Positions 1-64,000 of a DNA stretch of 64,000 nucleotides are shown in pieces. The translations under genes were made by a program, and so were the position numbers. This DNA comes from Archaeoglobales archaeon. Lineage in GTDB: Archaea > Halobacteriota > Archaeoglobi > Archaeoglobales > Archaeoglobaceae. The number at the start of each line of letters is the position of its first letter. The first letter of the stretch is position 1. The DNA lies in the NCBI GenBank assembly GCA_030055525.1, contig JASFYJ010000003.1, positions 62,001-126,000 of the forward strand. Direction: 5' to 3'. The notes under the pieces are model-generated. The model was not told the DNA's origin. It saw only the letters and a program-made list of their open reading frames with translations, and made no database searches.

Positions 1-165
1 CTCAAGATTCTTATGTAGATCTCTCAGCCTTGTGATTACCGCAACATCGATGTCAGAGCCAATTCTGAACTCTCCAGTTACGTAAGAACCAAAGAGCACA
101 GCTTCGTAATTAGAAAGAGCATTAAGCTCTTTTCTAATCTCCTCGATGCTCGGTTTCGAGAACAT
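1..165 (-). CDS. MNT-type nucleotidyltransferase (partial, cut by window edge)
   Basis: Reading leftward from the ATG at 165, 55 codons are visible before the window ends. They encode the start of a minimal nucleotidyltransferase domain: a short helix, then LFGSYVTGEF followed by GSDIDVAVI, the G-S...D-x-D signature whose aspartates bind the metal-nucleotide. Its 5' end overlaps the 3' end of the adjacent HEPN gene by about 30 bases, the usual arrangement of HepT/MntA toxin-antitoxin pairs, where the MNT protein AMPylates the HEPN toxin. The role as antitoxin is inferred from this pairing. The C-terminus is not seen. Confidence 0.85.
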   Translation of the reverse strand, partial: MFSKPSIEEIRKELNALSNYEAVLFGSYVTGEFRIGSDIDVAVITRLRDLHKNLE

Positions 166-406
166 GTTCAACCCTTCTTATAAACTCAATAAGGGTTTCC
201 CTGACTTTATCAACCGATTCAAGCACAATTTTTTTATCCAATTTGTTATATCTATGAACCAACCAGTTTCTAAGCCCATTGCAAGTTTTTAGCTTTTCAG
301 CCAGCTCTTTGTCAAGTATACTGAGCTCATGAAGAATTTCGATGTTTGAATAATCGTCTTCAACACGCTTTCCAAGATCTTTCACAAGCATGGCACAGAC
401 GTCCAT
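134..406 (-). CDS. hepT: HEPN-domain protein, HepT-like toxin (N-terminally truncated)
   Basis: This 90-residue frame is the C-terminal two thirds of a HepT/DUF86 HEPN protein. The R-x4-H-x-Y ribonuclease motif is present as R46-NWLV-H51-R-Y53. HepT proteins are normally about 130-145 residues, and this frame lacks the first helices. The ATG at 406 corresponds to an internal Met, because homologous-looking sequence continues upstream in the same frame past a TAA (see the broken 5' part at 407-537). The gene overlaps the MNT gene downstream. A truncated HEPN could be inactive, or could be translated by internal initiation. The family call is firm; the functional status is open. Confidence 0.75.
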   Translation of the reverse strand: MDVCAMLVKDLGKRVEDDYSNIEILHELSILDKELAEKLKTCNGLRNWLVHRYNKLDKKIVLESVDKVRETLIEFIRRVEHVLETEHRGD

Positions 407-537
407 GGTGGATTCAATTGATGTTTAAAGGTTGTAAAAAGTTCCACTGACCTCAATTGGCTTTCTGGGTTCTTCTGGAATCTCGTCAAGAGCTTCGAGT
501 ATATATTCGATTTTCTCTGTATCTCTCCTTTCTCATT
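407..537 (-). pseudogene. hepT: Broken 5' part of the hepT gene
   Basis: Reading leftward in the frame of the HEPN protein, codons 532-428 encode a plausible HepT N-terminus (EKIEYILEALDEIPEEP, then VSGTFYNL). A TAA at 427-425 follows, then TSIEST runs straight into the Met of the retained frame. The likely original start is the ATG at 537-535 (MRKERY), one frame away, so a +1 slip near 518-522 is also needed. One frameshift and one nonsense change therefore separate the start from the HEPN domain. This is inferred from reading-frame continuity; a sequencing error at either site cannot be excluded. Confidence 0.55.
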
Positions 538-825
538 GGATCAATTTTGTTCTACTTGGCTTTATATTTTTCTCTCCCATAAGAAAATTCTGAAAAATTT
601 AAAATTCAATGGAATTTCTGCGATTTTTTGGTCTTAAACACGCTCCAGGGAATTGTGAAAGCTAACAAAAGCCTCTTCGAGTTCCCTCTGTAGTTTTTGA
701 GGCATTATAAAATTTTAGCCGAGAACATAAAATAAAATTTTTACTTTTCATAACAACCAATATAAAGGCTCTTTTCAACCTTAGCCCGAAAACTGAACGT
801 GTGGCTAAACAAATCAGTCTAAAAA
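538..825. other. Intergenic region between hepT and cas2
   Basis: This AT-rich stretch has no supported gene. The only coding-like signal is a 23-codon leftward frame at 705-634 (starts MPQKLQRELEEAF), which has helical character but no recognisable family. It may be a remnant. The T-rich segments could terminate the leftward cas4-cas1-cas2 transcript. Confidence 0.4.
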
Positions 826-1089
826 TTAGATAACTTCCTCGCAGTAACCCTTTTGAATCCCCAAAACTTCCTTTTTGAAGACTTCCGCACTTCTGAACCT
901 ATAGATCACAACCATGTCTTCATTTTCATCTATTATATCTTTTAGCCCCATTTTTATCTCTTCAAGCGTCGCTTGCGTCGCTTCACCTTCAAAAACAGAA
1001 TTCTGAACCCAGTATAGATACTTTCGCAGGAATTTCTTAACCTTATTGACTCTTTCAACGTTAACATCGTAGGCGATGATCAAATACAT
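826..1089 (-). CDS. cas2: CRISPR-associated endonuclease Cas2
   Basis: Cas2 is the structural partner of Cas1 in the spacer-integration complex. The 87-residue protein has the ferredoxin-like opening MYLIIAYDVN with the conserved Asp8, and the WVQNSVFEGE strand typical of the family, at the usual length. It is the last gene of the leftward cas4-cas1-cas2 set and starts one base after the cas1 stop, so translation is probably coupled. Confidence 0.95.
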   Translation of the reverse strand: MYLIIAYDVNVERVNKVKKFLRKYLYWVQNSVFEGEATQATLEEIKMGLKDIIDENEDMVVIYRFRSAEVFKKEVLGIQKGYCEEVI

Positions 1090-1090
1090 A

Positions 1091-2056
1091 CTACCACCAG
1101 ATCACAAAGGGCTTGTATTTTTCAACGCCAAAGAAATGCTTAATCAGCTTATAGCATTCGAGCCTGATCAAACGCTGGTAGGAAACGTTTCTGTTAAGAT
1201 CTTTGTGCTTTATTGTCTTTTCAAGCCTTTCGTTGAAAGCTTTGACAAACTTTCTCTTTCCGTTTTCGTTCAGCAGAATTCCATTCATTTCTCGATCAAA
1301 ATCGTCTTTCTGGATTATTCTGTTGTTCACAAGGTTAAATATCAGACGATCAACAACTAAGGGCTTGAAGATCTCAGCAAGATCCAAAGCCAAGCTGAAG
1401 CGCCTTTCCGACGGCTCATGCAGGTAGCTTATCGCTGGATTCAGCTGTGTATGATAGAGCTCTGAAAGCACCGCTGAGTAGAGCAAAGAGTTTCCAAAGC
1501 TGATCATCGCATTTACCTCATTCTCTGGCGGTTGTCTGCTCCGCTTTTCGAACTTTAACTCCTTGAGAATGCTATCGAATTTTTCGTAGTAAGCGTTCCT
1601 CGCGGTTGCTTCAATTCCCATTATCTCCGCAATGCTTTTTGCATCGTAAAGGCTTTGTAGGGTTGAAATTATATCGGTATCGTCTTCTCCGCTCTTCTTC
1701 GCTACCCTTGCCATGTTTAAAATGCTTCCCTCAACAAAAGCCTTTGCCAAGTATAGTCTTTTTTCTTTTTCAAGATGATGCTCAGCTTGCCTTAAAACAA
1801 CCTCACCTGAGATCAGAGACTCGCGGGGATAAAAGCTACCTTCATAGAAGCCGTAGCGGTTGAAGAAGTGAATGCAAACGCCCTCTTTTGCTAAATACGA
1901 TATCGCTTTGGAAGTTATGCTGAGAGAGCCTAAGGCGTAGATTGCATAGATCGTGTTTATCGGGATTGGCTTCTTTCCTTCTTCATTTTCAAAGTATATC
2001 GTGTTCTCATCCCTCATCAGCTTTCCGTCGGAGATTATGTAGTAGTTCTTCCTCAT
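1091..2056 (-). CDS. cas1: CRISPR-associated integrase Cas1
   Basis: Cas1 catalyses spacer integration. From the ATG at 2056 ([11 protein letters not shown]) the protein has 321 residues, normal for type I Cas1. The metal-binding residues are visible as Glu149 ([10 protein letters not shown]), His213 ([10 protein letters not shown]) and Glu228 (LDLAEIFKP). An upstream ATG at 2092 would add 12 residues inside cas4, but GGTGA lies 6 bases before the 2056 ATG and the shorter form matches the family start. The ATG lies within a few bases of the cas4 stop, which implies coupling. Confidence 0.95.
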
Positions 2057-2060
2057 AAGT

Positions 2061-2555
2061 TCACCCGCAGAAGCAGAATTCGAAGTAAGCACATTTTCTG
2101 CAATAAGACTTGTATTCTGGCTTTGGCATCTCTCCAGAAAGCGTTTCGGCTATTTTTTCCAGAACTTCTTCGATTGCTTTGTTTTCTTCAAGTCTTACTT
2201 CGACAACCTTTTTCTTTTTCGGATAACTTATTCTCCCCTTAGCTTTGATTCCAAACTTTGAGAGGTAGTAAATGTAATAGAGAACCTGATAATAGTCCGC
2301 CTTCTCGATAGAATCTGATTTTTTGACTTCAACAATTTCAATTTCATCGCCTCGCCTTAAAACATCGATAGCAATTGGTCCAATGCTAACATCTTTCTCT
2401 TCTCTGCCGAAAAATTGCCTCTGCAAAAGCGAACCAAGCTTCACGAGGTCGCTTTCCTGTTCCATCGAAACGTTCTTGCTGAAAAGCCATAGTTTTGTTT
2501 TGCAAACAAAGTAGTAGTTAACCTGCGTGCCACGAACATACATATCTTCGAGCAT
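2061..2555 (-). CDS. cas4: CRISPR-associated exonuclease Cas4
   Basis: Cas4 trims prespacers and selects PAM-containing fragments for Cas1-Cas2. The 164-residue protein has the RecB nuclease core (Asp64 in IAIDVLRRG, Glu76-x-Lys78 in IVEVKKS) and the four cysteines of an FeS cluster: Cys18 near the N-terminus and Cys152, Cys155 and Cys161 at the end. The motif I histidine common in the G-x-L-x-H helix appears as Gln (GSLLQRQ). It is the first gene of the adaptation operon. The sequence before it (2556-2600) is AT-rich with TATA-like elements on the minus strand. Confidence 0.92.
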
Positions 2556-2698
2556 AAATTAAATTGTTTTATTAAGATAAAAATTTTTCTTTAAGTCTTC
2601 CTCGAATTCTTCGAATGACGAATTCTGCTATCTAAAAACTTTCTCGAACCTTCATCAAGCTTTAAAGCTAAAATTTCTGCTATTTCTGCTTGAAATAT

Positions 2699-3319
2699 CT
2701 AAAGCACTCTCTCTACAAAGACTCTTTTTCCCATTTTTTCCCTTTTGATGTAACCCTTTGCTTCCAGCTTTGCGATATACTGGCTAATCAATGGTACTTT
2801 TCTTTGAAGTCTGTAGGCAATCTCGCTAACAGAAAGCGGTCTCTCTTTTAGAACTTCAAGAATCTCTGTTTCTAGGCCACTAAGCTTTCCTCCAGGTTCT
2901 AAGAGAGGTAATTCAATTACCTCCCCCTCGTCTGAGACGTAAAATATACTCAAGAGTTTATCTTTTTCGAGTATTGCAGCATAGAAGAGCTCAAATCCAA
3001 TTATCCTCCTACCTCCAGTCACATTTATGGCAGTCTTTGGTTTTATTAGCTTTCTAAACTCATAAACATTTCTTGAAAAATTGTACGGTTCTTTAACTTC
3101 CTTTACCAAGCACGGAATGTTTCTTGCCTCAAACTTTTCCTTTGCCTCTTTTACGTTTTTCAATATGAAGTCCTCCTTATCTTTATCCGCTATCTTTGAG
3201 AAAGCATAGAGAATTACAGCATCGTGAACTTCGAATCTCACCAATTTTTTCGGAACGATTATCGCTCCATTTCTAAAAACGTGCTTCGTATGTTCACCAA
3301 TGGTAACTACGTATCTCAT
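2699..3319 (-). CDS. csa3: CARF-wHTH regulator Csa3
   Basis: Csa3 proteins control type I-A adaptation and interference genes, and probably sense cyclic oligoadenylate or a related ligand through the CARF domain. The N-terminal 130 residues form the Rossmann-like CARF fold with the NVTGGRRIIGFEL ligand loop. Residues about 148-206 are a winged helix (LSVSEIAYRLQRKVPLISQY, then a basic wing). The gene diverges from csa5 across an 85-base region with back-to-back promoters, which suits autoregulation plus control of the interference operon. Confidence 0.9.
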   Translation of the reverse strand: MRYVVTIGEHTKHVFRNGAIIVPKKLVRFEVHDAVILYAFSKIADKDKEDFILKNVKEAKEKFEARNIPCLVKEVKEPYNFSRNVYEFRKLIKPKTAINVTGGRRIIGFELFYAAILEKDKLLSIFYVSDEGEVIELPLLEPGGKLSGLETEILEVLKERPLSVSEIAYRLQRKVPLISQYIAKLEAKGYIKREKMGKRVFVERVL

Positions 3320-3341
3320 AGTTAAGTAAATACAAGTTAAC

Positions 3342-3350
3342 TTTATAACA
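3342..3350 (-). promoter_or_regulatory. TATA box of csa3
   Basis: On the minus strand a TTATAA-type element lies about 26 bases before the csa3 ATG at 3319, which predicts a leaderless transcript. Confidence 0.5.
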
Positions 3351-3368
3351 TTTTCGTTAATTTCCTAA

Positions 3369-4735
<1,367 letters not shown>

Positions 4736-4740
4736 GAGGT

Positions 4741-5577
4741 ATGGACGTCCTATTCGTCCATTTTCGTCTTCCTTTTTATTCAATTGCGAAAAAATCCTTT
4801 CAGGTTAGATCTTCTTTGCTTCTTCCACCCCCATCAGCTCTTAAAGGAGCTCTTGCAAAGGGTTTAGCGCTTCTTTTAGGTTCAAACAAGGAAAAGATAG
4901 ATTATCTCGCTAGAGATCTAATTGCTGAAATCAACAGCAAGCTGATAGATGTAATGGCTGTTTCCGCATCTTCTCCGACTCCACTTGTCAGAAATTACTT
5001 TCTGTTAAAAAGACTTAGAACGCTCGAACCTGAAAGGGGAAAAAAGAGGTCTGAAGCTGAAGAGGAGGAAGCTGAAGAGGGGGAGGGCAGTGAGAAAACC
5101 GATGCTATGCGAAGAGAATACATCTTCTCACATGAAATTTACGCCATTTACATGTTCAAAAATCTTACAGAAGAAGAAAAACTACGTTATAAGAAGGCTG
5201 CAATGCTCATAGATAACCTTGGCGACACAGAAAGCCTTGTTTCGGTGGTTAATGTAGATTTCGTTAAGTTAGAAAAGATTAATGCTCTTGTTGAGTTCTA
5301 CACGCCAATAGATAAGCTTTCGAGCGAACTTTCAAAAAAGATCAGTGTATGGAAAAAGATAATCTTAGAAAATATGCAAATAAATCCAGACTATGAGGAA
5401 GAAAAGCAAAAAAAGAGAAAACAAAAAGAGATAACTTTCTACATGCCTATAGAGGAGAAAAGAGTCGAAAAACACGTTTATTATGAAATAAACCCAACAA
5501 TTGAAACGAGTTTTGGAATAAGAGTTTACGACAAGGTGTTAGGGATATGGATACCCGAGAGCTGTTTAAGAAGTTAA
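4741..5577 (+). CDS. cas5: Cascade subunit Cas5 (type I-A)
   Basis: Cas5 caps the 5' handle of the crRNA in Cascade. The protein (278 residues from the ATG at 4741) has the RAMP start VHFRLPFYSIAKKSF and the LLPPPSALKGALAKG motif diagnostic of Cas5. Residues about 105-120 form an acidic low-complexity insertion (EEEEAEEGEG). A GTG at 4732 overlapping the cas7 stop is an alternative start. The 3' end overlaps the cas3' start by 31 bases. Confidence 0.9.
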   Translation: MDVLFVHFRLPFYSIAKKSFQVRSSLLLPPPSALKGALAKGLALLLGSNKEKIDYLARDLIAEINSKLIDVMAVSASSPTPLVRNYFLLKRLRTLEPERGKKRSEAEEEEAEEGEGSEKTDAMRREYIFSHEIYAIYMFKNLTEEEKLRYKKAAMLIDNLGDTESLVSVVNVDFVKLEKINALVEFYTPIDKLSSELSKKISVWKKIILENMQINPDYEEEKQKKRKQKEITFYMPIEEKRVEKHVYYEINPTIETSFGIRVYDKVLGIWIPESCLRS

Positions 5578-7289
5578 CAGGATACGAAGCTTACGATTAT
5601 CAAACAAGAGCATGGGAAAAAATTCGCGAAATAATGAGAAATGGTGGAAAAGTCATCATCGAAGTGCAAACAGCAGGAGGGAAAACTGAAGCAGCAATCA
5701 TGCCCTTTTTGCAGGAAATCTACGATGGAACTTGGAGTGTTTCAAGGCTGATATACGTATTGCCAACCAGATCACTTGTTGAGAAACAGGCAGAGAGGAT
5801 AAGAGAACTTGTGGAGAAATTATATTCGCTTAAAGGATACCAAAATGCTAAAGAACTATCAAAAAAATCAGTTTTAGTTGAATATGGGCTTGAAAAAACT
5901 CACGCATTCCTTGGTAGCGTCATAGTTGCTACATGGGATTCTTTTCTCTACGGACTTGCTGCTCATAGAAAGATAGGAAATAGATTCACCTTCCCCGCTG
6001 GCGCAATTACTCAAAGTCTTGTTATCTTTGATGAGGTTCAGATGTATCAAGACTGCTCATTTTACATGCCAATGCTCTTTGCACTCATTATAAAATTGCT
6101 CGAAAAAGCCAGAGTTCCTGTAGTAATAATGAGCGCCACGATTCCAAGCAAGCTAAGAGATGTTATTGCAAAGGATGCTCCAAAAATCGAAGTTTTAGAT
6201 AATGACGAACTAAAACCGCTGCGCGGGGAAGTTAAAGTGGAGATTTCGGAGAGCTTTGACAGCATATTGAAGGACGTAGTTGATACCCTAAAAGCTGGAA
6301 AGAAAGTGCTTTTTGTTAGAAATACCGTAGAAAAAGCAAAAAATACCTATGAAAAACTAAAAAGTCTAAAGGAAATCCAGAACAAAGAAATAATACTTAT
6401 TCACAGCCGTTTTACAGCTGAGGATAGAAGAGAGAAGGAGATCATGCTCGAAAAAGCTGATCTAATTGTTGCAACGCAAGTCGTTGAATCTGGACTCGAT
6501 CTTGAAAATGTCGGGCTGGTGATTACAGACATCGCTCCACTAGATGCGTTAATCCAGAGAATTGGAAGATGTGCGAGGAGAAGATGGGAAAAGGGTAAAG
6601 CGATAATTTTGATTGAAGCTGAAATCCAGCCTACGGATACTGGAAGATCCAAGAAGGGTCGCAAGTCTGAAGTTTTCAAATTCAAGAAATTCAGCGAAAT
6701 TTCGAGACATTTTGGAGAAAATATCGAACCAGAATTGCAAAACACTTGCTCAGGACAACTAACGATCAAATTAAGTAAAGATGATAAAAAAGATAAAGGT
6801 AAAAACGTGGAGACCAGTTATTCCTATCATCCCTACGACCCCCTTGTGCTTTTGACAACATACGATGAGCTTGAAAATCCAAACAACATTGAAAAATGCC
6901 TTTTAGACGTAAAAACCACAAGGGAAGCTCTTGACAGAGTTTACAGATATCATTACGAGAATAACATAGTTCCAAGAGAATACTATTCTGCCTATATTTA
7001 CTTCAAGGAGCTCAAACTCTTCTCACTGCCACCAGAATATGAGCTAAGAGCGAGACCTGAACTCTATACCATGCTTTACATTGGTGGAGAGCTTTTTGAT
7101 TCTAAAAAAATCATAAGAGTAGACTACAACTGGCTCAAGAACAAAAAGGAGCTATTGGAAGGAGAAGTTAGGATTGAAGAGGATGGAAGTGTTAAAATAA
7201 TAAAAGATTTTAACTGGATAAAACCCTTTTCTATATACAAGCTCAAAGATGAATTCTACAATCGTGATTTAGGGGTGTTAGAGCCATGA
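5547..7289 (+). CDS. cas3: CRISPR-associated helicase Cas3' (stand-alone)
   Basis: This is the superfamily 2 helicase half of Cas3, which unwinds the DNA target after Cascade binding. The 580-residue protein carries the Walker A-like TAGGKT (42-47), DEVQ box (162-165), SAT (196-198) and QRIGRCARR motif VI (337-345). The HD nuclease is a separate gene immediately downstream (4-base overlap), the split arrangement typical of type I-A. The C-terminal 200 residues are the Cas3 accessory region. Confidence 0.95.
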   Translation: MDTRELFKKLTGYEAYDYQTRAWEKIREIMRNGGKVIIEVQTAGGKTEAAIMPFLQEIYDGTWSVSRLIYVLPTRSLVEKQAERIRELVEKLYSLKGYQNAKELSKKSVLVEYGLEKTHAFLGSVIVATWDSFLYGLAAHRKIGNRFTFPAGAITQSLVIFDEVQMYQDCSFYMPMLFALIIKLLEKARVPVVIMSATIPSKLRDVIAKDAPKIEVLDNDELKPLRGEVKVEISESFDSILKDVVDTLKAGKKVLFVRNTVEKAKNTYEKLKSLKEIQNKEIILIHSRFTAEDRREKEIMLEKADLIVATQVVESGLDLENVGLVITDIAPLDALIQRIGRCARRRWEKGKAIILIEAEIQPTDTGRSKKGRKSEVFKFKKFSEISRHFGENIEPELQNTCSGQLTIKLSKDDKKDKGKNVETSYSYHPYDPLVLLTTYDELENPNNIEKCLLDVKTTREALDRVYRYHYENNIVPREYYSAYIYFKELKLFSLPPEYELRARPELYTMLYIGGELFDSKKIIRVDYNWLKNKKELLEGEVRIEEDGSVKIIKDFNWIKPFSIYKLKDEFYNRDLGVLEP

Positions 7290-8002
7290 AATATGAAATA
7301 TACGCTTATAAAGGTCAGAGTTTGAAAGAACACGTTGAATCGATGCTTAAAGCTTGGGAAATTGCAAAGAGAAGATACACTCCTTCCATTGTAAGAGTCA
7401 TGAATTCTGAGAATATCAAAATTGATTCAGAAATTGATAAATTCATGAAATCGCTGATCATTCTCCACGATACTGGAAAAGGAGCGAAAATTTACCAAGA
7501 AAATGTAGAAATAGGAGAATTTCATGGCTTTAGACATGAACTTCTGAGCGCTTTTTACACAAAAGAGATTCTGGAACAGATCTTTGACAGAAAAAAGGCT
7601 TTCATAGGGGCTCTGGTTGTCATGATTCATCACGAACCGATATTGATGGGGCAAATAAGGAATATACAGAAGGAAGAATTGTCTCCAGAAGTTATAGTGG
7701 ACAAGTTGAGGAATTTCAATGGCGTGGTTCCAGCATTAAAAGATTTTATCGTTGATAGCTTCAAAGATTTTTTAAATGTCTCAGTTAACGTCCCAGATGT
7801 CGATTTAGATGCTCTGATACAAACCGTTATGGAGTTAAGCGTAAGGGCAAGATGTTTACCAAACTCCGATAGGCTTAGAGTTGTTGTTGGTTGCATCCTT
7901 CTGCCTTTGGTTCTTTGTGACTACAAGGGAGCTGAGGAAAGAGGTGGCGAAGCACCGGAGTTTTCCAAGGTACTTGAGCTCGAATGGATAGGTTTGAGGT
8001 GA
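7286..8002 (+). CDS. cas3-HD: CRISPR-associated HD nuclease Cas3''
   Basis: This is the metal-dependent nuclease that degrades target DNA with Cas3'. The HD-domain residues are in order: His16 (KEHVES), His61-Asp62 (LHDTGKG), His84 (GFRHE) and the His115-His116 pair (MIHHEP). The length of 238 residues fits stand-alone Cas3''. The start overlaps the cas3' stop by 4 bases, and the stop is followed 4 bases later by cas8a. Confidence 0.92.
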   Translation: MKYEIYAYKGQSLKEHVESMLKAWEIAKRRYTPSIVRVMNSENIKIDSEIDKFMKSLIILHDTGKGAKIYQENVEIGEFHGFRHELLSAFYTKEILEQIFDRKKAFIGALVVMIHHEPILMGQIRNIQKEELSPEVIVDKLRNFNGVVPALKDFIVDSFKDFLNVSVNVPDVDLDALIQTVMELSVRARCLPNSDRLRVVVGCILLPLVLCDYKGAEERGGEAPEFSKVLELEWIGLR

Positions 8003-8006
8003 TTGT

Positions 8007-9029
8007 ATGCTCGAAACTCCGGGAGTAGATGAGATCTTCGATCTTTACGTTGCATACGGGATGGTTGAATGTTTAGTCCGGGGAGGAGTTGAAGATTTTG
8101 AGCTCATACCTCTAGGCAATAAATACAAAATCGTAGCTAAAGAAGAAAATCGAGATGAGATAGAGAATGCTCTAAAAAATGGACTAATAGATGCTTTAGA
8201 AGAGATGCTTGCCCTTCATCAGGCTTTAATGGATAGCTCTGGTAGTAGCGAAGCGGATTTCAGTAGAGGAGCCAATATAGATACGGATCCCCACTATTTA
8301 AGGAAGATAGAGAAAACCTTTGAAAATATTATAAATAATAAAAAAGAGTTAGAAGAATATAAAACTATTCCTCTTCCTCTAATGCCATTTGCCGGAAGAT
8401 TTTTACCGCGGCATTTCAGCGTTAAAAGCGGAAATCCGTTTAAAGTTGACAGAATAAATTACTCTTTAGCTTGGGTTGGTTTCCACTTTTATACACCCTA
8501 TATAAAATACACAAAAGAGGGTAAAACGAGTATTCACATTTACGCTTTAATTCCCTTAGAAAGCCTGAATGCCTTAGAAATCCTCGCTTTGAAAGATCTC
8601 AAGGAAAAATTGCCACACTACTCAGAGAATTTTATGAGCAACAGCAAGCTCGCATTACTTTATCATCTTGCCCATACGGAGACTTTAGGAGCTTTAGAAG
8701 TTTTAACGAAGAAATCTTTCTCATTAAAAGCATACACTCTGAACAAAGAGAAAAACAATCAGGCAGTTAGATATTTTGATACGCAAAACATAGGAAAACT
8801 TATGAAATTTCTCTGGATGCTAAAGAGAAAAAGCGTTTACCATGCGATAAAATTCATAGATGATCTTTTAAGGGTGGATAGCGAGGCTGGACTTAGTTTT
8901 GTGGATGCTGTCCTTTTTGATGAAGTGGATGGCTTCTACAAAGCTCTGAGAATTGCAAAAAGATCAGGGGTTAACGTTCCAAGAAAAGTTGTGGAGGGCA
9001 TTCAAGAATACATAAACGTACTTGGATGA
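8007..9029 (+). CDS. cas8a: Cascade large subunit Cas8a (Csa4-like)
   Basis: The position directly after cas3'' in a type I-A operon, the length (340 residues) and the N-terminal DEIFDLYVAYGMVECLV helix suggest the Csa4/Cas8a2 large subunit, which recognises the PAM and recruits Cas3. There is a strong ribosome site (GAGGTGA, 4 bases before the ATG). Cas8 proteins are poorly conserved, so the call rests on operon context together with weak motif resemblance. Confidence 0.8.
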   Translation: MLETPGVDEIFDLYVAYGMVECLVRGGVEDFELIPLGNKYKIVAKEENRDEIENALKNGLIDALEEMLALHQALMDSSGSSEADFSRGANIDTDPHYLRKIEKTFENIINNKKELEEYKTIPLPLMPFAGRFLPRHFSVKSGNPFKVDRINYSLAWVGFHFYTPYIKYTKEGKTSIHIYALIPLESLNALEILALKDLKEKLPHYSENFMSNSKLALLYHLAHTETLGALEVLTKKSFSLKAYTLNKEKNNQAVRYFDTQNIGKLMKFLWMLKRKSVYHAIKFIDDLLRVDSEAGLSFVDAVLFDEVDGFYKALRIAKRSGVNVPRKVVEGIQEYINVLG

Positions 9030-9033
9030 AACA

Positions 9034-9609
9034 ATGGACTACTTAACCCTTATTTTACTGGCAATTAGTCTATCACTAGACGATTTTGGCCTTGCTTTCG
9101 CTTTAAGCCTTTTGGTCACGGCTAAAACCTTAAGAATGCGATTGATTTATGCTGGAAAGATGGCAGTTGCATTCTCAACATCTACAACCATCTTACCCCT
9201 GCTGGGTTGGCTGTTGGGACTAGCGATCTACAATTGGGTTGCACAATTTAGTGCCTGGATAATACTAGTTGCTTTTTGCGGAGTTGGAGGGGAGATTATT
9301 AAGGAAGCATTTGAAGATGAAAAGTTTAGAGCTATGAAGAATAACTCGTCCTTCTGGATGTTGCTTACTATGGGCTTCCTAGGGAGCCTTGATGAGGGAG
9401 CTATAGGAGTTAGTTTTCCTTTTTTAGATATCCCAATTTTTTGGATAATATTTGCCGTCATTTTGACCAACATAGTTCTGATATACTTCGCAATTTTAGC
9501 TAGCGGTTGGATAAGTTATTTGAATAAAAAAATCCCATCAATTCTCTCCGGAATGATTTTAATCATACTTGGAGTATTGAAGTTCCTAGAACTATCTTCT
9601 GGAGATTAG
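9034..9609 (+). CDS. MntP-like integral membrane protein
   Basis: The protein has 191 residues from the ATG at 9034, and six hydrophobic segments are visible. It repeats the acidic membrane motif twice, as SLSLDDFGLAF near the start and GSLDEGAIGVSFPF in the middle, with PLLGWLLG between. This is the internal-duplication pattern of MntP (DUF204) manganese exporters. A TTG at 9022 overlapping cas8a is an alternative start. It begins 4 bases after the cas8a stop and precedes the CRISPR leader, so it appears to be the last gene of the interference operon. A transport role is inferred from family only. Confidence 0.7.
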   Translation: MDYLTLILLAISLSLDDFGLAFALSLLVTAKTLRMRLIYAGKMAVAFSTSTTILPLLGWLLGLAIYNWVAQFSAWIILVAFCGVGGEIIKEAFEDEKFRAMKNNSSFWMLLTMGFLGSLDEGAIGVSFPFLDIPIFWIIFAVILTNIVLIYFAILASGWISYLNKKIPSILSGMILIILGVLKFLELSSGD

Positions 9610-10173
9610 GATACTTTAAAAAATGCTTAAAAATACAGAAAGGTTTTTTTGCTTTTTAAACCATTAAGGCTGTTAAGTTTACTTTTTTAAACTTAATTTT
9701 TCGAGTTTTTGTTTCAATTAGATTTTGCATGTTCGGTGTATAAGTAAAGATTATGACGCACGTTAACAAAACTTTAAAAGAGAGTATTTTAATCCATGGA
9801 ATTTATCACCCATCCCCAAGCAAATCCCCCAAAACTCAACAAAAAACCTTTTAAAAGCCTTAAATCAAAATCGAAGCCAAAATAGCAAGTCGCAAGCGAT
9901 AAAATTTTCCTTTATTATTGCAAAAACTTATTTTTTATACTTCCTCCTTTCGCAAATCCGGGCTTTTCTATTTTTATTCTTAAGCTCTACCCTGATGAAA
10001 TTTCTTCGATTTTAAAAAAAGCTTTTTAAATTCAATAAAATTTAAAAAGAATGCGAAGAAAAAAGTCGCATACCTTTATAAATGAGTTGCAACTTTGGAG
10101 GTTTGCGATGCTATATAAATGGAAGAAGGCATTAGAAAGCTTTAAATTGAGAAAGAAGTAAAAATTCATAAGG
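9610..10173 (+). promoter_or_regulatory. CRISPR leader region
   Basis: This 560-base, very AT-rich, gene-free segment precedes the first repeat, on the side expected for a leader because the repeats end in ATTGAAAG in this orientation. Two TATA-like elements are visible, CTTTATAAA at 10074-10082 and CTATATAAAT at 10111-10120. The second would start transcription about 30-35 bases before repeat 1. A small inverted repeat, ATGCGA/TCGCAT, lies at 10051-10071. A C-rich stretch is seen near 9810-9835. Confidence 0.6.
9644..9657 (+). terminator. Oligo-T terminator after the cas operon
   Basis: A run of seven T residues (9644-9650) and a second T run follow the MntP-like gene by about 35 bases. Oligo-T tracts are the usual archaeal termination signal. 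Confidence 0.4.
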
Positions 10174-10612
10174 GTTCAAATCAGACCAAGATGGGATTGA
10201 AAGATACCAAACCAAGCTTTTATTTTTAACTTTCCGTGGTTTGTTCAAATCAGACCAAGATGGGATTGAAAGCATAAAAAATACAAAGAAATCAGAAGAA
10301 TAGTATATAGGTTCAAATCAGACCAAGATGGGATTGAAAGAGCAATACAAATGCTCAAACGCTCGTAAATCATGCTGGTTCAAATCAGACCAAGATGGGA
10401 TTGAAAGTAAACGAAAATCATGGTGCATGACCATTTTTGCGAAAGTTCAAATCAGACCAAGGTGGGATTGAAAGGATGCAAAGATGATCATTAAAAGATG
10501 GAACCCGGAGAGTTCAAATCAGACCAAGATGGGATTGAAAGGAGATCTATGCAGAAATCAAGGATCTACCAGAGATTCAGCAGTTCAAATCAGACCAAGA
10601 TGGGATTGAAAG
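10174..10612 (+). CRISPR. CRISPR array, 7 repeats and 6 spacers
   Basis: Seven 30-base repeats begin at 10174, 10243, 10311, 10378, 10445, 10512 and 10583. Each starts GTTCAAATCAGACC and ends GGGATTGAAAG. All are identical except the fifth, which has GGTGGG instead of GATGGG. The spacers are 39, 38, 37, 37, 37 and 41 bases long and unrelated to one another. The 3' end ATTGAAAG is the standard 8-base crRNA handle, so transcription is rightward, away from the leader at 9610-10173. From memory the repeat is nearly that of Archaeoglobus fulgidus. The array is short and its last repeat is not degenerate. Confidence 0.98.
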
Positions 10613-10645
10613 TAAATTTTTAATATTCGAAAGCTAACTCAACTC

Positions 10646-11059
10646 ATGGATAGGAAGTGGCTTAGCATTGCAATCTATCTGTGCTTAGTAGCAGTCAGTG
10701 TTGCTGCGTATGTCCATTACTCTATTGCTGGGACTGTAAGGATTTTTGAATCTGATATATCTGCATCTCCAAGCAGTTTTTCAGTAGATTTAGCTAAAGG
10801 TACTGAATACGTTAAGCAAATAACGGTAAAAAACAATGGAAGTTCTCAACGTACGATATACTTTGAAGATGTTGTAGAAGGTCCAACTCCAGATAAGATA
10901 AGCGTATCCTTTAAGAATACGTTGGGAGAGAGCATATACTCGTCTAAAAAGCTAACATTAGATGCAAAATCTGAAGCTAAGGTCAACGTACACATAGATG
11001 TCAAAAGTGATGCAGAAGATGGTAGCTACAAAATATACATATTCGTAAAGGAGAGCTGA
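10646..11059 (+). CDS. Secreted or membrane-anchored Ig-like protein
   Basis: The 137-residue protein has one N-terminal hydrophobic segment (about residues 5-28), which is a signal peptide or anchor. A beta-rich domain follows with the pattern of NEW3/CARDB-like Ig folds (VKQITVKNNGSSQRTIYF near the middle and EDGSYKIYIFV at the end). It begins 33 bases after the last CRISPR repeat, with an AT-rich promoter-like stretch between. The function is not recognisable. It may act together with the small membrane protein downstream. Confidence 0.65.
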   Translation: MDRKWLSIAIYLCLVAVSVAAYVHYSIAGTVRIFESDISASPSSFSVDLAKGTEYVKQITVKNNGSSQRTIYFEDVVEGPTPDKISVSFKNTLGESIYSSKKLTLDAKSEAKVNVHIDVKSDAEDGSYKIYIFVKES

Positions 11060-11100
11060 AATTTTAAAAAATTTTTTATGTTGCTGAGCTAACAAAATCT

Positions 11101-11361
11101 ATGTTAAGACTAAAACTTCGTGGGGTTGTAGCTCTGTTGATGCTCTTTCTATGGACAGTAGTAGCGATTTCTGGTTATCTAATTTATATCTCCCCTTCCG
11201 GTCCGAGATCGGGGAAAACCATTATCTTTTTGCTCACTAAAAGTGAGTGGATAGATGTTCACTTTTACACGGCAATACTGGCTGGTTTGATTACAATTGT
11301 GCACATAATAATAGATTACAGAACCCTTAAAGCCTGTGTGAACATGCTTGTAAAGAGGTAA
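11101..11361 (+). CDS. Small two-helix membrane protein, DUF4405-like
   Basis: Residues 8-29 and 55-75 of this 86-residue protein are hydrophobic. A histidine sits at the start of the second segment (DVHFYTAILAGL) and another inside it (TIVHIIIDY). That histidine-in-helix pattern resembles DUF4405 and other small cytochrome b-like membrane proteins, so haem binding is possible but unproven. It follows the secreted protein by 41 bases on the same strand. Confidence 0.6.
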   Translation: MLRLKLRGVVALLMLFLWTVVAISGYLIYISPSGPRSGKTIIFLLTKSEWIDVHFYTAILAGLITIVHIIIDYRTLKACVNMLVKR

Positions 11362-11394
11362 GAGTTTTAAAAAAATATTAACTAAAATTAAAAA

Positions 11395-12192
11395 TCAACC
11401 GAAGATTTCTCCCCTCTTCTCACCTTTTGGTTTAGTTGGAACAAACTCAACCCCATAACGTTGCATCATTGGTTGAGGATAGAGCTCCATAAGTTCGTAA
11501 ACTTCCGGTGGAACTTCAGTATTAACGTTCAATCCCAATTGCTTTGCTACATTTGCTGTTATTGGATAATCGTGAGTCCAACGACCTTCAGTAAGTATTT
11601 TTGCAACCTCTCTCGCCTTTTCTTCTCCAAGTTTGTCCTTCAGTAACTCATATACCGTCTCCCTAACCTGTTCTATAGCCTTCTCAGCTATATCTGCAAG
11701 AATCAGCGTTTCGTCATCTATATCTTTTGGATCTTTCTTTTGAACTGCCCTAAGAATGGAAGGAGCGGGATAGTTCATTATTTGAGGATCTAGAGGACCT
11801 AAAACAGCATTCGGGTCCATTATTATTTCATCTGCCGCAAGAGCTATTAAAGTTCCACCGCTCATTGCATAGTGAGGTACTATCACTGTAGTTTTCGCTG
11901 GATGATCTTTCAGAGCTTTTGCAATTTGAGTTGCAGCCAAAACCAGCCCTCCAGGAGTGTGGATGATCAGATCGATAGGCTTATCTTTCGGTGTACTCCT
12001 GATAGCTCTAAGAACTTTTTCAGAATCATCGATGTCTATGTATCGGTAGATAGGTAGGCCAAGAAAACCAATTGTCTCCTGCCTGTGGATTAGAGATATT
12101 ACATTGCTATTTCTTTTTTCACCGAGCTTTTGCATAACTTTTCTTCTTGCAGCTAAAAGTTGTTGATGCCTTAATTGAGGTGCAAAGATCAA
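11395..12192 (-). CDS. SDH-family (ClpP/SppA-like) serine protease
   Basis: The protein belongs to the archaeal SDH-proteinase (PF01972) group of the ClpP-crotonase fold. The catalytic Ser111 lies in HYAMSGGTL, with the preceding IIHTPGGLVLAA strand-loop and the MDPNAVLGPLDPQ segment. The visible frame can only start at the TTG at 12192 (265 residues), right after an in-frame TAG. The 19 codons upstream (ATG at 12252) encode a membrane helix in the same frame, which family members have. The protease domain itself is intact. Whether it is made by re-initiation, or is membrane-detached here, cannot be decided from sequence. Confidence 0.85.
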   Translation of the reverse strand: MIFAPQLRHQQLLAARRKVMQKLGEKRNSNVISLIHRQETIGFLGLPIYRYIDIDDSEKVLRAIRSTPKDKPIDLIIHTPGGLVLAATQIAKALKDHPAKTTVIVPHYAMSGGTLIALAADEIIMDPNAVLGPLDPQIMNYPAPSILRAVQKKDPKDIDDETLILADIAEKAIEQVRETVYELLKDKLGEEKAREVAKILTEGRWTHDYPITANVAKQLGLNVNTEVPPEVYELMELYPQPMMQRYGVEFVPTKPKGEKRGEIFG

Positions 12193-12252
12193 CTAGAGGA
12201 GCAGGAGTATCCAAAAGAGGCCACTTAAAAATCCAAAGGGATCCGAGTTCAT
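12193..12252 (-). pseudogene. Leader/TM segment of the SDH protease, ended by in-frame TAG
   Basis: The ATG at 12252 is preceded by AAGGATCA and an AT-rich TATA-like stretch on the minus strand, so it looks like the real start. It encodes MNSDPFGFLSGLF, then WILLLL, a membrane helix. A TAG at 12195-12193 follows, and the frame continues without a gap as LIFAPQLRHQQ. Family members carry such a helix fused to the protease domain. A single-base change (for example from TTG, TCG or TGG) would explain the stop. Confidence 0.6.
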
Positions 12253-12327
12253 GTGATCCTTTTGAATTCAAAATTTAAAAACATTTCAGCTAGAAGATTT
12301 AGAAACAGGAGATGAAAAGGGAGAAGT

Positions 12328-12795
12328 ATGAGGATGCAGAGGCTTAGAAAAAAAGATGCAAAAAAGATAAGTGAGGAAGTTAAGGAAAGGGCAGGGATAG
12401 ATGTTAGCGGAGAGATGGATCTTGTAAATTTCGAAGACGTTAACATAATATTGGTAAACAGTGAACCTTTGCTTTTGGAGTACGAAGGTAAGCACTACGT
12501 AAGCGTCTATGGAGCGATCAAGCTGAAACCGAACAAATACGAGGTTAGGGTGGATGAGGGAGCGATGAAATTTATAATGAACGGGGCAGACATAATGAAG
12601 CCGGGGATAGTATATGCAGATCCGAATATAAAGGAAGGTGACTTCGTTTTTGTCACTGTGGAAGGAAAACAAAGTCCAATAGCGATCGGTATTGCTTTAT
12701 GCAGTGGCGAAGAAATGAAAGGAAAAGGGAAGGCAGTGAAAAATTTAAATTATGTAGGTGATGATATCTGGAATGCATTCCTAAAGAAAACATAA
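12328..12795 (+). CDS. PUA-domain RNA-binding protein
   Basis: The 155-residue protein has an N-terminal alpha-beta half (residues 1-75) and a C-terminal PUA domain (about 75-150). The PUA domain has the VDEGAMKFIMNGADIMKPGI strand-turn and EGDFVFVTVEGKQSPIAIG, as in MCT-1-like and DUF1947-PUA archaeal proteins that bind tRNA or rRNA. It diverges from the SDH protease gene and lies 31 bases before gatC. A second in-frame ATG at 12334 is possible. The exact role is unknown. Confidence 0.8.
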   Translation: MRMQRLRKKDAKKISEEVKERAGIDVSGEMDLVNFEDVNIILVNSEPLLLEYEGKHYVSVYGAIKLKPNKYEVRVDEGAMKFIMNGADIMKPGIVYADPNIKEGDFVFVTVEGKQSPIAIGIALCSGEEMKGKGKAVKNLNYVGDDIWNAFLKKT

Positions 12796-12826
12796 CTGTT
12801 TTTATCCCTGCCATGATGCAAAGTCT

Positions 12827-13105
12827 ATGGTAGAGATCAAAGACGTCTATCACGTAGCTGAACTGGCAAACATAGAGATTAGTGATAAGGAGGCCGAAAA
12901 ATTCAGAGTTGAGTTTGAAAAAATTCTTGAATACTTCGACGTTCTTGACGAAGTACCTGATGTTAGACCAACTTATCATGTTGTAACCCTATACAACGTA
13001 TTTAGGGAAGACAAACCAGGAAGATGTTTAACCCAAGAAGAGGTGTTGTTAAACACACAACATAAGGAGGAGGGGTTCTTCAGAGGACCAAAGGTGGTCG
13101 AATGA
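12827..13105 (+). CDS. gatC: Glutamyl/aspartyl-tRNA amidotransferase subunit C
   Basis: GatC stabilises the GatA-GatB transamidosome that makes Asn-tRNA(Asn) or Gln-tRNA(Gln). The 92 residues show the family pattern: VYHVAELANIEISDKEAEKF, FEKILEYFDVLDEVPDV, and the C-terminal EGFFRGPKVVE. It overlaps gatA by 4 bases. gatB is not in this window. Confidence 0.93.
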   Translation: MVEIKDVYHVAELANIEISDKEAEKFRVEFEKILEYFDVLDEVPDVRPTYHVVTLYNVFREDKPGRCLTQEEVLLNTQHKEEGFFRGPKVVE

Positions 13106-14478
13106 AAATAGCTGAATGGAGAGAAAAAGTACTGGAAGTTGGTTGCTACGAAGCGATTTCAGAAATGCTCAAAAGGATTGAGAAGAGTAAACTAAATGCA
13201 TACATAACCGTATGCAAAGAGGAGGCATTGAAAAAAGCTGAAGAGTTCGATAAAGGTAAGTTAAAAGGTAAACTGGCAGGAATTCCTGTTGCTGTAAAGG
13301 ACAACATATCCACAAAAGGGATCCTTACGACATGTGCATCTAAGATGCTTTCAAATTATAAACCAGTATTTGATGCACACGTTGTTGAAAGGCTTAAGGA
13401 AGAGGGAGCGATAATAATAGGAAAAACGAACATGGATGAGTTTGGAATGGGGACAACAACGGAGACCTCCTATTACGGAGTTGTGAGGAACCCGTACGAT
13501 CTCAATAGGGTTGCTGGTGGTAGCAGTGGTGGGAGTGGGGCCGCTTTGGTTAACGATGAATGCGTATTATCTTTAGGCACGGACACTGGTGGCAGTATTA
13601 GATGCCCCGCTAGTTTTTGTGGAGTTTACGGTTTGAAACCAACATACGGCTTAGTATCGAGGTATGGTTTAATACCCTATGCAAACTCCCTAGAGCAGAT
13701 TGGACCGATGGCAACTTGCGTCGAAGATCTTGCGTTGCTTTTAGAAGTTATATCTGGAAAAGATGAAAGAGATTCAACAAATGCTGGAAGATGTTTCAGC
13801 TTTTCGAGAGTGGAAAATAAATATAAAATAGGTGTAATAAAAGAAATGAGCTGCAATGAAGATGTAATGGAAAAGTACGAAGAGACTTTATCTGAACTGA
13901 GAAAATTCTACGATATAGAGTACGTAAGTTTGCAATCTATGAAGTTTGCACTTGCAGCATACTATGTGATTGCAATGAGTGAAGCATCTTCAAACCTTGC
14001 AAGGTACGATGGAGTAAGATACGGTTACACCATTGAAAAGTTGGAATCCTGGCGAAAGTTCTCTTCAAAGGTTAGAGCCGAAGGTTTTGGTGAAGAAGTT
14101 AAACGCAGAATAATGCTCGGAAGTTACGCTTTATCTGCCGGATATTACGGGAAATATTATCTTAAAGCTCTAAAAGCAAGAACTCTTATAATAGAGGATT
14201 TCAAAAGAGCTTTTGAGAAGTTTGACCTCCTAATAGCCCCAACGATGCCAACTGTGGCTTTTAAAATTGGCGAACTAAAAGATCCGCTAACGATGTACCT
14301 TGCAGACGTGAATACTGTGCCCGCAAATTTAGCCGGTTTACCGGCGATGAGTATTCCGATAGGTTTTGTAAACAAGCTCCCGGTTGGTCTGCAAGCTATA
14401 GCCAACTATTTCAACGAAAACATGTTATTGAACTTCGCTTACGATTTGGAAAGATTAAATATAGCCAAAGTCTGCTAG
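13102..14478 (+). CDS. gatA: Glutamyl/aspartyl-tRNA amidotransferase subunit A
   Basis: GatA releases ammonia from glutamine for tRNA-dependent amidation. The amidase-signature triad is complete: Lys66 (PVAVKDN), cis-Ser141 (GGSSGGSG) and nucleophile Ser165 (DTGGSIRCPA). The length of 458 residues is normal. It forms an operon with gatC. Its last 24 bases overlap the 3' end of a convergent nuclease gene. Confidence 0.96.
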   Translation: MKIAEWREKVLEVGCYEAISEMLKRIEKSKLNAYITVCKEEALKKAEEFDKGKLKGKLAGIPVAVKDNISTKGILTTCASKMLSNYKPVFDAHVVERLKEEGAIIIGKTNMDEFGMGTTTETSYYGVVRNPYDLNRVAGGSSGGSGAALVNDECVLSLGTDTGGSIRCPASFCGVYGLKPTYGLVSRYGLIPYANSLEQIGPMATCVEDLALLLEVISGKDERDSTNAGRCFSFSRVENKYKIGVIKEMSCNEDVMEKYEETLSELRKFYDIEYVSLQSMKFALAAYYVIAMSEASSNLARYDGVRYGYTIEKLESWRKFSSKVRAEGFGEEVKRRIMLGSYALSAGYYGKYYLKALKARTLIIEDFKRAFEKFDLLIAPTMPTVAFKIGELKDPLTMYLADVNTVPANLAGLPAMSIPIGFVNKLPVGLQAIANYFNENMLLNFAYDLERLNIAKVC

Positions 14479-14844
14479 ATAAGTGTAGATGTTATTTAAA
14501 AAATCGTTGAAGGATTGAAAAGGTACGATTATGCATTCCGAGTGATAGTAGATAAGATCGTCGATGAAAGATACAACTACCGGTATGCACTTTTTTCCCA
14601 AAATTTTTGATAGCCTTTTGCACCTTTCAGCATGCTTTTCAGCCTCCTTCTTTAACTGAGATACCCTATAGCGATGTGAAGAGTAAAATTTCGCATCTAT
14701 CCCTAAAACAAGGTCAAATCTAACTGCTAAAACATCTATCTCTCCTCTACCCAATTCATCTTTGAAATTGAAGTGAAATTTCACTTTAAACTCGTTTTCT
14801 TCGCATACTCTTCTCACCTGATCTTCAAACTCTCTCCAGTTCAC
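14455..14844 (-). CDS. PD-(D/E)XK restriction-endonuclease-like protein
   Basis: The 129-residue protein has an N-terminal helix (WREFEDQVRRVCEENEF) and then the nuclease core GEIDVLAVRFDLVLGIDAKFY, where Asp and the D-x-K pair match the PD-(D/E)XK active site. The overall layout resembles archaeal Holliday-junction-resolvase and Mrr-like small nucleases. The substrate is unknown. It is convergent with gatA, overlapping by 24 bases, and its 5' end is 34 bases from the divergent THEP1 gene. Confidence 0.7.
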   Translation of the reverse strand: MNWREFEDQVRRVCEENEFKVKFHFNFKDELGRGEIDVLAVRFDLVLGIDAKFYSSHRYRVSQLKKEAEKHAERCKRLSKILGKKCIPVVVSFIDDLIYYHSECIIVPFQSFNDFLNNIYTYLADFGYI

Positions 14845-14878
14845 AAAGAACTTTAATCCCTAAGTCAATAAAAAACTC

Positions 14879-15367
14879 GTGAAGGTAGCCCTTACAGGCA
14901 GACCGGGTGTGGGTAAGACGACAGTTTGCCTTAAAGTTTTTGGACAGTTGAAGCCGAGAGTGGCAGGTTTCGTGACTACAGAGGTGAGAGAGGGCAAAAA
15001 CAGAGTAGGATTTAAGCTTAAAGATTTAAGAAGTGGAAAAGATGTTTGGCTTGCAAAAATTGGAGATGGTAAACCTAAAGTTGGAAAATACGTCGTTTTC
15101 GTTGAAAATCTTGAAAAATTTCTTGATAACTTAGATCTCCACGCCGAAGTACTCATCGTTGACGAAGTTGGCCCAATGGAGCTTAAAAGCCAAAAATTTG
15201 TGAAGTTCATTGAAGATGAAATTTTTAGCCGTGAAAAAGTTCTGGCCACTGTACATTACAAGGCATCGCATCCAATAGCAGAAAAGATACGAAAAGAATT
15301 CAAGCTTTTTACGATCGACGAAGAGAATAGAGAAAAGGTTGTGGAAGAAATAATAAAAACTCTATGA
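14879..15367 (+). CDS. Nucleoside-triphosphatase THEP1
   Basis: THEP1 proteins are P-loop NTPases of thermophiles with broad nucleotide specificity. Walker A is GRPGVGKTT at residues 7-15, and Walker B is LIVDEVGPMEL near residue 100. The start is the GTG at 14879. The length of 162 residues is typical. It overlaps trm1 by 4 bases, implying coupled translation. The cellular role is uncertain; RNA-related functions have been suggested for the family. Confidence 0.9.
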   Translation: MKVALTGRPGVGKTTVCLKVFGQLKPRVAGFVTTEVREGKNRVGFKLKDLRSGKDVWLAKIGDGKPKVGKYVVFVENLEKFLDNLDLHAEVLIVDEVGPMELKSQKFVKFIEDEIFSREKVLATVHYKASHPIAEKIRKEFKLFTIDEENREKVVEEIIKTL

Positions 15368-16419
15368 TCTTCGAAGGCAAGGCGAAGATAGAAACGGATG
15401 GGGTATTTTACAATCCAAGAATGAAATTCTGTAGAAATCTCGATATGAAGATCTACGCGGTAATTGATTCAAAAGAATACCTAGACGCACTAGCAGCGAG
15501 TGGAGTTAGAGGGATAAGAGCAAAGATTGAAGCATCTAAGATGTCATCGTTCAACGATGCTAATCCAAAAGCTGTAGAAGTGATAAAAAAGAATCTAAAG
15601 CTTAACGAAATTGATGCTGAAGTCTACAATGAAGATGCAAGCTTACTGATGAGAAGAAAAAAGTTTGAACATATAGATCTCGACCCTTTCGGTTCTCCGG
15701 CGCAGTTCATGGATTCAGCATGTTATTCAGCTAAAAGATTCTTAAGTATCACAGCAACCGATACAGCCGCTCTATGCGGAAGTTCAAAATCTTCAGAGTT
15801 AAGAAAGTATGGCGTTTACGCAATAAAGACGGATGCTTATTGGGAAATCGGATTAAGAGTGCTCATCGGTTTCGTATGCAGAGAAGCAACGAAGTATGAA
15901 AAAGTTGCACTTCCTATAGCTTCTTGGGCAAAAGAACATTACTATCGGGTACATTTCAGGATTAAACGATCTACTTCCCAATCTGCAAAGATATACGAAA
16001 AAATCGGCTTTATATTTTACTGCCCCAGATGCTGTTCGAAATTAGCCTTGCCCTTAGGAGATGTAGCCGAAAGATGTAGCTGCGGCGAAAAATTTTCAGC
16101 CATCGGCCCTTTATGGATTGGAGAGCTGAAAGATGTTGAGGTTATCAAAAAAGCTGTCAAAATTGCCGAACCTTCTGAAATTCAAGAGAAAAAATTTTTA
16201 GAATCTATTTTAAATGAGCTCGATTTACCTACAGCTTACAGCATCTCGCATATTGCAAAAAGACTGCGAATAAGCCCACCCAGCACAGAGAAATTAATAG
16301 AGAAGCTTGAAGAGTTAGGGTATAAGGCCTCACGAACTCATTACTGTGGATTCTGCTTTAAGACCAACGCAGAAATAGAGGAAATCGAAAAGATCATTTA
16401 CCCATTATCCCGAGTATAG
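15364..16419 (+). CDS. trm1: tRNA (guanine26-N2)-dimethyltransferase Trm1
   Basis: Trm1 makes N2,N2-dimethylguanosine at position 26. The Rossmann methyltransferase core is seen as LDALAASGVRGIRAKIE (SAM motif I), and the active-site motif is HIDLDPFGSPAQF. The C-terminal half carries a zinc-type cysteine cluster (CPRCCSK and CSCGEKF). The length of 351 residues is normal for archaeal Trm1. The 3' end overlaps the convergent small basic protein by 26 bases. Confidence 0.95.
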   Translation: MIFEGKAKIETDGVFYNPRMKFCRNLDMKIYAVIDSKEYLDALAASGVRGIRAKIEASKMSSFNDANPKAVEVIKKNLKLNEIDAEVYNEDASLLMRRKKFEHIDLDPFGSPAQFMDSACYSAKRFLSITATDTAALCGSSKSSELRKYGVYAIKTDAYWEIGLRVLIGFVCREATKYEKVALPIASWAKEHYYRVHFRIKRSTSQSAKIYEKIGFIFYCPRCCSKLALPLGDVAERCSCGEKFSAIGPLWIGELKDVEVIKKAVKIAEPSEIQEKKFLESILNELDLPTAYSISHIAKRLRISPPSTEKLIEKLEELGYKASRTHYCGFCFKTNAEIEEIEKIIYPLSRV

Positions 16420-16582
16420 ACTTCGGAGATCTCTTTATCCTTCTTCTCTTCTTTCCCTCTGCATCATACTTCTGATTCGGTCCAGGTTTCTTGTAGTTCT
16501 GCCACTTGGTAGGCACGAGCCTATACTCATTGCTTCCTCTTTTTTTGATCTTTACCCACGTTGTGGTTCCTGTCTTGCCCAT
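16394..16582 (-). CDS. Conserved small basic archaeal protein (DUF5350-like)
   Basis: The 62-residue, very basic protein starts MGKTGTTTWVKIKKRG and ends KKRRRIKRSPKSILGIMGK. I recognise the pattern as a conserved archaeal family of unknown function, probably DUF5350. The charge suggests RNA or ribosome association, which is inference. The ATG is well placed and the gene is convergent with trm1. Confidence 0.7.
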   Translation of the reverse strand: MGKTGTTTWVKIKKRGSNEYRLVPTKWQNYKKPGPNQKYDAEGKKRRRIKRSPKSILGIMGK

Positions 16583-16654
16583 AAACTATGCAGCCGTTCT
16601 GAGAATATAAACCTTTCATCCAGCTCAGCATCGAGCTAAAAAATAATGTGAAAA

Positions 16655-17329
16655 TCAACCCTTCAGCTGAAGATATGCGATCGTCAACGCTACGCCAGAG
16701 TAGGTAGTTGTTACCAAAGCAGAGAGGGCTGAGCCAAGGAAGGGGATCAGGTTTAGCACAAAACCGACCACGAGCAGGATGATTAACAGCACAATTAGAA
16801 AAACCACTACGTCGCCCAAATTTGTCTTTACTAAGTTTATACTTCTCTTTATGCCCTCAACAGCATCGACGTTCTCAAGCATTACAACTGGTATCGTGAA
16901 TGCAACGAAAAGAAGCCATATTAACGCTGGAATGACTAGCAATATCATTCCGATCATTGTACCTACGGAAATAATTATTGCAGCCACGAAAAGGTTTCCA
17001 ATTTTACTCATCGCAGCGCTAATGCCTTCGTTAAAACTCACCTTTCTGTTGTTCAGTTGTTCTTTCGTCATGTATACTATAGACCCCACGGCTATCAAAG
17101 ATACGATGAGCATCAGTAACGTAGCAACTAGGATCATTCCTACAAAAGCCATGCTAAACGCCATAGGCATTGTAAACATCGCCCCTCCCATTCCACCCAT
17201 TGCACCAACTCCTAAGGCAGCAAAAATCAGACCAAAGACGAATGGTAGCAAAGCTGGCACGAAAATCGCTGGATTTTCCCTTATTATGTCCACAGACTTC
17301 GTCAAAACCATCCCGATGTCGAGTTTCAT
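16655..17329 (-). CDS. Multi-pass membrane protein (DUF4013/DUF7544-like)
   Basis: From the ATG at 17329 the protein has 224 residues and five to six hydrophobic segments: VPALLPFVFGLIFAALG, a Met-rich Gly-rich second segment, and long C-terminal helices with IVLLIILLVVGFVL. The soluble loops (REN before TM1, EGIKRSINLVKTNLGDV before TM5) match archaeal glycerophosphodiesterase-membrane-domain-like proteins. An AAATATTTAT element about 27 bases before 17329 supports a leaderless start there over the upstream ATG at 17401. The function is unknown. Confidence 0.75.
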   Translation of the reverse strand: MKLDIGMVLTKSVDIIRENPAIFVPALLPFVFGLIFAALGVGAMGGMGGAMFTMPMAFSMAFVGMILVATLLMLIVSLIAVGSIVYMTKEQLNNRKVSFNEGISAAMSKIGNLFVAAIIISVGTMIGMILLVIPALIWLLFVAFTIPVVMLENVDAVEGIKRSINLVKTNLGDVVVFLIVLLIILLVVGFVLNLIPFLGSALSALVTTTYSGVALTIAYLQLKG

Positions 17330-17465
17330 GCTTTTTAAACCATCTTTCAAGGATAAATATTTTTCGTTTAAAAATTTCTCCCCAATAGGAGCTAAAAACA
17401 ACTACTAGTAAACAGTAAAGAAGAAATAGCAACTCTTAAGAAGAGAGATTTAGAGAGATATCACC

Positions 17466-17672
17466 ATGATTTTCGAACTTCCAGAAAATTTACGCAAAAC
17501 CGTTGCAGCTCTTTTAAAGCTTGGAGAAGGGACAGCATCAGACGTAGCCAGAGTAACTGGAAGAAGGAGAGCCACAGAAAGCCACTACTTAAACCTTCTA
17601 TTCTCACTGAACTATGTTGGCAAGAAAAAAATTGGAAAAAGAACATATTATTTTTTTAATAAAAAAATTTAA
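17466..17672 (+). CDS. Small winged-helix DNA-binding protein
   Basis: The 68-residue protein is a single wHTH domain. The helices TVAALLKLGEGTASDVARVTG and TESHYLNLLFSLNYVG form the HTH, and KKKIGKRTYYFF forms the wing, similar to ArsR/TrmB-type regulators. No effector domain is present. It diverges from the membrane-protein gene and could regulate it. Confidence 0.7.
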   Translation: MIFELPENLRKTVAALLKLGEGTASDVARVTGRRRATESHYLNLLFSLNYVGKKKIGKRTYYFFNKKI

Positions 17673-18359
17673 AAACAGTTGTTTAATTTTTTATATATAT
17701 CTATTAGGTTAAATGATATATTCTACTAGCTAAATTTTAAAAATATTTTATTTTCTAATCTCATTTTTTTATTCCAAAAATATTGTAATAACTAGTTTTA
17801 GGTTTACCTAAAACTTGCCGACATGGTGGTTCGCCTGTTCCAAAATTTATAAGAATGTAGGCACTTCTGCGAAGCAAAGCTCCACTAACTACAGAATTTA
17901 GCTGAAGTCGTGAAGGAGTATATAAACCCCGAAAAGAGCTAGTACAAAAAATTTGGAATAAAAATCTAAAGTAATTAAATACAAATTTACAATATAGTAA
18001 CTTAAATAACACTAGTAGATTCTAAAAATATATTAAATAATATTATTTTTTTATTTTATGATAAATCTCCAGATATATACTCGGCTAAATAATAGAGATA
18101 CGAATAATAAAAACATACAATTTAAAGAAAAATAATAATTAATTTTATAATTATTACCCTCACGAGAGCAGTAAAAAGTGAGTTATAGACTGAAAAGCTG
18201 AGGAATGTAGTTTATAGTTGAGGGGAGTTTATGAGTTAGAAAAACTGTTCGAGGATAGAGAGGACTTAGTAACGAATAGAGAGATTTTAAAATTGAAATG
18301 TTGCAATGAACTTCGATAAAAACAATCAAATTTCTCGAAGAATAACCAGATTCGCATGA
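17673..18359. other. AT-rich gap with an inverted repeat
   Basis: No supported gene lies in these 690 bases. Most of it is poly-A/T-like. A more GC-balanced island at about 17790-17950 contains a perfect 10-base inverted repeat, AGTTTTAGGT/ACCTAAAACT, with a 2-base loop (17794-17815). Beside it is a leftward frame that reads GTGEPPCRQVLGKPKT. This may be a remnant of a mobile element or a small structured RNA. The position next to tRNA-Asn is compatible with old integration events. Confidence 0.4.
17794..17815. repeat. Perfect 10-base inverted repeat
   Basis: AGTTTTAGGT, then TT, then ACCTAAAACT. The hairpin has a very tight loop and could be a terminator, a regulator site or an insertion-element end. 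Confidence 0.8.
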
Positions 18360-18432
18360 CGCCGCCGGCAGGATTCGAACCTGCGACCATGCGGTTAACA
18401 GCCGCACGCTCCACCAGCTGAGCTACGGCGGC
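18360..18432 (-). tRNA. tRNA-Asn (anticodon GTT)
   Basis: The minus strand folds as a complete tRNA. The acceptor stem is GCCGCCG with CGGCGGC and a G discriminator at 18360. The D arm is GCTCAGCTGGTGGAGC, the anticodon loop is CTGTTAA with GTT, and the T arm is GCAGGTTCGAATCCTGC. There is no intron and CCA is not encoded. An AATTTAAAT box upstream (about 18455-18470) can serve as promoter. It follows tiaS on the same strand. Confidence 0.97.
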
Positions 18433-18483
18433 AACAATTATCCAACTAACTGAGAGAATTTAAATTTTGTCCTTCATAGGTTT

Positions 18484-19749
18484 TTACCTAAATATGTGCT
18501 TTTTCGTAGTTGTGTCTAGCCTTACAAGTGGTTTTGTTAAATGTCTTCTTGCGGATGGGGGGACTTCATAAAAACCCTCTTCAATGTCTCTTTTTACATT
18601 TAAAATTTCTTTTTCGAAGCTTTTGGTTTTGCAGCTCCTACACCTATAGCCCTGCCCTCTTCCAGCAGATTCCATCCTTTTACCGCACTTCGGGCATTTT
18701 GGATTGTATTCCAATTTTATTTCTGCAAGTTTTACTATGTTCAGTTTCTCCAAATTTAAGGTGTCCTTCTTCATAGAGCCATAGACTTCCAAGAGATCGC
18801 CCCTTTTTAGCTTTCGAATTACATTTCTAAGCTGTTTAGTTGGTTCAAAGGCTGCACATTTTACCAGACCGAACCTAGTTTCAATTTCAAAAAAGACGTG
18901 CCCGCCAATTATATCATAAGGCTCAGTAGCAACAACCCCTGTTAGGCGATAAGAACGGTAATTTTTAAGTTCTTTGACATCCTTTTCATCGATTATATGC
19001 ATATCAGTTCCATGATTTGTTATAAAAACTCTAAACTTATCAATCGGCTCACTTCTTATCATTTTCATAGCTTCATACAAAGACTCCAAATTTTCTCCCC
19101 TTAATCCGTAAAGTACTGGACATGGAGTTCCGGGTAAAGCTACAACGACGTTGTTGCACCAGTCTACAGTATCGAATATCTTTGGATAAAACACGTAATC
19201 TACTTCAAAGAAGTCTTCGAGGTTGCATATCCTCTGCGTACCAAATCTTTCAGGGTATCTATATGTCAGAAGTTCCAAAACGAAATCGTTTAACTCCGCT
19301 CCTATTGCTGCTAGCGCACCGATCAACCCTCGACCCTTTTTAAATTTTAGATGCGGTATAAAATATTTTCCAATTATAAAAAGAGCCTCATCTATCGTTA
19401 CCAGATCCTTCATAGCTTTATCAGCGAAATAGCTGAGCTTTATTGCCAAGTCCTCGCTAACAAAAACGGCTCCTGGGTGAGTGTTCGCATCCTTCAGCAT
19501 CGCAAGTTCTTCAATGACCTCTCTAACTATCTCTAAAACTTCTGAAACGTCATTTGTTTCAACAAGGAAGCTTACAGCACCATTCCCACGAGTTTTAAAT
19601 GGTACTGTTGGATTCAATCTAACAAGTCTTGGCAATCCAACTATTCTATCTCCTCTCTCTTCTATCCTCTCCATTGCAATCGTTGCAAGATAGGTTGTAC
19701 ACATTCCCTCCCTGCTGTCTGTATCGTCAATCCCTACCCAGATCTTCAT
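18484..19749 (-). CDS. tiaS: tRNA(Ile2) 2-agmatinylcytidine synthetase TiaS
   Basis: TiaS attaches agmatine to C34 of tRNA-Ile2 so that it reads AUA. From the ATG at 19749 the protein has 421 residues and starts MKIWVGIDDTDSREGMCTTY, the TiaS kinase-like signature. A middle catalytic domain, an OB-fold (LTGVVATEPYDIIGGHVFFE) and a C-terminal zinc ribbon (CPKCGKR and CRSCKTK) follow. The start overlaps the translin gene by 23 bases. Agmatine would come from PdaD at 50433. Confidence 0.95.
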   Translation of the reverse strand: MKIWVGIDDTDSREGMCTTYLATIAMERIEERGDRIVGLPRLVRLNPTVPFKTRGNGAVSFLVETNDVSEVLEIVREVIEELAMLKDANTHPGAVFVSEDLAIKLSYFADKAMKDLVTIDEALFIIGKYFIPHLKFKKGRGLIGALAAIGAELNDFVLELLTYRYPERFGTQRICNLEDFFEVDYVFYPKIFDTVDWCNNVVVALPGTPCPVLYGLRGENLESLYEAMKMIRSEPIDKFRVFITNHGTDMHIIDEKDVKELKNYRSYRLTGVVATEPYDIIGGHVFFEIETRFGLVKCAAFEPTKQLRNVIRKLKRGDLLEVYGSMKKDTLNLEKLNIVKLAEIKLEYNPKCPKCGKRMESAGRGQGYRCRSCKTKSFEKEILNVKRDIEEGFYEVPPSARRHLTKPLVRLDTTTKKHIFR

Positions 19750-20311
19750 GTAGCCTCGCAACTTTTGCAGCGATGTAATCTGACATCGTCCTTTCAATAG
19801 AAGATCTTGCAACATCAAGCTTCGGCCTAAGATTTGGAACAAGTTTATCTGGCAATGCAGTAAAAGAGAGGAGTTGAGTATAGATGTCTTTCATAACATC
19901 TATCAATCTCTCAGCTTCGCTGAAGTTACCTTCGAGAAGCTTATTAAGAGTGTACCTCCTAAGCTCACCTACAACATCTGCAAGTCCAGTAAGATAGGCT
20001 GATGGTTCAACCTCGAGCTCTATTTCGTAACTGAACTCATTTTTTACTACCTTGCAAAAAGTATAGGCTTCAACCAGCTCCTGAAAAGCTTCATGGGTTA
20101 GAGAAAAGTATATCTCCGGGTACTTCTTATATTCTCCTACTTCCCTTAGAAGTTCTATCGCCTTTTCAAGGTACTCCTCGAACTTTTCGTTTGAATGCAG
20201 AGCTGCAATAGCTTTCGTAGAGTTTATTCTGATCTCCCTCGTTAACTTCAAAAGCTGCTCTCTTGCAATTTCAAGTTCTTCTAGTCTTTTTCTTGCATCG
20301 TCCAAATTCAA
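19727..20311 (-). CDS. Archaeal translin/Trax-like protein (TraxL)
   Basis: The 194-residue helical protein is a translin-family subunit. The Trax catalytic acids of the C3PO ribonuclease are conserved: FQELVEAYTF holds the Glu pair, and GLADVVGELRRYTLN holds the Asp and Glu. Archaeoglobus fulgidus TraxL forms a C3PO-like octamer with RNase activity. The gene lies between taw1 (6-base gap) and tiaS (overlap), so a role in tRNA processing or quality control is a reasonable inference. Confidence 0.9.
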   Translation of the reverse strand: MNLDDARKRLEELEIAREQLLKLTREIRINSTKAIAALHSNEKFEEYLEKAIELLREVGEYKKYPEIYFSLTHEAFQELVEAYTFCKVVKNEFSYEIELEVEPSAYLTGLADVVGELRRYTLNKLLEGNFSEAERLIDVMKDIYTQLLSFTALPDKLVPNLRPKLDVARSSIERTMSDYIAAKVARLHEDLGRD

Positions 20312-20317
20312 TTCAAC

Positions 20318-21220
20318 TCACCTCTCAAGCAAAACAACCCTACTTACCTTAGCTTCGTCTCTTATTTTATATCCACATTTTTCTGAAAGTTTTTTAGAAA
20401 AATCTAAAACGTCTTCGTGTTCAGGCATGTTTTCGTATTTGAGCCTTAATCTTGAGTAACCCAAAAACATGTAAGCTTTAGCCTCGATAAAGTCTGGGGA
20501 AGCTTTGTTTATAAGTTCAGCGTATTTTTCTATAGCATTATCCTGCATGTTGTAATCTTTTATCAACGTAAGCCTTAAGACCGTTCTGCTTTTAGCGTTC
20601 CTCAGAACTTCAAGGCTTTTCATTATCTTATCCCAATTACTCTTTACCGGCCTATTGAGCATTAAATGACTCTGCTCATCAAATGCTGTCAAGCTTACAT
20701 ATAGCTGCGTAGGATCACATTTTTCAAGCATTTCTGGATTCGTCCCATTTGTTACTAAGAAGGTCGTAAAACCCTTTCTATTAAAACAATCTATCAACTC
20801 CGGTAGCCGTGGATAAATCGTCGGCTCACCAATAAGACTTATCGCCACCTGATTCGGCTCGTAAGCTTCCGCAAGCTTCTTTTTATTTACACCCTCAGTT
20901 CCATGAAATCCGCTCAGAAGTCTCCTCTGAGCTTTTATACTCTCTTCAACAATGAAATCTGGACTGTCCCAGCCCTTAAAATCTTTAAGTAACTCAAGCG
21001 GGCGCCAGCAGTATACACAATTCTGATTGCAAATGAGTGCAGGAGTCATCTGAAGACAACGATGAGATTTTATACCGTAAAACTTCTGCTTGTAACAACT
21101 ACCTTCATCTTTCAGCGATTTCTTAAGCCACAGACAAGTCTTTACAGCTGAGTGGTTTCCAACTATTTGATAGCCTTTTAGATCGCTTAGCAGCTTGTCC
21201 ATCTCTCTTAACTTTGACAT
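20318..21220 (-). CDS. taw1: 4-demethylwyosine synthase Taw1 (radical SAM)
   Basis: Taw1 forms the tricyclic base of wyosine at G37 of tRNA-Phe from pyruvate. The radical-SAM cysteines are in CNQNCVYCWRP (C-x3-C-x2-C), and a second cysteine set precedes it (CLWLKKSLKDEGSCYKQKFYG, C-x12-C, plus a Cys in HRCLQ), as expected for the extra cluster. The length of 300 residues is normal. It is followed closely by traxL and tiaS. Confidence 0.93.
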   Translation of the reverse strand: MSKLREMDKLLSDLKGYQIVGNHSAVKTCLWLKKSLKDEGSCYKQKFYGIKSHRCLQMTPALICNQNCVYCWRPLELLKDFKGWDSPDFIVEESIKAQRRLLSGFHGTEGVNKKKLAEAYEPNQVAISLIGEPTIYPRLPELIDCFNRKGFTTFLVTNGTNPEMLEKCDPTQLYVSLTAFDEQSHLMLNRPVKSNWDKIMKSLEVLRNAKSRTVLRLTLIKDYNMQDNAIEKYAELINKASPDFIEAKAYMFLGYSRLRLKYENMPEHEDVLDFSKKLSEKCGYKIRDEAKVSRVVLLER

Positions 21221-21226
21221 CTCAAT

Positions 21227-21928
21227 TTATAAGTTATCCGCCCAAAATTCAAAAATTTTGCATGCCTCCTCATAGCCTACCTCTAGCACGCAATCTATGA
21301 AGGCAATGTGACCTTTTATTGCTCTTATCCAGACTTCTTTATCAACTCTGAAGCCTTCGAGCTCTCTTTTTGCTAGTTCGTAAAGCAAGTCTATAGGCCT
21401 TCTAAAGTTATACAAAACGACTGTGTTCACTAAAAAATCATTTTTAAGTCTATTTTCAACTTCCGCCGGCAGGTTAAGACAGGCGTTTCTATTTTTTGCG
21501 TTCATTTTTATTTTTGAAGCTATATCCTCATAACTGTACTTCCGTTCCTCCAAATCTCTCAAAATAATCTCCCTCCACTCCTCAACATCAATTTTTCCAA
21601 TTTTGGATTTCAAAACGAGTTTTGCTAATTCAATTTGCGTATCTTTTATCTCCCTAGATTTGGTACTTGGAAGATAACAGTACAAAGACACTTTCTCCTT
21701 CCAGCAGAAATCAAACAAACACCTACTTGCCTTCAGATCTTGAGTCCATCCAAAATCTTCTGGGGGTAGAGAGGCATTTGCTATGCATGGTTCAAAGTCC
21801 TCTGGGAGATCCATAAAAATTGCTTCAAAATTAGATGCCTTCAAATAATCTAAAATTTTCTTCCTGTTCCAATGGACATTTACGGAGACGAAGTTAACAA
21901 GCAACTTCACAAAATAATTAGCATCCAA
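21227..21928 (-). CDS. Uncharacterised protein in the taw1 operon
   Basis: I do not recognise this 233-residue protein. The N-terminal third (VSVNVHWNRKKILDYLKASN then EAIFMDLPEDFEP) resembles in layout the start of TraB/DUF5682-type proteins, but this is weak. The rest is helical and charged. It contains seven cysteines (CI, CLFDFC, CY, CL, CV, CK). It is 6 bases upstream of taw1 and 7 bases downstream of btuF-like, so it is within a leftward operon. No function is proposed. Confidence 0.7.
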   Translation of the reverse strand: MDANYFVKLLVNFVSVNVHWNRKKILDYLKASNFEAIFMDLPEDFEPCIANASLPPEDFGWTQDLKASRCLFDFCWKEKVSLYCYLPSTKSREIKDTQIELAKLVLKSKIGKIDVEEWREIILRDLEERKYSYEDIASKIKMNAKNRNACLNLPAEVENRLKNDFLVNTVVLYNFRRPIDLLYELAKRELEGFRVDKEVWIRAIKGHIAFIDCVLEVGYEEACKIFEFWADNL

Positions 21929-21935
21929 AAAAAAT

Positions 21936-22898
21936 TTAATTTTCGATTTTTACGCCATGAATAAGTCTTGCCAATTCAACCGCTGCATCTGCAAGTCGGT
22001 ATGAGGGGCGAGAGATAATATCTGCATCAACAACGTAAACTCTACCGTTCTTTACAGCGTTAGTGTTTTTAAGCAAAGGTTCGTTGATAACCCACTTGTA
22101 ACTTACATTTTCACCTCCTCCCATTCCAGTTCCGCTACTTACAATTATAACATCCGGATTTGCCGCTATCAGATTTTCAACACTCACAACTCTCCAACCA
22201 TCGAAATCAAAGACGTTTTTAACTCCGGAGATTTCGATGAGTTCATCTATAAATGTGTTCTTTCCGCTAACGTAAATCGGATCATGCCAAACAATGTGTA
22301 CAACTTTCAACCTTTCTTTTCCAGCTACAGCTTTCTTTACGGCCTCTATTTTTCTCGTCATCTCATCTACAAGCTTTTTAGCTTCCTCTTCATGTCCAGT
22401 TAGTTTCCCTATGATGATGATCCTCTCGGCAACATCGCTTATGGTTTTGGGATCGAAACCAACAACTGTCAGGTTAAGTTCTCTCATTCTCTCAATTATT
22501 TCCATACCATTTCCATAGGCAGCTAAAACAAGATCGGGTTTTAATGCTACAACCCTTTCGATGCTTACTGTAGTATATCCTCCAACAGTCTGAATCTTTC
22601 CGGCTTTTCTCAACTCCAAAACTTCTGGAGGATAGTTGCAGTAATCAGTAACACCCACAACTTGCTTCCAAGCACCGATTGCAAAAAGGATCTCCGTATT
22701 GCTTGGGGCGAGAGAAACTATCCTCTCAGGAACCTTCTTAATTTCAACTGCATATCCTGTATCGTCCATTATCTTCAACACATTTTCAGTAGTTACGGTT
22801 ACATTTGTCTCCCCATTTACTTTTACCTCTTTATCAGAAACGCAAAGAGGAAATAGAGCAATCAGCGTTAGAAAACATAATATCAACCACCTTTTCAT
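21936..22898 (-). CDS. btuF: BtuF-like cobalamin ABC transporter substrate-binding protein
   Basis: The protein captures vitamin B12 (or possibly another tetrapyrrole or siderophore) outside the cell. Residues 1-21 are a signal peptide ending near the Cys-Val-Ser junction. The TroA-like fold follows, with the family hallmarks PERIVSLAPSNTEILFAIGA, VVGVTDYCNYPPEV and KPDLVLAAYGNGMEIIERM. No permease or ATPase genes are adjacent. It is next to two DUF4430 surface proteins, which favours a cobalamin role. Confidence 0.85.
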   Translation of the reverse strand: MKRWLILCFLTLIALFPLCVSDKEVKVNGETNVTVTTENVLKIMDDTGYAVEIKKVPERIVSLAPSNTEILFAIGAWKQVVGVTDYCNYPPEVLELRKAGKIQTVGGYTTVSIERVVALKPDLVLAAYGNGMEIIERMRELNLTVVGFDPKTISDVAERIIIIGKLTGHEEEAKKLVDEMTRKIEAVKKAVAGKERLKVVHIVWHDPIYVSGKNTFIDELIEISGVKNVFDFDGWRVVSVENLIAANPDVIIVSSGTGMGGGENVSYKWVINEPLLKNTNAVKNGRVYVVDADIISRPSYRLADAAVELARLIHGVKIEN

Positions 22899-22904
22899 TT
22901 TTGT

Positions 22905-25340
22905 TCACCTCTTCTTACGATAATTTCTTTTATTCAGTAGATATGCTACTGCCAGCAATCCAGCGATTGCGAAGATCGCTTCAAAGCCCGGTATTCCACC
23001 ACTAGGCGTTGGAGTTGGTGTTGTTGGCTTTGGAGTGGTTGGTGTTGGAGTTGGCGTTGGTGTTGTTGGAAATGCAGCGGTAGTTACATTGATTTCAGAC
23101 GCTAATCGCTCTTCCTTAAACTTTAAGGGTTTTATAGGATACGGTTTTCCAAGTAAAGCAATTAAAGCACTTGCAGTCATGAAACCTGGGTTATCTGTAG
23201 TATAAGCAGTATACTTAAAATAGCCTTCCTCAGTTTGCAAACTGATCAAGTGATCTACTACGCTTATGTTATCTTTTTTCCACTCTCTTGGGTTTATTCC
23301 CACAGCGATCAGGGCTTGAATAGTCCACGAATCGCTTGCTGCATTGCTTGGAGAATTTCCAAAATACCTAACACCACCATCCTCATTCTGTCCAAGCTTA
23401 AGATAATCTAAGGCTCTTTTTATTACTTCAGAATCAAAAGGCTCCCCGGCAGCTACTAAAGCCTGTATAGCCGCTGCTGTATCGTCAAAATCGCTTTCCT
23501 CTCCAACAGCCCAAGAAAATCCACCATCTGGATTTTGTTGCAACTTAAGCCACTCTAAAGATTTATTTACATCCTCTCCTACAACAGAGAGGGCCATAAT
23601 TCCCCATATTGTTGTATAAACGAAGTCTCCAATTTGACCGTTCTCCTTAACTCTCTGCTTCAATTTTGAGACCAAATCTACTTCAGCAAAGTTTCTTGGA
23701 TCTTCTCCAGCAGCGTAAATAGCTAATATCGTTCTGGCATAATCTGCTGTCCCCATTTTTGGCAGTTCATCTTTTATGTGCTCTTTTATATAATCTAGGG
23801 GGTTTTTACCGTTCTTTAACCAGCTTCTTGGATCTTCTTTAGCTGAAACTATAGCCATTATTGCCCAAGAAGTCTTTGCAATGCTTTCTTCTTCGCCAAC
23901 ATTTGCAAAGCCTCCGTTGCCTTTCTGTAAACTTTTAAGATAACTCAAAGCCTTTTTTATTCTGTAATCATCCTTATCTAGCGGAAAGTCTTTCCATTCT
24001 TTTGCAACTACAAAAACGCTGAAGTTTTCGACTAAAACTTTGTATAAAACCGATTCGTTGGCTTTTTCCACAACTTCAGAATTCAACTTGACCCACTCTG
24101 TTTCGTACTTGTAAAAACTCACATCTCCCCACTCCTTTGGGATCCTGAAGTAGATAACTGCCGATACGTCAGACCGATTCAGATTTATATCAAAACATGA
24201 ATAAATTGTTGCATAAAGCAAATCCGGCAGTCTGGTTTTTTCAATTTTCACCTTTAAATCAACCTCTTCAGCACTTTTGAAAATTATCTTGAATATTGGC
24301 ACTTCTTCAATGTTCACTTCCATTTCGTAGTTCTCTTTTATTCTTAATTCTCTCTCGAACTTTTTAGTCACAGTTTCGCAGACAATTGAAATCGTTTTTG
24401 TTGTGGAAGCTGAAAGCATACTTCCATCGAACACAGTTAAAGTTACGTTGTATGTTCCGCATTTCTTGTACGTATGTGTAGTGTTGCAATCTCTAGAAAT
24501 TTTTCCATCTCCAAAGTCCCACAAACAGCCATCTATATATCCATCGGGGTCAATTGATTCGGAATAAAATTTTATTTCCTCTCCAACTTTTGGGTTTAAC
24601 GGTGAATAGCTGAATTTTGCAACAGGTGGTGCGTTTTCAGCCCACTTCTTGTAAACAAGTATATTGTAGTTGCTGTCCACATATATTTCGATCTTGTAAA
24701 TTGCAGTCTCTGGTGTCTCACTCATGCTTCTTGAAAAGTACCAGATTACTTTATCCCCTGAAGAGACCCTGTAATTTGCAGCTGCAACTCCAGGCATCGG
24801 TTTTTCCGGATAATTTACCCAGTACATCCACCCCGAACCTTCCCCAGCATAACCAGCACAGATTTCATCGACACAATCTACAAATATCCCCCAGTCTGTA
24901 GCCTTCAGACGATAGTTGAATCCTTTAATCTTGGATGCGATCTCAAGTACACCTAAAGCTGTTCTGTAGTCTATGCTGTACTCCTTTCCATCCACGATCT
25001 TTTTGAATGATCCAGATGGCAAGTAGTTGTCGTAAGCAGCCGAACCTATTGAAGGTTTTGTACAGTAGTTTATATCTAGAGTTCTTTCAACTCTTTCTTC
25101 ACCACTTATCACTTCTATTTTCAACTTTCCTGGCAAATAGACTTTGAAATTTGCAGGATTCGTAGAATTAGCTTCGTTAAATACAGGATACCCATCGTTC
25201 AATCTGAAAATTACAAAAGAGTTTGGAGTTGTGTAAACTTGAACCGTATCTCCAACGCATCTTCCATCGATCGCTACTTCCAAGGCACATGAAGGTATCA
25301 AAAATACAAAGGTGCTCAGAATTACTAACAAAGATCTCAT
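22905..25340 (-). CDS. Large surface protein: DUF4430, PKD, PGF-pre-PGF, prenyltransferase-like repeats, PGF-CTERM
   Basis: The protein has 811 residues with a signal peptide. Approximate domains are DUF4430 (110-240, SGWMYWVNY), PKD (245-325, LWDFGDGKISRDC), a PGF-pre-PGF domain (330-450), then alpha/alpha-barrel repeats (455-720) with SLQKGNGGF, QQNPDGGFSW and GQNEDGGV. It ends in a Thr-Pro stalk and a PGF-CTERM tail (GGIPGFEAIFAI then RKKR), which implies archaeosortase processing and surface anchoring. DUF4430 plus an alpha6/alpha6 barrel is the domain pair of vitamin-B12-binding transcobalamin. The adjacent BtuF-like gene strengthens that reading, but binding is inferred. Confidence 0.85.
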   Translation of the reverse strand: MRSLLVILSTFVFLIPSCALEVAIDGRCVGDTVQVYTTPNSFVIFRLNDGYPVFNEANSTNPANFKVYLPGKLKIEVISGEERVERTLDINYCTKPSIGSAAYDNYLPSGSFKKIVDGKEYSIDYRTALGVLEIASKIKGFNYRLKATDWGIFVDCVDEICAGYAGEGSGWMYWVNYPEKPMPGVAAANYRVSSGDKVIWYFSRSMSETPETAIYKIEIYVDSNYNILVYKKWAENAPPVAKFSYSPLNPKVGEEIKFYSESIDPDGYIDGCLWDFGDGKISRDCNTTHTYKKCGTYNVTLTVFDGSMLSASTTKTISIVCETVTKKFERELRIKENYEMEVNIEEVPIFKIIFKSAEEVDLKVKIEKTRLPDLLYATIYSCFDINLNRSDVSAVIYFRIPKEWGDVSFYKYETEWVKLNSEVVEKANESVLYKVLVENFSVFVVAKEWKDFPLDKDDYRIKKALSYLKSLQKGNGGFANVGEEESIAKTSWAIMAIVSAKEDPRSWLKNGKNPLDYIKEHIKDELPKMGTADYARTILAIYAAGEDPRNFAEVDLVSKLKQRVKENGQIGDFVYTTIWGIMALSVVGEDVNKSLEWLKLQQNPDGGFSWAVGEESDFDDTAAAIQALVAAGEPFDSEVIKRALDYLKLGQNEDGGVRYFGNSPSNAASDSWTIQALIAVGINPREWKKDNISVVDHLISLQTEEGYFKYTAYTTDNPGFMTASALIALLGKPYPIKPLKFKEERLASEINVTTAAFPTTPTPTPTPTTPKPTTPTPTPSGGIPGFEAIFAIAGLLAVAYLLNKRNYRKKR

Positions 25341-27202
25341 CTTACCTCTACCTCGAATGCATCACTCCAGATTATGATGTTTTCTGGGTAATTTGAAAGA
25401 TAGTAAACTCCAGCGTAGAGTTTGTATTTCCCAGCTTTAACTTGTTGAGGTACCGGAATGATCACAGGAACTTTCAGATCACCTTTGACATTAAAGACGC
25501 TAATGCCAGCGATCGAATCTCCATCGCACGTTCCACTAACAACTAAAACATAACAACCATCTACGGCTGTCATGTCGATGAAGACGGTTATATTCCCGCC
25601 CCTCTGCCCAATGTTCGTCGAGATGGAGTTTATTGAAACAGGAACAACTTTAACGTTGATCTTTATCATCCTATTGGCATTTTCAGGAGTTTCGGATCCT
25701 GTACCATATATAAGGTAGATGATGTCACCGTCTCCAACTTCTTGTTGATTGATTCCAGACAATGGCATTTCGTTATTTAAATAATATATCCAATAATTCT
25801 CTCCAAGCCCCATAACTGAAGTTAAAAGCAGACCATAAGTTTCATACCATTTATCGCTCAACTCGTAGCTGAAATTGATAAAAGCTCCATCGACTTTCGA
25901 ATTCAGGCTTGCAAAATGCAAAGCTCCCAAAACCGAAGTTTTATTCACTTTATATTCCTTATCGTTAATGATCTCAGTATACTTTCCTGGAGAGATGATG
26001 ACGTTGAATTCGATGACCCCCTCGGAAGTGAAACAGTAAACGTAACCGTTGTCGGCACCGATATAAAGCCTGTTGTCTGCTAGATATGGAGAGGACATTA
26101 TGTTGTAAGAACTGTACTCATCGGGTGGAACCAGCCTGTAAGTCCAGAGGATCTTTCCGTCTGAAGCATTTACAGCATAAAGGGTTCCTTCTCTAGTATT
26201 GGTGGCGAAATAAACTACTCCATTCGCTATGGCTGGAGAGGAATCGATCTTTCCATTCGCTGTTATGTTCCAACATTCTTTAAAGCTGGTAAGATTTATG
26301 CAATACAGTTTCCCGTCTCTTGATCCAAAAAAAGCTTTATCCCCTTCAACGGCTGCGCTTGAAGTAGAGCCTTTCATACCGATTTCAGCCTTTATATATC
26401 CCGATTCGTTGTAGATGTATAGCTTTTCTTCGCTTGAAAAGATCAAAATTCTCTCTCCGTTTAGATCAACCACCGTTGGAGTGTTTGTTATCTGTGAATC
26501 TAGGCTGGCGTTCCACAGCTCATCTAGATTTTCGTTTACACAGTAGATCTTGTTAACTCCACTGGAGTTTCCTGCAAAAAAGATTTTACCATTGCTTGCA
26601 GCTGGAGACGTGTAAGGGTTTATAGTTCCGCCCGTGGAAAATTTTGCAATCACATCGCCATCTAAACTTATCTTCCAGAGTGTTCCGTTTGTATGAGTTA
26701 AAACATAAACGCTATTGTTGTAAATGATTGGAGAAGATGCGATACCATAGTAAGATTTCTGCTGATCCAAGAACAACTCTTTTTCTACCCTTCCATCCTT
26801 AGCGTTTAAAATGTAAAAGTATCCGTAATAAAGCCATCCTTCGCCGCTGTAAACCATCCCTCCGATGTAGATTTTCTCGCCGTAAATTGCAGGCGTTGAT
26901 GCGCCCTGAATTGTTTCATTTCTCCATAAGATCTCTCCACTTTTCGCATCTATTGCGTACAATCCCGGTTTCCACTCTCCCCAGCCATACCAGTTTGATA
27001 CAAAAACCTTTCCATCGATGTAAACAGGCTGCGCTCCAACTAAACCGCTCAGCTCTGTTTTCCACTCAACCTTCGGGATTATCTTTTCGGATGTGAAGTT
27101 ACCTAAATGTTCAGCGTTTCCCTGAAACATGTTCGCATCTGCTACACTGATCATAAAAAATACTGCAAATAGGCACAACAACCTTGAAATCAACAGCCGC
27201 AT
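25337..27202 (-). CDS. Secreted PQQ-type beta-propeller protein with DUF4430
   Basis: From the ATG at 27202 the protein has 621 residues and a signal peptide (LLISRLLCLFAVFFMISV). Residues about 30-400 hold seven to eight PQQ-like propeller blades, with recurring patterns such as LYAIDAKSGEILW, VYCVNENLDELWN and LYCINLTSFKECW. A DUF4430 domain follows (about 405-525, YWIYYLNNEMPLSG), then a C-terminal beta domain. It has no PGF-CTERM tail. It overlaps the 811-residue gene by 4 bases and so is made with it. It is probably part of one extracellular complex. Confidence 0.82.
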   Translation of the reverse strand: MRLLISRLLCLFAVFFMISVADANMFQGNAEHLGNFTSEKIIPKVEWKTELSGLVGAQPVYIDGKVFVSNWYGWGEWKPGLYAIDAKSGEILWRNETIQGASTPAIYGEKIYIGGMVYSGEGWLYYGYFYILNAKDGRVEKELFLDQQKSYYGIASSPIIYNNSVYVLTHTNGTLWKISLDGDVIAKFSTGGTINPYTSPAASNGKIFFAGNSSGVNKIYCVNENLDELWNASLDSQITNTPTVVDLNGERILIFSSEEKLYIYNESGYIKAEIGMKGSTSSAAVEGDKAFFGSRDGKLYCINLTSFKECWNITANGKIDSSPAIANGVVYFATNTREGTLYAVNASDGKILWTYRLVPPDEYSSYNIMSSPYLADNRLYIGADNGYVYCFTSEGVIEFNVIISPGKYTEIINDKEYKVNKTSVLGALHFASLNSKVDGAFINFSYELSDKWYETYGLLLTSVMGLGENYWIYYLNNEMPLSGINQQEVGDGDIIYLIYGTGSETPENANRMIKINVKVVPVSINSISTNIGQRGGNITVFIDMTAVDGCYVLVVSGTCDGDSIAGISVFNVKGDLKVPVIIPVPQQVKAGKYKLYAGVYYLSNYPENIIIWSDAFEVEVR

Positions 27203-27244
27203 AATGAAACTACACATCAAAAATAAAAAATTTTTGTTCAAAAC

Positions 27245-27856
27245 TCAAGCATTTTGGATGATATCAAGAAAAGATCTTGCAGCTAAATAAACATCAGCAT
27301 GCATGGCTATCGCCGAGATTACAGCCACACCAAAGGCTCCAGCTCTTAAAACTTCCTTGACGTTCGAATGATTTATACCTCCAATTGCAATTACTGGAAC
27401 CTTTGTAGATGAAACGATATTTTTAAATTTTTCAATTCCGAGCGGTTCTTTAGCGTCTTCCTTGCTTTTAGTTGCAAAAACGGGTCCAACACCTAAATAA
27501 TCTGCATATCTTTCAGCTTTCATCGCTTCTTCAACACTATGAACCGAAACACCTAAAATTCCACCAAAAATATCTCTTGCAGCATCAAAAGGTAGATCCT
27601 CTTGGCCTAGATGGACTCCATCAGCGTCACTCGCCAAAGCTATGTCTAGTCTGTCGTTTACTATAAAGAGGGCATCGTAATCCAAAGTTAGCTTTCTGAT
27701 CTTCTTTGCCACCTCGTAAATTTCTTTTGAACTCATACTTTTTTCTCTAAGCTGTATAGCTCTTACACCAGCTTTAAGCACTTTTTCTGCAAGTTCTTCA
27801 TGCTTTCCAAACCTTGAATCCGTTATAAAATAAATTTTCAGCTTTTCAAACATCAC
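27245..27856 (-). CDS. thiE: Thiamine-phosphate synthase
   Basis: ThiE joins HMP-pyrophosphate and thiazole phosphate. The TIM-barrel motifs are present: VRAIQLREKSMSSKEIYEV, FIVNDRLDIALASDADGVHLG, GVSVHSVEEA, LGVGPVFATKSK and PVIAIGGINHSN. The length of 203 residues is normal. It is transcribed leftward, divergent from the Trm5-family gene. Confidence 0.93.
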   Translation of the reverse strand: MMFEKLKIYFITDSRFGKHEELAEKVLKAGVRAIQLREKSMSSKEIYEVAKKIRKLTLDYDALFIVNDRLDIALASDADGVHLGQEDLPFDAARDIFGGILGVSVHSVEEAMKAERYADYLGVGPVFATKSKEDAKEPLGIEKFKNIVSSTKVPVIAIGGINHSNVKEVLRAGAFGVAVISAIAMHADVYLAARSFLDIIQNA

Positions 27857-27890
27857 AAGTTTTTATAGCACCACCTCTTTAAACATTTAC

Positions 27891-28706
27891 GTGTCTATAA
27901 GAGAGATGCTAAAGGGTGTGGCAAGCGAAAAAGAACTGAATTTGATTAGAAGAAGTTTTGAGGTTGTTGGCGATGTTGTATTGATAGAGATACCTGATGA
28001 AGTGATGCATTACAAAGACAAGATAGTCGAAGCCATTTTGAAGAGGCACAAGCATGTTAAAACGATTCTAAGGAAGATTGGCGAAGTTAGTGGAGAGTTC
28101 AGAGTTGCAAAGTATGAAATTTTGTATGGAGACCGAACGGAGACGATTGTCAAGGAACACGGATGCAGATTTTTAGTTGATCCTACAAAAGTTTACTATT
28201 CCGTAAAACTTTCTGGAGAAAGGGAGAGGATCGCAAAGCTCGTCGGAAAGGAGGAAAGAGTTCTTGTGATGTTTGCCGGAGTTGGACCATATCCAATAAT
28301 TATAGCGAAACACGCTAAGCCTAAAGAAGTTGTTGCAGTGGAACTGAATCCGATAGCAGTCGAATATTTGAAAAAAAACGTTGAAATGAATAAAGTAGAT
28401 GTAAAAGTTTTTGAGGGAGATGTCAGAGATGTTGTTCCGAAGTTAGAAGGAGAATTTGATAGAATACTCATGCCTGCTCCACACTCAGCTGAAAATTTCG
28501 TTTATTTGTTGCCGGAAAAGGTTAAGAGTGGTAGTTTCGTGCACTACTATACCTTCGAGAGTGAAAATAAAGAAGGAGAGTTGCCTTTAAAAGTTAAAAA
28601 ATTGTTTGCAGATTATGGAATGCTCGTAGAAGTTAAAAAAGTAAGGAAGTGCGGCAGTTTTGCCCCTTACGTTAACAGGTACGTTATCGATCTGGAGATT
28701 CAGTAA
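27891..28706 (+). CDS. trm5: Trm5-family tRNA (G37) methyltransferase
   Basis: The 271-residue protein has the Trm5/Taw2 layout: a small N-terminal domain, KYEILYGDRTETIVKEHG, then a class I SAM fold with VLVMFAGVGPYPIIIAKH and VVAVELNPIAVEYLKKNV. The catalytic loop reads MPAPHSAENF, where Trm5 usually has N-L-P. Trm5 (m1G37) is favoured over Taw2 because of the following HSA-type motif, but Taw2 cannot be excluded; Taw1 of the same pathway is nearby. The start is a GTG at 27891. The 3' end overlaps the convergent CGGC gene. Confidence 0.75.
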   Translation: MSIREMLKGVASEKELNLIRRSFEVVGDVVLIEIPDEVMHYKDKIVEAILKRHKHVKTILRKIGEVSGEFRVAKYEILYGDRTETIVKEHGCRFLVDPTKVYYSVKLSGERERIAKLVGKEERVLVMFAGVGPYPIIIAKHAKPKEVVAVELNPIAVEYLKKNVEMNKVDVKVFEGDVRDVVPKLEGEFDRILMPAPHSAENFVYLLPEKVKSGSFVHYYTFESENKEGELPLKVKKLFADYGMLVEVKKVRKCGSFAPYVNRYVIDLEIQ

Positions 28707-29041
28707 GGATGAGTTCCGAAATACACCTTTATACCAAAGTTGTCTTCTATAGTTTTTGCAAGTTCTTCGGCTTTTAAATAAGGACAATCTGGCTTAGGTT
28801 TGAAGAAACAGTTGCTTAAGTATATCTCATCAGGTTTCATCTCCGAAAGCTTTATAGCCATTTTTATGTTCGCTAGAAGTGTTCTCCCGGGACATTCACA
28901 TCTTACAAATGCAATAACGCTTGTGGGTTCTTTAAATTCTCCTTCTCCAAGTGCAGCCGCTTTCAAACACCTCCATTCCCCGGTACAGCCGTAGGTTGAG
29001 TCCATATAACTTCCACAACCGACTATAAAAACTTTTTTCAT
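28700..29041 (-). CDS. CGGC-domain protein
   Basis: The 113-residue protein matches the CGGC domain (PF08821): VFIVGCGSYMDSTYGC, then CLKAAALGEGEF, VRCECPGRT and NCFFKPKPDCPYLKAEEL. The many conserved cysteines suggest metal or redox chemistry, but the family has no assigned function. It converges on the Trm5-family gene with a 7-base overlap. Confidence 0.8.
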   Translation of the reverse strand: MKKVFIVGCGSYMDSTYGCTGEWRCLKAAALGEGEFKEPTSVIAFVRCECPGRTLLANIKMAIKLSEMKPDEIYLSNCFFKPKPDCPYLKAEELAKTIEDNFGIKVYFGTHPY

Positions 29042-29135
29042 AAGCTATAAACTGAAAAGCCATCGATAAATTTTTCGATCTGTAACTTCAAAACTGTAAG
29101 AAAAAATTTATGTAAAGAAGCTAATAAATTTATCT

Positions 29136-30509
29136 ATGTCTAAAAAACCTAGCGGAATACTGACGATGGTCTTTCCGCTAATCTGGATTTTTATCACTGT
29201 AGCTTGGATTTTGATTTTTCCAATAGATGTGGAGGAGAAAATTGATTACAAAGATTTTTTGATAGAAGGGAATGTGGTGATAGAGGGTACAATTTTTTTA
29301 ATCACTTTAATATTTACTTTTTATATAAAAAGATTTCCACATCTTGTCCCCGGATGGGGGATTTTCGTCACTGGCTGGCTTTTAAATTTACTTGAAAAGT
29401 TTACATCAGAACCAGAATTTTTTATCTCTACACTCGAAGAGTTGCTGATAGCCCTAGGACTTTTACTGATCTTTTTCGGACTTTCAAATATGTACTGGGA
29501 AGTCAAAAACAAATACGAGCAAAGTAAAGAGAGCTTAACTTGGTTTAAAAAGCTTGTCGAAGTTTCACCAACACCCCACTTTGTTTACACCAACGGCAAG
29601 TTTGTATATGTTAACAAAGCAGCCGAAGAGCTCACAGGATATAGTAAAGAAGAGCTGCTTAAAGGGATCTTTTGGGAGCTTTTTGAAGATAAAGAAAAAG
29701 ATAAAGTCAAACTGGCTATGGCTAAAAGACTTAGTGGTGAAAAAGTCGAACCATACACACTGAAAATAAAAAGAAAAGATGGAGATTACAGAATTGTTCA
29801 GGTTTACGGAACTTACGATGTCCTAGGAGATGAAAAATACGGTATACTATCTCTTGCAGATGTTACAAAATTGGAAGAGGAGAGAAAAAGAAACGAAGAG
29901 CTTTCGAGGATGTTGTCTTTGATCAACAAAATTCTACGCCACGATGTCATCAACGCTTTAACTTCCGCAGTAATGTACATGGAAATTTTCAAGGAGACGG
30001 GTGACATAAGTGTCTGTGACAAGGTCAAGAATTCTGTTGAAAGGGCTATCAACATAGTCAAAAATCTGAAAAGTTTTGAAGAAACGATAAAAACCGGAAA
30101 ACTCAAAATAATGAAAGTTAGAGAGGTTGTAGAAGATGTTGCCAGAGGTTTCAGTCTACCTATAGAGATAGAAGGAGATTGTGAGGTGGTAGCAGATGAT
30201 GGTCTGAAGACTGTTTTTGAAAATCTTTTCCAGAACGCTGTGCAGCACGCTGAAACTAGTAAGATCGAAGTCAAAATCAGAAAAACCGGTGAATATTGCG
30301 AGATAAGAGTCGCAGACTTTGGCAAAGGAATAAGTGACGAGATAAAACCGAAAATTTTTGATGAAGGTTTCAGTTACGGTGAAAAAGCTTCTACAGGCTT
30401 AGGTTTATTTGTAGTTAGGAAACTCGTCGAGAAGTACAACGGAGAAGTTTGGGTTGAAGATAACAAACCAAAAGGAGCTGTATTCGTTTTAAAGTTGAGA
30501 ACGGCATGA
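29136..30509 (+). CDS. Membrane PAS sensor histidine kinase
   Basis: The 457-residue protein begins with four hydrophobic helices (residues 5-120). A PAS domain follows (about 140-250, LVEVSPTPHFVYTNGKFVYVN), then the phospho-accepting helix ILRHDVINAL (His near 268) and a HATPase domain with N box ENLFQNAVQHA, DFGKGI and TGLGLFVV. No response regulator is adjacent, so it is an orphan archaeal kinase. The signal is unknown. Confidence 0.88.
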   Translation: MSKKPSGILTMVFPLIWIFITVAWILIFPIDVEEKIDYKDFLIEGNVVIEGTIFLITLIFTFYIKRFPHLVPGWGIFVTGWLLNLLEKFTSEPEFFISTLEELLIALGLLLIFFGLSNMYWEVKNKYEQSKESLTWFKKLVEVSPTPHFVYTNGKFVYVNKAAEELTGYSKEELLKGIFWELFEDKEKDKVKLAMAKRLSGEKVEPYTLKIKRKDGDYRIVQVYGTYDVLGDEKYGILSLADVTKLEEERKRNEELSRMLSLINKILRHDVINALTSAVMYMEIFKETGDISVCDKVKNSVERAINIVKNLKSFEETIKTGKLKIMKVREVVEDVARGFSLPIEIEGDCEVVADDGLKTVFENLFQNAVQHAETSKIEVKIRKTGEYCEIRVADFGKGISDEIKPKIFDEGFSYGEKASTGLGLFVVRKLVEKYNGEVWVEDNKPKGAVFVLKLRTA

Positions 30510-30610
30510 GAACTAAAGATCTGAGTGTCCTTTGCTCTCATCAGAGGATTGTACCAGTTATTATAATTCAGTTTCAATCAATATTTGCCTACAGAGCCAT
30601 CACTCATCAC

Positions 30611-30640
30611 ACCCCTCCCCCCTTCATTTCATGTGGAGAT
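30611..30640 (-). other. Origin-recognition-box (ORB)-like element, copy A
   Basis: On the minus strand the element reads ATCTCCACATGAAATGAA followed by GGGGGGAGGGG. This matches the layout of archaeal Orc1/Cdc6 boxes: an imperfect dyad CTCCACxxGAAA, then a G-string. Extended leftward-reading similarity to copy B covers 43 aligned bases with 35 matches (30618-30660). Binding is inferred. Confidence 0.55.
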
Positions 30641-30967
30641 CGTGAAGATGTCTTCTCAGCGATGCCATTAGGCTGAAACTGGCTTTGAAAGTTACTTACA
30701 AATGAATAGATGATAAAAGACAATCTAAAAAAGATTTGTGCTTTATAATACTGGATCTTTCCATTTTAATCGATTAAAGACGTTTTTAAAGTCGATCTGT
30801 CCTTTACAGACGCTATTGATTTTTTAAAATTCTATATTTTTTAAATATTATAAAAAATGCGAAAAAATTTAGGACGTAAACAGTGGCGAAGGTCTTTGGC
30901 CATTAAATCAAACAAAATATGCGGCAAATATAAAAAGGATTAAAAACCTTTATTACGAGTAGAAAAG

Positions 30968-30977
30968 CTTATAAGTA
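30968..30977 (+). promoter_or_regulatory. TATA box of the condensin operon
   Basis: CTTATAAGTA lies about 30 bases before the ATG at 31003. No ribosome-binding site is seen, so the first gene is probably leaderless. Confidence 0.5.
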
Positions 30978-31002
30978 CCTTTAAAATTAGCTTCTTTATA
31001 AA

Positions 31003-31500
31003 ATGATAGACAGAGACTTTATAATCGAGAGGCTTGAAAAGAAGATAGTTGAAAAAGATAAAGAAATTCAGGAGTTGAGAAAAATGGTAGAAATTGCAGA
31101 ATCAAAATCAATTGTCGAACTTGAATCGAAAATTGCCGAACTTAGAAAAGCTGTAGAGAGTGTTGTAAGCGAATTAACTTTCCTGAAGTCTGAAGTTAAA
31201 GAACTAAGAGAGAAAGTTGAACAAAGAAAAACCGACTTGCAATCTACAGGAGTTGTCAAAAAAACTTCAGACCTAAGACTGTACAAGACAGAAAAGAGGA
31301 GAGATATCCAAAGCAAAAACCTTGTTAGCTCAAATCCAAATACCGAAATTTTGGAAGATTATCCAAAGAGGGTAACTAAGAACGAGTCCCCAAAAATTAG
31401 CGAAAGCGATACAGAAAAAAATGATAAAGTAGAGAAAAGAGATGAAAAAAACAAAGAAGAGAAATATTCAGAAGATGAGGACCTGATAGTATGCGATTAG
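31003..31500 (+). CDS. Coiled-coil protein preceding smc
   Basis: The 165-residue protein has a long heptad-rich coiled coil over residues 5-75 (FIIERLEKKIVEKDKEIQEL and continuing). A charged Lys/Glu/Ser-rich disordered part follows, and the protein ends in an acidic tail, EDEDLIVCD. It lies directly before smc (stop codon one base from the smc ATG). I do not recognise a family. The position suggests an SMC-associated or regulatory factor. Confidence 0.75.
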   Translation: MIDRDFIIERLEKKIVEKDKEIQELRKMVEIAESKSIVELESKIAELRKAVESVVSELTFLKSEVKELREKVEQRKTDLQSTGVVKKTSDLRLYKTEKRRDIQSKNLVSSNPNTEILEDYPKRVTKNESPKISESDTEKNDKVEKRDEKNKEEKYSEDEDLIVCD

Positions 31501-31501
31501 A

Positions 31502-34500
31502 ATGTTCATAGAGAGAATAGTGCTAAGAAATTTCAAATCTTTCGGTAAAAAAACGGAAGTGCCACTCTACAAGGGATTCACCGTAATAACAGGTCCGAAC
31601 GGTAGTGGAAAGTCTAACATAGTAGATTCAATACTCTTTTGCCTTGGACTTTCAACTTCAACGAAACAGCTGAGAGCCGATAAACTGACAGACTTGATAC
31701 ACAACGGAAGGAAAGATGTAGAAGTTTCAGTAATATTTAACGACAACAACAACAAGATCGAGATAACAAGAAAAATTAAAACGACCGACAAAAACTACTA
31801 CAGCTACTACTACTTGAACGGAAAACCAAGTAGTTTGGCTGAGATACACAAAACGTTAGAAAAATATGGTATTTACAGTGAGGCGTACAACATAGTAATG
31901 CAGGGAGACGTTACGAGAATTATAGAGATGTCGCCATACCAGAGAAGAAAGATAATCGAGGATATAGCTGGTATATCTGAATTCGATGAAAAAAAAGAAC
32001 AAGCTTTGGGAGAACTTGAAAAAGTTAAAGGAGATATTGAAAAAATAGATGCAATACTTTCTGAAATAGAAAAACAGCTTGAAGTGTTGAGAAGAGATAG
32101 AGACGAAGCTTTAAGATACAAAAATCTTTTGGAGACTAGAAAAGAGCTTGAATACTACTTGAAAGCGCATCGATACTTAGATTTGGAGGGGGAAAAACAA
32201 AAAATTGAGAATGAAATAAAAAAAATTGAACTCGAGAAAGATGCTACTACAGCCAAATTGTCTCAGATAATCTCTCAAGCTTCAGAACTGGCTAAAGAAC
32301 TCGAGAGAATAACAAAGGAGATCTCCAACAAAGGAGATATTAAAATTTTGGAGATAAACTCTAGAATCCTGGAGCTAACCAGTCAATTAGAAACAATCAA
32401 AAAAACAAACTCGATATATCTTGAAGAGATAAAGAGATTTGATTCTGAAAATCTATCTCTACTTGCTGAAATCTCAAACATAAAAGGAGAGTTAGAAAAA
32501 ACTACATCTGAAATCGAAGAAAATAGTATTAAGAGAGTTCAAACGTCTGAAATTCTACACGAGATAGAAAAGAAGCTTGATGCGCTACGGGAAAAAATAG
32601 ATGCTGCAGAGAAAGAGAACAAGGAATTGAAAGAAAACCTGATTAACAAAAAGGAAAAATTAGAAGAATTAAAACAACAGAAGCTCTCTAAATTAAGAGA
32701 AAAAGACAGGTTAGTGGAAACTCTAAGAATGCTTGAATCAGAAATTGATAATTTAAGTTTAGAAATCGAGAAAAACAATCTGAAAAAATATGAGTTGGAG
32801 AAAAGAATTTCGGAACTTAAAGGTAGATTGGAAGAACTTGATACAACGTACAAAAATCTTCAGAACAAATTCTCTGAAGTTGATAAGAGACTTTTTTCGG
32901 TAAGATCTTCAATTTCAGATTTAGAAGAGGAACTTAAAAATTCAGAAATAGAGTTGGCCAAAATTAGGGCGAGACTTTCCACCCTGCAAACTTTTTCTAA
33001 ATCGGTTGAGGCGATACTTGAAGCCAAAAGAAGGGGAGATTTGTTAGGGATATATGGCACCGTGGCCCAACTTGGCGAAGTGAGCCAAGAACACGTGAAT
33101 GCTATAGAAGCTGCTGCTGGTAGCGCTCTACAGTACATAGTTGTAGAGAATGAAGATGTTGCTGTTGAGGCAATCAAGTACTTGAAAGCTATAAAAGCTG
33201 GAAGAGCAAGTTTTTTACCGTTAAGAAGGATAAAGGAATACAATCTAAAACTAGATAAATCTATCCTTAACGAGAAAGGGGTTATAGGTTACGCTGTAAA
33301 CCTTGTAAATTGTGAAAAAACTTTTAGACCAGTTTTTGAGTTTATCCTACGCGACACTCTTGTGGTTGATACTGTAGATACTGCAAGAAGGTTGATGGAT
33401 AAAGGGTACAGGATAGTTACGCTGGATGGAGATCTGGTTGAAAGGAGTGGATTGATGACAGGCGGTAGTAGTGAAAGAAGAAATCTTCTCATATCTAAAG
33501 AAATCCTTGAAAACGAAAGAGAACTCGAAAATAAAGTTATAGAGCTCCAAAGAAAACGTGAAGATCTTTTAAAAGAACTTAACAAACTTGAAAGCATCAG
33601 AAAAGAATATAGAAACAATCTTGAAGATTTAAAACAGAAGATCTCTGACATACTGAAGGATATCGAGTTAGAAAAGCAAAAAATGGTCGAGAATACGGAA
33701 AGAATTGAACAAATAAAAGTTAAAATTTTGGAGAAGAACAAAGATAGAGAGGAGAAGCTAAAAATTCTCAAAAATATAGAAAACGAGATATCTCAACTGG
33801 ATGAGTTGATTGCAGCTTACAAGAAAGACATCGAAGTTGTTGAAAAGAAGCTTGGGAAAGTAGAGGTTAGCAGACTCCTCTTCGAGGCAGATAATTTGAG
33901 GTCGGAAAGTATAAAATATCGCGAAATCCTTATATCTATTGAAAAAAAGCTTGAGGCTCTTGAGTTCAAAAAAACTCAACTTGAAAAAAGCTTGAACGAT
34001 CGTAAAAAGAAATTAGCTGAAAATAGCGGTAAGGTTGAAGAGTTCAAACTGAAGATCGATAGCAACGAAAAGAGTAAAGAGAGAATTAAAAAAGAGCTAG
34101 AAAGACTTAGAGAGGAGGAAAAAGGATTACATTCTGAAATTTCGAAACTTAGAGAGGTTAGAGATAGCATATTAAGCAAAATGAAGGGATTGGAGGAAGA
34201 GAAAGCTAGTTTAGAGAAAGAAGTCGAAAAACTTGAAAACAAATTTATCTTATATCGTGAAAAGCTAGAAAAAGTCATCACTGAACTCAAAAACTTCGAA
34301 GGTATTGTAGTTCCGGAAAAGATTCCAGAAAGAGAGATTATTGAAAAAGAGTACTCAAATGTACTATCAGAACTTGAAAAGTTTGGCGACGTTAATTTAA
34401 AAGCAATTCAAGAGTATGAAGACGTTTGGAGGAGAAGAGAGGAGCTAATAAATAAAAGGAGCATTTTAGAGAGAGAAAGAGAGGATATAATTAGAAAAAT

Positions 34501-34972
34501 CAATGAGTATGAGCAGAAAAAGAGAGAAGTCTTTTACGAAGTATTCAACGCTGTTAGGAGAAATTTCATTGAAATAATAAGAGAAATAACAAACGGTGAG
34601 GGAGATATATATCTCGATTCCGATGACCCCTTCTCCAGCGGTTTACATATAAAGGTAAAACCCAACAATAAACCGGTTCAAAAACTTGAATCCATGAGCG
34701 GAGGGGAAAAAAGTTTGGTGGCGTTGGCCTTAATATTTGCCATCCAGATGTACAGACCCGCTCCTTTTTACGCTTTCGATGAGGTAGACATGTTTTTAGA
34801 TGGTGTAAACGTTGGCAGAGTCGCGAAAATGATAAAGAAGATGTCAAAGGAGGCCCAGTTTATAGTGATATCTCTAAGAAAACCCATGCTCGAAAACGCT
34901 GATGCTATCGTAGGTGTTACAATGGGAGGTGACAATTCATCGATAGTGACTGGAATAAAACTCGTGACTTAG
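31502..34972 (+). CDS. smc: Chromosome segregation ATPase SMC
   Basis: SMC is the DNA-loop-extruding core of condensin. The 1156-residue protein has Walker A GPNGSGKSN (about 30-38), an N-terminal coiled coil, a hinge domain (about 505-665, including TGGSSERRN), a second coiled coil, the signature LESMSGGEKSL (about 1060) and Walker B YAFDEVDMFLDG (about 1090). Full-length and intact. scpA follows within 30 bases. Confidence 0.97.
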   Translation: MFIERIVLRNFKSFGKKTEVPLYKGFTVITGPNGSGKSNIVDSILFCLGLSTSTKQLRADKLTDLIHNGRKDVEVSVIFNDNNNKIEITRKIKTTDKNYYSYYYLNGKPSSLAEIHKTLEKYGIYSEAYNIVMQGDVTRIIEMSPYQRRKIIEDIAGISEFDEKKEQALGELEKVKGDIEKIDAILSEIEKQLEVLRRDRDEALRYKNLLETRKELEYYLKAHRYLDLEGEKQKIENEIKKIELEKDATTAKLSQIISQASELAKELERITKEISNKGDIKILEINSRILELTSQLETIKKTNSIYLEEIKRFDSENLSLLAEISNIKGELEKTTSEIEENSIKRVQTSEILHEIEKKLDALREKIDAAEKENKELKENLINKKEKLEELKQQKLSKLREKDRLVETLRMLESEIDNLSLEIEKNNLKKYELEKRISELKGRLEELDTTYKNLQNKFSEVDKRLFSVRSSISDLEEELKNSEIELAKIRARLSTLQTFSKSVEAILEAKRRGDLLGIYGTVAQLGEVSQEHVNAIEAAAGSALQYIVVENEDVAVEAIKYLKAIKAGRASFLPLRRIKEYNLKLDKSILNEKGVIGYAVNLVNCEKTFRPVFEFILRDTLVVDTVDTARRLMDKGYRIVTLDGDLVERSGLMTGGSSERRNLLISKEILENERELENKVIELQRKREDLLKELNKLESIRKEYRNNLEDLKQKISDILKDIELEKQKMVENTERIEQIKVKILEKNKDREEKLKILKNIENEISQLDELIAAYKKDIEVVEKKLGKVEVSRLLFEADNLRSESIKYREILISIEKKLEALEFKKTQLEKSLNDRKKKLAENSGKVEEFKLKIDSNEKSKERIKKELERLREEEKGLHSEISKLREVRDSILSKMKGLEEEKASLEKEVEKLENKFILYREKLEKVITELKNFEGIVVPEKIPEREIIEKEYSNVLSELEKFGDVNLKAIQEYEDVWRRREELINKRSILEREREDIIRKINEYEQKKREVFYEVFNAVRRNFIEIIREITNGEGDIYLDSDDPFSSGLHIKVKPNNKPVQKLESMSGGEKSLVALALIFAIQMYRPAPFYAFDEVDMFLDGVNVGRVAKMIKKMSKEAQFIVISLRKPMLENADAIVGVTMGGDNSSIVTGIKLVT

Positions 34973-34998
34973 AAGACCCGATAGAGGTACTCATAGAG

Positions 34999-35676
34999 AT
35001 GGCAAAAGCTGGAGAAATAGATCCTTGGAGTGTAGATATTATTGACGTCACAGATAAATTTTTAAGAAAGCTTGAAGAAGCGAAAAAAATGGATCTTCGA
35101 ATTTCTGGAAGGGTATTGTTGTATGCAGCAATACTTGTTAGAATGAAGTCTGAAGCAATACTTTTGGAGATAACTAGAAACCAAGAAGTAAAGGATGATT
35201 TAGAAGCTGAATTAGATAAAAACTTTTTAGTTGAAAATGATTTTCAAACATCAGAGTTCACTTCAAGTGAGTTCTTAATCGATGATGTAGATGAATTTGC
35301 AAGGGGGGTTTTGGAAGTTAGAAAGGCTGTGAGAAAGATAGTAACTCTTAGAGATTTGATCGAAGAACTTAAGAAAGCGGAAGAGATTGAAAACAGGAGA
35401 AAAAAGAGAAAGAAAGTGAAAAAAGAGACTTTAGAGGAACCGTTACAGTATCCCCATCCAGAAAGTATGGAAGAGACGATTACAAAAGTTGAGACTGAGA
35501 TAAACAAGATCCTTTCGAGAGTGGGTTTTACGACTTTGTTCTCTATTGTTAATACGAAAGAAACTGATAAACTCGTGGATTACTATGTTTCAGTGCTTTA
35601 TCTTTGCTTTAGAAGGAAGATAAACATAAAACAGGAGAAAATATTCGAAAGTGACATAGAAATATCTCGAGCTTAA
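34999..35676 (+). CDS. scpA: Kleisin ScpA
   Basis: ScpA bridges the SMC heads. The 225-residue protein shows the N-terminal kleisin helix set (EIDPWSVDIIDVTDKFLRKL then RISGRVLLYAAILVRMKSEA) and a C-terminal winged helix (YYVSVLYLCFRRKINIKQEK). The conserved DPIEVLIE segment is encoded just upstream of the first ATG in the same frame and overlaps the smc 3' end. The true start may therefore be a non-ATG codon between 34933 and 34998. Confidence 0.9.
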   Translation: MAKAGEIDPWSVDIIDVTDKFLRKLEEAKKMDLRISGRVLLYAAILVRMKSEAILLEITRNQEVKDDLEAELDKNFLVENDFQTSEFTSSEFLIDDVDEFARGVLEVRKAVRKIVTLRDLIEELKKAEEIENRRKKRKKVKKETLEEPLQYPHPESMEETITKVETEINKILSRVGFTTLFSIVNTKETDKLVDYYVSVLYLCFRRKINIKQEKIFESDIEISRA

Positions 35677-35887
35677 TCTTAAGAATTTTAGATTCTTTTA
35701 GGCAGCTAAAGGGGAACAGTAGTAAAGATGTGGTTTTTTATCGTTCAGAAAAGTTATTTTTAACCTTTTTAGCTATACTTGCTAGCTAGAAGTTACTATT
35801 TATATATAAAAAATATATTTCTAATTTAAATGCAAAAATAGAAGTGTTAGCTATTACAGGTAAAAATCTTCGAAGCTCCCTTGCGAA

Positions 35888-36136
35888 TTGTTTCGAGAAC
35901 TTGGAGACCTAATTGAAAAACTAGCCAAATTTATAAAATTCAGCAACGCAGATTCGGTATCAGTTGTAGAGGATTTTAGAGCGATAACTAGCTGGAATTT
36001 GAAGATCTTCGATCTCGTTTTTGATTACATTCTCCCCTCTCTGGAGCTAAGCATTAAAATAAGTTTGGTATCTGAAAAATGCAGTCGAATCTCAATGCTT
36101 TTACTTTTATATGAGCTTAGCTCAGAAGTTTTTTGA
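35888..36136 (+). CDS. Hypothetical small protein between scpA and scpB
   Basis: An 82-residue frame starts at a TTG (35888) with TATA-like sequence (TATATATAAAAA) about 75 bases upstream. It is mostly helical (FRELGDLIEKLAKFIKF; LSIKISLVSEKCSRISMLLLL). There is no recognisable family or good ribosome site. It fills the gap between scpA and scpB on the same strand, so it may be a small condensin-linked gene, or it may be noncoding. Confidence 0.35.
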   Translation: MFRELGDLIEKLAKFIKFSNADSVSVVEDFRAITSWNLKIFDLVFDYILPSLELSIKISLVSEKCSRISMLLLLYELSSEVF

Positions 36137-36172
36137 CCCGATTATTTTAAATCTCGACTACTTAATTTTTTT

Positions 36173-36691
36173 ATGAATCTCAAGCTGGTTGTAGAAGCGA
36201 TTCTCTTCTCTTCTCCTGACCCTGTATCGATTTCAGATTTGTGTAGAATTACCAAATCCAGTAGGGAAGAGGTAGAAAAAGCTGTATCGGAGCTTTCAAG
36301 ATCTTACTCAGAAAGGGAAAGTTCTATAGAGATAATAAAACTTGGTGAAGGTTATCTAATGAGAGTGAAACCCGATTTCTATTCTTACATAAGTAGTTTA
36401 TCGGAGAGGGGGCTTGATAGAGGTACTATCAGAACTTTGGCTGTAATTGCAGCCAAACAGCCTATAACTCTTTCGAGACTAGCTAAGATAAGGGGAAACA
36501 AATGTTACGAGCATGTAAAAAAATTAAAAAAGCTTGGATTGATAAGTAGCGAAAGAAAGGGACGTTCAACTATATTAAAAACTACGGAAGCGTTTTTATC
36601 TTATTTTGGAGTTGATTCGAGCAGTTTAAATGATTTTAGGATACTTTTAAAAGAATTTGATGGGCAAAATGAAGTTGAAAAACAGAGTTGA
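36173..36691 (+). CDS. scpB: Condensin subunit ScpB
   Basis: ScpB binds the ScpA kleisin. The 172-residue protein consists of two winged-helix domains: NLKLVVEAILFSSPDPVSIS at the start, and TIRTLAVIAAKQPITLSRLAKIRG in the second, both family hallmarks. It completes the condensin set after smc and scpA. Confidence 0.92.
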   Translation: MNLKLVVEAILFSSPDPVSISDLCRITKSSREEVEKAVSELSRSYSERESSIEIIKLGEGYLMRVKPDFYSYISSLSERGLDRGTIRTLAVIAAKQPITLSRLAKIRGNKCYEHVKKLKKLGLISSERKGRSTILKTTEAFLSYFGVDSSSLNDFRILLKEFDGQNEVEKQS

Positions 36692-36855
36692 GTTTTAGGT
36701 TTTTAACGATCCAGTGTTTTTCTACATCTCTATTTTGGATCATCATTTCAACTTTTTTAAAATCAATCGAACTTCTCAAAAAATCAGAGATTTGGACTTA
36801 TTTTTATTATTTCGCTAATCTCTTCACTTCTGTCTCTATTAAAAACCGATAAAAT

Positions 36856-36877
36856 CAATTTCAATCTTTTGAAATTG
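36856..36877. repeat. Inverted repeat beside the ORB-like element
   Basis: CAATTTCA, a 6-base loop and TGAAATTG form a perfect 8-base stem about 20 bases before ORB-like copy B. It could be a terminator after scpB or part of an origin structure. Confidence 0.7.
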
Positions 36878-36896
36878 CTGAAAAGGCCTTTCTACT

Positions 36897-36926
36897 ATCT
36901 CCACAGGAAATGAAGGGGGAGGGGGG
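36897..36926 (+). other. Origin-recognition-box (ORB)-like element, copy B
   Basis: ATCTCCACAGGAAATGAA is followed by GGGGGAGGGGGG on the plus strand. It is the inverted counterpart of copy A at 30611-30640. Similarity continues upstream to GCTGA at 36877. The two copies point outward from the condensin operon. Confidence 0.55.
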
Positions 36927-37380
36927 TGAGTAGTGCTGAAGACGTTTCTAGAGAAGAATAAAGATGTTCACTCTTATAGAACAATGCGGGTTTAGAGGGT
37001 GGAAAAGTGCATTTTTGGCAAACTATGCTGGTAATAAAGTAAGAAGGACCAGTTATTTGAGGAGATTACATTTATGGAATTGTAAAATTGTTGAAAAAGG
37101 TAAGGTTTTGATTATGAGTAATTTTACTAGCTTTTTTAGAAGAACTCCAAGATGCGGGCATCCTAAAACCTGAGACGCTAAACAATGCGGCAACGAGTTG
37201 CTACTACTGAACTTTAAAATATGGTGATAAAGGGAAGCTTTTAAATTGGAGCCTCAGTTCAGATATCTAGTACAGTCAACGATTCGCCTTTATACTCTTT
37301 TGGACTTCATGAGCGTTCTTGGGAACGATCAAAGATTCAATTGAAGGCGTAAAATTGGATTTATAAATTTCTGGAATTAA

Positions 37381-38577
37381 TTACTTCGCAAGTTCTAAAT
37401 CTCTTCTAAAAGCTGAAATTCCAGTTATTGCTCTACCTAAAATCAGCGTGTGGATATCATCGGTACCCTCGTAGGTGTAAACGCTCTCGATGTTTGCCAT
37501 GTGTCTTATTGGAGAGTAATCTAAACTTATACCATTCGCTCCCAATATCTCTCTCGCTGTCCTTGCGCAGAACCTTGCAACTCTTACATTATTCTTTTTA
37601 GCAAGTGATATCTGTTCAGTTAAGGCTTTCCCTTCATCCATCAATTTTCCTAATCTCCATGAAACAAGTTGTGCTTTGGTTATTTCTACAAGCATCTCTA
37701 CAAGCTTTTCTTGCACAAGCTGAAAAGCTGCTATTGGTACTCCAAACTGTTTTCTACTCTTTGCATAAGTTAAAGCCGTTTCAAAACAATCCATAGCTGC
37801 TCCAATTGCCCCCCAAGAGATTCCATATCTCGCTTGGTCTAAACAACTCAAAGGAGCTCTTAAACCTATAGCATTTGGTAGCCTATTTTCTTCAGGTACC
37901 TCGCAGTTGATCAACCCCAACTCCCCAACCCCACCAGCCCGCATCGATCCTTTTTTAGTTATTGCATGCTGCTGAAAACCTTTAGTACCTTTTTCGACTA
38001 TAAAACCTTTGATTTTCCCATCTTCAATGTCCCTTGCCCAGACAATTGCTATATCTGCTATATCTGCTTCTGTTATCCAGGTCTTGGTACCATTGAGTAT
38101 CCATCTGTCCCCCATCTTTCTTGCGGTAGTTTTTATGCTTCCTGCATCGCTTCCGATTTCAGGTTCTGTGAGGCCGAAGCAGCCAACGATTTCACCTTTT
38201 GCAAGTTTTGGCAGATATTTTTTCTTCTGTTCTTCGCTCCCGTAGCGCCATATGGGGTACATAACTAGTCCAGAGGTTACAGCAACGAAACTTCGCAGAG
38301 CGCTATCCACCCTTTCTACCTCTTGACATATTAATCCAAAACACATGTAGTTCATTCCTGGACAGCCGTATTCTTCGGGAATGAATGTTCCGAGCATTCC
38401 AAGTTCTCCAAATCTTTTTGCAATCTCTTTAAAATTTAAAGGTTTTTCTTCATGCCACGCGTTGATTACGAGCGGTGAAATCTCCTTCTCTAGGAACTCT
38501 CTTACAGAATTCCTAACAAGTTTCTCGTCGTTGGTTAGAAGCTCATCTACTGAGTAAAAATCCACCCCTCGAAACAT
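37381..38577 (-). CDS. gcdH: Acyl-CoA dehydrogenase, glutaryl-CoA dehydrogenase type
   Basis: GCDH oxidises and decarboxylates glutaryl-CoA to crotonyl-CoA with FAD. The protein (398 residues from the ATG at 38577, preceded by GAGGTG) has the hallmarks GCFGLTEPEIGSDAG, TKTWITEADIADIAIVWAR and the catalytic base in TYEGTDDIHTLILGRAITGI, nearly as in human GCDH. The Arg that binds the substrate carboxylate is kept (ALRSF), but the next polar Ser of human GCDH is Ala (RSFVAV). It may prefer a related dicarboxyl-CoA or be a non-decarboxylating form. It stands alone. Confidence 0.82.
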   Translation of the reverse strand: MFRGVDFYSVDELLTNDEKLVRNSVREFLEKEISPLVINAWHEEKPLNFKEIAKRFGELGMLGTFIPEEYGCPGMNYMCFGLICQEVERVDSALRSFVAVTSGLVMYPIWRYGSEEQKKKYLPKLAKGEIVGCFGLTEPEIGSDAGSIKTTARKMGDRWILNGTKTWITEADIADIAIVWARDIEDGKIKGFIVEKGTKGFQQHAITKKGSMRAGGVGELGLINCEVPEENRLPNAIGLRAPLSCLDQARYGISWGAIGAAMDCFETALTYAKSRKQFGVPIAAFQLVQEKLVEMLVEITKAQLVSWRLGKLMDEGKALTEQISLAKKNNVRVARFCARTAREILGANGISLDYSPIRHMANIESVYTYEGTDDIHTLILGRAITGISAFRRDLELAK

Positions 38578-38754
38578 CCCTACACCTCGATCAAACTTGG
38601 TCAAACTCAATATAAATCTTGCCGATAGTATGAACCTATAAAGTTCTTCAATTCGTTAATTACGAAGTTATTTTTTAGTTTGGATCTCCTTAGTTTAAAT
38701 TGTAAAAGTTGAATCCACGAAACTTATATATTCAGAAACAATATCATATTTTGA

Positions 38755-39981
38755 GTGACGACGATAAAATTCCTTGGTGGATGCAAAGAGGTAGGAAGAT
38801 CAGCTGTAATGGTAGATTCGATAGTTTTAGATTACGGTATTAAACCTTCTGATCCGCCTGAATTCCCACTTAATGGTCTATCCCCCTCAGCCGTGGTTAT
38901 ATCTCATGCTCATTTGGATCACGTAGGCGTGGCACCAAATTTAATGTACTACAATCCAAAGGTTTTCATAACTCCTCCCTCTACAGAACTTTCCCTTGTC
39001 CTTTTAAGGGACTCCATGAAGGTTATGCACCCTCCTCCATATACAAAGAAGGAATTAAGACAGTTTGAGAGCAACATACATGAGTGCGAATATGAAGAAG
39101 TCGTGGAACATGAAGGCTTGGAGATTACGTTTTTTAACGCCGGCCACATACCAGGGAGTGCAAGTGTACATGTAAGAACTAAGGAATTAAGCATCTTGTA
39201 TTCGGGAGATATAAGACTTGAAGATACCAACCTTCTGGAGGGTGCCAATACGAATTATCCGGAAACCGATATATTAATAGTAGAAAGCACGTATTTTGGA
39301 GTCAAGCATCCTCCGAGAAAGGAGCTCGAAAAGGCTTTTGTTGAAAGTATACTACAAACACTCGACAATGGTGGACATGCTATAGTTCCGGCTTTTGCAG
39401 TTGGAAGAACTCAGGAAGTTCTTATGATTCTCGAAAAGTATGGAATAACTGCTTATGTAGATGGGCTTGGAAAAGAAGTTGGAGAAATAATTCAGAAGTA
39501 TCCTGACTTTATAAAAAGTCCCAAACTGCTTAAGAAAGCGTTAAAGAGTGCGATTCCGATTAGCTGGAAGAAAAGAGAGGAGGTATTAGAGCAGCCGAGT
39601 GTTATTGTAACCACGGCTGGAATGCTGAACGGTGGACCAGCACTCTTTTACATCTCGAGGCTTTATAACGACGAAAAATCGAAGATACTGCTTACGGGTT
39701 ACCAAGTAGATGGTACCAACGGTGCAATGGCACTTAAAAGTGGAATGTTGAATCTTGGCACAAGGACTGTAAAGTTGAAGATGAAGGTAGAACAGTACGA
39801 CTTCTCAGCTCACGGAGATGATGAGCAACTCAGAGAGTACGTTAAAAGAGTGGCCGATAAGGGGGCTGAATTTGTTTTTGCAATTCATGGAGAAGAGCCT
39901 GAAAAGTTTGCTGAGTGGATAAAGAGTGAAATAGGGGTGGAAGCTTACGCTCCCAACAACGGAGAAATATATGTGATCTGA
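38755..39981 (+). CDS. Archaeal CPSF2-type beta-CASP ribonuclease
   Basis: This MBL/beta-CASP RNase has HAHLDHVG, GHIPGSASV and SGDIRLEDTN in the metallo-lactamase part, and AFAVGRTQEVL, TAGMLNGGP and SAHGDDEQL in the beta-CASP part. At 408 residues it lacks the N-terminal KH domains of aCPSF1, so it is the aCPSF2 (or RNase J-like) group that processes RNA ends. The start is the GTG at 38755. A phosphoesterase gene follows after 3 bases. Confidence 0.88.
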   Translation: MTTIKFLGGCKEVGRSAVMVDSIVLDYGIKPSDPPEFPLNGLSPSAVVISHAHLDHVGVAPNLMYYNPKVFITPPSTELSLVLLRDSMKVMHPPPYTKKELRQFESNIHECEYEEVVEHEGLEITFFNAGHIPGSASVHVRTKELSILYSGDIRLEDTNLLEGANTNYPETDILIVESTYFGVKHPPRKELEKAFVESILQTLDNGGHAIVPAFAVGRTQEVLMILEKYGITAYVDGLGKEVGEIIQKYPDFIKSPKLLKKALKSAIPISWKKREEVLEQPSVIVTTAGMLNGGPALFYISRLYNDEKSKILLTGYQVDGTNGAMALKSGMLNLGTRTVKLKMKVEQYDFSAHGDDEQLREYVKRVADKGAEFVFAIHGEEPEKFAEWIKSEIGVEAYAPNNGEIYVI

Positions 39982-39984
39982 ACT

Positions 39985-40608
39985 ATGAAGATTTTAGCTG
40001 TTGCAGATCTCCATTCTCAATTTTCGAATCTAAAAAAGATCCTCGAAAATGTGGATTTTGACGTTCTGTTGATCGCCGGAGATATAACGAACTTTAAGGA
40101 TGAAGATGTTTTTAAGGTAGATGAACTCATATCTGAATTCGTGGATCGCTGTTATGCGATACATGGGAACTGCGACAGCGAGAAGATATTAAGCTACGAG
40201 TTAGATTCAATAGAATTTATTCACAAGAGAAGTTTAAAGATTGAAGATTTTACACTTCACGGTCTTGGCGGTTCAGGAATAACTCCTTTCAGGACACTTT
40301 CAGAATATACGGATGAACAAATTGAGAATATAATTTTAAACTTCAAGTTAGAAAACAGTTTCGATGTTTTACTCTCCCACTGCCCGCCGAAAGGCGTTTT
40401 GGATCTTACAAACAAGGGGATAAATGCCGGTTGTGAGGCTATAAGAAAACATGCGAAAAAGTTCAAGTTGATAATTTGCGGCCATATACATGAAGCTTTT
40501 GGAATCTACAGGGGAGAATACATAGCGGTAAATCCTGGGCCGGCTTTTTCTGGTAGGTATGCATTGATCGAAACGGAAAATCTTAAAGTTGAAACGTTTA
40601 AGATTTAA
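39985..40608 (+). CDS. Calcineurin-like metallophosphoesterase (YfcE/MJ0936 type)
   Basis: The dinuclear-metal motifs are in order: DLHSQ, GDITNF, GNCDSE, SHCPPKG and CGHIHEAFG. The length of 207 residues fits the MJ0936/YfcE phosphodiesterase group. Its substrate is unknown. It lies between the aCPSF2 and DUF2299 genes. Confidence 0.88.
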   Translation: MKILAVADLHSQFSNLKKILENVDFDVLLIAGDITNFKDEDVFKVDELISEFVDRCYAIHGNCDSEKILSYELDSIEFIHKRSLKIEDFTLHGLGGSGITPFRTLSEYTDEQIENIILNFKLENSFDVLLSHCPPKGVLDLTNKGINAGCEAIRKHAKKFKLIICGHIHEAFGIYRGEYIAVNPGPAFSGRYALIETENLKVETFKI

Positions 40609-40609
40609 T

Positions 40610-41083
40610 ATGGATTTGGTAGAGAAGGTAAAAAACTGGCTTGTGGACGAGGGAATATACAAGGATCGCATTCCGGATGATACGGCAAAGGTTCATTTTT
40701 TGGCTGAAATTCCACCAAATTCTCAGCAGATGATAGATATTATTTTCCCAAAAAATAGAGAAGATATGATAATAATTGGAAGCGGCATAAAGTTAGCAGA
40801 TGAACATTATAAAGCACTTATGACTCTAAAAAAAGAAAAAAGAGAAGAGATACTCTGGGAGATGAGATTTACGCTGCTTTTCTTGGAGACAGGATTTCAG
40901 ATACTACCAAGCGCAGAAGATCCACAGATATTCAACTTTACAAGAGAAATTTACGCTGATGGTCTGAATAAAAACCTCTTCATGGATGCTATTAAGCAAG
41001 TGCATAGGTGCAAGCTTTACGTTGTTTGGATGATGCAGAAGTTGTTTGGAAAAGTTAAAAGCGAAAATTACATGTACCGCTAA
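40610..41083 (+). CDS. DUF2299-like conserved archaeal protein
   Basis: From the ATG at 40610 the protein has 157 residues, starting MDLVEKVKNWLVDEGIY. The alpha-beta layout and the IFNFTREIYADGLNKNLFMDAI segment resemble DUF2299 proteins of archaea. No active-site motif is evident. It is the third gene of the aCPSF2-phosphoesterase cluster and converges with the HisA-like gene. Confidence 0.65.
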   Translation: MDLVEKVKNWLVDEGIYKDRIPDDTAKVHFLAEIPPNSQQMIDIIFPKNREDMIIIGSGIKLADEHYKALMTLKKEKREEILWEMRFTLLFLETGFQILPSAEDPQIFNFTREIYADGLNKNLFMDAIKQVHRCKLYVVWMMQKLFGKVKSENYMYR

Positions 41084-41751
41084 AAAACTCCATTTCTAAT
41101 CAACTCTACAGGAACTCTTCCAAGATGAACAGCTGTCGCTAAAAGAACTCCATCAAGGCCTAGATCTTTTGCAATCTCTAAATCTTTAACGTCCGATATT
41201 CCTCCACCAAGCATTACCGGATGGTCGGAAAGGTTTAAAACTTTGGTTGCTAAATCAAAGTTTGCGCTTAGACTTCCAACATTTCTTAATGGTAGAACTA
41301 TTACTCCGAGGATATCAAGAGTGTTTAGAAATTCAACAGCCATTTGCCAGCTTGAAAATTTTTTTGAAGCATCCAGAAATTCGTCTCTAAAATCCAAGCT
41401 TACGTAACATTTTTTATTCAACTGGGTTATGTCGAAGGTTTCGGTTCCAACGACGGGTGTGAACTTCGACCCTTCAAGTTCTTCACAACTCCTAAAACCG
41501 CAATCTGCAATCAATTCACTCACTTTTTCTGTCATCGAGTTGAGAATGGACTTATTGTCTCCTTTTTCTTCGATCATATCCAAATCTGCGACGTAGAGGT
41601 ACTTTGGCTTTATTTCCTCCAATAAAGCAAGCGGATTGGATGTTTTAGTTATGAGGCTAATCTCCTTTACTGGGCGATATTTTTCTCTTTCTCCACCCTT
41701 TGCAGCTACAACTTCTCCGTTTTTTATATCCATAACAAAGAACAGTTTCAT
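41080..41751 (-). CDS. HisA-like TIM-barrel protein (COG1411 type)
   Basis: The 223-residue barrel resembles HisA/HisF: FFVMDIKNGEVVAAKGGER at the start, YLYVADLDMIEEKG, and the phosphate-binding VMLGGGISDVKDLEIAKDLG and GVLLATAVHLG. It is shorter and more divergent than real HisA, which suits the COG1411 paralogues found in archaea with other cofactor-related roles. The function is not known. Confidence 0.75.
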   Translation of the reverse strand: MKLFFVMDIKNGEVVAAKGGEREKYRPVKEISLITKTSNPLALLEEIKPKYLYVADLDMIEEKGDNKSILNSMTEKVSELIADCGFRSCEELEGSKFTPVVGTETFDITQLNKKCYVSLDFRDEFLDASKKFSSWQMAVEFLNTLDILGVIVLPLRNVGSLSANFDLATKVLNLSDHPVMLGGGISDVKDLEIAKDLGLDGVLLATAVHLGRVPVELIRNGVF

Positions 41752-41826
41752 AGAAAATTCTTTTCTGGATTTCTTAAAAATTTGTCGAAGCCCTGATTTT
41801 TATATACTCTCGCCGCAAGTTTAAAG

Positions 41827-42504
41827 ATGAATCCAGAAAAGATGGTTGAAACGATGGAGAGAGAAGCATTAAAGAGGTGTGCACCAGTTTATAAACTCAA
41901 AAATCGGCTTTCAGATCCATTTAAGATCCTTGTTGGTGCTATTTTAAGCACAAGAACAAGAGATGAAGAAACTTTAAAAGCTTTAGAAAGGTTGTTTTCA
42001 GAAATAAAAGATCCTAAAGATTTAGCCAAGATGGATGTTAAAAGTATCGAGGAGTTGATAAAGAATGTTGGATTTTACAGAGTAAAAGCGAGAAAACTCA
42101 AAGAGTTGGCAGAAGTCATCGTTAAAGAGTACAACTCTAAAATCCCTGAAAATTTTAGAGAACTTCTAAATTTGCCTGGGGTTGGGAGAAAGGTAGCTAA
42201 CGTTTTTTTAACTGAAATGGGGTATGATACGATAGCTGTAGATACTCATGTGCATAGAATAGCTAACAGGTTGGGGATTGTTAAAGCTAAAAGCGTTGAA
42301 GAAACTGAAGAAGAGTTAAAAAAGATTTTTCCAAGGAGTCTGTGGAGAAGGGTTAACAGAGCATTTGTCGGTTTTGGGCAAACAGTTTGCAAACCACAGA
42401 AACCTTTATGCTCAGAATGTCCTCTATCTGAATTGTGCAAGAAGGTGGGTGTAGATGCTAAAACATCCATGCATAGTTCAGCTGAGAGTTTGCAAAGAGG
42501 ATGA
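41827..42504 (+). CDS. nth: Endonuclease III (DNA glycosylase/AP lyase)
   Basis: Nth removes oxidised pyrimidines. The helix-hairpin-helix LPGVGRKVANV carries the catalytic Lys122, and Asp139 is in AVDTHVHRI. The FeS ligands Cys188, Cys195, Cys198 and Cys204 fit C-x6-C-x2-C-x5-C. The length is normal. The 3' end overlaps the next gene by 50 bases. Confidence 0.95.
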   Translation: MNPEKMVETMEREALKRCAPVYKLKNRLSDPFKILVGAILSTRTRDEETLKALERLFSEIKDPKDLAKMDVKSIEELIKNVGFYRVKARKLKELAEVIVKEYNSKIPENFRELLNLPGVGRKVANVFLTEMGYDTIAVDTHVHRIANRLGIVKAKSVEETEEELKKIFPRSLWRRVNRAFVGFGQTVCKPQKPLCSECPLSELCKKVGVDAKTSMHSSAESLQRG

Positions 42505-42736
42505 AGAAAAAGCTCTAAAACTTGTGGAAAGTTTTAATGTTTCAATAGAAAAAGTCAAAAATGGAGTTGATATCTACTTTGGAGATGTAAATGATGCACG
42601 CAGCTATTTATCCAAGCTGGCTAAAGTTATCAAATTCAAAAGCAAGATGAGTACGAGTTATGCCGGTACTTTTAAAGGTCGATTTAGAATTTTGTTTGTT
42701 TATTCGGTGAAGTGCAATGAAAATAAAGCTGAATGA
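42455..42736 (+). CDS. Uncharacterised small protein
   Basis: The 93-residue protein has the pattern of a small alpha-beta fold (CIVQLRVCKEDEEKALKLV, GVDIYFGDVNDARSYLSKLA, and a basic C-terminal strand region with GTFKGRFRIL). It overlaps nth by 50 bases and the TPD nuclease by 20 bases, so it is probably cotranslated. I recognise no family. The basic C-terminus suggests nucleic-acid binding. Confidence 0.6.
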   Translation: MLKHPCIVQLRVCKEDEEKALKLVESFNVSIEKVKNGVDIYFGDVNDARSYLSKLAKVIKFKSKMSTSYAGTFKGRFRILFVYSVKCNENKAE

Positions 42737-43619
42737 GTACTTTGAGCTGAGAAGATCTTTAAAGAGTATTAGAAGTCTAGATTATCTGCCTTATCCAAGG
42801 GCCCTACTTCATTCAATTCTCATCCAAAAAAGGATGGATAGCGTTAGGAAAAAATACCACCTTTTCAGTAAAAGAAGTGCTGAGATAGTTGATCTTTGGA
42901 GAAGGGAGAGAAAATTCCCGGAATGGCTTTCTTTACCTCCAGTAATGAAGATTAGAATTTTAATGAAGGGCCTTGGATATTCTGCAAGGGAGATAGGTAG
43001 AATGCTCAGAAATCCAGAAGTTGCTGAAGATGATGAACTAAGGAACAGCCTTTGGAAAGCGGTTACGACTGATTATGTGTATTCTCCAATTGCAGCCAAA
43101 ATACAAACTGTAAGAGGTAAGATGGGCGAAAAACTTCTCGGAGAGTTGGTTGACAAATTGGGTGTAGAATACAAAACTGAGCACGAAATTGGAAAGACTT
43201 ATAGGAAAACACCAGATGTTCTGTTCGAGAAGACAGTAAAATTAAACGGTCGAGAAGTGAGATGGATAGAGAGCAAGGCACTTTTTGGAGATATCATTTC
43301 GCACAGTAGATATTTTTCGAAACAGTATTCTCACTACAGGGAGCTTTTTGGTGATGGTGTTGTTATCTACTGGCTTGGATGCATTGATGAAATAGATGCC
43401 CTAACCTGGAGCGATCTGGGTTGTGATACAGCCAGGCTTTTAAATATGGAGATAGTTTTAAGTGAAGATGGGGTTAAGTTGGAAGGGAATGAGATAGAGG
43501 CTGCTATGAAGGCGGTAGACGCTTACGCCGAAGGTTTTTCTGTAGCTACAAGCAATCAAAAAGTTTTAAAGATACTAAGAAATATGGGATTTAAATTAAA
43601 AAATGCTAAAAATTCCTAA
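42717..43619 (+). CDS. TPD-motif nuclease, CDIN1 (C15orf41) homologue
   Basis: The 300-residue protein combines an N-terminal helical and HTH part (IRILMKGLGYSAREIGRML) with a PD-(D/E)XK-like domain containing the TPD motif (YRKTPDVLFE) and WIESKALFGD, then HYRELFGDGVVIYWLG. This is the architecture of human CDIN1, mutated in congenital dyserythropoietic anaemia type I. The archaeal function is unknown. It sits beside endonuclease III, which suggests DNA repair. Confidence 0.82.
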   Translation: MKIKLNEYFELRRSLKSIRSLDYLPYPRALLHSILIQKRMDSVRKKYHLFSKRSAEIVDLWRRERKFPEWLSLPPVMKIRILMKGLGYSAREIGRMLRNPEVAEDDELRNSLWKAVTTDYVYSPIAAKIQTVRGKMGEKLLGELVDKLGVEYKTEHEIGKTYRKTPDVLFEKTVKLNGREVRWIESKALFGDIISHSRYFSKQYSHYRELFGDGVVIYWLGCIDEIDALTWSDLGCDTARLLNMEIVLSEDGVKLEGNEIEAAMKAVDAYAEGFSVATSNQKVLKILRNMGFKLKNAKNS

Positions 43620-44042
43620 AGTTGCACTGGTTACTATCAATCCTGCGATAAAAACTCCAGCAGAGATGTAGAAGAATGCTTTTAGCTTGTTCAGCCTCAT
43701 CAAAAAAGCTATCAAGCTAGCAGTCCAGGCGCCTGTAACTGGTGCTGGTATAGCAACGAAAATAGTCAATCCAAGGTAGCCATACTTTTCGATTGCTTTT
43801 TTTCTTTTTTCGGCTATCTTAATCACGTAGCTGTAGATGGAATTTATTATCGGGATCTTTTTGAAGATCCAGTCGAATTTTTCGAGAATTATCAGAATTA
43901 GCGGTACGGGGGCTATGTTTGCAGCTACACAAAGGATGTAAGAAGTTAATGGATTGAGTCCATAGTAGATTGCAAGCGGTATCCCACCTCTAAGTTCAGA
44001 GATTGGCAAAGCTGAGAGCAATAAAATGTTAACTATCTCCAT
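43596..44042 (-). CDS. Small multidrug-export-like membrane protein (COG2426)
   Basis: The 148-residue protein has three to four membrane helices: LLSALPISELRGGIPLAIYYGL, then YILCVAANIAPVPLILIILE, and YGYLGLTIFVAIPAPVTGAW. The ELRGGIP and P-x-PxTGAW motifs are typical of PF06695 proteins. Its substrate is unproven. It overlaps panE by 14 bases. Confidence 0.8.
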   Translation of the reverse strand: MEIVNILLLSALPISELRGGIPLAIYYGLNPLTSYILCVAANIAPVPLILIILEKFDWIFKKIPIINSIYSYVIKIAEKRKKAIEKYGYLGLTIFVAIPAPVTGAWTASLIAFLMRLNKLKAFFYISAGVFIAGLIVTSATLGIFSIF

Positions 44043-44892
44043 ATGCTCTTATCAACCTCCAAACTATCTCGTTAGCCGTAGATTCTAAACCAAGTTCAGC
44101 AGCTTTTTTGACAAAAACACCGTTTATATAGTCTATTTCTGTCTTTTTTCCTTTTATCACGTCTTGAAGCATCGAAGATCTGTTCATAGCAGTCATTTCA
44201 GCGACTTTTTTTACTTCGTCGTACACTTTAAACTCATAACCCATCTTCTTCAAAACGTTTTCGCACTCCTTCGCTAGCTTTTTAGCCAAAACGTTCAGAT
44301 CGAAGTTTTCGATGATTTTTCCATTTCTTACTCTGCATAAAGCTGTGATTGGATTTATAACAGCATTAATTGCTGCTTTTAGCCATATCCTTCTCTCTAT
44401 ATCCCCCACCACTTCTACATGGATTCCGGATTTTTTAAAAACTGATGCAACCTCTTCAGCTCCATTTCCGACCCAGTTTCCTATGTAAGTGTAACCTTTA
44501 CCTGCAAACATGACATGCCCGTATTCAACAAGATTGGCTGCGTAACTCGTAACACCCATAACAACTTCGTCGAAGTATTTAGCTAAAACCTCAGCATTTC
44601 CAATTCCATTTTGAAGGCTGCATACAATACCAGCATCGCATTCAGAAAGAATTTTTGCAGCATCTTCAGTATCGTAAGCTTTAACTAGAAAGAAGGTTAT
44701 ATCAGCATTCTGTGGTAAAGCCTCGGCTTTAACCTTCAATTCAGCGTTTAGCAAACCGCTGATCTTTAAACCTTTTTTTAAGGCTTCAAGCTGCATGCCT
44801 CTTCCAACAAAAACAACTTCAAAACCTGAAAGTTGAATTAGAGCCCCCATTAAACTTCCAAGTGCACCAGCACCCATGATCTGAATTCTCAT
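44029..44892 (-). CDS. panE: 2-dehydropantoate 2-reductase (ketopantoate reductase)
   Basis: The protein reduces ketopantoate to pantoate with NAD(P)H for CoA synthesis. The dinucleotide motif is GAGALGSLMGALI near the N-terminus. The catalytic lysine and substrate helix are in RRIWLKAAINAVINPITAL, and SSMLQDVIKGKKTEIDYING follows. At 287 residues it has the usual length. Confidence 0.9.
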   Translation of the reverse strand: MRIQIMGAGALGSLMGALIQLSGFEVVFVGRGMQLEALKKGLKISGLLNAELKVKAEALPQNADITFFLVKAYDTEDAAKILSECDAGIVCSLQNGIGNAEVLAKYFDEVVMGVTSYAANLVEYGHVMFAGKGYTYIGNWVGNGAEEVASVFKKSGIHVEVVGDIERRIWLKAAINAVINPITALCRVRNGKIIENFDLNVLAKKLAKECENVLKKMGYEFKVYDEVKKVAEMTAMNRSSMLQDVIKGKKTEIDYINGVFVKKAAELGLESTANEIVWRLIRAYGDS

Positions 44893-44940
44893 CTTCTACA
44901 TTCTCCACAAAGAATTTTAACTTAGCGATGTCTTTCAACC

Positions 44941-46212
44941 ATGAAAGTTACACCTTGGGAAGTAGAAGGAGTAGTAGATTATTACAAGCTGATGGATGAA
45001 TTTGGTATCAGTAGTTTTTCGACACTAGTTGATAGAATTCCGAATCCGCACAGGTTTATTAGGAGGGGAATAATCTTCGGACATAGAGATTATGATCGAA
45101 TCATCGATGCTATTCGATCAAGAAAAAGCTGGGCTGTTATGTCAGGTTTCATGCCATCTGGTAGCGCTCATTTCGGGCATAAGATGACGATGGAAGAAAT
45201 AGTTTGGCATCAGAAAATGGGTGGAATGGCTTTTGTGGCAATCGCTGATATGGAGGCGAATTTTGTTAGAGGATTGAGTTGGGCGAAAACGAGGGAAATA
45301 GGTTTTCAGTATATAAAAAGTATAATAGCGCTCGGATTAGATAAAAATAATTCTATAATATATTTCCAATCTGCTTCTAGGAAAGTGAAAGATCTAGCTT
45401 TTGAGTTGTCTAAGGAAACAAATTTCAGCGAGCTCAGGGCAATCTACGGATTTGAAAGTGAAACCCCAATCGCGAGATTTTATATCCCACTTGTCCAGGC
45501 AGCGGACATTTTGCAACCTCAACTGAAGGACTTTGGTGGCCCAAAACCTGTAGTTGTTCCAGTTGGTGCAGATCAAGATCCGCATATAAGGCTGACGAGG
45601 GATTTAGCAGCTAGAAGTAGCATTTTTTCATTTGAAAAAATTGAAAACGGTGTCAGGATTAGAAGCAGAAAAGGCGTAAACTATCTTGAAGCTTTAAAAG
45701 GGTTGAACTTCGAAAAGAAAATCTACGAGGAGCATTTAGATGTATTTGGTGACCAGAGAGAGATAGAAGATGCTGTTAGGTGTGTCGAGGTTGAGATAGG
45801 TGGCTTCGCTTTCGTACCGCCATCCTCAATTTATCATAAATTCATGACAGGTCTTTTAGGAGGAAAAATGAGCTCAAGTAAACCTGAAAGCTACATATCT
45901 TTGTTTGATAAGCCGGAAGATGGAGCAAAGAAGGTTGGCAAAGCCTTAACCGGTGGAAGGGCTACAGCAAGTGAGCAGAGACAACTTGGTGGTGAACCGG
46001 ATAAATGTGTGGTTTTTGAACTTTTTGCATACCATCTGATAGAGGACGACAGAGATTTGGCAGAAATAAAGGAAAATTGTTTGTGCGGAAAAACTATGTG
46101 TGGAAATTGTAAAAAACTAGCTGCTGAACTGACTAAAAACTTCTTGAGTGAATTTCAGGAGAGAGTGAACGAAGCAGAGTCGAAACTCGATGAGTATGAA
46201 ATAATCTATTAA
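44941..46212 (+). CDS. trpS: Tryptophanyl-tRNA synthetase
   Basis: This class I synthetase has the HIGH-like motif in SGFMPSGSAHFGHKMT and KMSSSKPE near residue 315. The length of 423 residues is typical of archaeal/eukaryal-type TrpRS. Its C-terminal part has a Cys-rich segment, CLCGKTMCGNCKK. It converges with pelota (4-base overlap). Confidence 0.95.
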   Translation: MKVTPWEVEGVVDYYKLMDEFGISSFSTLVDRIPNPHRFIRRGIIFGHRDYDRIIDAIRSRKSWAVMSGFMPSGSAHFGHKMTMEEIVWHQKMGGMAFVAIADMEANFVRGLSWAKTREIGFQYIKSIIALGLDKNNSIIYFQSASRKVKDLAFELSKETNFSELRAIYGFESETPIARFYIPLVQAADILQPQLKDFGGPKPVVVPVGADQDPHIRLTRDLAARSSIFSFEKIENGVRIRSRKGVNYLEALKGLNFEKKIYEEHLDVFGDQREIEDAVRCVEVEIGGFAFVPPSSIYHKFMTGLLGGKMSSSKPESYISLFDKPEDGAKKVGKALTGGRATASEQRQLGGEPDKCVVFELFAYHLIEDDRDLAEIKENCLCGKTMCGNCKKLAAELTKNFLSEFQERVNEAESKLDEYEIIY

Positions 46213-47240
46213 ATTTCGAACCTCAAAAGTGCAGCGATTCCACCTAGGCTTTCCAATCTTTTTCCAGGTTCAAATTCGCTGCTCATTATGACAATTTTTC
46301 CACCCATCTGCTCTACATCCTTCATAAAGCTATCTATATCCCAGCTTTCCCTCGCTTTAAATAGAAACTCGTCAGTTATCAGCAGAACATCTATGGCCCC
46401 GAATTCATAGGCTTTTTTAACTTCTTTTACACCATAAGCCACTCCTCTGCCTTTTGCAATTCCGGCCATCAACTTTTCGATGTATTCAGCTTCCTCGCTC
46501 AGCCTAATTTCTCCAACTATTCTGTCTAGGACCTTTCTTCTTAAAACTTCCGTGAAGCCTCTGATACCTATGGAAGAGGTGTCGACTATTATTGCTTTTT
46601 TGGACATCTCTGGGTTCTTTTCTCTAAGAAAATCCAAAAAGTCTTTCTTGGTAAATCCCGGGCCTGCAATAATTAGATATTTGAACTCGATTGTTTCAAG
46701 CTTCGAAGCAACTTCTCCAAAAAATTCTCTTCTTCTATCCCCAAAATTCTTCGAATAGCTAAATGAAACATCAAAAACCTCTTCAACTCCCCAGTGTCTT
46801 AAAACCCCAGCTATTGCATCGCCTTCTTCTATTGTTAAAATCAAAACTTCAGGCCGTTTCGAGGCCTCAACAGCATATCTTAACCTTTCTAACTGTTCTT
46901 TCTTCCATTTTCTTTTTATTATGCTTAACTCTTTTCCAGGGGCTATGTTTAGGGTATGGTATCCAGATTCGTCAACTCCAGCGACAATTTTTCCAATAAC
47001 TCTAACTCTGTTGGCATACCTGTGAAACTCAACTTTTTCGACTTCCACGCCAATTCTGACTGTAATTAGCTCTTTATCACTTCTAAGCTTGTCGGAACTT
47101 TGAGAAGCTCTTTTTGTCAGGGAAAAGACTACATCTCCTTTCTCTATCAAGTACTTTAGATGCCAGAGATCGTCTAAGCTTTCTGGAACAATTTTTATCT
47201 CTCCTTCTTCACCCTTCAGATTTTCCTCGACTATCTGCAT
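46209..47240 (-). CDS. pelA: Pelota/Dom34 ribosome-rescue factor
   Basis: Pelota recognises stalled ribosomes with aEF1A or ABCE1. The 343-residue protein begins MQIVEENLKGEEGEIKIVPE, then DDLWHLKYLIEKGDVVFSLT, as in the family. Its central domain carries AIIVDTSSIG and the C-terminal domain ends with GGKIVIMSSEFEPGKRLESLGG. The start overlaps the activase gene by 32 bases. Confidence 0.95.
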   Translation of the reverse strand: MQIVEENLKGEEGEIKIVPESLDDLWHLKYLIEKGDVVFSLTKRASQSSDKLRSDKELITVRIGVEVEKVEFHRYANRVRVIGKIVAGVDESGYHTLNIAPGKELSIIKRKWKKEQLERLRYAVEASKRPEVLILTIEEGDAIAGVLRHWGVEEVFDVSFSYSKNFGDRRREFFGEVASKLETIEFKYLIIAGPGFTKKDFLDFLREKNPEMSKKAIIVDTSSIGIRGFTEVLRRKVLDRIVGEIRLSEEAEYIEKLMAGIAKGRGVAYGVKEVKKAYEFGAIDVLLITDEFLFKARESWDIDSFMKDVEQMGGKIVIMSSEFEPGKRLESLGGIAALLRFEI

Positions 47241-48000
47241 ACCTCACCTTCGCAATCAGTGCTGCTCCTAGGGCCCCTATAATTTGTGGTTCTTCAGGTA
47301 CTTTTATCTCTAGCCCTAATTCTTTTTCAAGCGCTCTCTTTACACCACTGTTTTTAGCAACTCCGCCTGTTAGCACAACATCTGGCTTAACTCCAACTCT
47401 TTTTGCCATCGCTGCTATACGCGACGCTATTGCATTGTGAACACCAGCAACTATGTTTTCAACTTTTTCACCACTTGCCAAATAGCTTATAACTTCGGAT
47501 TCGGCAAAAACTGTACATGTTGAGGATATACTTACCGATTTTTCGGCTTTTTTGTCCAGTTCCCCGAGCTCGGAAACTTCTACCCCTAAAGCCGACGCCA
47601 TGACCTCCAGAAACCTTCCGGTACCTGCAGCGCACTTGTCGTTCATGACAAAACTTTCAACATTGTTGGAGACTGCGATAACCTTGCTATCTTGCCCTCC
47701 TATGTCGATGACGGTTCTAGTAGTGGGTATCAGGTATTTGGCTCCTAAAGCATGGCATGTTATTTCAGTAACTCTATCTTTTGCGAATTTTACCTTGTTT
47801 CTTCCGTATCCAGTTGCAATCACGACTTTAACGTCTTTTTCGCTTAAATTAGCCTTCATCAAAGCATTTCTGTAAACCATCTCTGCAACGTCTTCGATTT
47901 TTGGAGTTACTCTAGAAATTTCGTAGGCTAGAATTTTATTTTCATCTATGATTACACATTTTGATGTTAGAGAACCTATGTCTATACCGGCGAAGATCAT
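47209..48000 (-). CDS. hgdC: Activase of 2-hydroxyacyl-CoA dehydratase/benzoyl-CoA reductase type
   Basis: This ASKHA ATPase passes a low-potential electron to the dehydratase. The motifs are FAGIDIGSLTSKCVI (phosphate 1), IDIGGQDSKVI (phosphate 2) and VVLTGGVAKNSGVK. The two ligands of the bridging 4Fe-4S cluster are Cys123 (NDKCAAGTGRF) and Cys162 (STCTVFAESE), spaced as in HgdC. It lies after the two dehydratase subunits with a 4-base overlap. Confidence 0.92.
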   Translation of the reverse strand: MIFAGIDIGSLTSKCVIIDENKILAYEISRVTPKIEDVAEMVYRNALMKANLSEKDVKVVIATGYGRNKVKFAKDRVTEITCHALGAKYLIPTTRTVIDIGGQDSKVIAVSNNVESFVMNDKCAAGTGRFLEVMASALGVEVSELGELDKKAEKSVSISSTCTVFAESEVISYLASGEKVENIVAGVHNAIASRIAAMAKRVGVKPDVVLTGGVAKNSGVKRALEKELGLEIKVPEEPQIIGALGAALIAKVRYADSRGKSEG

Positions 48001-49169
48001 GTTAGCATCTCAAGAAACGCCTCCAATCGCGTTTCAATTTGTGCCTGGCTAAATGCTCTTGAATCCACCATATCCGCTTCTATAACTACAGATGGAACGC
48101 TTATCATCTTTTGCAGCTCATACTGGCCAAAGGAGTAGGGTTTACAACTTCTGTTAGAGTGAATTACGACTCCATCTACATCGTAGACATCTATCAGATC
48201 ATTTATCGCTTCAGCCATACGCTCTAAACCTACGTTGAGGTATATGTATATGTATGTTTCCGCTATACTGCCCAATATGTCGCTTTTATCTTTAACTATC
48301 ATCCAGCTCCATGCGTTGGTGTATGTGTCAGCAACAACGCAAGCCTTTCGAGATGCAAAAAACTCTCCAAGCCATCTTAGCTGGTACCATATTGGAATGT
48401 TATCCCAAAGAAGTCTTATTCTTTCATCATCAACAGCTGCAACACCATTTTTGATCCTCTCATCCAATTCGCTTTTCATTTCCGAGTAAAAGCTTATTGG
48501 ATACTCCGTTCCACGCAAACATACTATTGGTGCCATGTTTATGAAAGCATCGAAACACGTTAGCGGTGATGGTTTATTTCTTGCTGTAAGTAGGACGTTT
48601 TTGTAAGCTTTTACGCCAGCAAGAGCCATCATTAAAGTTTTTTGAAGTTTCCCATCGTCAAGTTTCTCTCCCGTAAGTTTCTCCAAGAAGTCCATGAATT
48701 CTACAAGCTGATCTCTTACATAGATGATATAGCTCTCTTTCACATCCTTCCTAACGAAAGGTGTGTCCAGAACAAATAGAGGCACCTTAAATATCCTGCT
48801 TAGAACTTCGTACCATTTAACAACTGTATTGCAGATGTTGTTGCATGCAAAAAGAAATGTTGGTTTAGGTAATCCACCAATGGGGCTAGATTGAGCTAAA
48901 ACGCACCCTATATCGCATCTAGCGTAAGAACAAAGATCCCTCGAAAAACCAATTTTTTCTGCATATTCCGAATAATTTGGTCCAAGTTTTGCAGCACCAA
49001 TTAGTGCTGCATGGTTTTCTGGATAAGCAGGATATATATCCATTGCGTAAAGAATTTCAACGGGAGCTCCACTTGTTACCCAGGCAACGTTTCTTGCTGA
49101 ATGTCCCATCATGTAATAGCCAGCCATAAGCTGGCGCATCCTTTCATTGGATCTTAACTTCTTCAGCAT
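47997..49169 (-). CDS. 2-hydroxyacyl-CoA dehydratase/BcrB-type subunit (B-like)
   Basis: The 390-residue protein belongs to the HgdB/BcrB/C family (2-hydroxyglutaryl-CoA dehydratase D-component). FeS-ligand cysteines are seen in CSYARCDIGCVL and FACNNICNTVVK, and the family signature HSNRSCKPYSFGQYELQ is near the C-terminus. Together with the next gene and the activase it forms the two-subunit enzyme. It could dehydrate a 2-hydroxyacyl-CoA or reduce an aromatic acyl-CoA, which sequence alone does not decide. Confidence 0.85.
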   Translation of the reverse strand: MLKKLRSNERMRQLMAGYYMMGHSARNVAWVTSGAPVEILYAMDIYPAYPENHAALIGAAKLGPNYSEYAEKIGFSRDLCSYARCDIGCVLAQSSPIGGLPKPTFLFACNNICNTVVKWYEVLSRIFKVPLFVLDTPFVRKDVKESYIIYVRDQLVEFMDFLEKLTGEKLDDGKLQKTLMMALAGVKAYKNVLLTARNKPSPLTCFDAFINMAPIVCLRGTEYPISFYSEMKSELDERIKNGVAAVDDERIRLLWDNIPIWYQLRWLGEFFASRKACVVADTYTNAWSWMIVKDKSDILGSIAETYIYIYLNVGLERMAEAINDLIDVYDVDGVVIHSNRSCKPYSFGQYELQKMISVPSVVIEADMVDSRAFSQAQIETRLEAFLEMLT

Positions 49170-50143
49170 GATATCACCTCGTAAAAGGCTTCTAGTCTTG
49201 TTCTAAGCTGTTCCAACGAAACAGCTGGGAATTCAATCTCTAAAAGCATGGTCTTTTTTCCCATCTCTTCAAGCTCTTCTTTTAACTGCGGATAATCGAA
49301 GAAGTGCGGATCACAGAATTTCATCAGTAAAAAGATAACTCCGTTGCAGTCTTTTGATAACTCCAAAATTCTTCTGAATCTCCTCTCTCTTTCATAATGC
49401 TTTGTGGGACATTCAGCTTTGTAGAGGTATTTTTCGGCTAGATACCTGAAACCGTCTTCTATCGAGTTTATATCTATCTCTGGATACTTAAAGGAGAAAA
49501 ACCTTGTTCCTGTGCAAAGATCATCCTTTATTGCAAATCCTACCTCCTCGAAAAGCTTGAAAACATTTAAAAATGGGCAAACACTGCCAGTAATTAATAC
49601 TTTTGGCTTATCTCGTTCTTTTTGTGGAACTTTAATCATTTTTAAGGCCTCTTTTACGCTCATTTCTTGAACTCTAAGAATTAGCTCGTAGTCGGGCTTT
49701 ATGGAAAACAACTCTTCAAGTTTTTTTTCGAGCTCTTTGTAAAGTTCGATGCTCTCTTTTAGAGATTGTAGAGTTATATCTCCACCCCAAAGCTTCAGAG
49801 TGGTTGCTAAATCTCTGATCTCCGATATAAGAAAGTCTTTACTCTTTTCGTCGACTCTAGTCGGAAATTCAAAATTATATACCCTCATTTTTGTATTTCT
49901 CTCCCAAATGTCGGCTAATCTCATCAAAGTGTCGCAACTTCTCGTGAATATAACTCCCTCCAGCTGAAGTTCTGCTCTTAAGGCTCTCTCTAAAGATCCT
50001 CTCGCCTGAGAGCAGGAATAACTTTGAATGTGTGCATTTGCAATTCCTGTAATGGACTCTTTAGCGAGAATTCTAAATGGGGAAAAACCAGCAGCCTCGA
50101 TCAACTCTTTTGGGGTAAAGGTACAGAAGTACCCAACTCGCAT
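49163..50143 (-). CDS. 2-hydroxyacyl-CoA dehydratase/BcrC-type subunit (A-like)
   Basis: From the ATG at 50143 the protein has 326 residues, starting MRVGYFCTFTPKELIEAAGF, a family hallmark. Cysteines in SYSCSQARGSLERAL and FTRSCDTLMRLADIW are candidate cluster ligands, and VLITGSVCPFLNVFKLFEE follows. A TTTTTAACTATTTATT element about 25 bases upstream suggests a leaderless operon start. It is the first of four leftward genes ending in pelA. Confidence 0.85.
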   Translation of the reverse strand: MRVGYFCTFTPKELIEAAGFSPFRILAKESITGIANAHIQSYSCSQARGSLERALRAELQLEGVIFTRSCDTLMRLADIWERNTKMRVYNFEFPTRVDEKSKDFLISEIRDLATTLKLWGGDITLQSLKESIELYKELEKKLEELFSIKPDYELILRVQEMSVKEALKMIKVPQKERDKPKVLITGSVCPFLNVFKLFEEVGFAIKDDLCTGTRFFSFKYPEIDINSIEDGFRYLAEKYLYKAECPTKHYERERRFRRILELSKDCNGVIFLLMKFCDPHFFDYPQLKEELEEMGKKTMLLEIEFPAVSLEQLRTRLEAFYEVISC

Positions 50144-50390
50144 GAGAATATTGAAGAATAAATAGTTAAAAAAGATTTCCATCCCTTGTCTGGTTTAAAG
50201 TATCCTTCTTATTTTTATCCTTTTTGGCAATAAAAATCTTGAAAATTTAGTTTTATTATTTATTGTTTAAGTAAAATTTTTATTTGGCATTTTAATTTTC
50301 GTATCCTATCTACGTTAAAAAAGGCTACAAGTAAACTTCTACAGTTATTAACAGAAATAATCAACTTTCGACTGATTAACTGCAGTAAAA

Positions 50391-50398
50391 CTTAAATA
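50391..50398 (+). promoter_or_regulatory. Promoter and ribosome site of pdaD
   Basis: A CTTAAATA TATA box lies about 35 bases before the ATG at 50433. AAGGTG (50420-50425) is a correctly spaced ribosome-binding site, unusual in this window where many first genes are leaderless. Confidence 0.5.
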
Positions 50399-50432
50399 CC
50401 TCAAGTATAACGCATTAGTAAGGTGCGAGAAG

Positions 50433-50996
50433 ATGGTCGAGAGCATAGGTAACGGAATAGCCGGATTGGAAGGCACTAGTGAGCATAAAAGCTATGCATA
50501 TCCAGTTTTACCGAAGTTGGTCCCAAGAAAAGTCTTCTTTACATCAGGAGTGGGTGTACACAAAGATGCGCTGGTCAGTTTCGAGCTAGCACTTAGAAAC
50601 GCTGGGATAGAGAAGTTTAACTTGGTTACTGTTAGTAGCATATATCCGCCAGGATGTGAAATCGTACAGATAGAGGAGGGTCTTAACGAGCTATATCCCG
50701 GACAAGTAGTTTTCTGTGTGATGTCAAGGATGACCAGCAATGAAGCAGGAAAGAAGATATTCGCAAGTGTGGGAGCTGCAATCCCGTCTGAAACAGCTCT
50801 ACACGGATATCTGACAGAATATCACGGATATCTTAGTAACGAAAATGAAGATCCAGGAAAACATTCCGAAGAAAGTGCAGCTTACATGCTTCGAACTGCA
50901 TTTGGGATTGAGCCTGCTAGAACATTCAATGTTACAAGAATTGCTGAAGTTAGAGAATATACAACTGTAATAGCTGCGGCAGTTTTTGTGATGTAA
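50433..50996 (+). CDS. pdaD: Pyruvoyl-dependent arginine decarboxylase
   Basis: The enzyme converts arginine to agmatine. The proenzyme self-cleaves at the Ser-Ser bond in LVTVSSIYPPGCEIV to make the pyruvoyl group. The other motifs (VPRKVFFTSGVGVHKDALVSFE; MTSNEAGKKIFASVGAAIP) are typical. The length of 187 residues is normal. Agmatine feeds polyamine synthesis and TiaS (18484-19749). It converges with the small Cys protein. Confidence 0.95.
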   Translation: MVESIGNGIAGLEGTSEHKSYAYPVLPKLVPRKVFFTSGVGVHKDALVSFELALRNAGIEKFNLVTVSSIYPPGCEIVQIEEGLNELYPGQVVFCVMSRMTSNEAGKKIFASVGAAIPSETALHGYLTEYHGYLSNENEDPGKHSEESAAYMLRTAFGIEPARTFNVTRIAEVREYTTVIAAAVFVM

Positions 50997-51000
50997 TTTT

Positions 51001-51267
51001 TTAAATTTTTATAAAATGTTTTTCCAAGAACGACTCAAATTTTTTACGTATTCGTTCTTCAGACTCCATTGAATTAAAAACTACCTCACCAGAGACGCAA
51101 CTAGTAGTGCAACCGTTTATGGCCACTGTAAAGACACCATCTTCAAAAGAAAAATTTATAAACTTGTAACTGGCTCTTAGAGTCTCCTCTATGTTCTCCC
51201 TTTTGAAGTAAGGGTTACAACCTCCGCAATATTTTATTCTAACCTCTAATTTTTCTGTAGTTGTCAT
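51001..51267 (-). CDS. Small Cys-rich protein linked to 4-hydroxybutyryl-CoA dehydratase
   Basis: From the ATG at 51267 the protein has 88 residues. It opens with EVRIKYCGGCNPYFKRENI (C-x2-C) and carries a second pair in VAINGCTTSCVSGE. The length and cysteine spacing suggest a thioredoxin-like or FeS/metal-binding small protein. It starts inside the dehydratase gene (29-base overlap), so it is cotranslated. The function is unknown. Confidence 0.65.
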   Translation of the reverse strand: MTTTEKLEVRIKYCGGCNPYFKRENIEETLRASYKFINFSFEDGVFTVAINGCTTSCVSGEVVFNSMESEERIRKKFESFLEKHFIKI

Positions 51268-52702
51268 CTGGCAGAATTCCTGCAATTATTTTAGCAAGCT
51301 CTTTTTTCATCTCCAAGTTGCTCCTCCTTAGAATCATTATCTTTTGGGCTTGCGGCGATCCAGCACCATGCATCGATTCTGGTAGCTCCGCACCTATTGA
51401 TAGGTTTTCAACAAGCCTTATAAGTCTCATTCTTTCCTCAGTTGGCACATTTGCAACTCCCTTAAGGTACTTCTCTATGAGTTTTCTCGTTTCTGGATTA
51501 GCGTAGTCTTTCTCTGAAGGCATCGTAGCTATTATACCCCCTGCAATATCTTGTGCCAGCCTTGACCATTCGTATGGCAACCGCGTGATGTTAAGCTTAG
51601 TAACGTTTGCAAGTAACTGGTTTGGCATGTAGGCTCCAGATGGTGTTTTAAAACCTTCATAAGAACAGGCAAGAGAGCAGCACCAGCAAGTCTCTGCTAG
51701 GTGTATCATTTCTGTTATTTTATCTACAACATGGGATGCTTCAGCTACGCCGTTACATTCAGCAACACTTGCAGCTGCACCGATTAAAACATCGGCCACA
51801 CCTACTTTACATCCACCGTAGTTCTGTCTATGGAAAGTTGCAAATATCTCGACAAGTTCTGCTGAAAAATCGTATTCTCCACACATGAAAACTCTATCCC
51901 AGGGAACAAAAACATCTTCGAATATTATTAATGCCTCTCCACCTACGGTAGCGTATTTTGCATTTCCACAGTCAATTTCGCCATCTAATCTTCTTGTATC
52001 ATTTGTTTGCCTACCAAAAATCATTTTAACGCCTTCAGCATCTACTGGTACTGCGAAGGCCACAGCGTAGTCTTTATCCTTTTCACTCATAGCTCTGGTA
52101 GGTAGAACGAGTATTTCGTGGGAATTTACAGCTCCTGTTATGTGTGCTTTCGCTCCCCTGACAACTATTCCATCTTCTCTTTTTTCTACAACTCTAACAT
52201 AAAGATCCTTATCAGCCTGTTCATGTGGCCTTAAGCTTCTATCACCCTTTACATCAGTCATTGCTCCTGCGACCATTAGATCCTTTTTTTGGACATACTT
52301 TACGTATTCTCTGACTCTTTCATGGTAGTCTGTTTTATACTTTTCATCCACATCGTAGCTTGTTATGTAGACAGCGTTTATTGCATCAAGTCCTACACAT
52401 CTTTGAAAACAACTGCCAGTTTTTTGTCCAAGAAGACGCATCATTCTGACTTTTTTCACAAGATCTTCCGTACTCTGGTGTATATGTGTAAACCTGTTTA
52501 TTTTCTCTCCAGTCAAGTGAGAAGTAGCAGTCATCACATCTTCATATCTTGGATCATGTGCAAGTTCGTAGGTTAAGGCTGCAGCGTTTACATGTGGGGC
52601 TGTCACTGGGTCGTCCGCAACACTTTGGATCTTTCGGCCCATAAAGTAGACCACAGGCCTGTATTTTCTTAGGCTTTCTATATACTCCCTTCCATTCATC
52701 AT
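51239..52702 (-). CDS. abfD: 4-hydroxybutyryl-CoA dehydratase/vinylacetyl-CoA isomerase
   Basis: This FAD/4Fe-4S enzyme converts 4-hydroxybutyryl-CoA to crotonyl-CoA. The cluster ligands known from the clostridial enzyme are all present: Cys98 and Cys102 (SCFQRC), His291 and Cys298 (FHRQNYGGCKVG). The length of 487 residues is normal. It lies between the small Cys protein and an MBL hydrolase. It could serve 4-aminobutyrate or succinate-type fermentation, or part of a carbon cycle. Confidence 0.93.
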   Translation of the reverse strand: MMNGREYIESLRKYRPVVYFMGRKIQSVADDPVTAPHVNAAALTYELAHDPRYEDVMTATSHLTGEKINRFTHIHQSTEDLVKKVRMMRLLGQKTGSCFQRCVGLDAINAVYITSYDVDEKYKTDYHERVREYVKYVQKKDLMVAGAMTDVKGDRSLRPHEQADKDLYVRVVEKREDGIVVRGAKAHITGAVNSHEILVLPTRAMSEKDKDYAVAFAVPVDAEGVKMIFGRQTNDTRRLDGEIDCGNAKYATVGGEALIIFEDVFVPWDRVFMCGEYDFSAELVEIFATFHRQNYGGCKVGVADVLIGAAASVAECNGVAEASHVVDKITEMIHLAETCWCCSLACSYEGFKTPSGAYMPNQLLANVTKLNITRLPYEWSRLAQDIAGGIIATMPSEKDYANPETRKLIEKYLKGVANVPTEERMRLIRLVENLSIGAELPESMHGAGSPQAQKIMILRRSNLEMKKELAKIIAGILPDDNYRKIRG

Positions 52703-52763
52703 ATCAACAGGTTTTCGTATTACATTAAAAAATTTGCGAATTATTTCATAAATTTAGAAACCG

Positions 52764-53687
52764 TTAGGGGCAGTAGGTTCTGTAAATGTACTCAAGAATG
52801 CCTTCTAGTGACTTCTTGATGAAATAATCTTCCCTTTTCTGGATATCTATGTCAAGCAGGTAGTATCTATTAAAACGGTTATCTTTTTCCAGCAACTCCT
52901 GCTTTGCGATCTCTATTATCGTATCCTTATCTTTAAAATCTCTCTTAAATGCAACATCATAAACCTCCTCTACCCAGAGAGATAGCTGCTTTTTTGCAGC
53001 TGTGATTATCTCTTTACCGTCCTTTCTGAATCCAAAATGTGCAAAGCAAACTTTAAAGTTACCCATTGATTCTATTTTACGGATACTCTCTTGAGCAGCT
53101 TCAAAGAAGAACTTCGGTGGGGTTGAAGGGCGCAGGTAGTAATCGCTCTTTAGGGTAAGATAAACTCCCAAAGCCTCTCCAACGAAGATAAAATCTTTAA
53201 AAACAAAACACTGATGATGTGAAGCGTGTCCGGGCGTATTTAGAATTTTTATCTCCTCGCCGGCAAACTCCAATTTGCTGCCTTTGAATATTCTATCTTC
53301 TGGCGTAGGTTTTGGAATTCCGTAGAATTGTGCAAAATTTCCGAGTACCTCTTTAGATGCCCTCCATAACTTTTCTGGATCTGTAAGGTGCTTTTCACCA
53401 TTTTCATGTACTACCACTTTTGTGTCTGGATAGTAGCCTATGAAATCCCCTAAACCGCCAGCGTGGTCTAAATGAACATGAGTAAGTAATACAAATTCTA
53501 TTTTTTTAATTCCGAGGTATCTTATTGATTCTACAAGTCTTGAAATCGTAGCTGCAGGGCCAACATCTACAACAACACCTGTTTGCCCATCTTTTATTAT
53601 CCAGGAAGATATGAACTTTCTAAATCCCTCAACATCTAAAGGTAGCTCTGCGAGGTATAGATCTTGGGCTATCTCAAGTATGTTCAT
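52764..53687 (-). CDS. MBL-fold hydrolase
   Basis: The 307-residue metallo-beta-lactamase-fold protein has the metal site LLTHVHLDHAGGLGDF, GHASHHQCFVF and CFAHFG. The C-terminal 80 residues are helical, as in glyoxalase II-like or acyl-CoA thioesterase-like archaeal MBL proteins. It precedes the 4-hydroxybutyryl-CoA dehydratase by about 60 bases on the same strand. Its substrate is unknown. Confidence 0.8.
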   Translation of the reverse strand: MNILEIAQDLYLAELPLDVEGFRKFISSWIIKDGQTGVVVDVGPAATISRLVESIRYLGIKKIEFVLLTHVHLDHAGGLGDFIGYYPDTKVVVHENGEKHLTDPEKLWRASKEVLGNFAQFYGIPKPTPEDRIFKGSKLEFAGEEIKILNTPGHASHHQCFVFKDFIFVGEALGVYLTLKSDYYLRPSTPPKFFFEAAQESIRKIESMGNFKVCFAHFGFRKDGKEIITAAKKQLSLWVEEVYDVAFKRDFKDKDTIIEIAKQELLEKDNRFNRYYLLDIDIQKREDYFIKKSLEGILEYIYRTYCP

Positions 53688-53818
53688 GACATCATGTCTT
53701 CTGAACTTTTTAATATCTCTTTCGCAATTTGAGTTCTTCTCAAAAATTATAGCTATAAATTGATGAGTTTTTGAACAACATTAGTAAAGTTTATAATCAT
53801 CTTCAAAAACATCTCCTA

Positions 53819-55333
53819 GTGAAGTTGAGCGTGAAAACATTACCATTGAAGACTGAAAGACTTAGTGTTGTGCTGAACCAGGATGATGCGGAAGATCTTG
53901 GTATCTTACCCGGAGATAGAGTCAAGATCCTTGTTGGGAGGGAGAGTTTCATAGCTGAAGTTGAAACTTCTACAGAGATCATCAAAAAGGGGGAAATTGG
54001 GTTAGATACTTTTACTGCGGAAAGTTGTAATTTAAATGAACAATGCAAAGTCGAAATTCATCCTGTAGAAAGGCCTGAAAGTGTAGAATTCATAAGAAAA
54101 AAATTTGAAGGAAAAAAATATAAAAAAGATGAAATGAAGAAAATAGTATCGGACATAGCATCAAACATCTTAAACGACATTGAATTAGCAGCATTCATTC
54201 TTGCAAATGAAATCGTTGGGTTAGATACAGACGAGATTGAGTGGATTACATGGAGCATGTATGAGAGTGGAGAGAGGATAAGCTTTGAAAGAGGAAATGT
54301 TGTAGATTCCAGCAGCATCGGCAGTGTTTTAGGTAACAGATATGCTATGGTTACAGTTCCAACCGTAGCAGCTGCAGGACTTTTAATCCCAAAAACTGCT
54401 AGTAGAGCGATAACCTCTGCAAGTGGAACTGCAGACACCATGGAAGTTCTTGCCGATGTTAACCTGAGCGTCGATGAGATAAAGGAGATAGTTGAAAAGG
54501 TCGGAGGAGTTATAGCCTGGGGAGGAGCAACGAACATAGCTCCAGCTGATGATAAAATTCTCAGAATGGAGCATCAGCTTGGTATAACCTCTAAAGCTTG
54601 CCTGATATCAAGTTTACTTGCAAAAAAACTTGGAATTGGTGCTAAGTACGTTGTTGTGGACATACCTATAAGTGAAGAGGCGAAAATAGAAAATCTGGAT
54701 GAAGGGAGGAACTTTGCAAGTCTCTTCGTTGAGGTAGGTAGAAGAGTGGGGTTAAAGTTGAGTATCCTCATCTCCGATGGTACCCAACCTCTATGCAAAG
54801 CTGTTGGACCAGCTTTGGAGGCTAGAGAAGTATTGAGGGCGATGGAGAACAAAGAAGAGAACGAACTTGTTGAAAAGGGCTTGGAAATAGCTTCGATGCT
54901 CATGGAGTATGGAGGGATCGAAAATTCCAACGCGTTGGCAAGGAAGATATTTGAAAGCGGTAAAACCCTTGAAAAGTTTAAAGAGATAATAGCTGCTCAG
55001 GGTGGAGATGAAAAGATAAAGTCAGAAGACATCCCAGTTGGAGAGAAACGCTATACAGTGAATGCAGGCAGAGGAGGGATAATTCAAAAGATAAGTATAA
55101 AAGCCATAAACGAAATCGCCAGAGCTGCAGGAGCTCCAAAGGATAAAGGAGCTGGAGTTTACATTCACAAGAAGAGGGGAGAGGTAGTAAAGGTTGGAGA
55201 ACCGATATTGACGATTTATGCTGAAAAAGATTGGAAGCTAGATAAGGCAATAGAGGTTGCGAGAAGGGAGAATCCTATCATAGTTTCGGGAGTTGTTATT
55301 GAAAAAATGCATCTCGGTCGGTGGTATCTATGA
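53819..55333 (+). CDS. deoA: AMP phosphorylase paralogue 1 (divergent active site)
   Basis: The protein belongs to the archaeal AMP/thymidine phosphorylase family: AMP plus phosphate gives adenine and ribose-1,5-bisphosphate. From the GTG at 53819 it has 504 residues and starts MKLSVKTLPLKTERLSVVLN (family-like); a TTG at 53771 is less likely. The canonical VDKHSIGGVPGNK loop reads VDSSSIGSVLGNR, and the DPRPQLLASVMAKK segment reads SKACLISSLLAKK, so phosphate or nucleotide contacts are changed. It may be inactive or have another substrate. It overlaps paralogue 2 by ATGA. Confidence 0.85.
   Translation: MKLSVKTLPLKTERLSVVLNQDDAEDLGILPGDRVKILVGRESFIAEVETSTEIIKKGEIGLDTFTAESCNLNEQCKVEIHPVERPESVEFIRKKFEGKKYKKDEMKKIVSDIASNILNDIELAAFILANEIVGLDTDEIEWITWSMYESGERISFERGNVVDSSSIGSVLGNRYAMVTVPTVAAAGLLIPKTASRAITSASGTADTMEVLADVNLSVDEIKEIVEKVGGVIAWGGATNIAPADDKILRMEHQLGITSKACLISSLLAKKLGIGAKYVVVDIPISEEAKIENLDEGRNFASLFVEVGRRVGLKLSILISDGTQPLCKAVGPALEAREVLRAMENKEENELVEKGLEIASMLMEYGGIENSNALARKIFESGKTLEKFKEIIAAQGGDEKIKSEDIPVGEKRYTVNAGRGGIIQKISIKAINEIARAAGAPKDKGAGVYIHKKRGEVVKVGEPILTIYAEKDWKLDKAIEVARRENPIIVSGVVIEKMHLGRWYL
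54355..54558 (+). repeat. Perfectly repeated block 1, copy in paralogue 1 (204 bases)
   Basis: Identical at every base to 55863-56066. It encodes the catalytic-core segment from VPTVAAAGLL to IAPADDK. Confidence 0.95.
54938..55044 (+). repeat. Perfectly repeated block 2, copy in paralogue 1 (107 bases)
   Basis: Identical to 56452-56558. It encodes ARKIFESGKTLEKF to IPVGE. Confidence 0.95.
55113..55291 (+). repeat. Perfectly repeated block 3, copy in paralogue 1 (179 bases)
   Basis: Identical to 56627-56805. It encodes the C-terminal barrel-sandwich segment IARAAGAPKDKGAGVY and onward. Confidence 0.95.
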
Positions 55334-56844
55334 TCTATAAAGCCTTGAAAATACCTCTAAAATCCGGTAGATTTGTTGTTATACTAAACGAGTCTGATGC
55401 ATCTGATCTTGGAGTTAGGGAAGGAGACAGGCTGAAAATAAAATGTGGAAGGAATCAGGTAATAGCGACAGTTCAGATCACAAAGGATATGATAAAAAGT
55501 GGCTTTGTTGGTTTGTCAGATATCGTAGCTGCTGAACTTAACATTAAAGATGGGGAAGTCGAAGTAACTCCCTTTTCCAAACCAAAAAGTGTTGAGTATA
55601 TAAAGAAGAAGATGCTGGGAGAATGTCTTACGGCAGAAGAGATAAGAGCGATAGTATTTGATATAGTCCGCAACTCGTTAAGCGAAGTGGAGATAGCATC
55701 TTTTGTAATCAGCTCAATGCTCAAAGGAATGAGCTTTGACGAAATCGAATGGCTTACTAGAGCTATGATTGAAAGCGGGGAAAGAATTTACTTTGAAACA
55801 AGCAACGTCGTCGATAAGCATAGCATCGGCGGTGTGCCAGGAAATAAGATCTCCCTTATAATAGTTCCAACCGTAGCAGCTGCAGGACTTTTAATCCCAA
55901 AAACTGCTAGTAGAGCGATAACCTCTGCAAGTGGAACTGCAGACACCATGGAAGTTCTTGCCGATGTTAACCTGAGCGTCGATGAGATAAAGGAGATAGT
56001 TGAAAAGGTCGGAGGAGTTATAGCCTGGGGAGGAGCAACGAACATAGCTCCAGCTGATGATAAAATAATCCGCGTAGAAAATCCCCTTTCCATAGATCCT
56101 CGTCCGCAATTGCTTGCGAGTGTTATGGCTAAAAAAGTTGCTGTTGGGGCGAGATTTGTTGCTCTAGATATACCTATTGGTGAAGGGACGAAAGTTACAA
56201 GTTCTGATGCGGCAAGAAAACTTGCGAATGATTTTATAGAACTTGGAAAAAGATTTGGGGTTGAGATAGCTGCAGCAATAACCTACGGTGGTCAGCCAAT
56301 AGGACGATCTGTTGGACCAGCTTTGGAGGCTAAGGAAGCTTTAAAAACTATGGAAGATCGTAGAGGGTCTTCAAGCTTAATAGAGAAAGCCCTTGGAATT
56401 GCAGGACTTATTTTTGAAATCTCTGGTTTAGCTACAGATGGCTATGCATATGCAAGGAAGATATTTGAAAGCGGTAAAACCCTTGAAAAGTTTAAAGAGA
56501 TAATAGCTGCTCAGGGTGGAGATGAAAAGATAAAGTCAGAAGACATCCCAGTTGGAGACAAAAAGTTTGTTTTGACATCCAACACTGAGGGAGCTGTTGT
56601 TGCTGTGAACAACAAAGCAATTGTAAAAATCGCCAGAGCTGCAGGAGCTCCAAAGGATAAAGGAGCTGGAGTTTACATTCACAAGAAGAGGGGAGAGGTA
56701 GTAAAGGTTGGAGAACCGATATTGACGATTTATGCTGAAAAAGATTGGAAGCTAGATAAGGCAATAGAGGTTGCGAGAAGGGAGAATCCTATCATAGTTT
56801 CGGGAATGGTTTTGGAAGTTATAAGGGGTGGTGTCAAAGTATGA
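55330..56844 (+). CDS. deoA: AMP phosphorylase paralogue 2 (canonical)
   Basis: From the ATG at 55330 this 504-residue enzyme has the intact VDKHSIGGVPGNK phosphate loop, TASRAITSASGTADTMEVL and SIDPRPQLLASVMAKKVAVG. It would release ribose-1,5-bisphosphate from AMP, the first step of the AMP-RuBisCO pathway. It is coupled to paralogue 1 upstream (ATGA overlap) and to citrate synthase downstream (4-base overlap). Confidence 0.92.
   Translation: MIYKALKIPLKSGRFVVILNESDASDLGVREGDRLKIKCGRNQVIATVQITKDMIKSGFVGLSDIVAAELNIKDGEVEVTPFSKPKSVEYIKKKMLGECLTAEEIRAIVFDIVRNSLSEVEIASFVISSMLKGMSFDEIEWLTRAMIESGERIYFETSNVVDKHSIGGVPGNKISLIIVPTVAAAGLLIPKTASRAITSASGTADTMEVLADVNLSVDEIKEIVEKVGGVIAWGGATNIAPADDKIIRVENPLSIDPRPQLLASVMAKKVAVGARFVALDIPIGEGTKVTSSDAARKLANDFIELGKRFGVEIAAAITYGGQPIGRSVGPALEAKEALKTMEDRRGSSSLIEKALGIAGLIFEISGLATDGYAYARKIFESGKTLEKFKEIIAAQGGDEKIKSEDIPVGDKKFVLTSNTEGAVVAVNNKAIVKIARAAGAPKDKGAGVYIHKKRGEVVKVGEPILTIYAEKDWKLDKAIEVARRENPIIVSGMVLEVIRGGVKV
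55863..56066 (+). repeat. Perfectly repeated block 1, copy in paralogue 2 (204 bases)
   Basis: Identical to 54355-54558. Confidence 0.95.
56452..56558 (+). repeat. Perfectly repeated block 2, copy in paralogue 2 (107 bases)
   Basis: Identical to 54938-55044. Confidence 0.95.
56627..56805 (+). repeat. Perfectly repeated block 3, copy in paralogue 2 (179 bases)
   Basis: Identical to 55113-55291. Confidence 0.95.
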
Positions 56845-57977
56845 GTGAAAAGGAGGTTTTGGAAGGTTTGGAAGATGTCATAGCATTGGAAAGCAAGATC
56901 TCAAGGATAGAACTCGTTGATGGAACAGCTATACTTGAGTACAGAGGATACGATATACGAGATCTGGCGAAGAAGTCCACTTTTGAAGAAGTTTGCTATC
57001 TGCTGCTTTACGGAGATTTGCCCAAAAAATACGAATTACAGGACTTTAAGATTGAATTAGCAGAGAGGAGAGAGCTTCCGCCGCAGATAATAGGTTTACT
57101 CACACACCTGCCGCAGTATACTCATCCAATGGTCGTTTTAAGAACTTCGGTCAGTTATCTTGGTTCTTTAGATAAAAAACTGCATGAAAAAAGCAGAGAA
57201 GAATGTCTAGAAAAATCAAAGAGCTTGATAGCAAAGTTTCCAACAATAATAGCATATTTCCACAGGATAAGGATGGGCAAGAATCTGATACCTCCTACCT
57301 TAGAGCTGAGCCATGCGGCAAACTTTTTGTATATGTTGCATGGTGAGGAACCGAGCTCCACAGCTGAAAGGGCTTTAGATATGGATCTAATATTACATGC
57401 TGAACACGAACTCAACGCCTCAACCTTCGTAGCCAGGGTTGCTGCATCAACGCTTGCAGACATGTATGCATGCGTCGTTGCTGCTACTGGAACGCTAATG
57501 GGTCCACTTCATGGCGGAGCGGCGAACGAGGTTATGAAGATGCTGAGAGAAGTGGCAACCCCAAGGAGGGCGGAGGAATACGTCAAAAAGAAGCTTGAGA
57601 TGGGTGAAAGGATAATGGGATTCGGACACAGGGTTTACAGGAACGTAATGGATCCTAGAGCGGAACTATTAAGAGGGCTTGCAAAAAAGCTCTCTGAGGA
57701 GAAAGAATCTATATGGTTCAAGGTAAGCGAAGCTATAGCTGAAGCTGTTTATAAATATAAAAAGTTGCTACCAAACATAGATTTCTATTCAGCCAGCGTT
57801 TACGCTGCTTTAGGTATACCTGATGACCTCTTTGTAAACATCTTTGCAATGGGAAGAATTCCCGGATGGCTGGCTCATATAATGGAGCAGTATGAAAACA
57901 ACAGATTGATAAGACCCAGAGCAAAGTATATTGGAGAAAAGAACAAAGAGTATATCCCTCTCACGAGGAGAGAGTGA
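56841..57977 (+). CDS. gltA: Citrate synthase
   Basis: The enzyme condenses oxaloacetate and acetyl-CoA. The 378-residue, archaeal-size protein has [16 protein letters not shown], the catalytic histidines in [11 protein letters not shown] and GFGHRVYRN, and the aspartate in [16 protein letters not shown]. It overlaps paralogue 2 of AMP phosphorylase and the ITPase gene by 4 bases each, so all four are one operon. Isocitrate dehydrogenase is encoded at 62961. Confidence 0.95.
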
Positions 57978-58522
57978 TGTACTTTATAACCAGCAACGAA
58001 GGGAAATTTAGAGAGGTTAGCAGAATAGCGAAGTATTTTGGAATAGAGGTGGAATGGCTTAGAATGGACTACTTGGAACCTCAATGCAGCGAATTGGAGG
58101 AGGTTGCAAGGATAAGTGCAGAAATCATATCGAAAAAAATAAAAGAAAATTTTTTCATAGAAGACAGTGGTCTTTTTATTGAAGCTTTAAAGGGCTTTCC
58201 GGGGGTCTATTCTAGCTACATATTTAAAACAATAGGAAATGAAGGCATCTTAAAGTTGATGGACGGAATAACAAACAGGAGAGCCTACTTTAAAGCTGTT
58301 TTAGCCTACTGGGATGGAAAAGAGATTCATATATTCGAAGGAAAAGTTGAAGGAGAGATAGCTACAGAGATCAGAGGTAGCGGTGGCTTTGGATTCGATC
58401 CAATTTTTTTGTACAACAAGAAAACCTTTGCTGAGATGGGTGACGAAAAAAATGAGGTATCTCATAGAAGAAGAGTTCTTGAAAAATTTTTTACATGGCT
58501 TCAAAAATCTAGAGATCTTTGA
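57974..58522 (+). CDS. rdgB: ITP/XTP pyrophosphatase (RdgB/HAM1 family)
   Basis: This house-cleaning enzyme removes non-canonical purine NTPs. The 182-residue protein shows [32 protein letters not shown] and [13 protein letters not shown]. It is coupled to citrate synthase by overlap. It converges with the HD gene (22-base overlap). Confidence 0.93.
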
Positions 58523-59652
58523 ACGGTCTTCTCTATTCCAAAATAGTCTCTGGCCGCTTTTGATACCTTCTCAACGAACTCTTTTTTCGTGTAAACACCA
58601 AGCTTCCAGTTGTTTATAGAAGCCTCTTTTAAAGACCTGACAAGGGAAGAAGCCTCGTCAAGCCTCATCTCTTCTCCATCCACTATAACCTTCACTCTAA
58701 CTTCCCTTATCTCTTCTATTTCAGGAATATCTACGATAACGTACCTTTCATCTATTCCTACTTCTTCAGCTATCTCAGCTTCAGCTCTCTTTTCGTCAAC
58801 TCTCATGACCTTTTGCAGGTCTACTGCTTCTCTACCCACATATACAGCTCTTTTGAAAAGTTTCCTGTTGGTTAGCATCTCGTAAAATTCCTTGTCTTTT
58901 TCTCTTATTAGCATCATGGCTTCGCAGTCATCCATCTTAAGAAGATTTTTTGCATCAAAACCATCGTTTATTATTCTCTCCATAGCCTTTTCGTACATCT
59001 TTCTTGCTATTCTACATACATGGTGGAAGTAGACGCTAGGATACATTAGGAATCGAGATATAAGCATAGATTCCGCAGCCCGTAGTCCCCCCTCATCTAT
59101 CACAACCTCGTTTTCAAATCTGATCTTATCCAGAAGTCTGTTTATATCGAAAACTCCATAAGCTACACCTGTATAGTGTGAATCCCTTACAAGGTAGTCC
59201 ATCCTATCTACATCGATATCTCCACTAACGATTGACGGAATTTTTCCCTCAATTAGGTCGGAAATCCTCGAAATTTTGAATCCTAGCTCTTCAATCGCAT
59301 CTTTGAGTTCATCTTTTATCAAAATTTTTATGTTTTCGTGTCTCACTTTTGCGTACTTCTCAAGCAACCTCTCGCTGCAGTGGGAGAAGGGTGCATGGCC
59401 AATATCATGTATTAAGGCTGCTGCAACAACATCAACATCTAAATCAAGCTTTTCTCTAATCTTCTCTGCCAAATAAGCCACTCCAATACTGTGTTCGAAT
59501 CTACTGTGATTCGCTCCAGGGTATACGAGGTTAGCAAAACCGAGCTGTTTAATCCTACGCAGTCTTTGGAATTGAGGTGTGTCGATTATCTTCAGCATCC
59601 ACTCTTCGACCTTGATGATCCCATGGATTGGATCTTGTATGGTCTTCTCCAC
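58501..59652 (-). CDS. HD-domain phosphohydrolase (dGTPase/SAMHD1-like)
   Basis: The 383-residue protein has the HD core [46 protein letters not shown] and [19 protein letters not shown], as in the COG1078 family. Activity on dNTPs is known for relatives and is inferred here. It diverges from truD. Confidence 0.9.
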
Positions 59653-59719
59653 TATTTTCCTTAAACTTACAGGATTTAAGTTTTGAGAAAATCAATAAAC
59701 TTCCAGGCTATCATCTTCT

Positions 59720-60967
59720 GTGGAAGCAGAAAAAAACGTTGGCATAGAGGTATATATAACACCTACACCTGGAATGGGTGGGCAGATAAAGGTAGATCCA
59801 GAAGACTTTTATGTGGAAGAGATAGCTGAAATCGACTGTAAAGGCCAAAATTATGCTGTGATCAGAGTTAAAAAGAAAAACTGGGATACTATAAGGTTGG
59901 CAAAGGAAATTGCAAAGTCTCTCGGTATTAGCAGGAGTAGGGTTAGTTTTGCAGGTACAAAAGACAAGAGGGCCGTTAGCATTCAGTACTTCAGTATATA
60001 CAATGTTAAAAAAGAAGATATCGAAAAAATCAGTATTAAAGATGTTGAAATAGAGTTTGTTGGCTATTCAAACAGGCCAATTCAACTTGGAGATCTTCTA
60101 GGTAACCAATTCAAAATAAAAGTTGTGAACTGCAGAGATGGCGAAATATTCGAAAAAACGCTTGAATCTCTAAAAGAGCTCGGAACACCTAATTTTTTTG
60201 GACTTCAACGTTTTGGATCAACTAGATTTATAACTCACGAGGTAGGAAAACTTATACTGCAGGGAAAGTACGAAGAAGCGCTTTGGAGTTATGTGGCAAA
60301 ACCTTTTGCTTTGGAGAACGATGAAATCAAGAAAATTAGAGAAGATCTGTGGAACTCAAGGGATGCAAAAATGGGACTAAAACTTTTGCCAAAACATCTG
60401 ACCTATGAAAGATCACTATTGCAAAGTTTGAGAGAGGGAAAAAATGAGCTTCAAGCGCTACTTTCGTTGCCAAAAAATCTTAAGATGATGTTTATACATG
60501 CTTATCAGTCCTACATCTACAACAGGTTACTTTCTGAAAGGATTAGAGAATTTGGAACGCTTAAGGAGATTTTTGAAGGGGACTTCGCGTCCTATCTAAC
60601 CTTTGAAAAATCTAAACCGACTTTTTTGGATTACAGCGAAGTAACTAGTATAAATAAAAACAGGGTTAAAAGATTATTGTCGGAGAGATTTGCAGCTTTA
60701 GCTTTACCACTCGTTGGTTACCAAACAAAACTTGAAGGCTGGAATAGAATGGCTTTAGAAATGCTAGCAGAAGATAATTTAGATTTGAGCAGCTTTAGAC
60801 ATGAGGTAAAGGAGTTCTCTTCTCCGGGAACTTTTAGAGAAGCAGACATGCTCATAGAGATATCTGAAATAAAGTTTGACAGCGGCAACTTCTCCTTCTA
60901 TCTACCAAAAGGTTGTTATGCCACAACTTTGCTGAGAGAATTTCTTAAAGTTCCTGGATTAGCTTGA
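59720..60967 (+). CDS. truD: tRNA pseudouridine(13) synthase TruD
   Basis: TruD makes pseudouridine 13 (Psi13) in tRNA. The catalytic Asp is in FAGTKDKRAVSIQYFSI, with FFGLQRFGSTRFITHEVG and an insertion domain in the second half. The 415-residue length is normal. The start is the GTG at 59720. It converges with the sirtuin gene (23-base overlap). Confidence 0.94.
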   Translation: MEAEKNVGIEVYITPTPGMGGQIKVDPEDFYVEEIAEIDCKGQNYAVIRVKKKNWDTIRLAKEIAKSLGISRSRVSFAGTKDKRAVSIQYFSIYNVKKEDIEKISIKDVEIEFVGYSNRPIQLGDLLGNQFKIKVVNCRDGEIFEKTLESLKELGTPNFFGLQRFGSTRFITHEVGKLILQGKYEEALWSYVAKPFALENDEIKKIREDLWNSRDAKMGLKLLPKHLTYERSLLQSLREGKNELQALLSLPKNLKMMFIHAYQSYIYNRLLSERIREFGTLKEIFEGDFASYLTFEKSKPTFLDYSEVTSINKNRVKRLLSERFAALALPLVGYQTKLEGWNRMALEMLAEDNLDLSSFRHEVKEFSSPGTFREADMLIEISEIKFDSGNFSFYLPKGCYATTLLREFLKVPGLA

Positions 60968-61670
60968 CTAGTTTATCCATAGCCTCTCCGGCCTTCAGTC
61001 TTAGGCTTATGTCTGCTATATTTGTAAGAGGTGTCTCTTCCGGATTTATCTCTATAATTAAACCTTTGTTTTTCTTTACTATCAATGGAAGCGAAGCAGC
61101 CGGTTGCACAACAGCTGAAGTACCGACTACGATCATTAAGTCACTCATGGATGCGTGTTTGATAGCTTCTCTTAAAATTTCTGAAGGGATCTCCTCACCG
61201 AACCAAACGACTCCCGGTCTTAATAAAGCACCGCACTCACATTTTGGAAGTTTTTCGATTGGCGGTTTATCAATTTCAAATCTTTTTTTGCATGCTGTAC
61301 ACCTCAAAATTCTTAAAGATCCATGAAGATGAAGGACTTTCTTACTTCCAGCTTTTTCGTGCAAGTCATCGACGTTTTGTGTTATAAGCATCTTTAAAAT
61401 TCCCATTTTTTCAAGTTCTGCAAATGCATTATGCGCTAAATTTGGTTTAGCGTTGAATACGATCTCCATCCTCCATTTATACCATTCCCAGACAAGTTCT
61501 GGGTTCTCTCTAAATGCACTTGGTGTTGCAAGCTCTTCAGCTTTGAATTTTTTCCATAAACCATCTTCGCCTCTAAATGTGGGAATTCCACTCTCAGCTG
61601 AAATACCAGCTCCAGTTAAGGCAGTCATGTATTTGGATTCCAGAATCTGCTTTGCAACTTTTTCTATCAT
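60945..61670 (-). CDS. cobB: Sirtuin NAD-dependent deacylase
   Basis: The NAD-binding and active-site motifs are TGAGISAESGIPTFRG, TQNVDDLHEKAG and the catalytic HLHG. The zinc site is formed by CTACKK and CEC. Archaeal relatives deacetylate chromatin protein Alba. The length of 241 residues is normal. Confidence 0.95.
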   Translation of the reverse strand: MIEKVAKQILESKYMTALTGAGISAESGIPTFRGEDGLWKKFKAEELATPSAFRENPELVWEWYKWRMEIVFNAKPNLAHNAFAELEKMGILKMLITQNVDDLHEKAGSKKVLHLHGSLRILRCTACKKRFEIDKPPIEKLPKCECGALLRPGVVWFGEEIPSEILREAIKHASMSDLMIVVGTSAVVQPAASLPLIVKKNKGLIIEINPEETPLTNIADISLRLKAGEAMDKLVKLIQEL

Positions 61671-61748
61671 CTTTTATAGTAGACCGAAGTATTGTTAAAG
61701 CTTTGTCGAAATTAGCTCAAGTTTTAAAAGTAGATACATAAAGAATAC

Positions 61749-62165
61749 ATGCAATCCAAAGAGAAGTACCTATTGGTTGGAGTAATCGTTTTTGCACTTG
61801 TAGCACTCGCAGTCTTTGGAAATTATTCAGATTTCGATAGATCTAGATGGAAGAGTTACGAGGAAGGTTTAATACTAGCTGAGCAGAGTGGGAAAGAGGT
61901 TTTTATCTTTGTATCTTCCAAAACTTGTCCAACGTGTAGCGAGTTCAAGAGGTACTTTACGAACGAAGTAATGAGAAAACTTGAGGAAAGATATGTTCCA
62001 GTATTTTTGGAATATCCGAAGGATTCTTTGGACATGCTGCCGAAGAAAGTGACATCTTTTCCGACATTTTGCGTTGGACATGTAGGTAATATAAGCTGCC
62101 GTGAGATTTCATCGATTCGTGAATTGATGGACATGCTTGAGGTGGAGTATTGGCCAAAAGTTTAA
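61749..62165 (+). CDS. Membrane-anchored thioredoxin-like protein
   Basis: One N-terminal membrane helix (residues 7-24) is followed by a thioredoxin fold with the redox pair in SSKTCPTCSEFKRYF. The cis-proline is in VTSFPTFCV, and there is an extra Cys pair (FCVGHVGNISC). It is probably extracytoplasmic disulfide or haem-maturation chemistry. It lies 25 bases before queC on the same strand. Confidence 0.8.
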   Translation: MQSKEKYLLVGVIVFALVALAVFGNYSDFDRSRWKSYEEGLILAEQSGKEVFIFVSSKTCPTCSEFKRYFTNEVMRKLEERYVPVFLEYPKDSLDMLPKKVTSFPTFCVGHVGNISCREISSIRELMDMLEVEYWPKV

Positions 62166-62190
62166 TTGCAGAAAATTTAGAAAATAAAGG

Positions 62191-62919
62191 ATGAAGGCTG
62201 TACTTATATTGAGTGGTGGTGTAGATTCTTCAACTCTACTATATCATCTGCTAAACAAAAATTACAAGGTTCATGCTTTAACCTTCATATATGGCCAAAG
62301 ACATGCTAAAGAAGTGGAATTTGCAAAGAAGATAGTTGAAAGAGCTAGAGAAGTTGGTTTCGTTGAACATGAGATCGTTGATATAACTTCGATCCACAGG
62401 CTTATATGCAAGGGAGCTATTACTGGTGATGATCTGGTTCCTGCTGGCGAGTACAGCGAGGAAAGACAGAGAATTACAATCGTACCGAATAGAAACATGA
62501 TTTTACTAGCGATAGCTGTCGGTTACGCTGTTAAAATTGAAGCAGGAGAAGTTTATTATGCTGCACACAAAAGTGATTATAGTGTTTATCCCGACTGTAG
62601 GAAAGAGTTCGTAAAGGCTATGGATACGGCAATATATCTTGGAAATCTTTGGACCCCAGTTGAATTAAAGGCTCCATTTGTCGATATGAGCAAAGCAGAG
62701 ATAGTCTCTGTTGGATTAAAACTTGGAGTACCCTATGAACTTACTTGGAGCTGTTATTTAGGCAGCGAGAGACCTTGCTTGAGTTGTGGTACGTGTATAG
62801 AGAGAACTGAAGCCTTTTTGCTTAACAAAACAAAGGATCCACTTTTAAACGATGATGAGTGGAAAAGAGCTGTGGAGATATATAAAAATACAAAAATCAG
62901 GAATAAAAATGATTCTTAG
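62191..62919 (+). CDS. queC: 7-cyano-7-deazaguanine synthase QueC
   Basis: QueC makes preQ0, the precursor of archaeosine in archaeal tRNA. The PP-loop [23 protein letters not shown] and the zinc cysteines in [15 protein letters not shown] are intact. The length of 242 residues is normal. Confidence 0.95.
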
Positions 62920-62930
62920 TTAACCAAACT

Positions 62931-62940
62931 TTTTTTATAC
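62931..62940 (+). promoter_or_regulatory. TATA box of icd
   Basis: TTTTTTATAC lies about 25 bases before the ATG at 62961. The absence of a ribosome site suggests leaderless translation. Confidence 0.5.
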
Positions 62941-62960
62941 GCAACAGAATCTTTTTAACC

Positions 62961-64000
62961 ATGTATCAAAAGATAAGACCGCCAGAAGAGGGAGAGAAAA
63001 TCAGGTACGAAGATGGAAAGCTTTTAGTTCCAAGAAACCCGATAATTCCTTACTTTGAAGGGGACGGAATAGGAAAAGATGTTGTACCAGCTGCTATAAG
63101 AGTTTTAGATGCTGCAGCAGAAGCCATAGGAAAGGAGATAGTTTGGTTTAAAGTTTATGCAGGAGAGGATGCTTACAAGCTTTATGGCAACTATCTGCCT
63201 GAAGACACACTAAAGGCTATATTGGAGTACAGGGTTGCTCTGAAGGGTCCGCTAACAACTCCAGTTGGAGGAGGTTATAGAAGTCTAAATGTTACAATTC
63301 GTCAAGTTCTGGATCTTTATGCAAACGTGAGGCCAATATACTATCTAAAGGGTGTTCCCAGCCCAGTTAAAAATCCAGAAAAAGTTAATTTTGTTCTGTT
63401 CAGAGAGAGTACTGAAGATGTTTACGCCGGAATCGAATTTTCCTACAAAAGCGAAGAAGCTAAGAAAATAAGAGACTTCTTCAAAAAAGAGTTCGGAATA
63501 AGTATCAGAGATGATGCCGGAATAGGAGTTAAACCAATTAGTGAGTTTGCAACAAAAAGGTTGGTCAGGATGGCAATAAAGTACGCAATAGAAAATGGTA
63601 GAAGTAGTGTAACCCTTGTTCATAAAGGCAACATAATGAAGTACACGGAAGGTGCTTTCAGGGATTGGGGATACGAGGTTGCAAAGGAAGAGTTCGGAGA
63701 ATACTGTATAACTGAGGATGAACTTTACGAGAACTACGGTGGAAGGCAGCCAAAGGGGAAGATAGTGATCAAAGACCGCATAGCAGACAACATGTTCCAG
63801 CAGATACTCACAAGGACTGAAGAGTACGATGTCATAGCGCTTCCAAACTTAAACGGGGACTATTTGAGCGATGCTGCTGCAGCTATGGTTGGTGGGCTTG
63901 GTGTTGCACCAGGAAGCAACATAGGGGATGGAATAGGTGTATTTGAGCCAATCCACGGTTCAGCACCGAAATATGCTGGACAGAACAAGGTAAACCCAAC
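62961..64000 (+). CDS. icd: Isocitrate dehydrogenase (3' end beyond window)
   Basis: The first 346 codons start [20 protein letters not shown]. Hallmarks are the isocitrate loop [52 protein letters not shown] and the NAD(P)-site start [17 protein letters not shown]. The coenzyme-deciding residues lie near or beyond the edge. Together with citrate synthase it gives the oxidative entry to 2-oxoglutarate. Confidence 0.95.

Follow-up and report, generated by a model that had tools for sequence, protein, structure and literature searches.

In transcobalamin, an SLBB-type domain binds the corrinoid first and a barrel then closes (PMC11107200), and the two domains, when separated, still assemble around cobalamin in an association that needs the ligand (PMC5599065). 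Surface proteins that combine a toroid with an SLBB domain, versions with a propeller and Archaeoglobus versions with an Ig fold included, were described in 2007, and the portions of that study on which we draw predict B12 scavenging from context for bacteria and suggest a different metabolite in archaea (Burroughs et al. 2007, PMC1796856). A characterised prokaryotic B12 carrier of the toroid/SLBB type did not turn up in the open-access literature that we searched. Here we describe an archaeal cassette of three genes that an earlier note had read as a surface B12 scavenging system handing its ligand to a BtuF-like protein. The general idea has already been published for bacteria (PMC1796856); what is new here is the linkage to BtuCDF and CbiZ, the fusion of barrel and BtuF in single chains, and the riboswitch counts.

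The cassette and its domains

The window, that is, the whole 64,000-nucleotide stretch of DNA that was analysed, holds the three genes side by side on the minus strand. Its host archaeon is heat-loving. PROP (25337..27202; ORF call, Pfam and AF2) encodes a secreted protein with a propeller, a DUF4430/SLBB domain and a C-terminal beta domain; its likely start is the ATG at 27202 (621 aa), a TTG at 27241 being the alternative (634 aa, ORF 25337-27241), and a C-terminal anchor is absent. BARREL (22905..25340, 811 aa; ORF call, Pfam, NCBIfam and AF2) comprises a signal peptide, a DUF4430/SLBB domain, a PKD domain, a beta domain, the barrel, a Thr/Pro stalk and a PGF-CTERM tail. The third gene (21936..22898, 320 aa; Pfam) encodes a BtuF-like class III substrate-binding protein. 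The PROP and BARREL ORFs overlap by 4 bp and a gap of 6 bp separates BARREL from the gene for the BtuF-like protein, which matches Peripla_BP_2 (E 2.9e-45) and does adjoin the pair, as had been claimed.

The same minus-strand run extends upstream to thiE, the gene for thiamine phosphate synthase (27245..27856, minus strand; Pfam), which is missing from the cassette in the relatives whose loci were compared and is probably not part of the system. Downstream, 7 bp past the BtuF-like gene, it reaches a 233-aa ORF (21227..21928, minus strand) that had no match in a Pfam search and was not observed alongside the cassette in relatives, and further on come genes of the TYW1-like and translin-like kinds and others. 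With thiE on one side and these genes on the other, the run taken in full does not amount to a dedicated B12 operon in the window genome. The cassette itself is not a chance grouping, because PROP and BARREL are the only two DUF4430 (PF14478) matches in a profile search of the 1.56-Mb genome, where both exceed the curated cut-off, and because the same gene order was found again in dozens of archaeal genomes.

Pfam and AF2 agree on the composition that the earlier note had given the 811-residue protein, namely DUF4430, alpha/alpha-barrel repeats and a PGF-CTERM anchor. Pfam places DUF4430 at residues 127-203 (E 3.8e-07), PKD_4 at 236-319 (E 2.3e-15), toroid repeats at about 577-715 (SQHop_cyclase_C, E 1.4e-13; Prenyltrans, E 3.9e-11) and PGF-CTERM at 783-802 (E 1.2e-08), and the beta domain between PKD and barrel (332-446) has a weak PGF-pre-PGF match in NCBIfam. 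The PKD domain, the further beta domain and the reversal of the domain order with respect to transcobalamin had been overlooked. In the AF2 model, which like that of PROP was built from alignments of the loci gathered in this analysis, 12 helices at 459-729 form a complete alpha6/alpha6 barrel; mean pLDDT is 85.3 and pTM 0.56, a value at which the domains are good, the packing between them is uncertain and the inter-domain cleft is not defined.

Full-length Foldseek of BARREL returned mostly multi-domain alpha-2-macroglobulin alignments with rmsd >20 A; these were set aside and VIA-align was used for the barrel. The alpha-2-macroglobulin thioester domain (TED) was rejected as the identity of the barrel, the thioester motif CGEQ being absent. 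VIA-align matched the barrel to squalene-hopene cyclase (Z 26.2), drimenyl diphosphate synthase (Z about 25), intrinsic factor 2pmv (Z 21.6, 235 aligned, 2.9 A) and transcobalamin 7qbf (Z 21.2, 246 aligned, 3.2 A). Terpene cyclases outscore transcobalamin for the barrel in sequence and in fold alike, and the modelled barrel has the fold of the B12 carriers, though the carriers are not its closest relatives.

At the level of profiles, the best solved match of the SLBB domain was transcobalamin-1 (E 0.0015; WGPYITCIQGLC against WGxFVxCIxGxC, the strand and the cysteine pair being common), and an hhalign comparison with three transcobalamin-2 sequences ran collinearly through 64 columns at 30% identity (E 0.0035, with a low probability of 9.3). 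A search with the barrel profile gave no significant match to transcobalamin; profile-profile alignment joined the two across a single repeat region (E 0.0039, again with a low probability, 8.5). The human transcobalamin query equals the solved chain 2bb5 at every position. Taken together, these sequence links lend support to homology and would not prove it alone.

For the partner protein, Pfam and AF2 likewise agree with the proposed pairing of a beta-propeller and DUF4430. The propeller is of the PQQ_2/BamB type (E 3.4e-28), and DUF4430 scores 22.4 bits in the window ORF (E 1.7e-04), just below the Pfam cut-off of 23.8, and 27.4 bits, above the cut-off, in the genome search. The AF2 model (mean pLDDT 92.2, pTM 0.86) has an eight-bladed, BamB-like propeller, which VIA-align superposes on E. 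coli BamB (Z 35.9) and on Rv3035 of the FecB complex (9p3f; Z 37.8, 348 residues); BtuG is absent among the PROP structure matches listed, which excludes nothing. FecB is itself a class III binding protein. Its complex with Rv3035 is functional in mycobacteria (PMC12802301), and by analogy only it would provide a precedent for docking of PROP to BtuF.

The BtuF-like protein and its transporter linkage

The BtuF-like protein scores 115.5 bits against the enterobacterial (E. coli-type) BtuF model, whose cut-off is 234. Its Glu114 and Glu241 align with E72 and E202 of E. coli BtuF, which we take to be the docking glutamates, and both are invariant in 19/19 orthologues, as are Trp204 and Trp235. 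The pocket residues of E. coli BtuF (Y50, W66, W85, F162, F168 and W196; PMC5269720) fall on or beside Y86, Y108, Y128, W204, Y209 and W235 in the alignment, with a direct aromatic at four of the six positions (86, 108, 209 and 235) and an aromatic neighbour, one position off, at 128 and 204; the Y209 position is Trp in 15 of 19 orthologues. By alignment, Trp235 is missing from the window genome's other two binding proteins and from the haem protein PhuT. The protein is probably lipid-anchored, since Cys19 is invariant in 19 orthologues and several of these relatives have a canonical lipobox.

A genome search found three clear FecCD permeases in the window genome. Two have their own binding protein (L001/L009 and L002/L008); the third, encoded on contig C1, has an ATPase and then CbiZ (PF01955, E 3.6e-40) after it and is without a binding protein. 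The best NCBIfam matches of this last permease and its ATPase are B12/corrinoid models (BtuC, corrinoid ATPase), all below cut-offs. The cassette of the window genome lies on a different contig and does not adjoin these BtuC-BtuD-CbiZ genes. Among the Archaeoglobi loci, the order BtuC-BtuD-CbiZ-PROP-BARREL-BtuF is contiguous at L042, L044, L045, L046, L049, L050 and L056, and the same contiguous order recurs at nine loci of the named set (L068, L070, L075, L085 and L088, for example); in a second group of loci (L051, L054, L057 and L058) BtuC comes directly after BtuF. In relatives, the neighbouring transporter is thus BtuCD-like and not the haem or molybdate transporter that the earlier note had named as speaking against its reading, and the co-occurrence across Archaeoglobales that it had proposed to check is seen as contiguity with BtuC-BtuD-CbiZ in many Archaeoglobi. 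CbiZ exceeds its cut-off in 46 of 60 genomes, so its presence alone is not discriminating; its adjacency is. TrpB-like, EamA, OTCase and NAD synthase neighbours in relatives were set aside as unrelated housekeeping genes.

Of 43 archaeal barrel loci compared, 29 have BtuF next to the barrel and 9 have it fused; 38 have a propeller in the neighbourhood, and 24 have BtuC or BtuD at <=6 kb. Contig ends cut some of the rest, and since these loci come partly from the same genomes as the L042-L056 set, the two sets cannot be counted as independent. The fusions, in which barrel and BtuF form a single polypeptide, occur in Methanomicrobia (L094-L097, L099-L102 and L107, and also L060), Pfam confirming both domains in one chain for L060 and L097; at the fusion loci the SLBBs sit on the preceding propeller protein. 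Barrel, SLBB domains and BtuF are kept together while their distribution over chains varies, and a clamp split in this way is mechanistically acceptable, given that separated transcobalamin domains assemble around cobalamin (PMC5599065).

An Rfam scan of 20 bacterial barrel loci, drawn from the same barrel search, found a cobalamin riboswitch in 13, and 12 of these have the barrel ORF as the gene directly downstream; at L120 the aptamer and the called start of the ORF overlap. A genome typically carries a handful of cobalamin riboswitches, so 13/20 is far above chance, as judged against this general knowledge and not a measured base rate. At L110 the order is riboswitch, DUF4430-SLH, DUF4430, barrel, CbiQ and ECF ATPase; L108 and L111 have DUF4430, CbiQ, ECF ATPase, barrel and ECF S component; and at L113 the barrel stands with ECF parts, CobU, a histidine phosphatase, CobT and CobS. 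No cobalamin riboswitch was found in the window, nor in six other archaeal stretches (the BtuCD-CbiZ contig of the window genome, three cassette loci from Archaeoglobi, one locus from Methanosarcinales and one with a barrel-BtuF fusion).

A proposed corrinoid route and the rival readings

The contiguity with BtuC-BtuD-CbiZ, the barrel-BtuF fusions, the bacterial riboswitches and the pocket aromatics of BtuF support the core of the earlier proposal, surface corrinoid scavenging that feeds BtuF. With the domain content and the folds added to this linkage, we put at about 75% the probability that the cassette is an archaeal cell-surface system for the capture and import of corrinoids (B12, a cobamide or cobinamide). 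From this basis we infer corrinoid binding by BARREL and PROP, a binding order, a hand-off and a scaffold role, as follows. The PGF-CTERM tail would hold BARREL at the surface, where BARREL and secreted PROP would together offer two SLBB domains and one alpha6/alpha6 barrel, the putative equivalents of the two halves of the transcobalamin clamp. By analogy with transcobalamin, an SLBB domain would take the corrinoid first and the barrel would shut over it; the corrinoid might then be handed to membrane-bound BtuF, with the propeller perhaps keeping the parts together. The BtuCD of contig C1, which has no binding protein of its own, would import it, and CbiZ would trim it to adenosylcobyric acid, to be rebuilt by CbiB and later enzymes, as in the archaeal CbiZ-CbiB salvage route (PMC3541065). 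The window genome also has de novo corrinoid genes, CbiD (a weak match in two pieces), CbiG and CbiB, so the host probably makes corrinoid itself and salvage would add to synthesis.

These de novo genes can also be read as a sign that the same surface machinery serves another cargo, such as haem, F430 breakdown products, a siderophore or some other large complex or metallo-tetrapyrrole. Haem and siderophores, too, are carried by class III binding proteins of the Peripla_BP_2 family, and the 2007 study, in the part used here, left another archaeal cargo open since archaea make B12 (PMC1796856). We nevertheless consider such a cargo unlikely, in view of the CbiZ gene within the cassette in relatives, the cobalamin riboswitches ahead of the bacterial barrel relatives, and Trp235 with the aromatic set of BtuF, which the genome's other two binding proteins and PhuT do not have. 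Quite improbable, in our view, is a pure scaffold, in which PROP and BARREL would position or protect BtuF and bind no corrinoid, as Rv3035 does for FecB. It would account for the superposition of PROP on a member of a functional FecB complex (9p3f, Z 37.8; PMC12802301) and for the PKD and other beta domains of BARREL, but both proteins hold a transcobalamin-like SLBB domain, and SLBB domains also occur in bacterial operons linked to a riboswitch or to ECF genes, in which a BtuF-like protein was not observed.

The barrel might instead be a surface class II terpene cyclase or a similar prenyl-processing enzyme: the class II cyclase motif DxDDT, known from squalene-hopene cyclases, stands at BARREL 617-621 and is kept in all archaeal rows aligned, the solved structures nearest to the barrel are those of squalene-hopene cyclase (Z 26.2) and drimenyl diphosphate synthase, and single-domain class II cyclases exist, MstE being an example. 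In seven aligned bacterial barrels, however, D617 and T621 are invariant and 619 is Asn in four, three of them riboswitch-linked, so the cyclase acid is probably not what the family conserves. BARREL is, besides, secreted and anchored outside the cell, its neighbourhood is one of corrinoid uptake, and the cassette has no lipid genes; we give an enzymatic role of this kind very little credence.

Within the preferred reading of corrinoid capture and import, we lean by a modest degree towards a more specific form, a reversed-order prokaryotic counterpart of the intrinsic-factor route, in which a surface-anchored SLBB/toroid clamp and an SLBB-propeller hand the corrinoid straight to an ABC binding protein, itself joined to the barrel in methanogens, and do so in organisms that make corrinoids. 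If this is true, Archaea, which have no outer membrane, would possess an extracellular receptor stage that takes up B12 with high affinity, and the uncertainty of 2007 about the ligand would be resolved. The BtuCD/CbiZ linkage and the barrel-BtuF fusion speak for corrinoids as the archaeal ligand as well and identify the transporter. Such a system would bear on the origin of the animal B12 carriers and on corrinoid exchange in anaerobic communities, and a heat-stable archaeal protein of this kind would lend itself well to binding and structural studies.

Comparison with known carriers and importers

With BtuF-BtuCD of E. coli, the archaeal system shares a class III binding protein with pocket aromatics at or beside the same positions and two docking glutamates, and a linkage of BtuF to BtuC and BtuD in relatives; it differs in that the archaeal BtuF scores under the curated cut-off and is probably a lipoprotein, and surface partners would replace the outer-membrane receptor. 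The BtuG lipoproteins of gut Bacteroides have, to our knowledge, no SLBB domain or toroid. As far as the sections consulted of the study describing them go, they resemble the cassette in being surface proteins that capture B12 for a linked importer, and differ from it in passing B12 to outer-membrane BtuB (PMC6143338). FecB-Rv3035 (9p3f) likewise pairs an eight-bladed propeller with a Peripla_BP_2 protein, whereas its role is in cell-envelope assembly with AftB and not in B12 uptake (PMC12802301).

The nearest described relatives, in the portions of Burroughs et al. 2007 considered here, combine a surface SLBB domain with an alpha/alpha toroid placed on either side of it, a second SLBB paralogue in the operon, and propeller and Ig-fold fusions; the PGF-CTERM tail, the signal sequences, the 12-helix barrel and the two SLBB proteins are features of the same type found in our cassette. 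The operons described there have CbiO/CbiQ-type transporters in place of BtuCDF and CbiZ, and their hosts are usually without B12 synthesis, whereas the archaeal host has de novo genes; in those portions we found no description of barrel-BtuF fusions like those of the methanogens (PMC1796856).

Compared with transcobalamin, haptocorrin and intrinsic factor, which run from barrel to SLBB, BARREL has its SLBB domain N-terminal and its barrel C-terminal, with two extra domains in between, a membrane anchor and a prokaryotic host; its barrel is nearer to terpene cyclases, and it is a predicted corrinoid carrier, known from sequence and model. What it shares with all of these animal proteins is an alpha6/alpha6 barrel (Z 21 to 22) and an SLBB domain in one chain, and with haptocorrin in particular the WGPY strand and the C-x4-C of the SLBB domain, within a collinear similarity.

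Surroundings of the BtuF-like gene

Immediately downstream of the BtuF-like gene, and separated from it by 7 bp, lies a 233-aa ORF (window 21227-21928, minus strand) that matched no Pfam family; a TYW1-like gene follows just downstream, and no counterpart of the ORF was found beside the cassette in the relatives' loci that we compared. Elsewhere in the window, genes for 2-hydroxyacyl-CoA dehydratase/benzoyl-CoA reductase-like subunits and an activase (46209-50182, minus strand) adjoin pelota.

CbiD in the host genome

CbiD, a protein of de novo corrinoid synthesis, was recovered from the window's own genome (G000:C16:61728-62369) as two weak pieces that together score 57 bits. It is highly divergent in this genome and its nearest relatives; most other Archaeoglobaceae score >110 bits.

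Loci in other genomes

The cassette was present on a contig labelled Candidatus Nitrosotalea (L104, DYFG01000055.1), which may be misbinned, given that the remaining archaeal matches are Archaeoglobi or methanogen-related. At L051, a BtuF-BtuC pair lies close to an intein-containing NAD synthase gene (14548-16452, plus strand) with Hint and LAGLIDADG matches. Two propeller proteins are encoded at locus L060 (5864-12774), one of them carrying four DUF4430 domains, together with a protein in which barrel and BtuF are fused. In an Anaerolineae genome (L114), a cobalamin riboswitch immediately precedes the gene for a 917-aa protein (943-3693, plus strand) whose several alpha/alpha toroid stretches are possibly tandem barrels.

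Follow-up and report, generated by a model that had tools for sequence, protein, structure and literature searches.

Outward-facing origin recognition boxes bracket the condensin operon at a candidate replication origin in one clade of Archaeoglobaceae

Replication origins of archaea that are recognized through origin recognition boxes (ORBs) usually, though not universally, have the gene of their initiator, Orc1/Cdc6, as a neighbour. ORBs placed with opposite polarity around an unwinding element are the standard arrangement (PMC6742236; PMC12141716). The legend describing oriC1 of Haloarcula hispanica gives site I a C-run and site II a G-run, which reads as a pair of outward-facing G-strings if site I is taken as the left one. 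For Archaeoglobus fulgidus, papers that cite the original work (Maisnier-Patin et al. 2002, cited in PMC4010727 and PMC5333045) state that a single origin was mapped, coarsely, by marker frequency. Ori-Finder 2 scored no true positive out of one for this organism (PMC4164010), a miss which is expected if its origin is not located beside cdc6. In the Geoglobus genome paper, no ORB was found.

The locus considered here lies within a 64-kb stretch of DNA (the window) from an Archaeoglobaceae genome that is 98.5% complete and distributed over 16 contigs. A repeat is found there on both sides of the SMC-ScpAB genes. The reverse complement of positions 30618-30660 and positions 36877-36919 share 35 identities over 43 bases, a figure proposed by a first-pass annotation of this DNA and obtained again when we counted it on the sequence. 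The core of the repeat, ATCTCCACANGAAATGAAGGGGG, has one perfect copy at 30618-30640 on the minus strand and another at 36897-36919 on the plus strand. The left box, ATCTCCACATGAAATGAAGGGGG, points left and the right box, ATCTCCACAGGAAATGAAGGGGG, points right, so that both face outward, 6.3 kb apart. When up to three mismatches are allowed, the core has two matches in the window, which are the two boxes, where 0.01 is expected from shuffled sequences. The same two, both at the SMC-ScpAB locus, are the only copies in the whole 1.56-Mb genome; dozens of scattered copies were not found. Each box is continued by an extended G-string (GAGGGGTGTGATGAGT at 30602-30617 on the minus strand, and its counterpart AGGGGGGTGAGTAGTG at 36920-36935 on the plus strand), and the left one resembles the extended G-string described for haloarchaeal ORBs (PMC3936714). 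Imperfect arms of 75 nt around the boxes, namely 30612-30686 (minus strand, containing the left box) and 36851-36925 (plus strand, 73% complementary to the left arm), form an inverted repeat longer than any other in the region.

The annotation had taken these boxes for ORBs because of their dyad and G-string, and comparison with a published motif bears this out. The ‘Common’ motif of DoriC, TCCA[CG]T[TG]GAAA[TC][GA]AAGGGGT (PMC4164010), is a general archaeal one, derived independently of the Archaeoglobaceae; the Pelve ORB consensus, as quoted in PMC4153887, is closely similar. Both boxes fit the DoriC motif at 18 of its 20 positions. In a search of the genome they rank first and second, with two mismatches each, ahead of two next-best sites with three mismatches each, while a score of at least 18 was reached in 2 of 120 simulated strands of 400 kb. 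The form of the box in Archaeoglobaceae is YTCCACAGGAAAYRAAGGGG, with CA at the centre of the dyad instead of the GT of the consensus. When about 85,000 prokaryote genomes of the GTDB collection were scanned for exact copies of this family box, the matches were almost all archaeal: bacteria account for 4 of 80 records among the matches listed, which is about the few expected by chance. For 25 of these 80 listed records, the DNA retrieved also codes for Orc1/Cdc6, often 100-200 bp from the box.

Conservation of the pair extends well beyond the source genome. The box is present in 54 of 55 Archaeoglobaceae genomes (with at most two mismatches), and a minus and a plus box found on the same contig, no more than about 30 kb apart, always point outward, as seen in 24 genomes at the same threshold; no inward pair exists among the same-contig pairs of these 24 genomes, which share ancestry and are not 24 independent observations. 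ORBs of opposite polarity thus occupy the two sides at the source locus and in every same-contig pair found in the family. Their spacing varies between 0.9 kb (G049) and 30.6 kb, the latter in G001 (2,178,400 bases), where boxes at 1,399,412 and 1,430,022 surround smc. Some relatives display two or three same-facing boxes on a side.

Easily melted DNA lies immediately inside the boxes. The region 30700-30960 had been put forward as a candidate unwinding element; AT-rich intergenic DNA is indeed found inside the left box, over 30700-31000 (0.60-0.88 AT per 50 bp), and a second candidate is present inside the right box, at 36692-36876 (0.68-0.74 AT over 36690-36890). By melting cost over the 64 kb, the best 100-bp window on the left (around 30760-30859) ranks at the 0.8th percentile, and that on the right (around 36713-36812) at the 1.4th. 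The easiest-melting DNA of the locus, near 35800, belongs to the AT-rich interval that separates scpA from scpB (35677-36172), which has no convincing gene. What the ORBs flank here is AT-rich DNA in two patches with genes between them, not one compact element. Computed for 22 box pairs, the melting cost is lower in the inner flanks than in the outer ones (median percentile of the best window 0.2 versus 4.4, Wilcoxon p = 0.002), an excess that is partly expected since inner flanks are more often intergenic. In pairs separated by no more than about 1.5 kb, the local melting minimum lies between the boxes in seven cases out of seven.

The genome encodes one full-length Orc1/Cdc6, on a contig (C11, 41268-42341) other than that of the boxes, and no box accompanies it; the search for orc1/cdc6 that the first-pass annotation had in mind thus reveals a sole full-length copy and no better ORB beside it. 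With an outward pair kept across the family and easily melted DNA inside it, this is why we retain the proposal that origin sites are located here. Very probably, the locus is the Orc1/Cdc6-dependent replication origin of the chromosome, and probably the sole one: a single full-length initiator and two boxes in a genome 98.5% complete make it the best candidate for this role. A further ORB cluster may sit in the missing DNA. Some features speak against an origin. The initiator gene is not adjacent to the boxes, and their spacing, 6.3 kb here and about 30 kb in G001, greatly exceeds that of the compact origins described. The GC skew, coarsely sampled, shows no inflection at this locus or at its counterparts in three complete relatives; in the contigs of the genome itself, as in these three relatives, it follows local gene-strand effects only, giving no usable signal either way.

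It is possible, if somewhat unlikely, that a single box with its own AT-rich DNA makes up the active origin, the other being either a relic or an origin of its own. As a sub-case, this overlaps with the reading of the locus as an origin. Each box does possess an AT-rich inner flank, and the multiple same-facing boxes of some relatives would be at home in such a scheme, but it accounts poorly for the fact that both boxes have been kept at opposite polarity in nearly every genome, through gene turnover and inversion.

A different role for the boxes comes to mind when the surroundings of cdc6 are considered in other members of the family. In nine Archaeoglobaceae relatives, cdc6 is preceded at 120-240 bp by a single box with the orientation of the gene, which ties the box to the Orc1/Cdc6 protein. 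This is also what autoregulation predicts, and H. hispanica does possess ORB clusters with a titrating role (PMC3936714): the boxes might bind Orc1/Cdc6 as transcriptional operators or titration sites, with initiation taking place elsewhere. We find this improbable, as nowhere else does the genome have an ORB-like site of similar quality, several genomes have boxes that do not face a gene start, and boxes paired strictly outward around easily melted DNA have the anatomy of an origin.

The genes enclosed by the boxes form a condensin operon, all on the plus strand. A ‘coil’ gene (31003-31500) codes for a coiled-coil-like protein of 165 amino acids, without Pfam match, ending with DLIVCD; it is directly upstream of smc in nearly all genomes of the family which have both. 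It is followed by smc, the condensin ATPase (31502-34972; PF02463, 6.5e-56; PF06470, 2.4e-32), by scpA, the kleisin (34999-35676; PF02616, 1.1e-18), whose frame may start upstream of the listed ATG, and by scpB (36173-36691; PF04079, 7.3e-42). These Pfam matches agree with the initial naming of all three proteins. An RNA element was also considered and was rejected, without any Rfam match in 30-38 kb. No plasmid relatives of the box region were found.

This gene content is a local affair. The gene smc lies between the boxes, or directly inside them, in the genus of the source genome (g1), in the Archaeoglobus-like g2, which comprises G001, and in g10. The enclosed operon is coil-smc-scpA, to which the source genome adds scpB. 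In the other genera of the family smc is located away from the boxes, and the idea that the boxes enclose SMC family-wide had to be rejected. Most loci fetched from these genera have instead a small protein of the SSSCA1 type (PF06677), placed between the boxes or immediately inside one of them, often with UPF0147 (PF03685) and GlyRS; the SSSCA1 of the source genome is on contig C8. Outside the family, Methanothrix has UPF0147 (and also SSSCA1 at locus L184) between outward boxes, with cdc6 just outside, and this common content suggests that SSSCA1/UPF0147 between boxes is the ancestral layout. A tree of Cdc6 and SMC separates g1, g2 and g10 from all other genera with a support of 100, so that condensin at the candidate origin is most simply explained by a single event, in one clade. 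The condensin neighbourhood was probably acquired later than the box pair. The association of condensin with a possible origin that the first-pass annotation had underlined holds, then, in one clade and fails as a conserved feature: outward boxes are conserved, enclosed genes are not. Conservation of the place of condensin across g1, g2 and g10 despite changed outer neighbours is compatible with selection, and also with simple inheritance.

A member of the source genus, G049, adds an exception. In this genome (99% complete) no convincing smc match was found: the best one is a reading frame of 872 amino acids (E 1e-10), probably Rad50. Its boxes are 880 bp apart and contain between them a coil gene of 74 amino acids and very AT-rich DNA. 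It looks as if smc and scpA had been deleted from inside a retained putative origin.

The enclosed segment can also turn around. As gene order shows, its orientation with respect to both flanks is reversed in G035 when compared with G036, G037 and G039, and again in G002 when compared with G001, G004 and G007; the segment has thus been inverted at least twice between close relatives. In G002 the arms are 343 bp long with 340 identical positions, a natural substrate for recombination. Similarity of the arms exceeds that of shuffled flanks in 4 of 23 genomes (G002, G015, G016, G023), the source genome not being one of them by that test, and concerted evolution of the box flanks was rejected as a general rule on this count. 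Some draft contigs stop exactly at a box; repeats or mixed orientations could be the cause.

Inverted repeats that bracket a cargo differing between genera, in a segment that inverts, evoke the ends of a mobile element which would have carried the condensin operon. This is very improbable. No transposase is common to the loci, and none was recognized between the boxes of the source genome; the boxes stay in place through speciation while the cargo changes (condensin, or SSSCA1/UPF0147/GlyRS), they match the ORB motif, and the same box occurs beside cdc6 in other archaea. As for chance similarity, it has nothing in its favour except the shortness of the core, and with 0.01 matches expected in the window, conservation across the family and a distribution specific to archaea, it can be practically dismissed.

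How would such an origin work? The single Orc1/Cdc6 (C11:41268) would bind both ORBs, with opposite polarity; the G-strings of the two boxes face apart, as in H. hispanica oriC1. MCM would then be recruited to the easily melted DNA inside the boxes, and two forks would leave the region in both directions. In Archaeoglobaceae the boxes are not bound to a short unwinding element and have genes between them, their polarity being kept while the enclosed genes change and invert; in one clade, coil-smc-scpA(-scpB) has come to lie there. A more ambitious scenario, tentative and on balance unlikely, is that the origin is split into two halves of opposite polarity, at a distance of 1-30 kb, which would have to keep facing outward while recombination at the ORBs themselves exchanges and inverts the genes between them. 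The condensin operon would have taken over this interval in one clade; condensin would then be made from the first-replicated DNA, present at the highest copy number, and may load there. Any advantage that condensin would draw from a gene position at the origin, via early gene dosage or local loading, is speculative.

ORB origins themselves are well known. What is new is a candidate ORB origin with paired boxes that enclose genes, and a condensin operon in the g1, g2 and g10 clade; an ORB pair enclosing a condensin operon was not described in the literature we searched. The candidate origin sits where published origin-finding methods would not look, and it provides candidates at the sequence level for the whole family Archaeoglobaceae. 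Its wide, gene-filled spacing offers a test of the maximal distance at which ORBs still act as one origin, while the capture of condensin in one clade, together with a relative that seems to have lost smc, constitutes a natural experiment on any benefit to condensin of a position at the origin.

In bacteria, SMC is loaded near the origin by the ParB-parS system. Condensin is associated with the origin in both situations; there it is the protein that is loaded nearby, whereas here it is the gene that lies at the candidate origin. Among archaea, the locus is akin to the oriC1 origins of H. hispanica and Sulfolobus by its ORBs with a G-string, their opposite polarity and the AT-rich DNA inside (PMC3936714; PMC12141716; PMC6742236), and to that of H. 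hispanica by its outward G-strings. It departs from them in that their ORBs flank a short unwinding region with the initiator gene adjacent, whereas the boxes of the source locus enclose about 6 kb of condensin operon, cdc6 is elsewhere and the dyad has CA, not GT, at its centre. A. fulgidus, of the same family as the source genome, is reported to have one origin. Another likeness is with ‘Ca. M. alvus’ (Methanomassiliicoccales), where the inverted members of ORB1-4 occupy one end and the direct ones the other, at a distance of about 1.9 kb (PMC4153887, Table 2); between these outward groups lies, apparently, orc1/cdc6.1 (PMC4153887), so that the enclosed gene is that of the initiator there and condensin here. 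Methanothrix, finally, has at L184 and L213 an outward pair with SSSCA1/UPF0147 (L184) or UPF0147 (L213) between the boxes. Unlike the source locus, both have cdc6 about 100 bp outside the plus box and no smc in the interval, and they are probably close to the ancestral layout.

In one relative of the family Archaeoglobaceae (genome G002, of genus g2), the locus fetched around the origin recognition boxes, L073, carries an inverted repeat at 4307-4649 and 15529-15871, with arms of 343 bp that are identical at 340 positions. Each arm holds two boxes, and the 11-kb segment that lies between the arms is inverted with respect to the other g2 genomes. Elsewhere, draft contigs begin or end within a few to about 50 bases of a box (G003, contigs C22 and C32; G050, C2; G024, C210), which suggests that the origin contains repeats or occurs in more than one orientation within the population. 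In genus g12 (loci L082-L084), TATATAAAT follows the G-string immediately on both outer sides, at all boxes but one, even at sides that have no gene start.

The gene termed coil (window 31003-31500) codes for an uncharacterised protein with no Pfam match and an [LI]I[VI]CD motif at its C-terminus. It is placed directly 5' of smc in most Archaeoglobaceae genomes, also where smc stands away from the origin. G049, a genome of the same genus as the window, keeps a coil copy of 74 amino acids (L087, 10105-10329), and smc is not detectable there. The coil protein is possibly an accessory protein of condensin.

A separate observation concerns the vicinity of tRNA-Asn, where very AT-rich intergenic DNA (window 17640-18160) contains a GC-richer island at about 17800-17930; no Rfam family matched this region, and folding z-scores were weak (-0.6 and -1.7).

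Outside Archaeoglobaceae, genes of the SSSCA1 family, the UPF0147 family or both again adjoin origin recognition boxes and cdc6, in Methanothrix (L184, L213) and in Caldarchaeum (L178, L201), the boxes of the latter facing inward, not outward.
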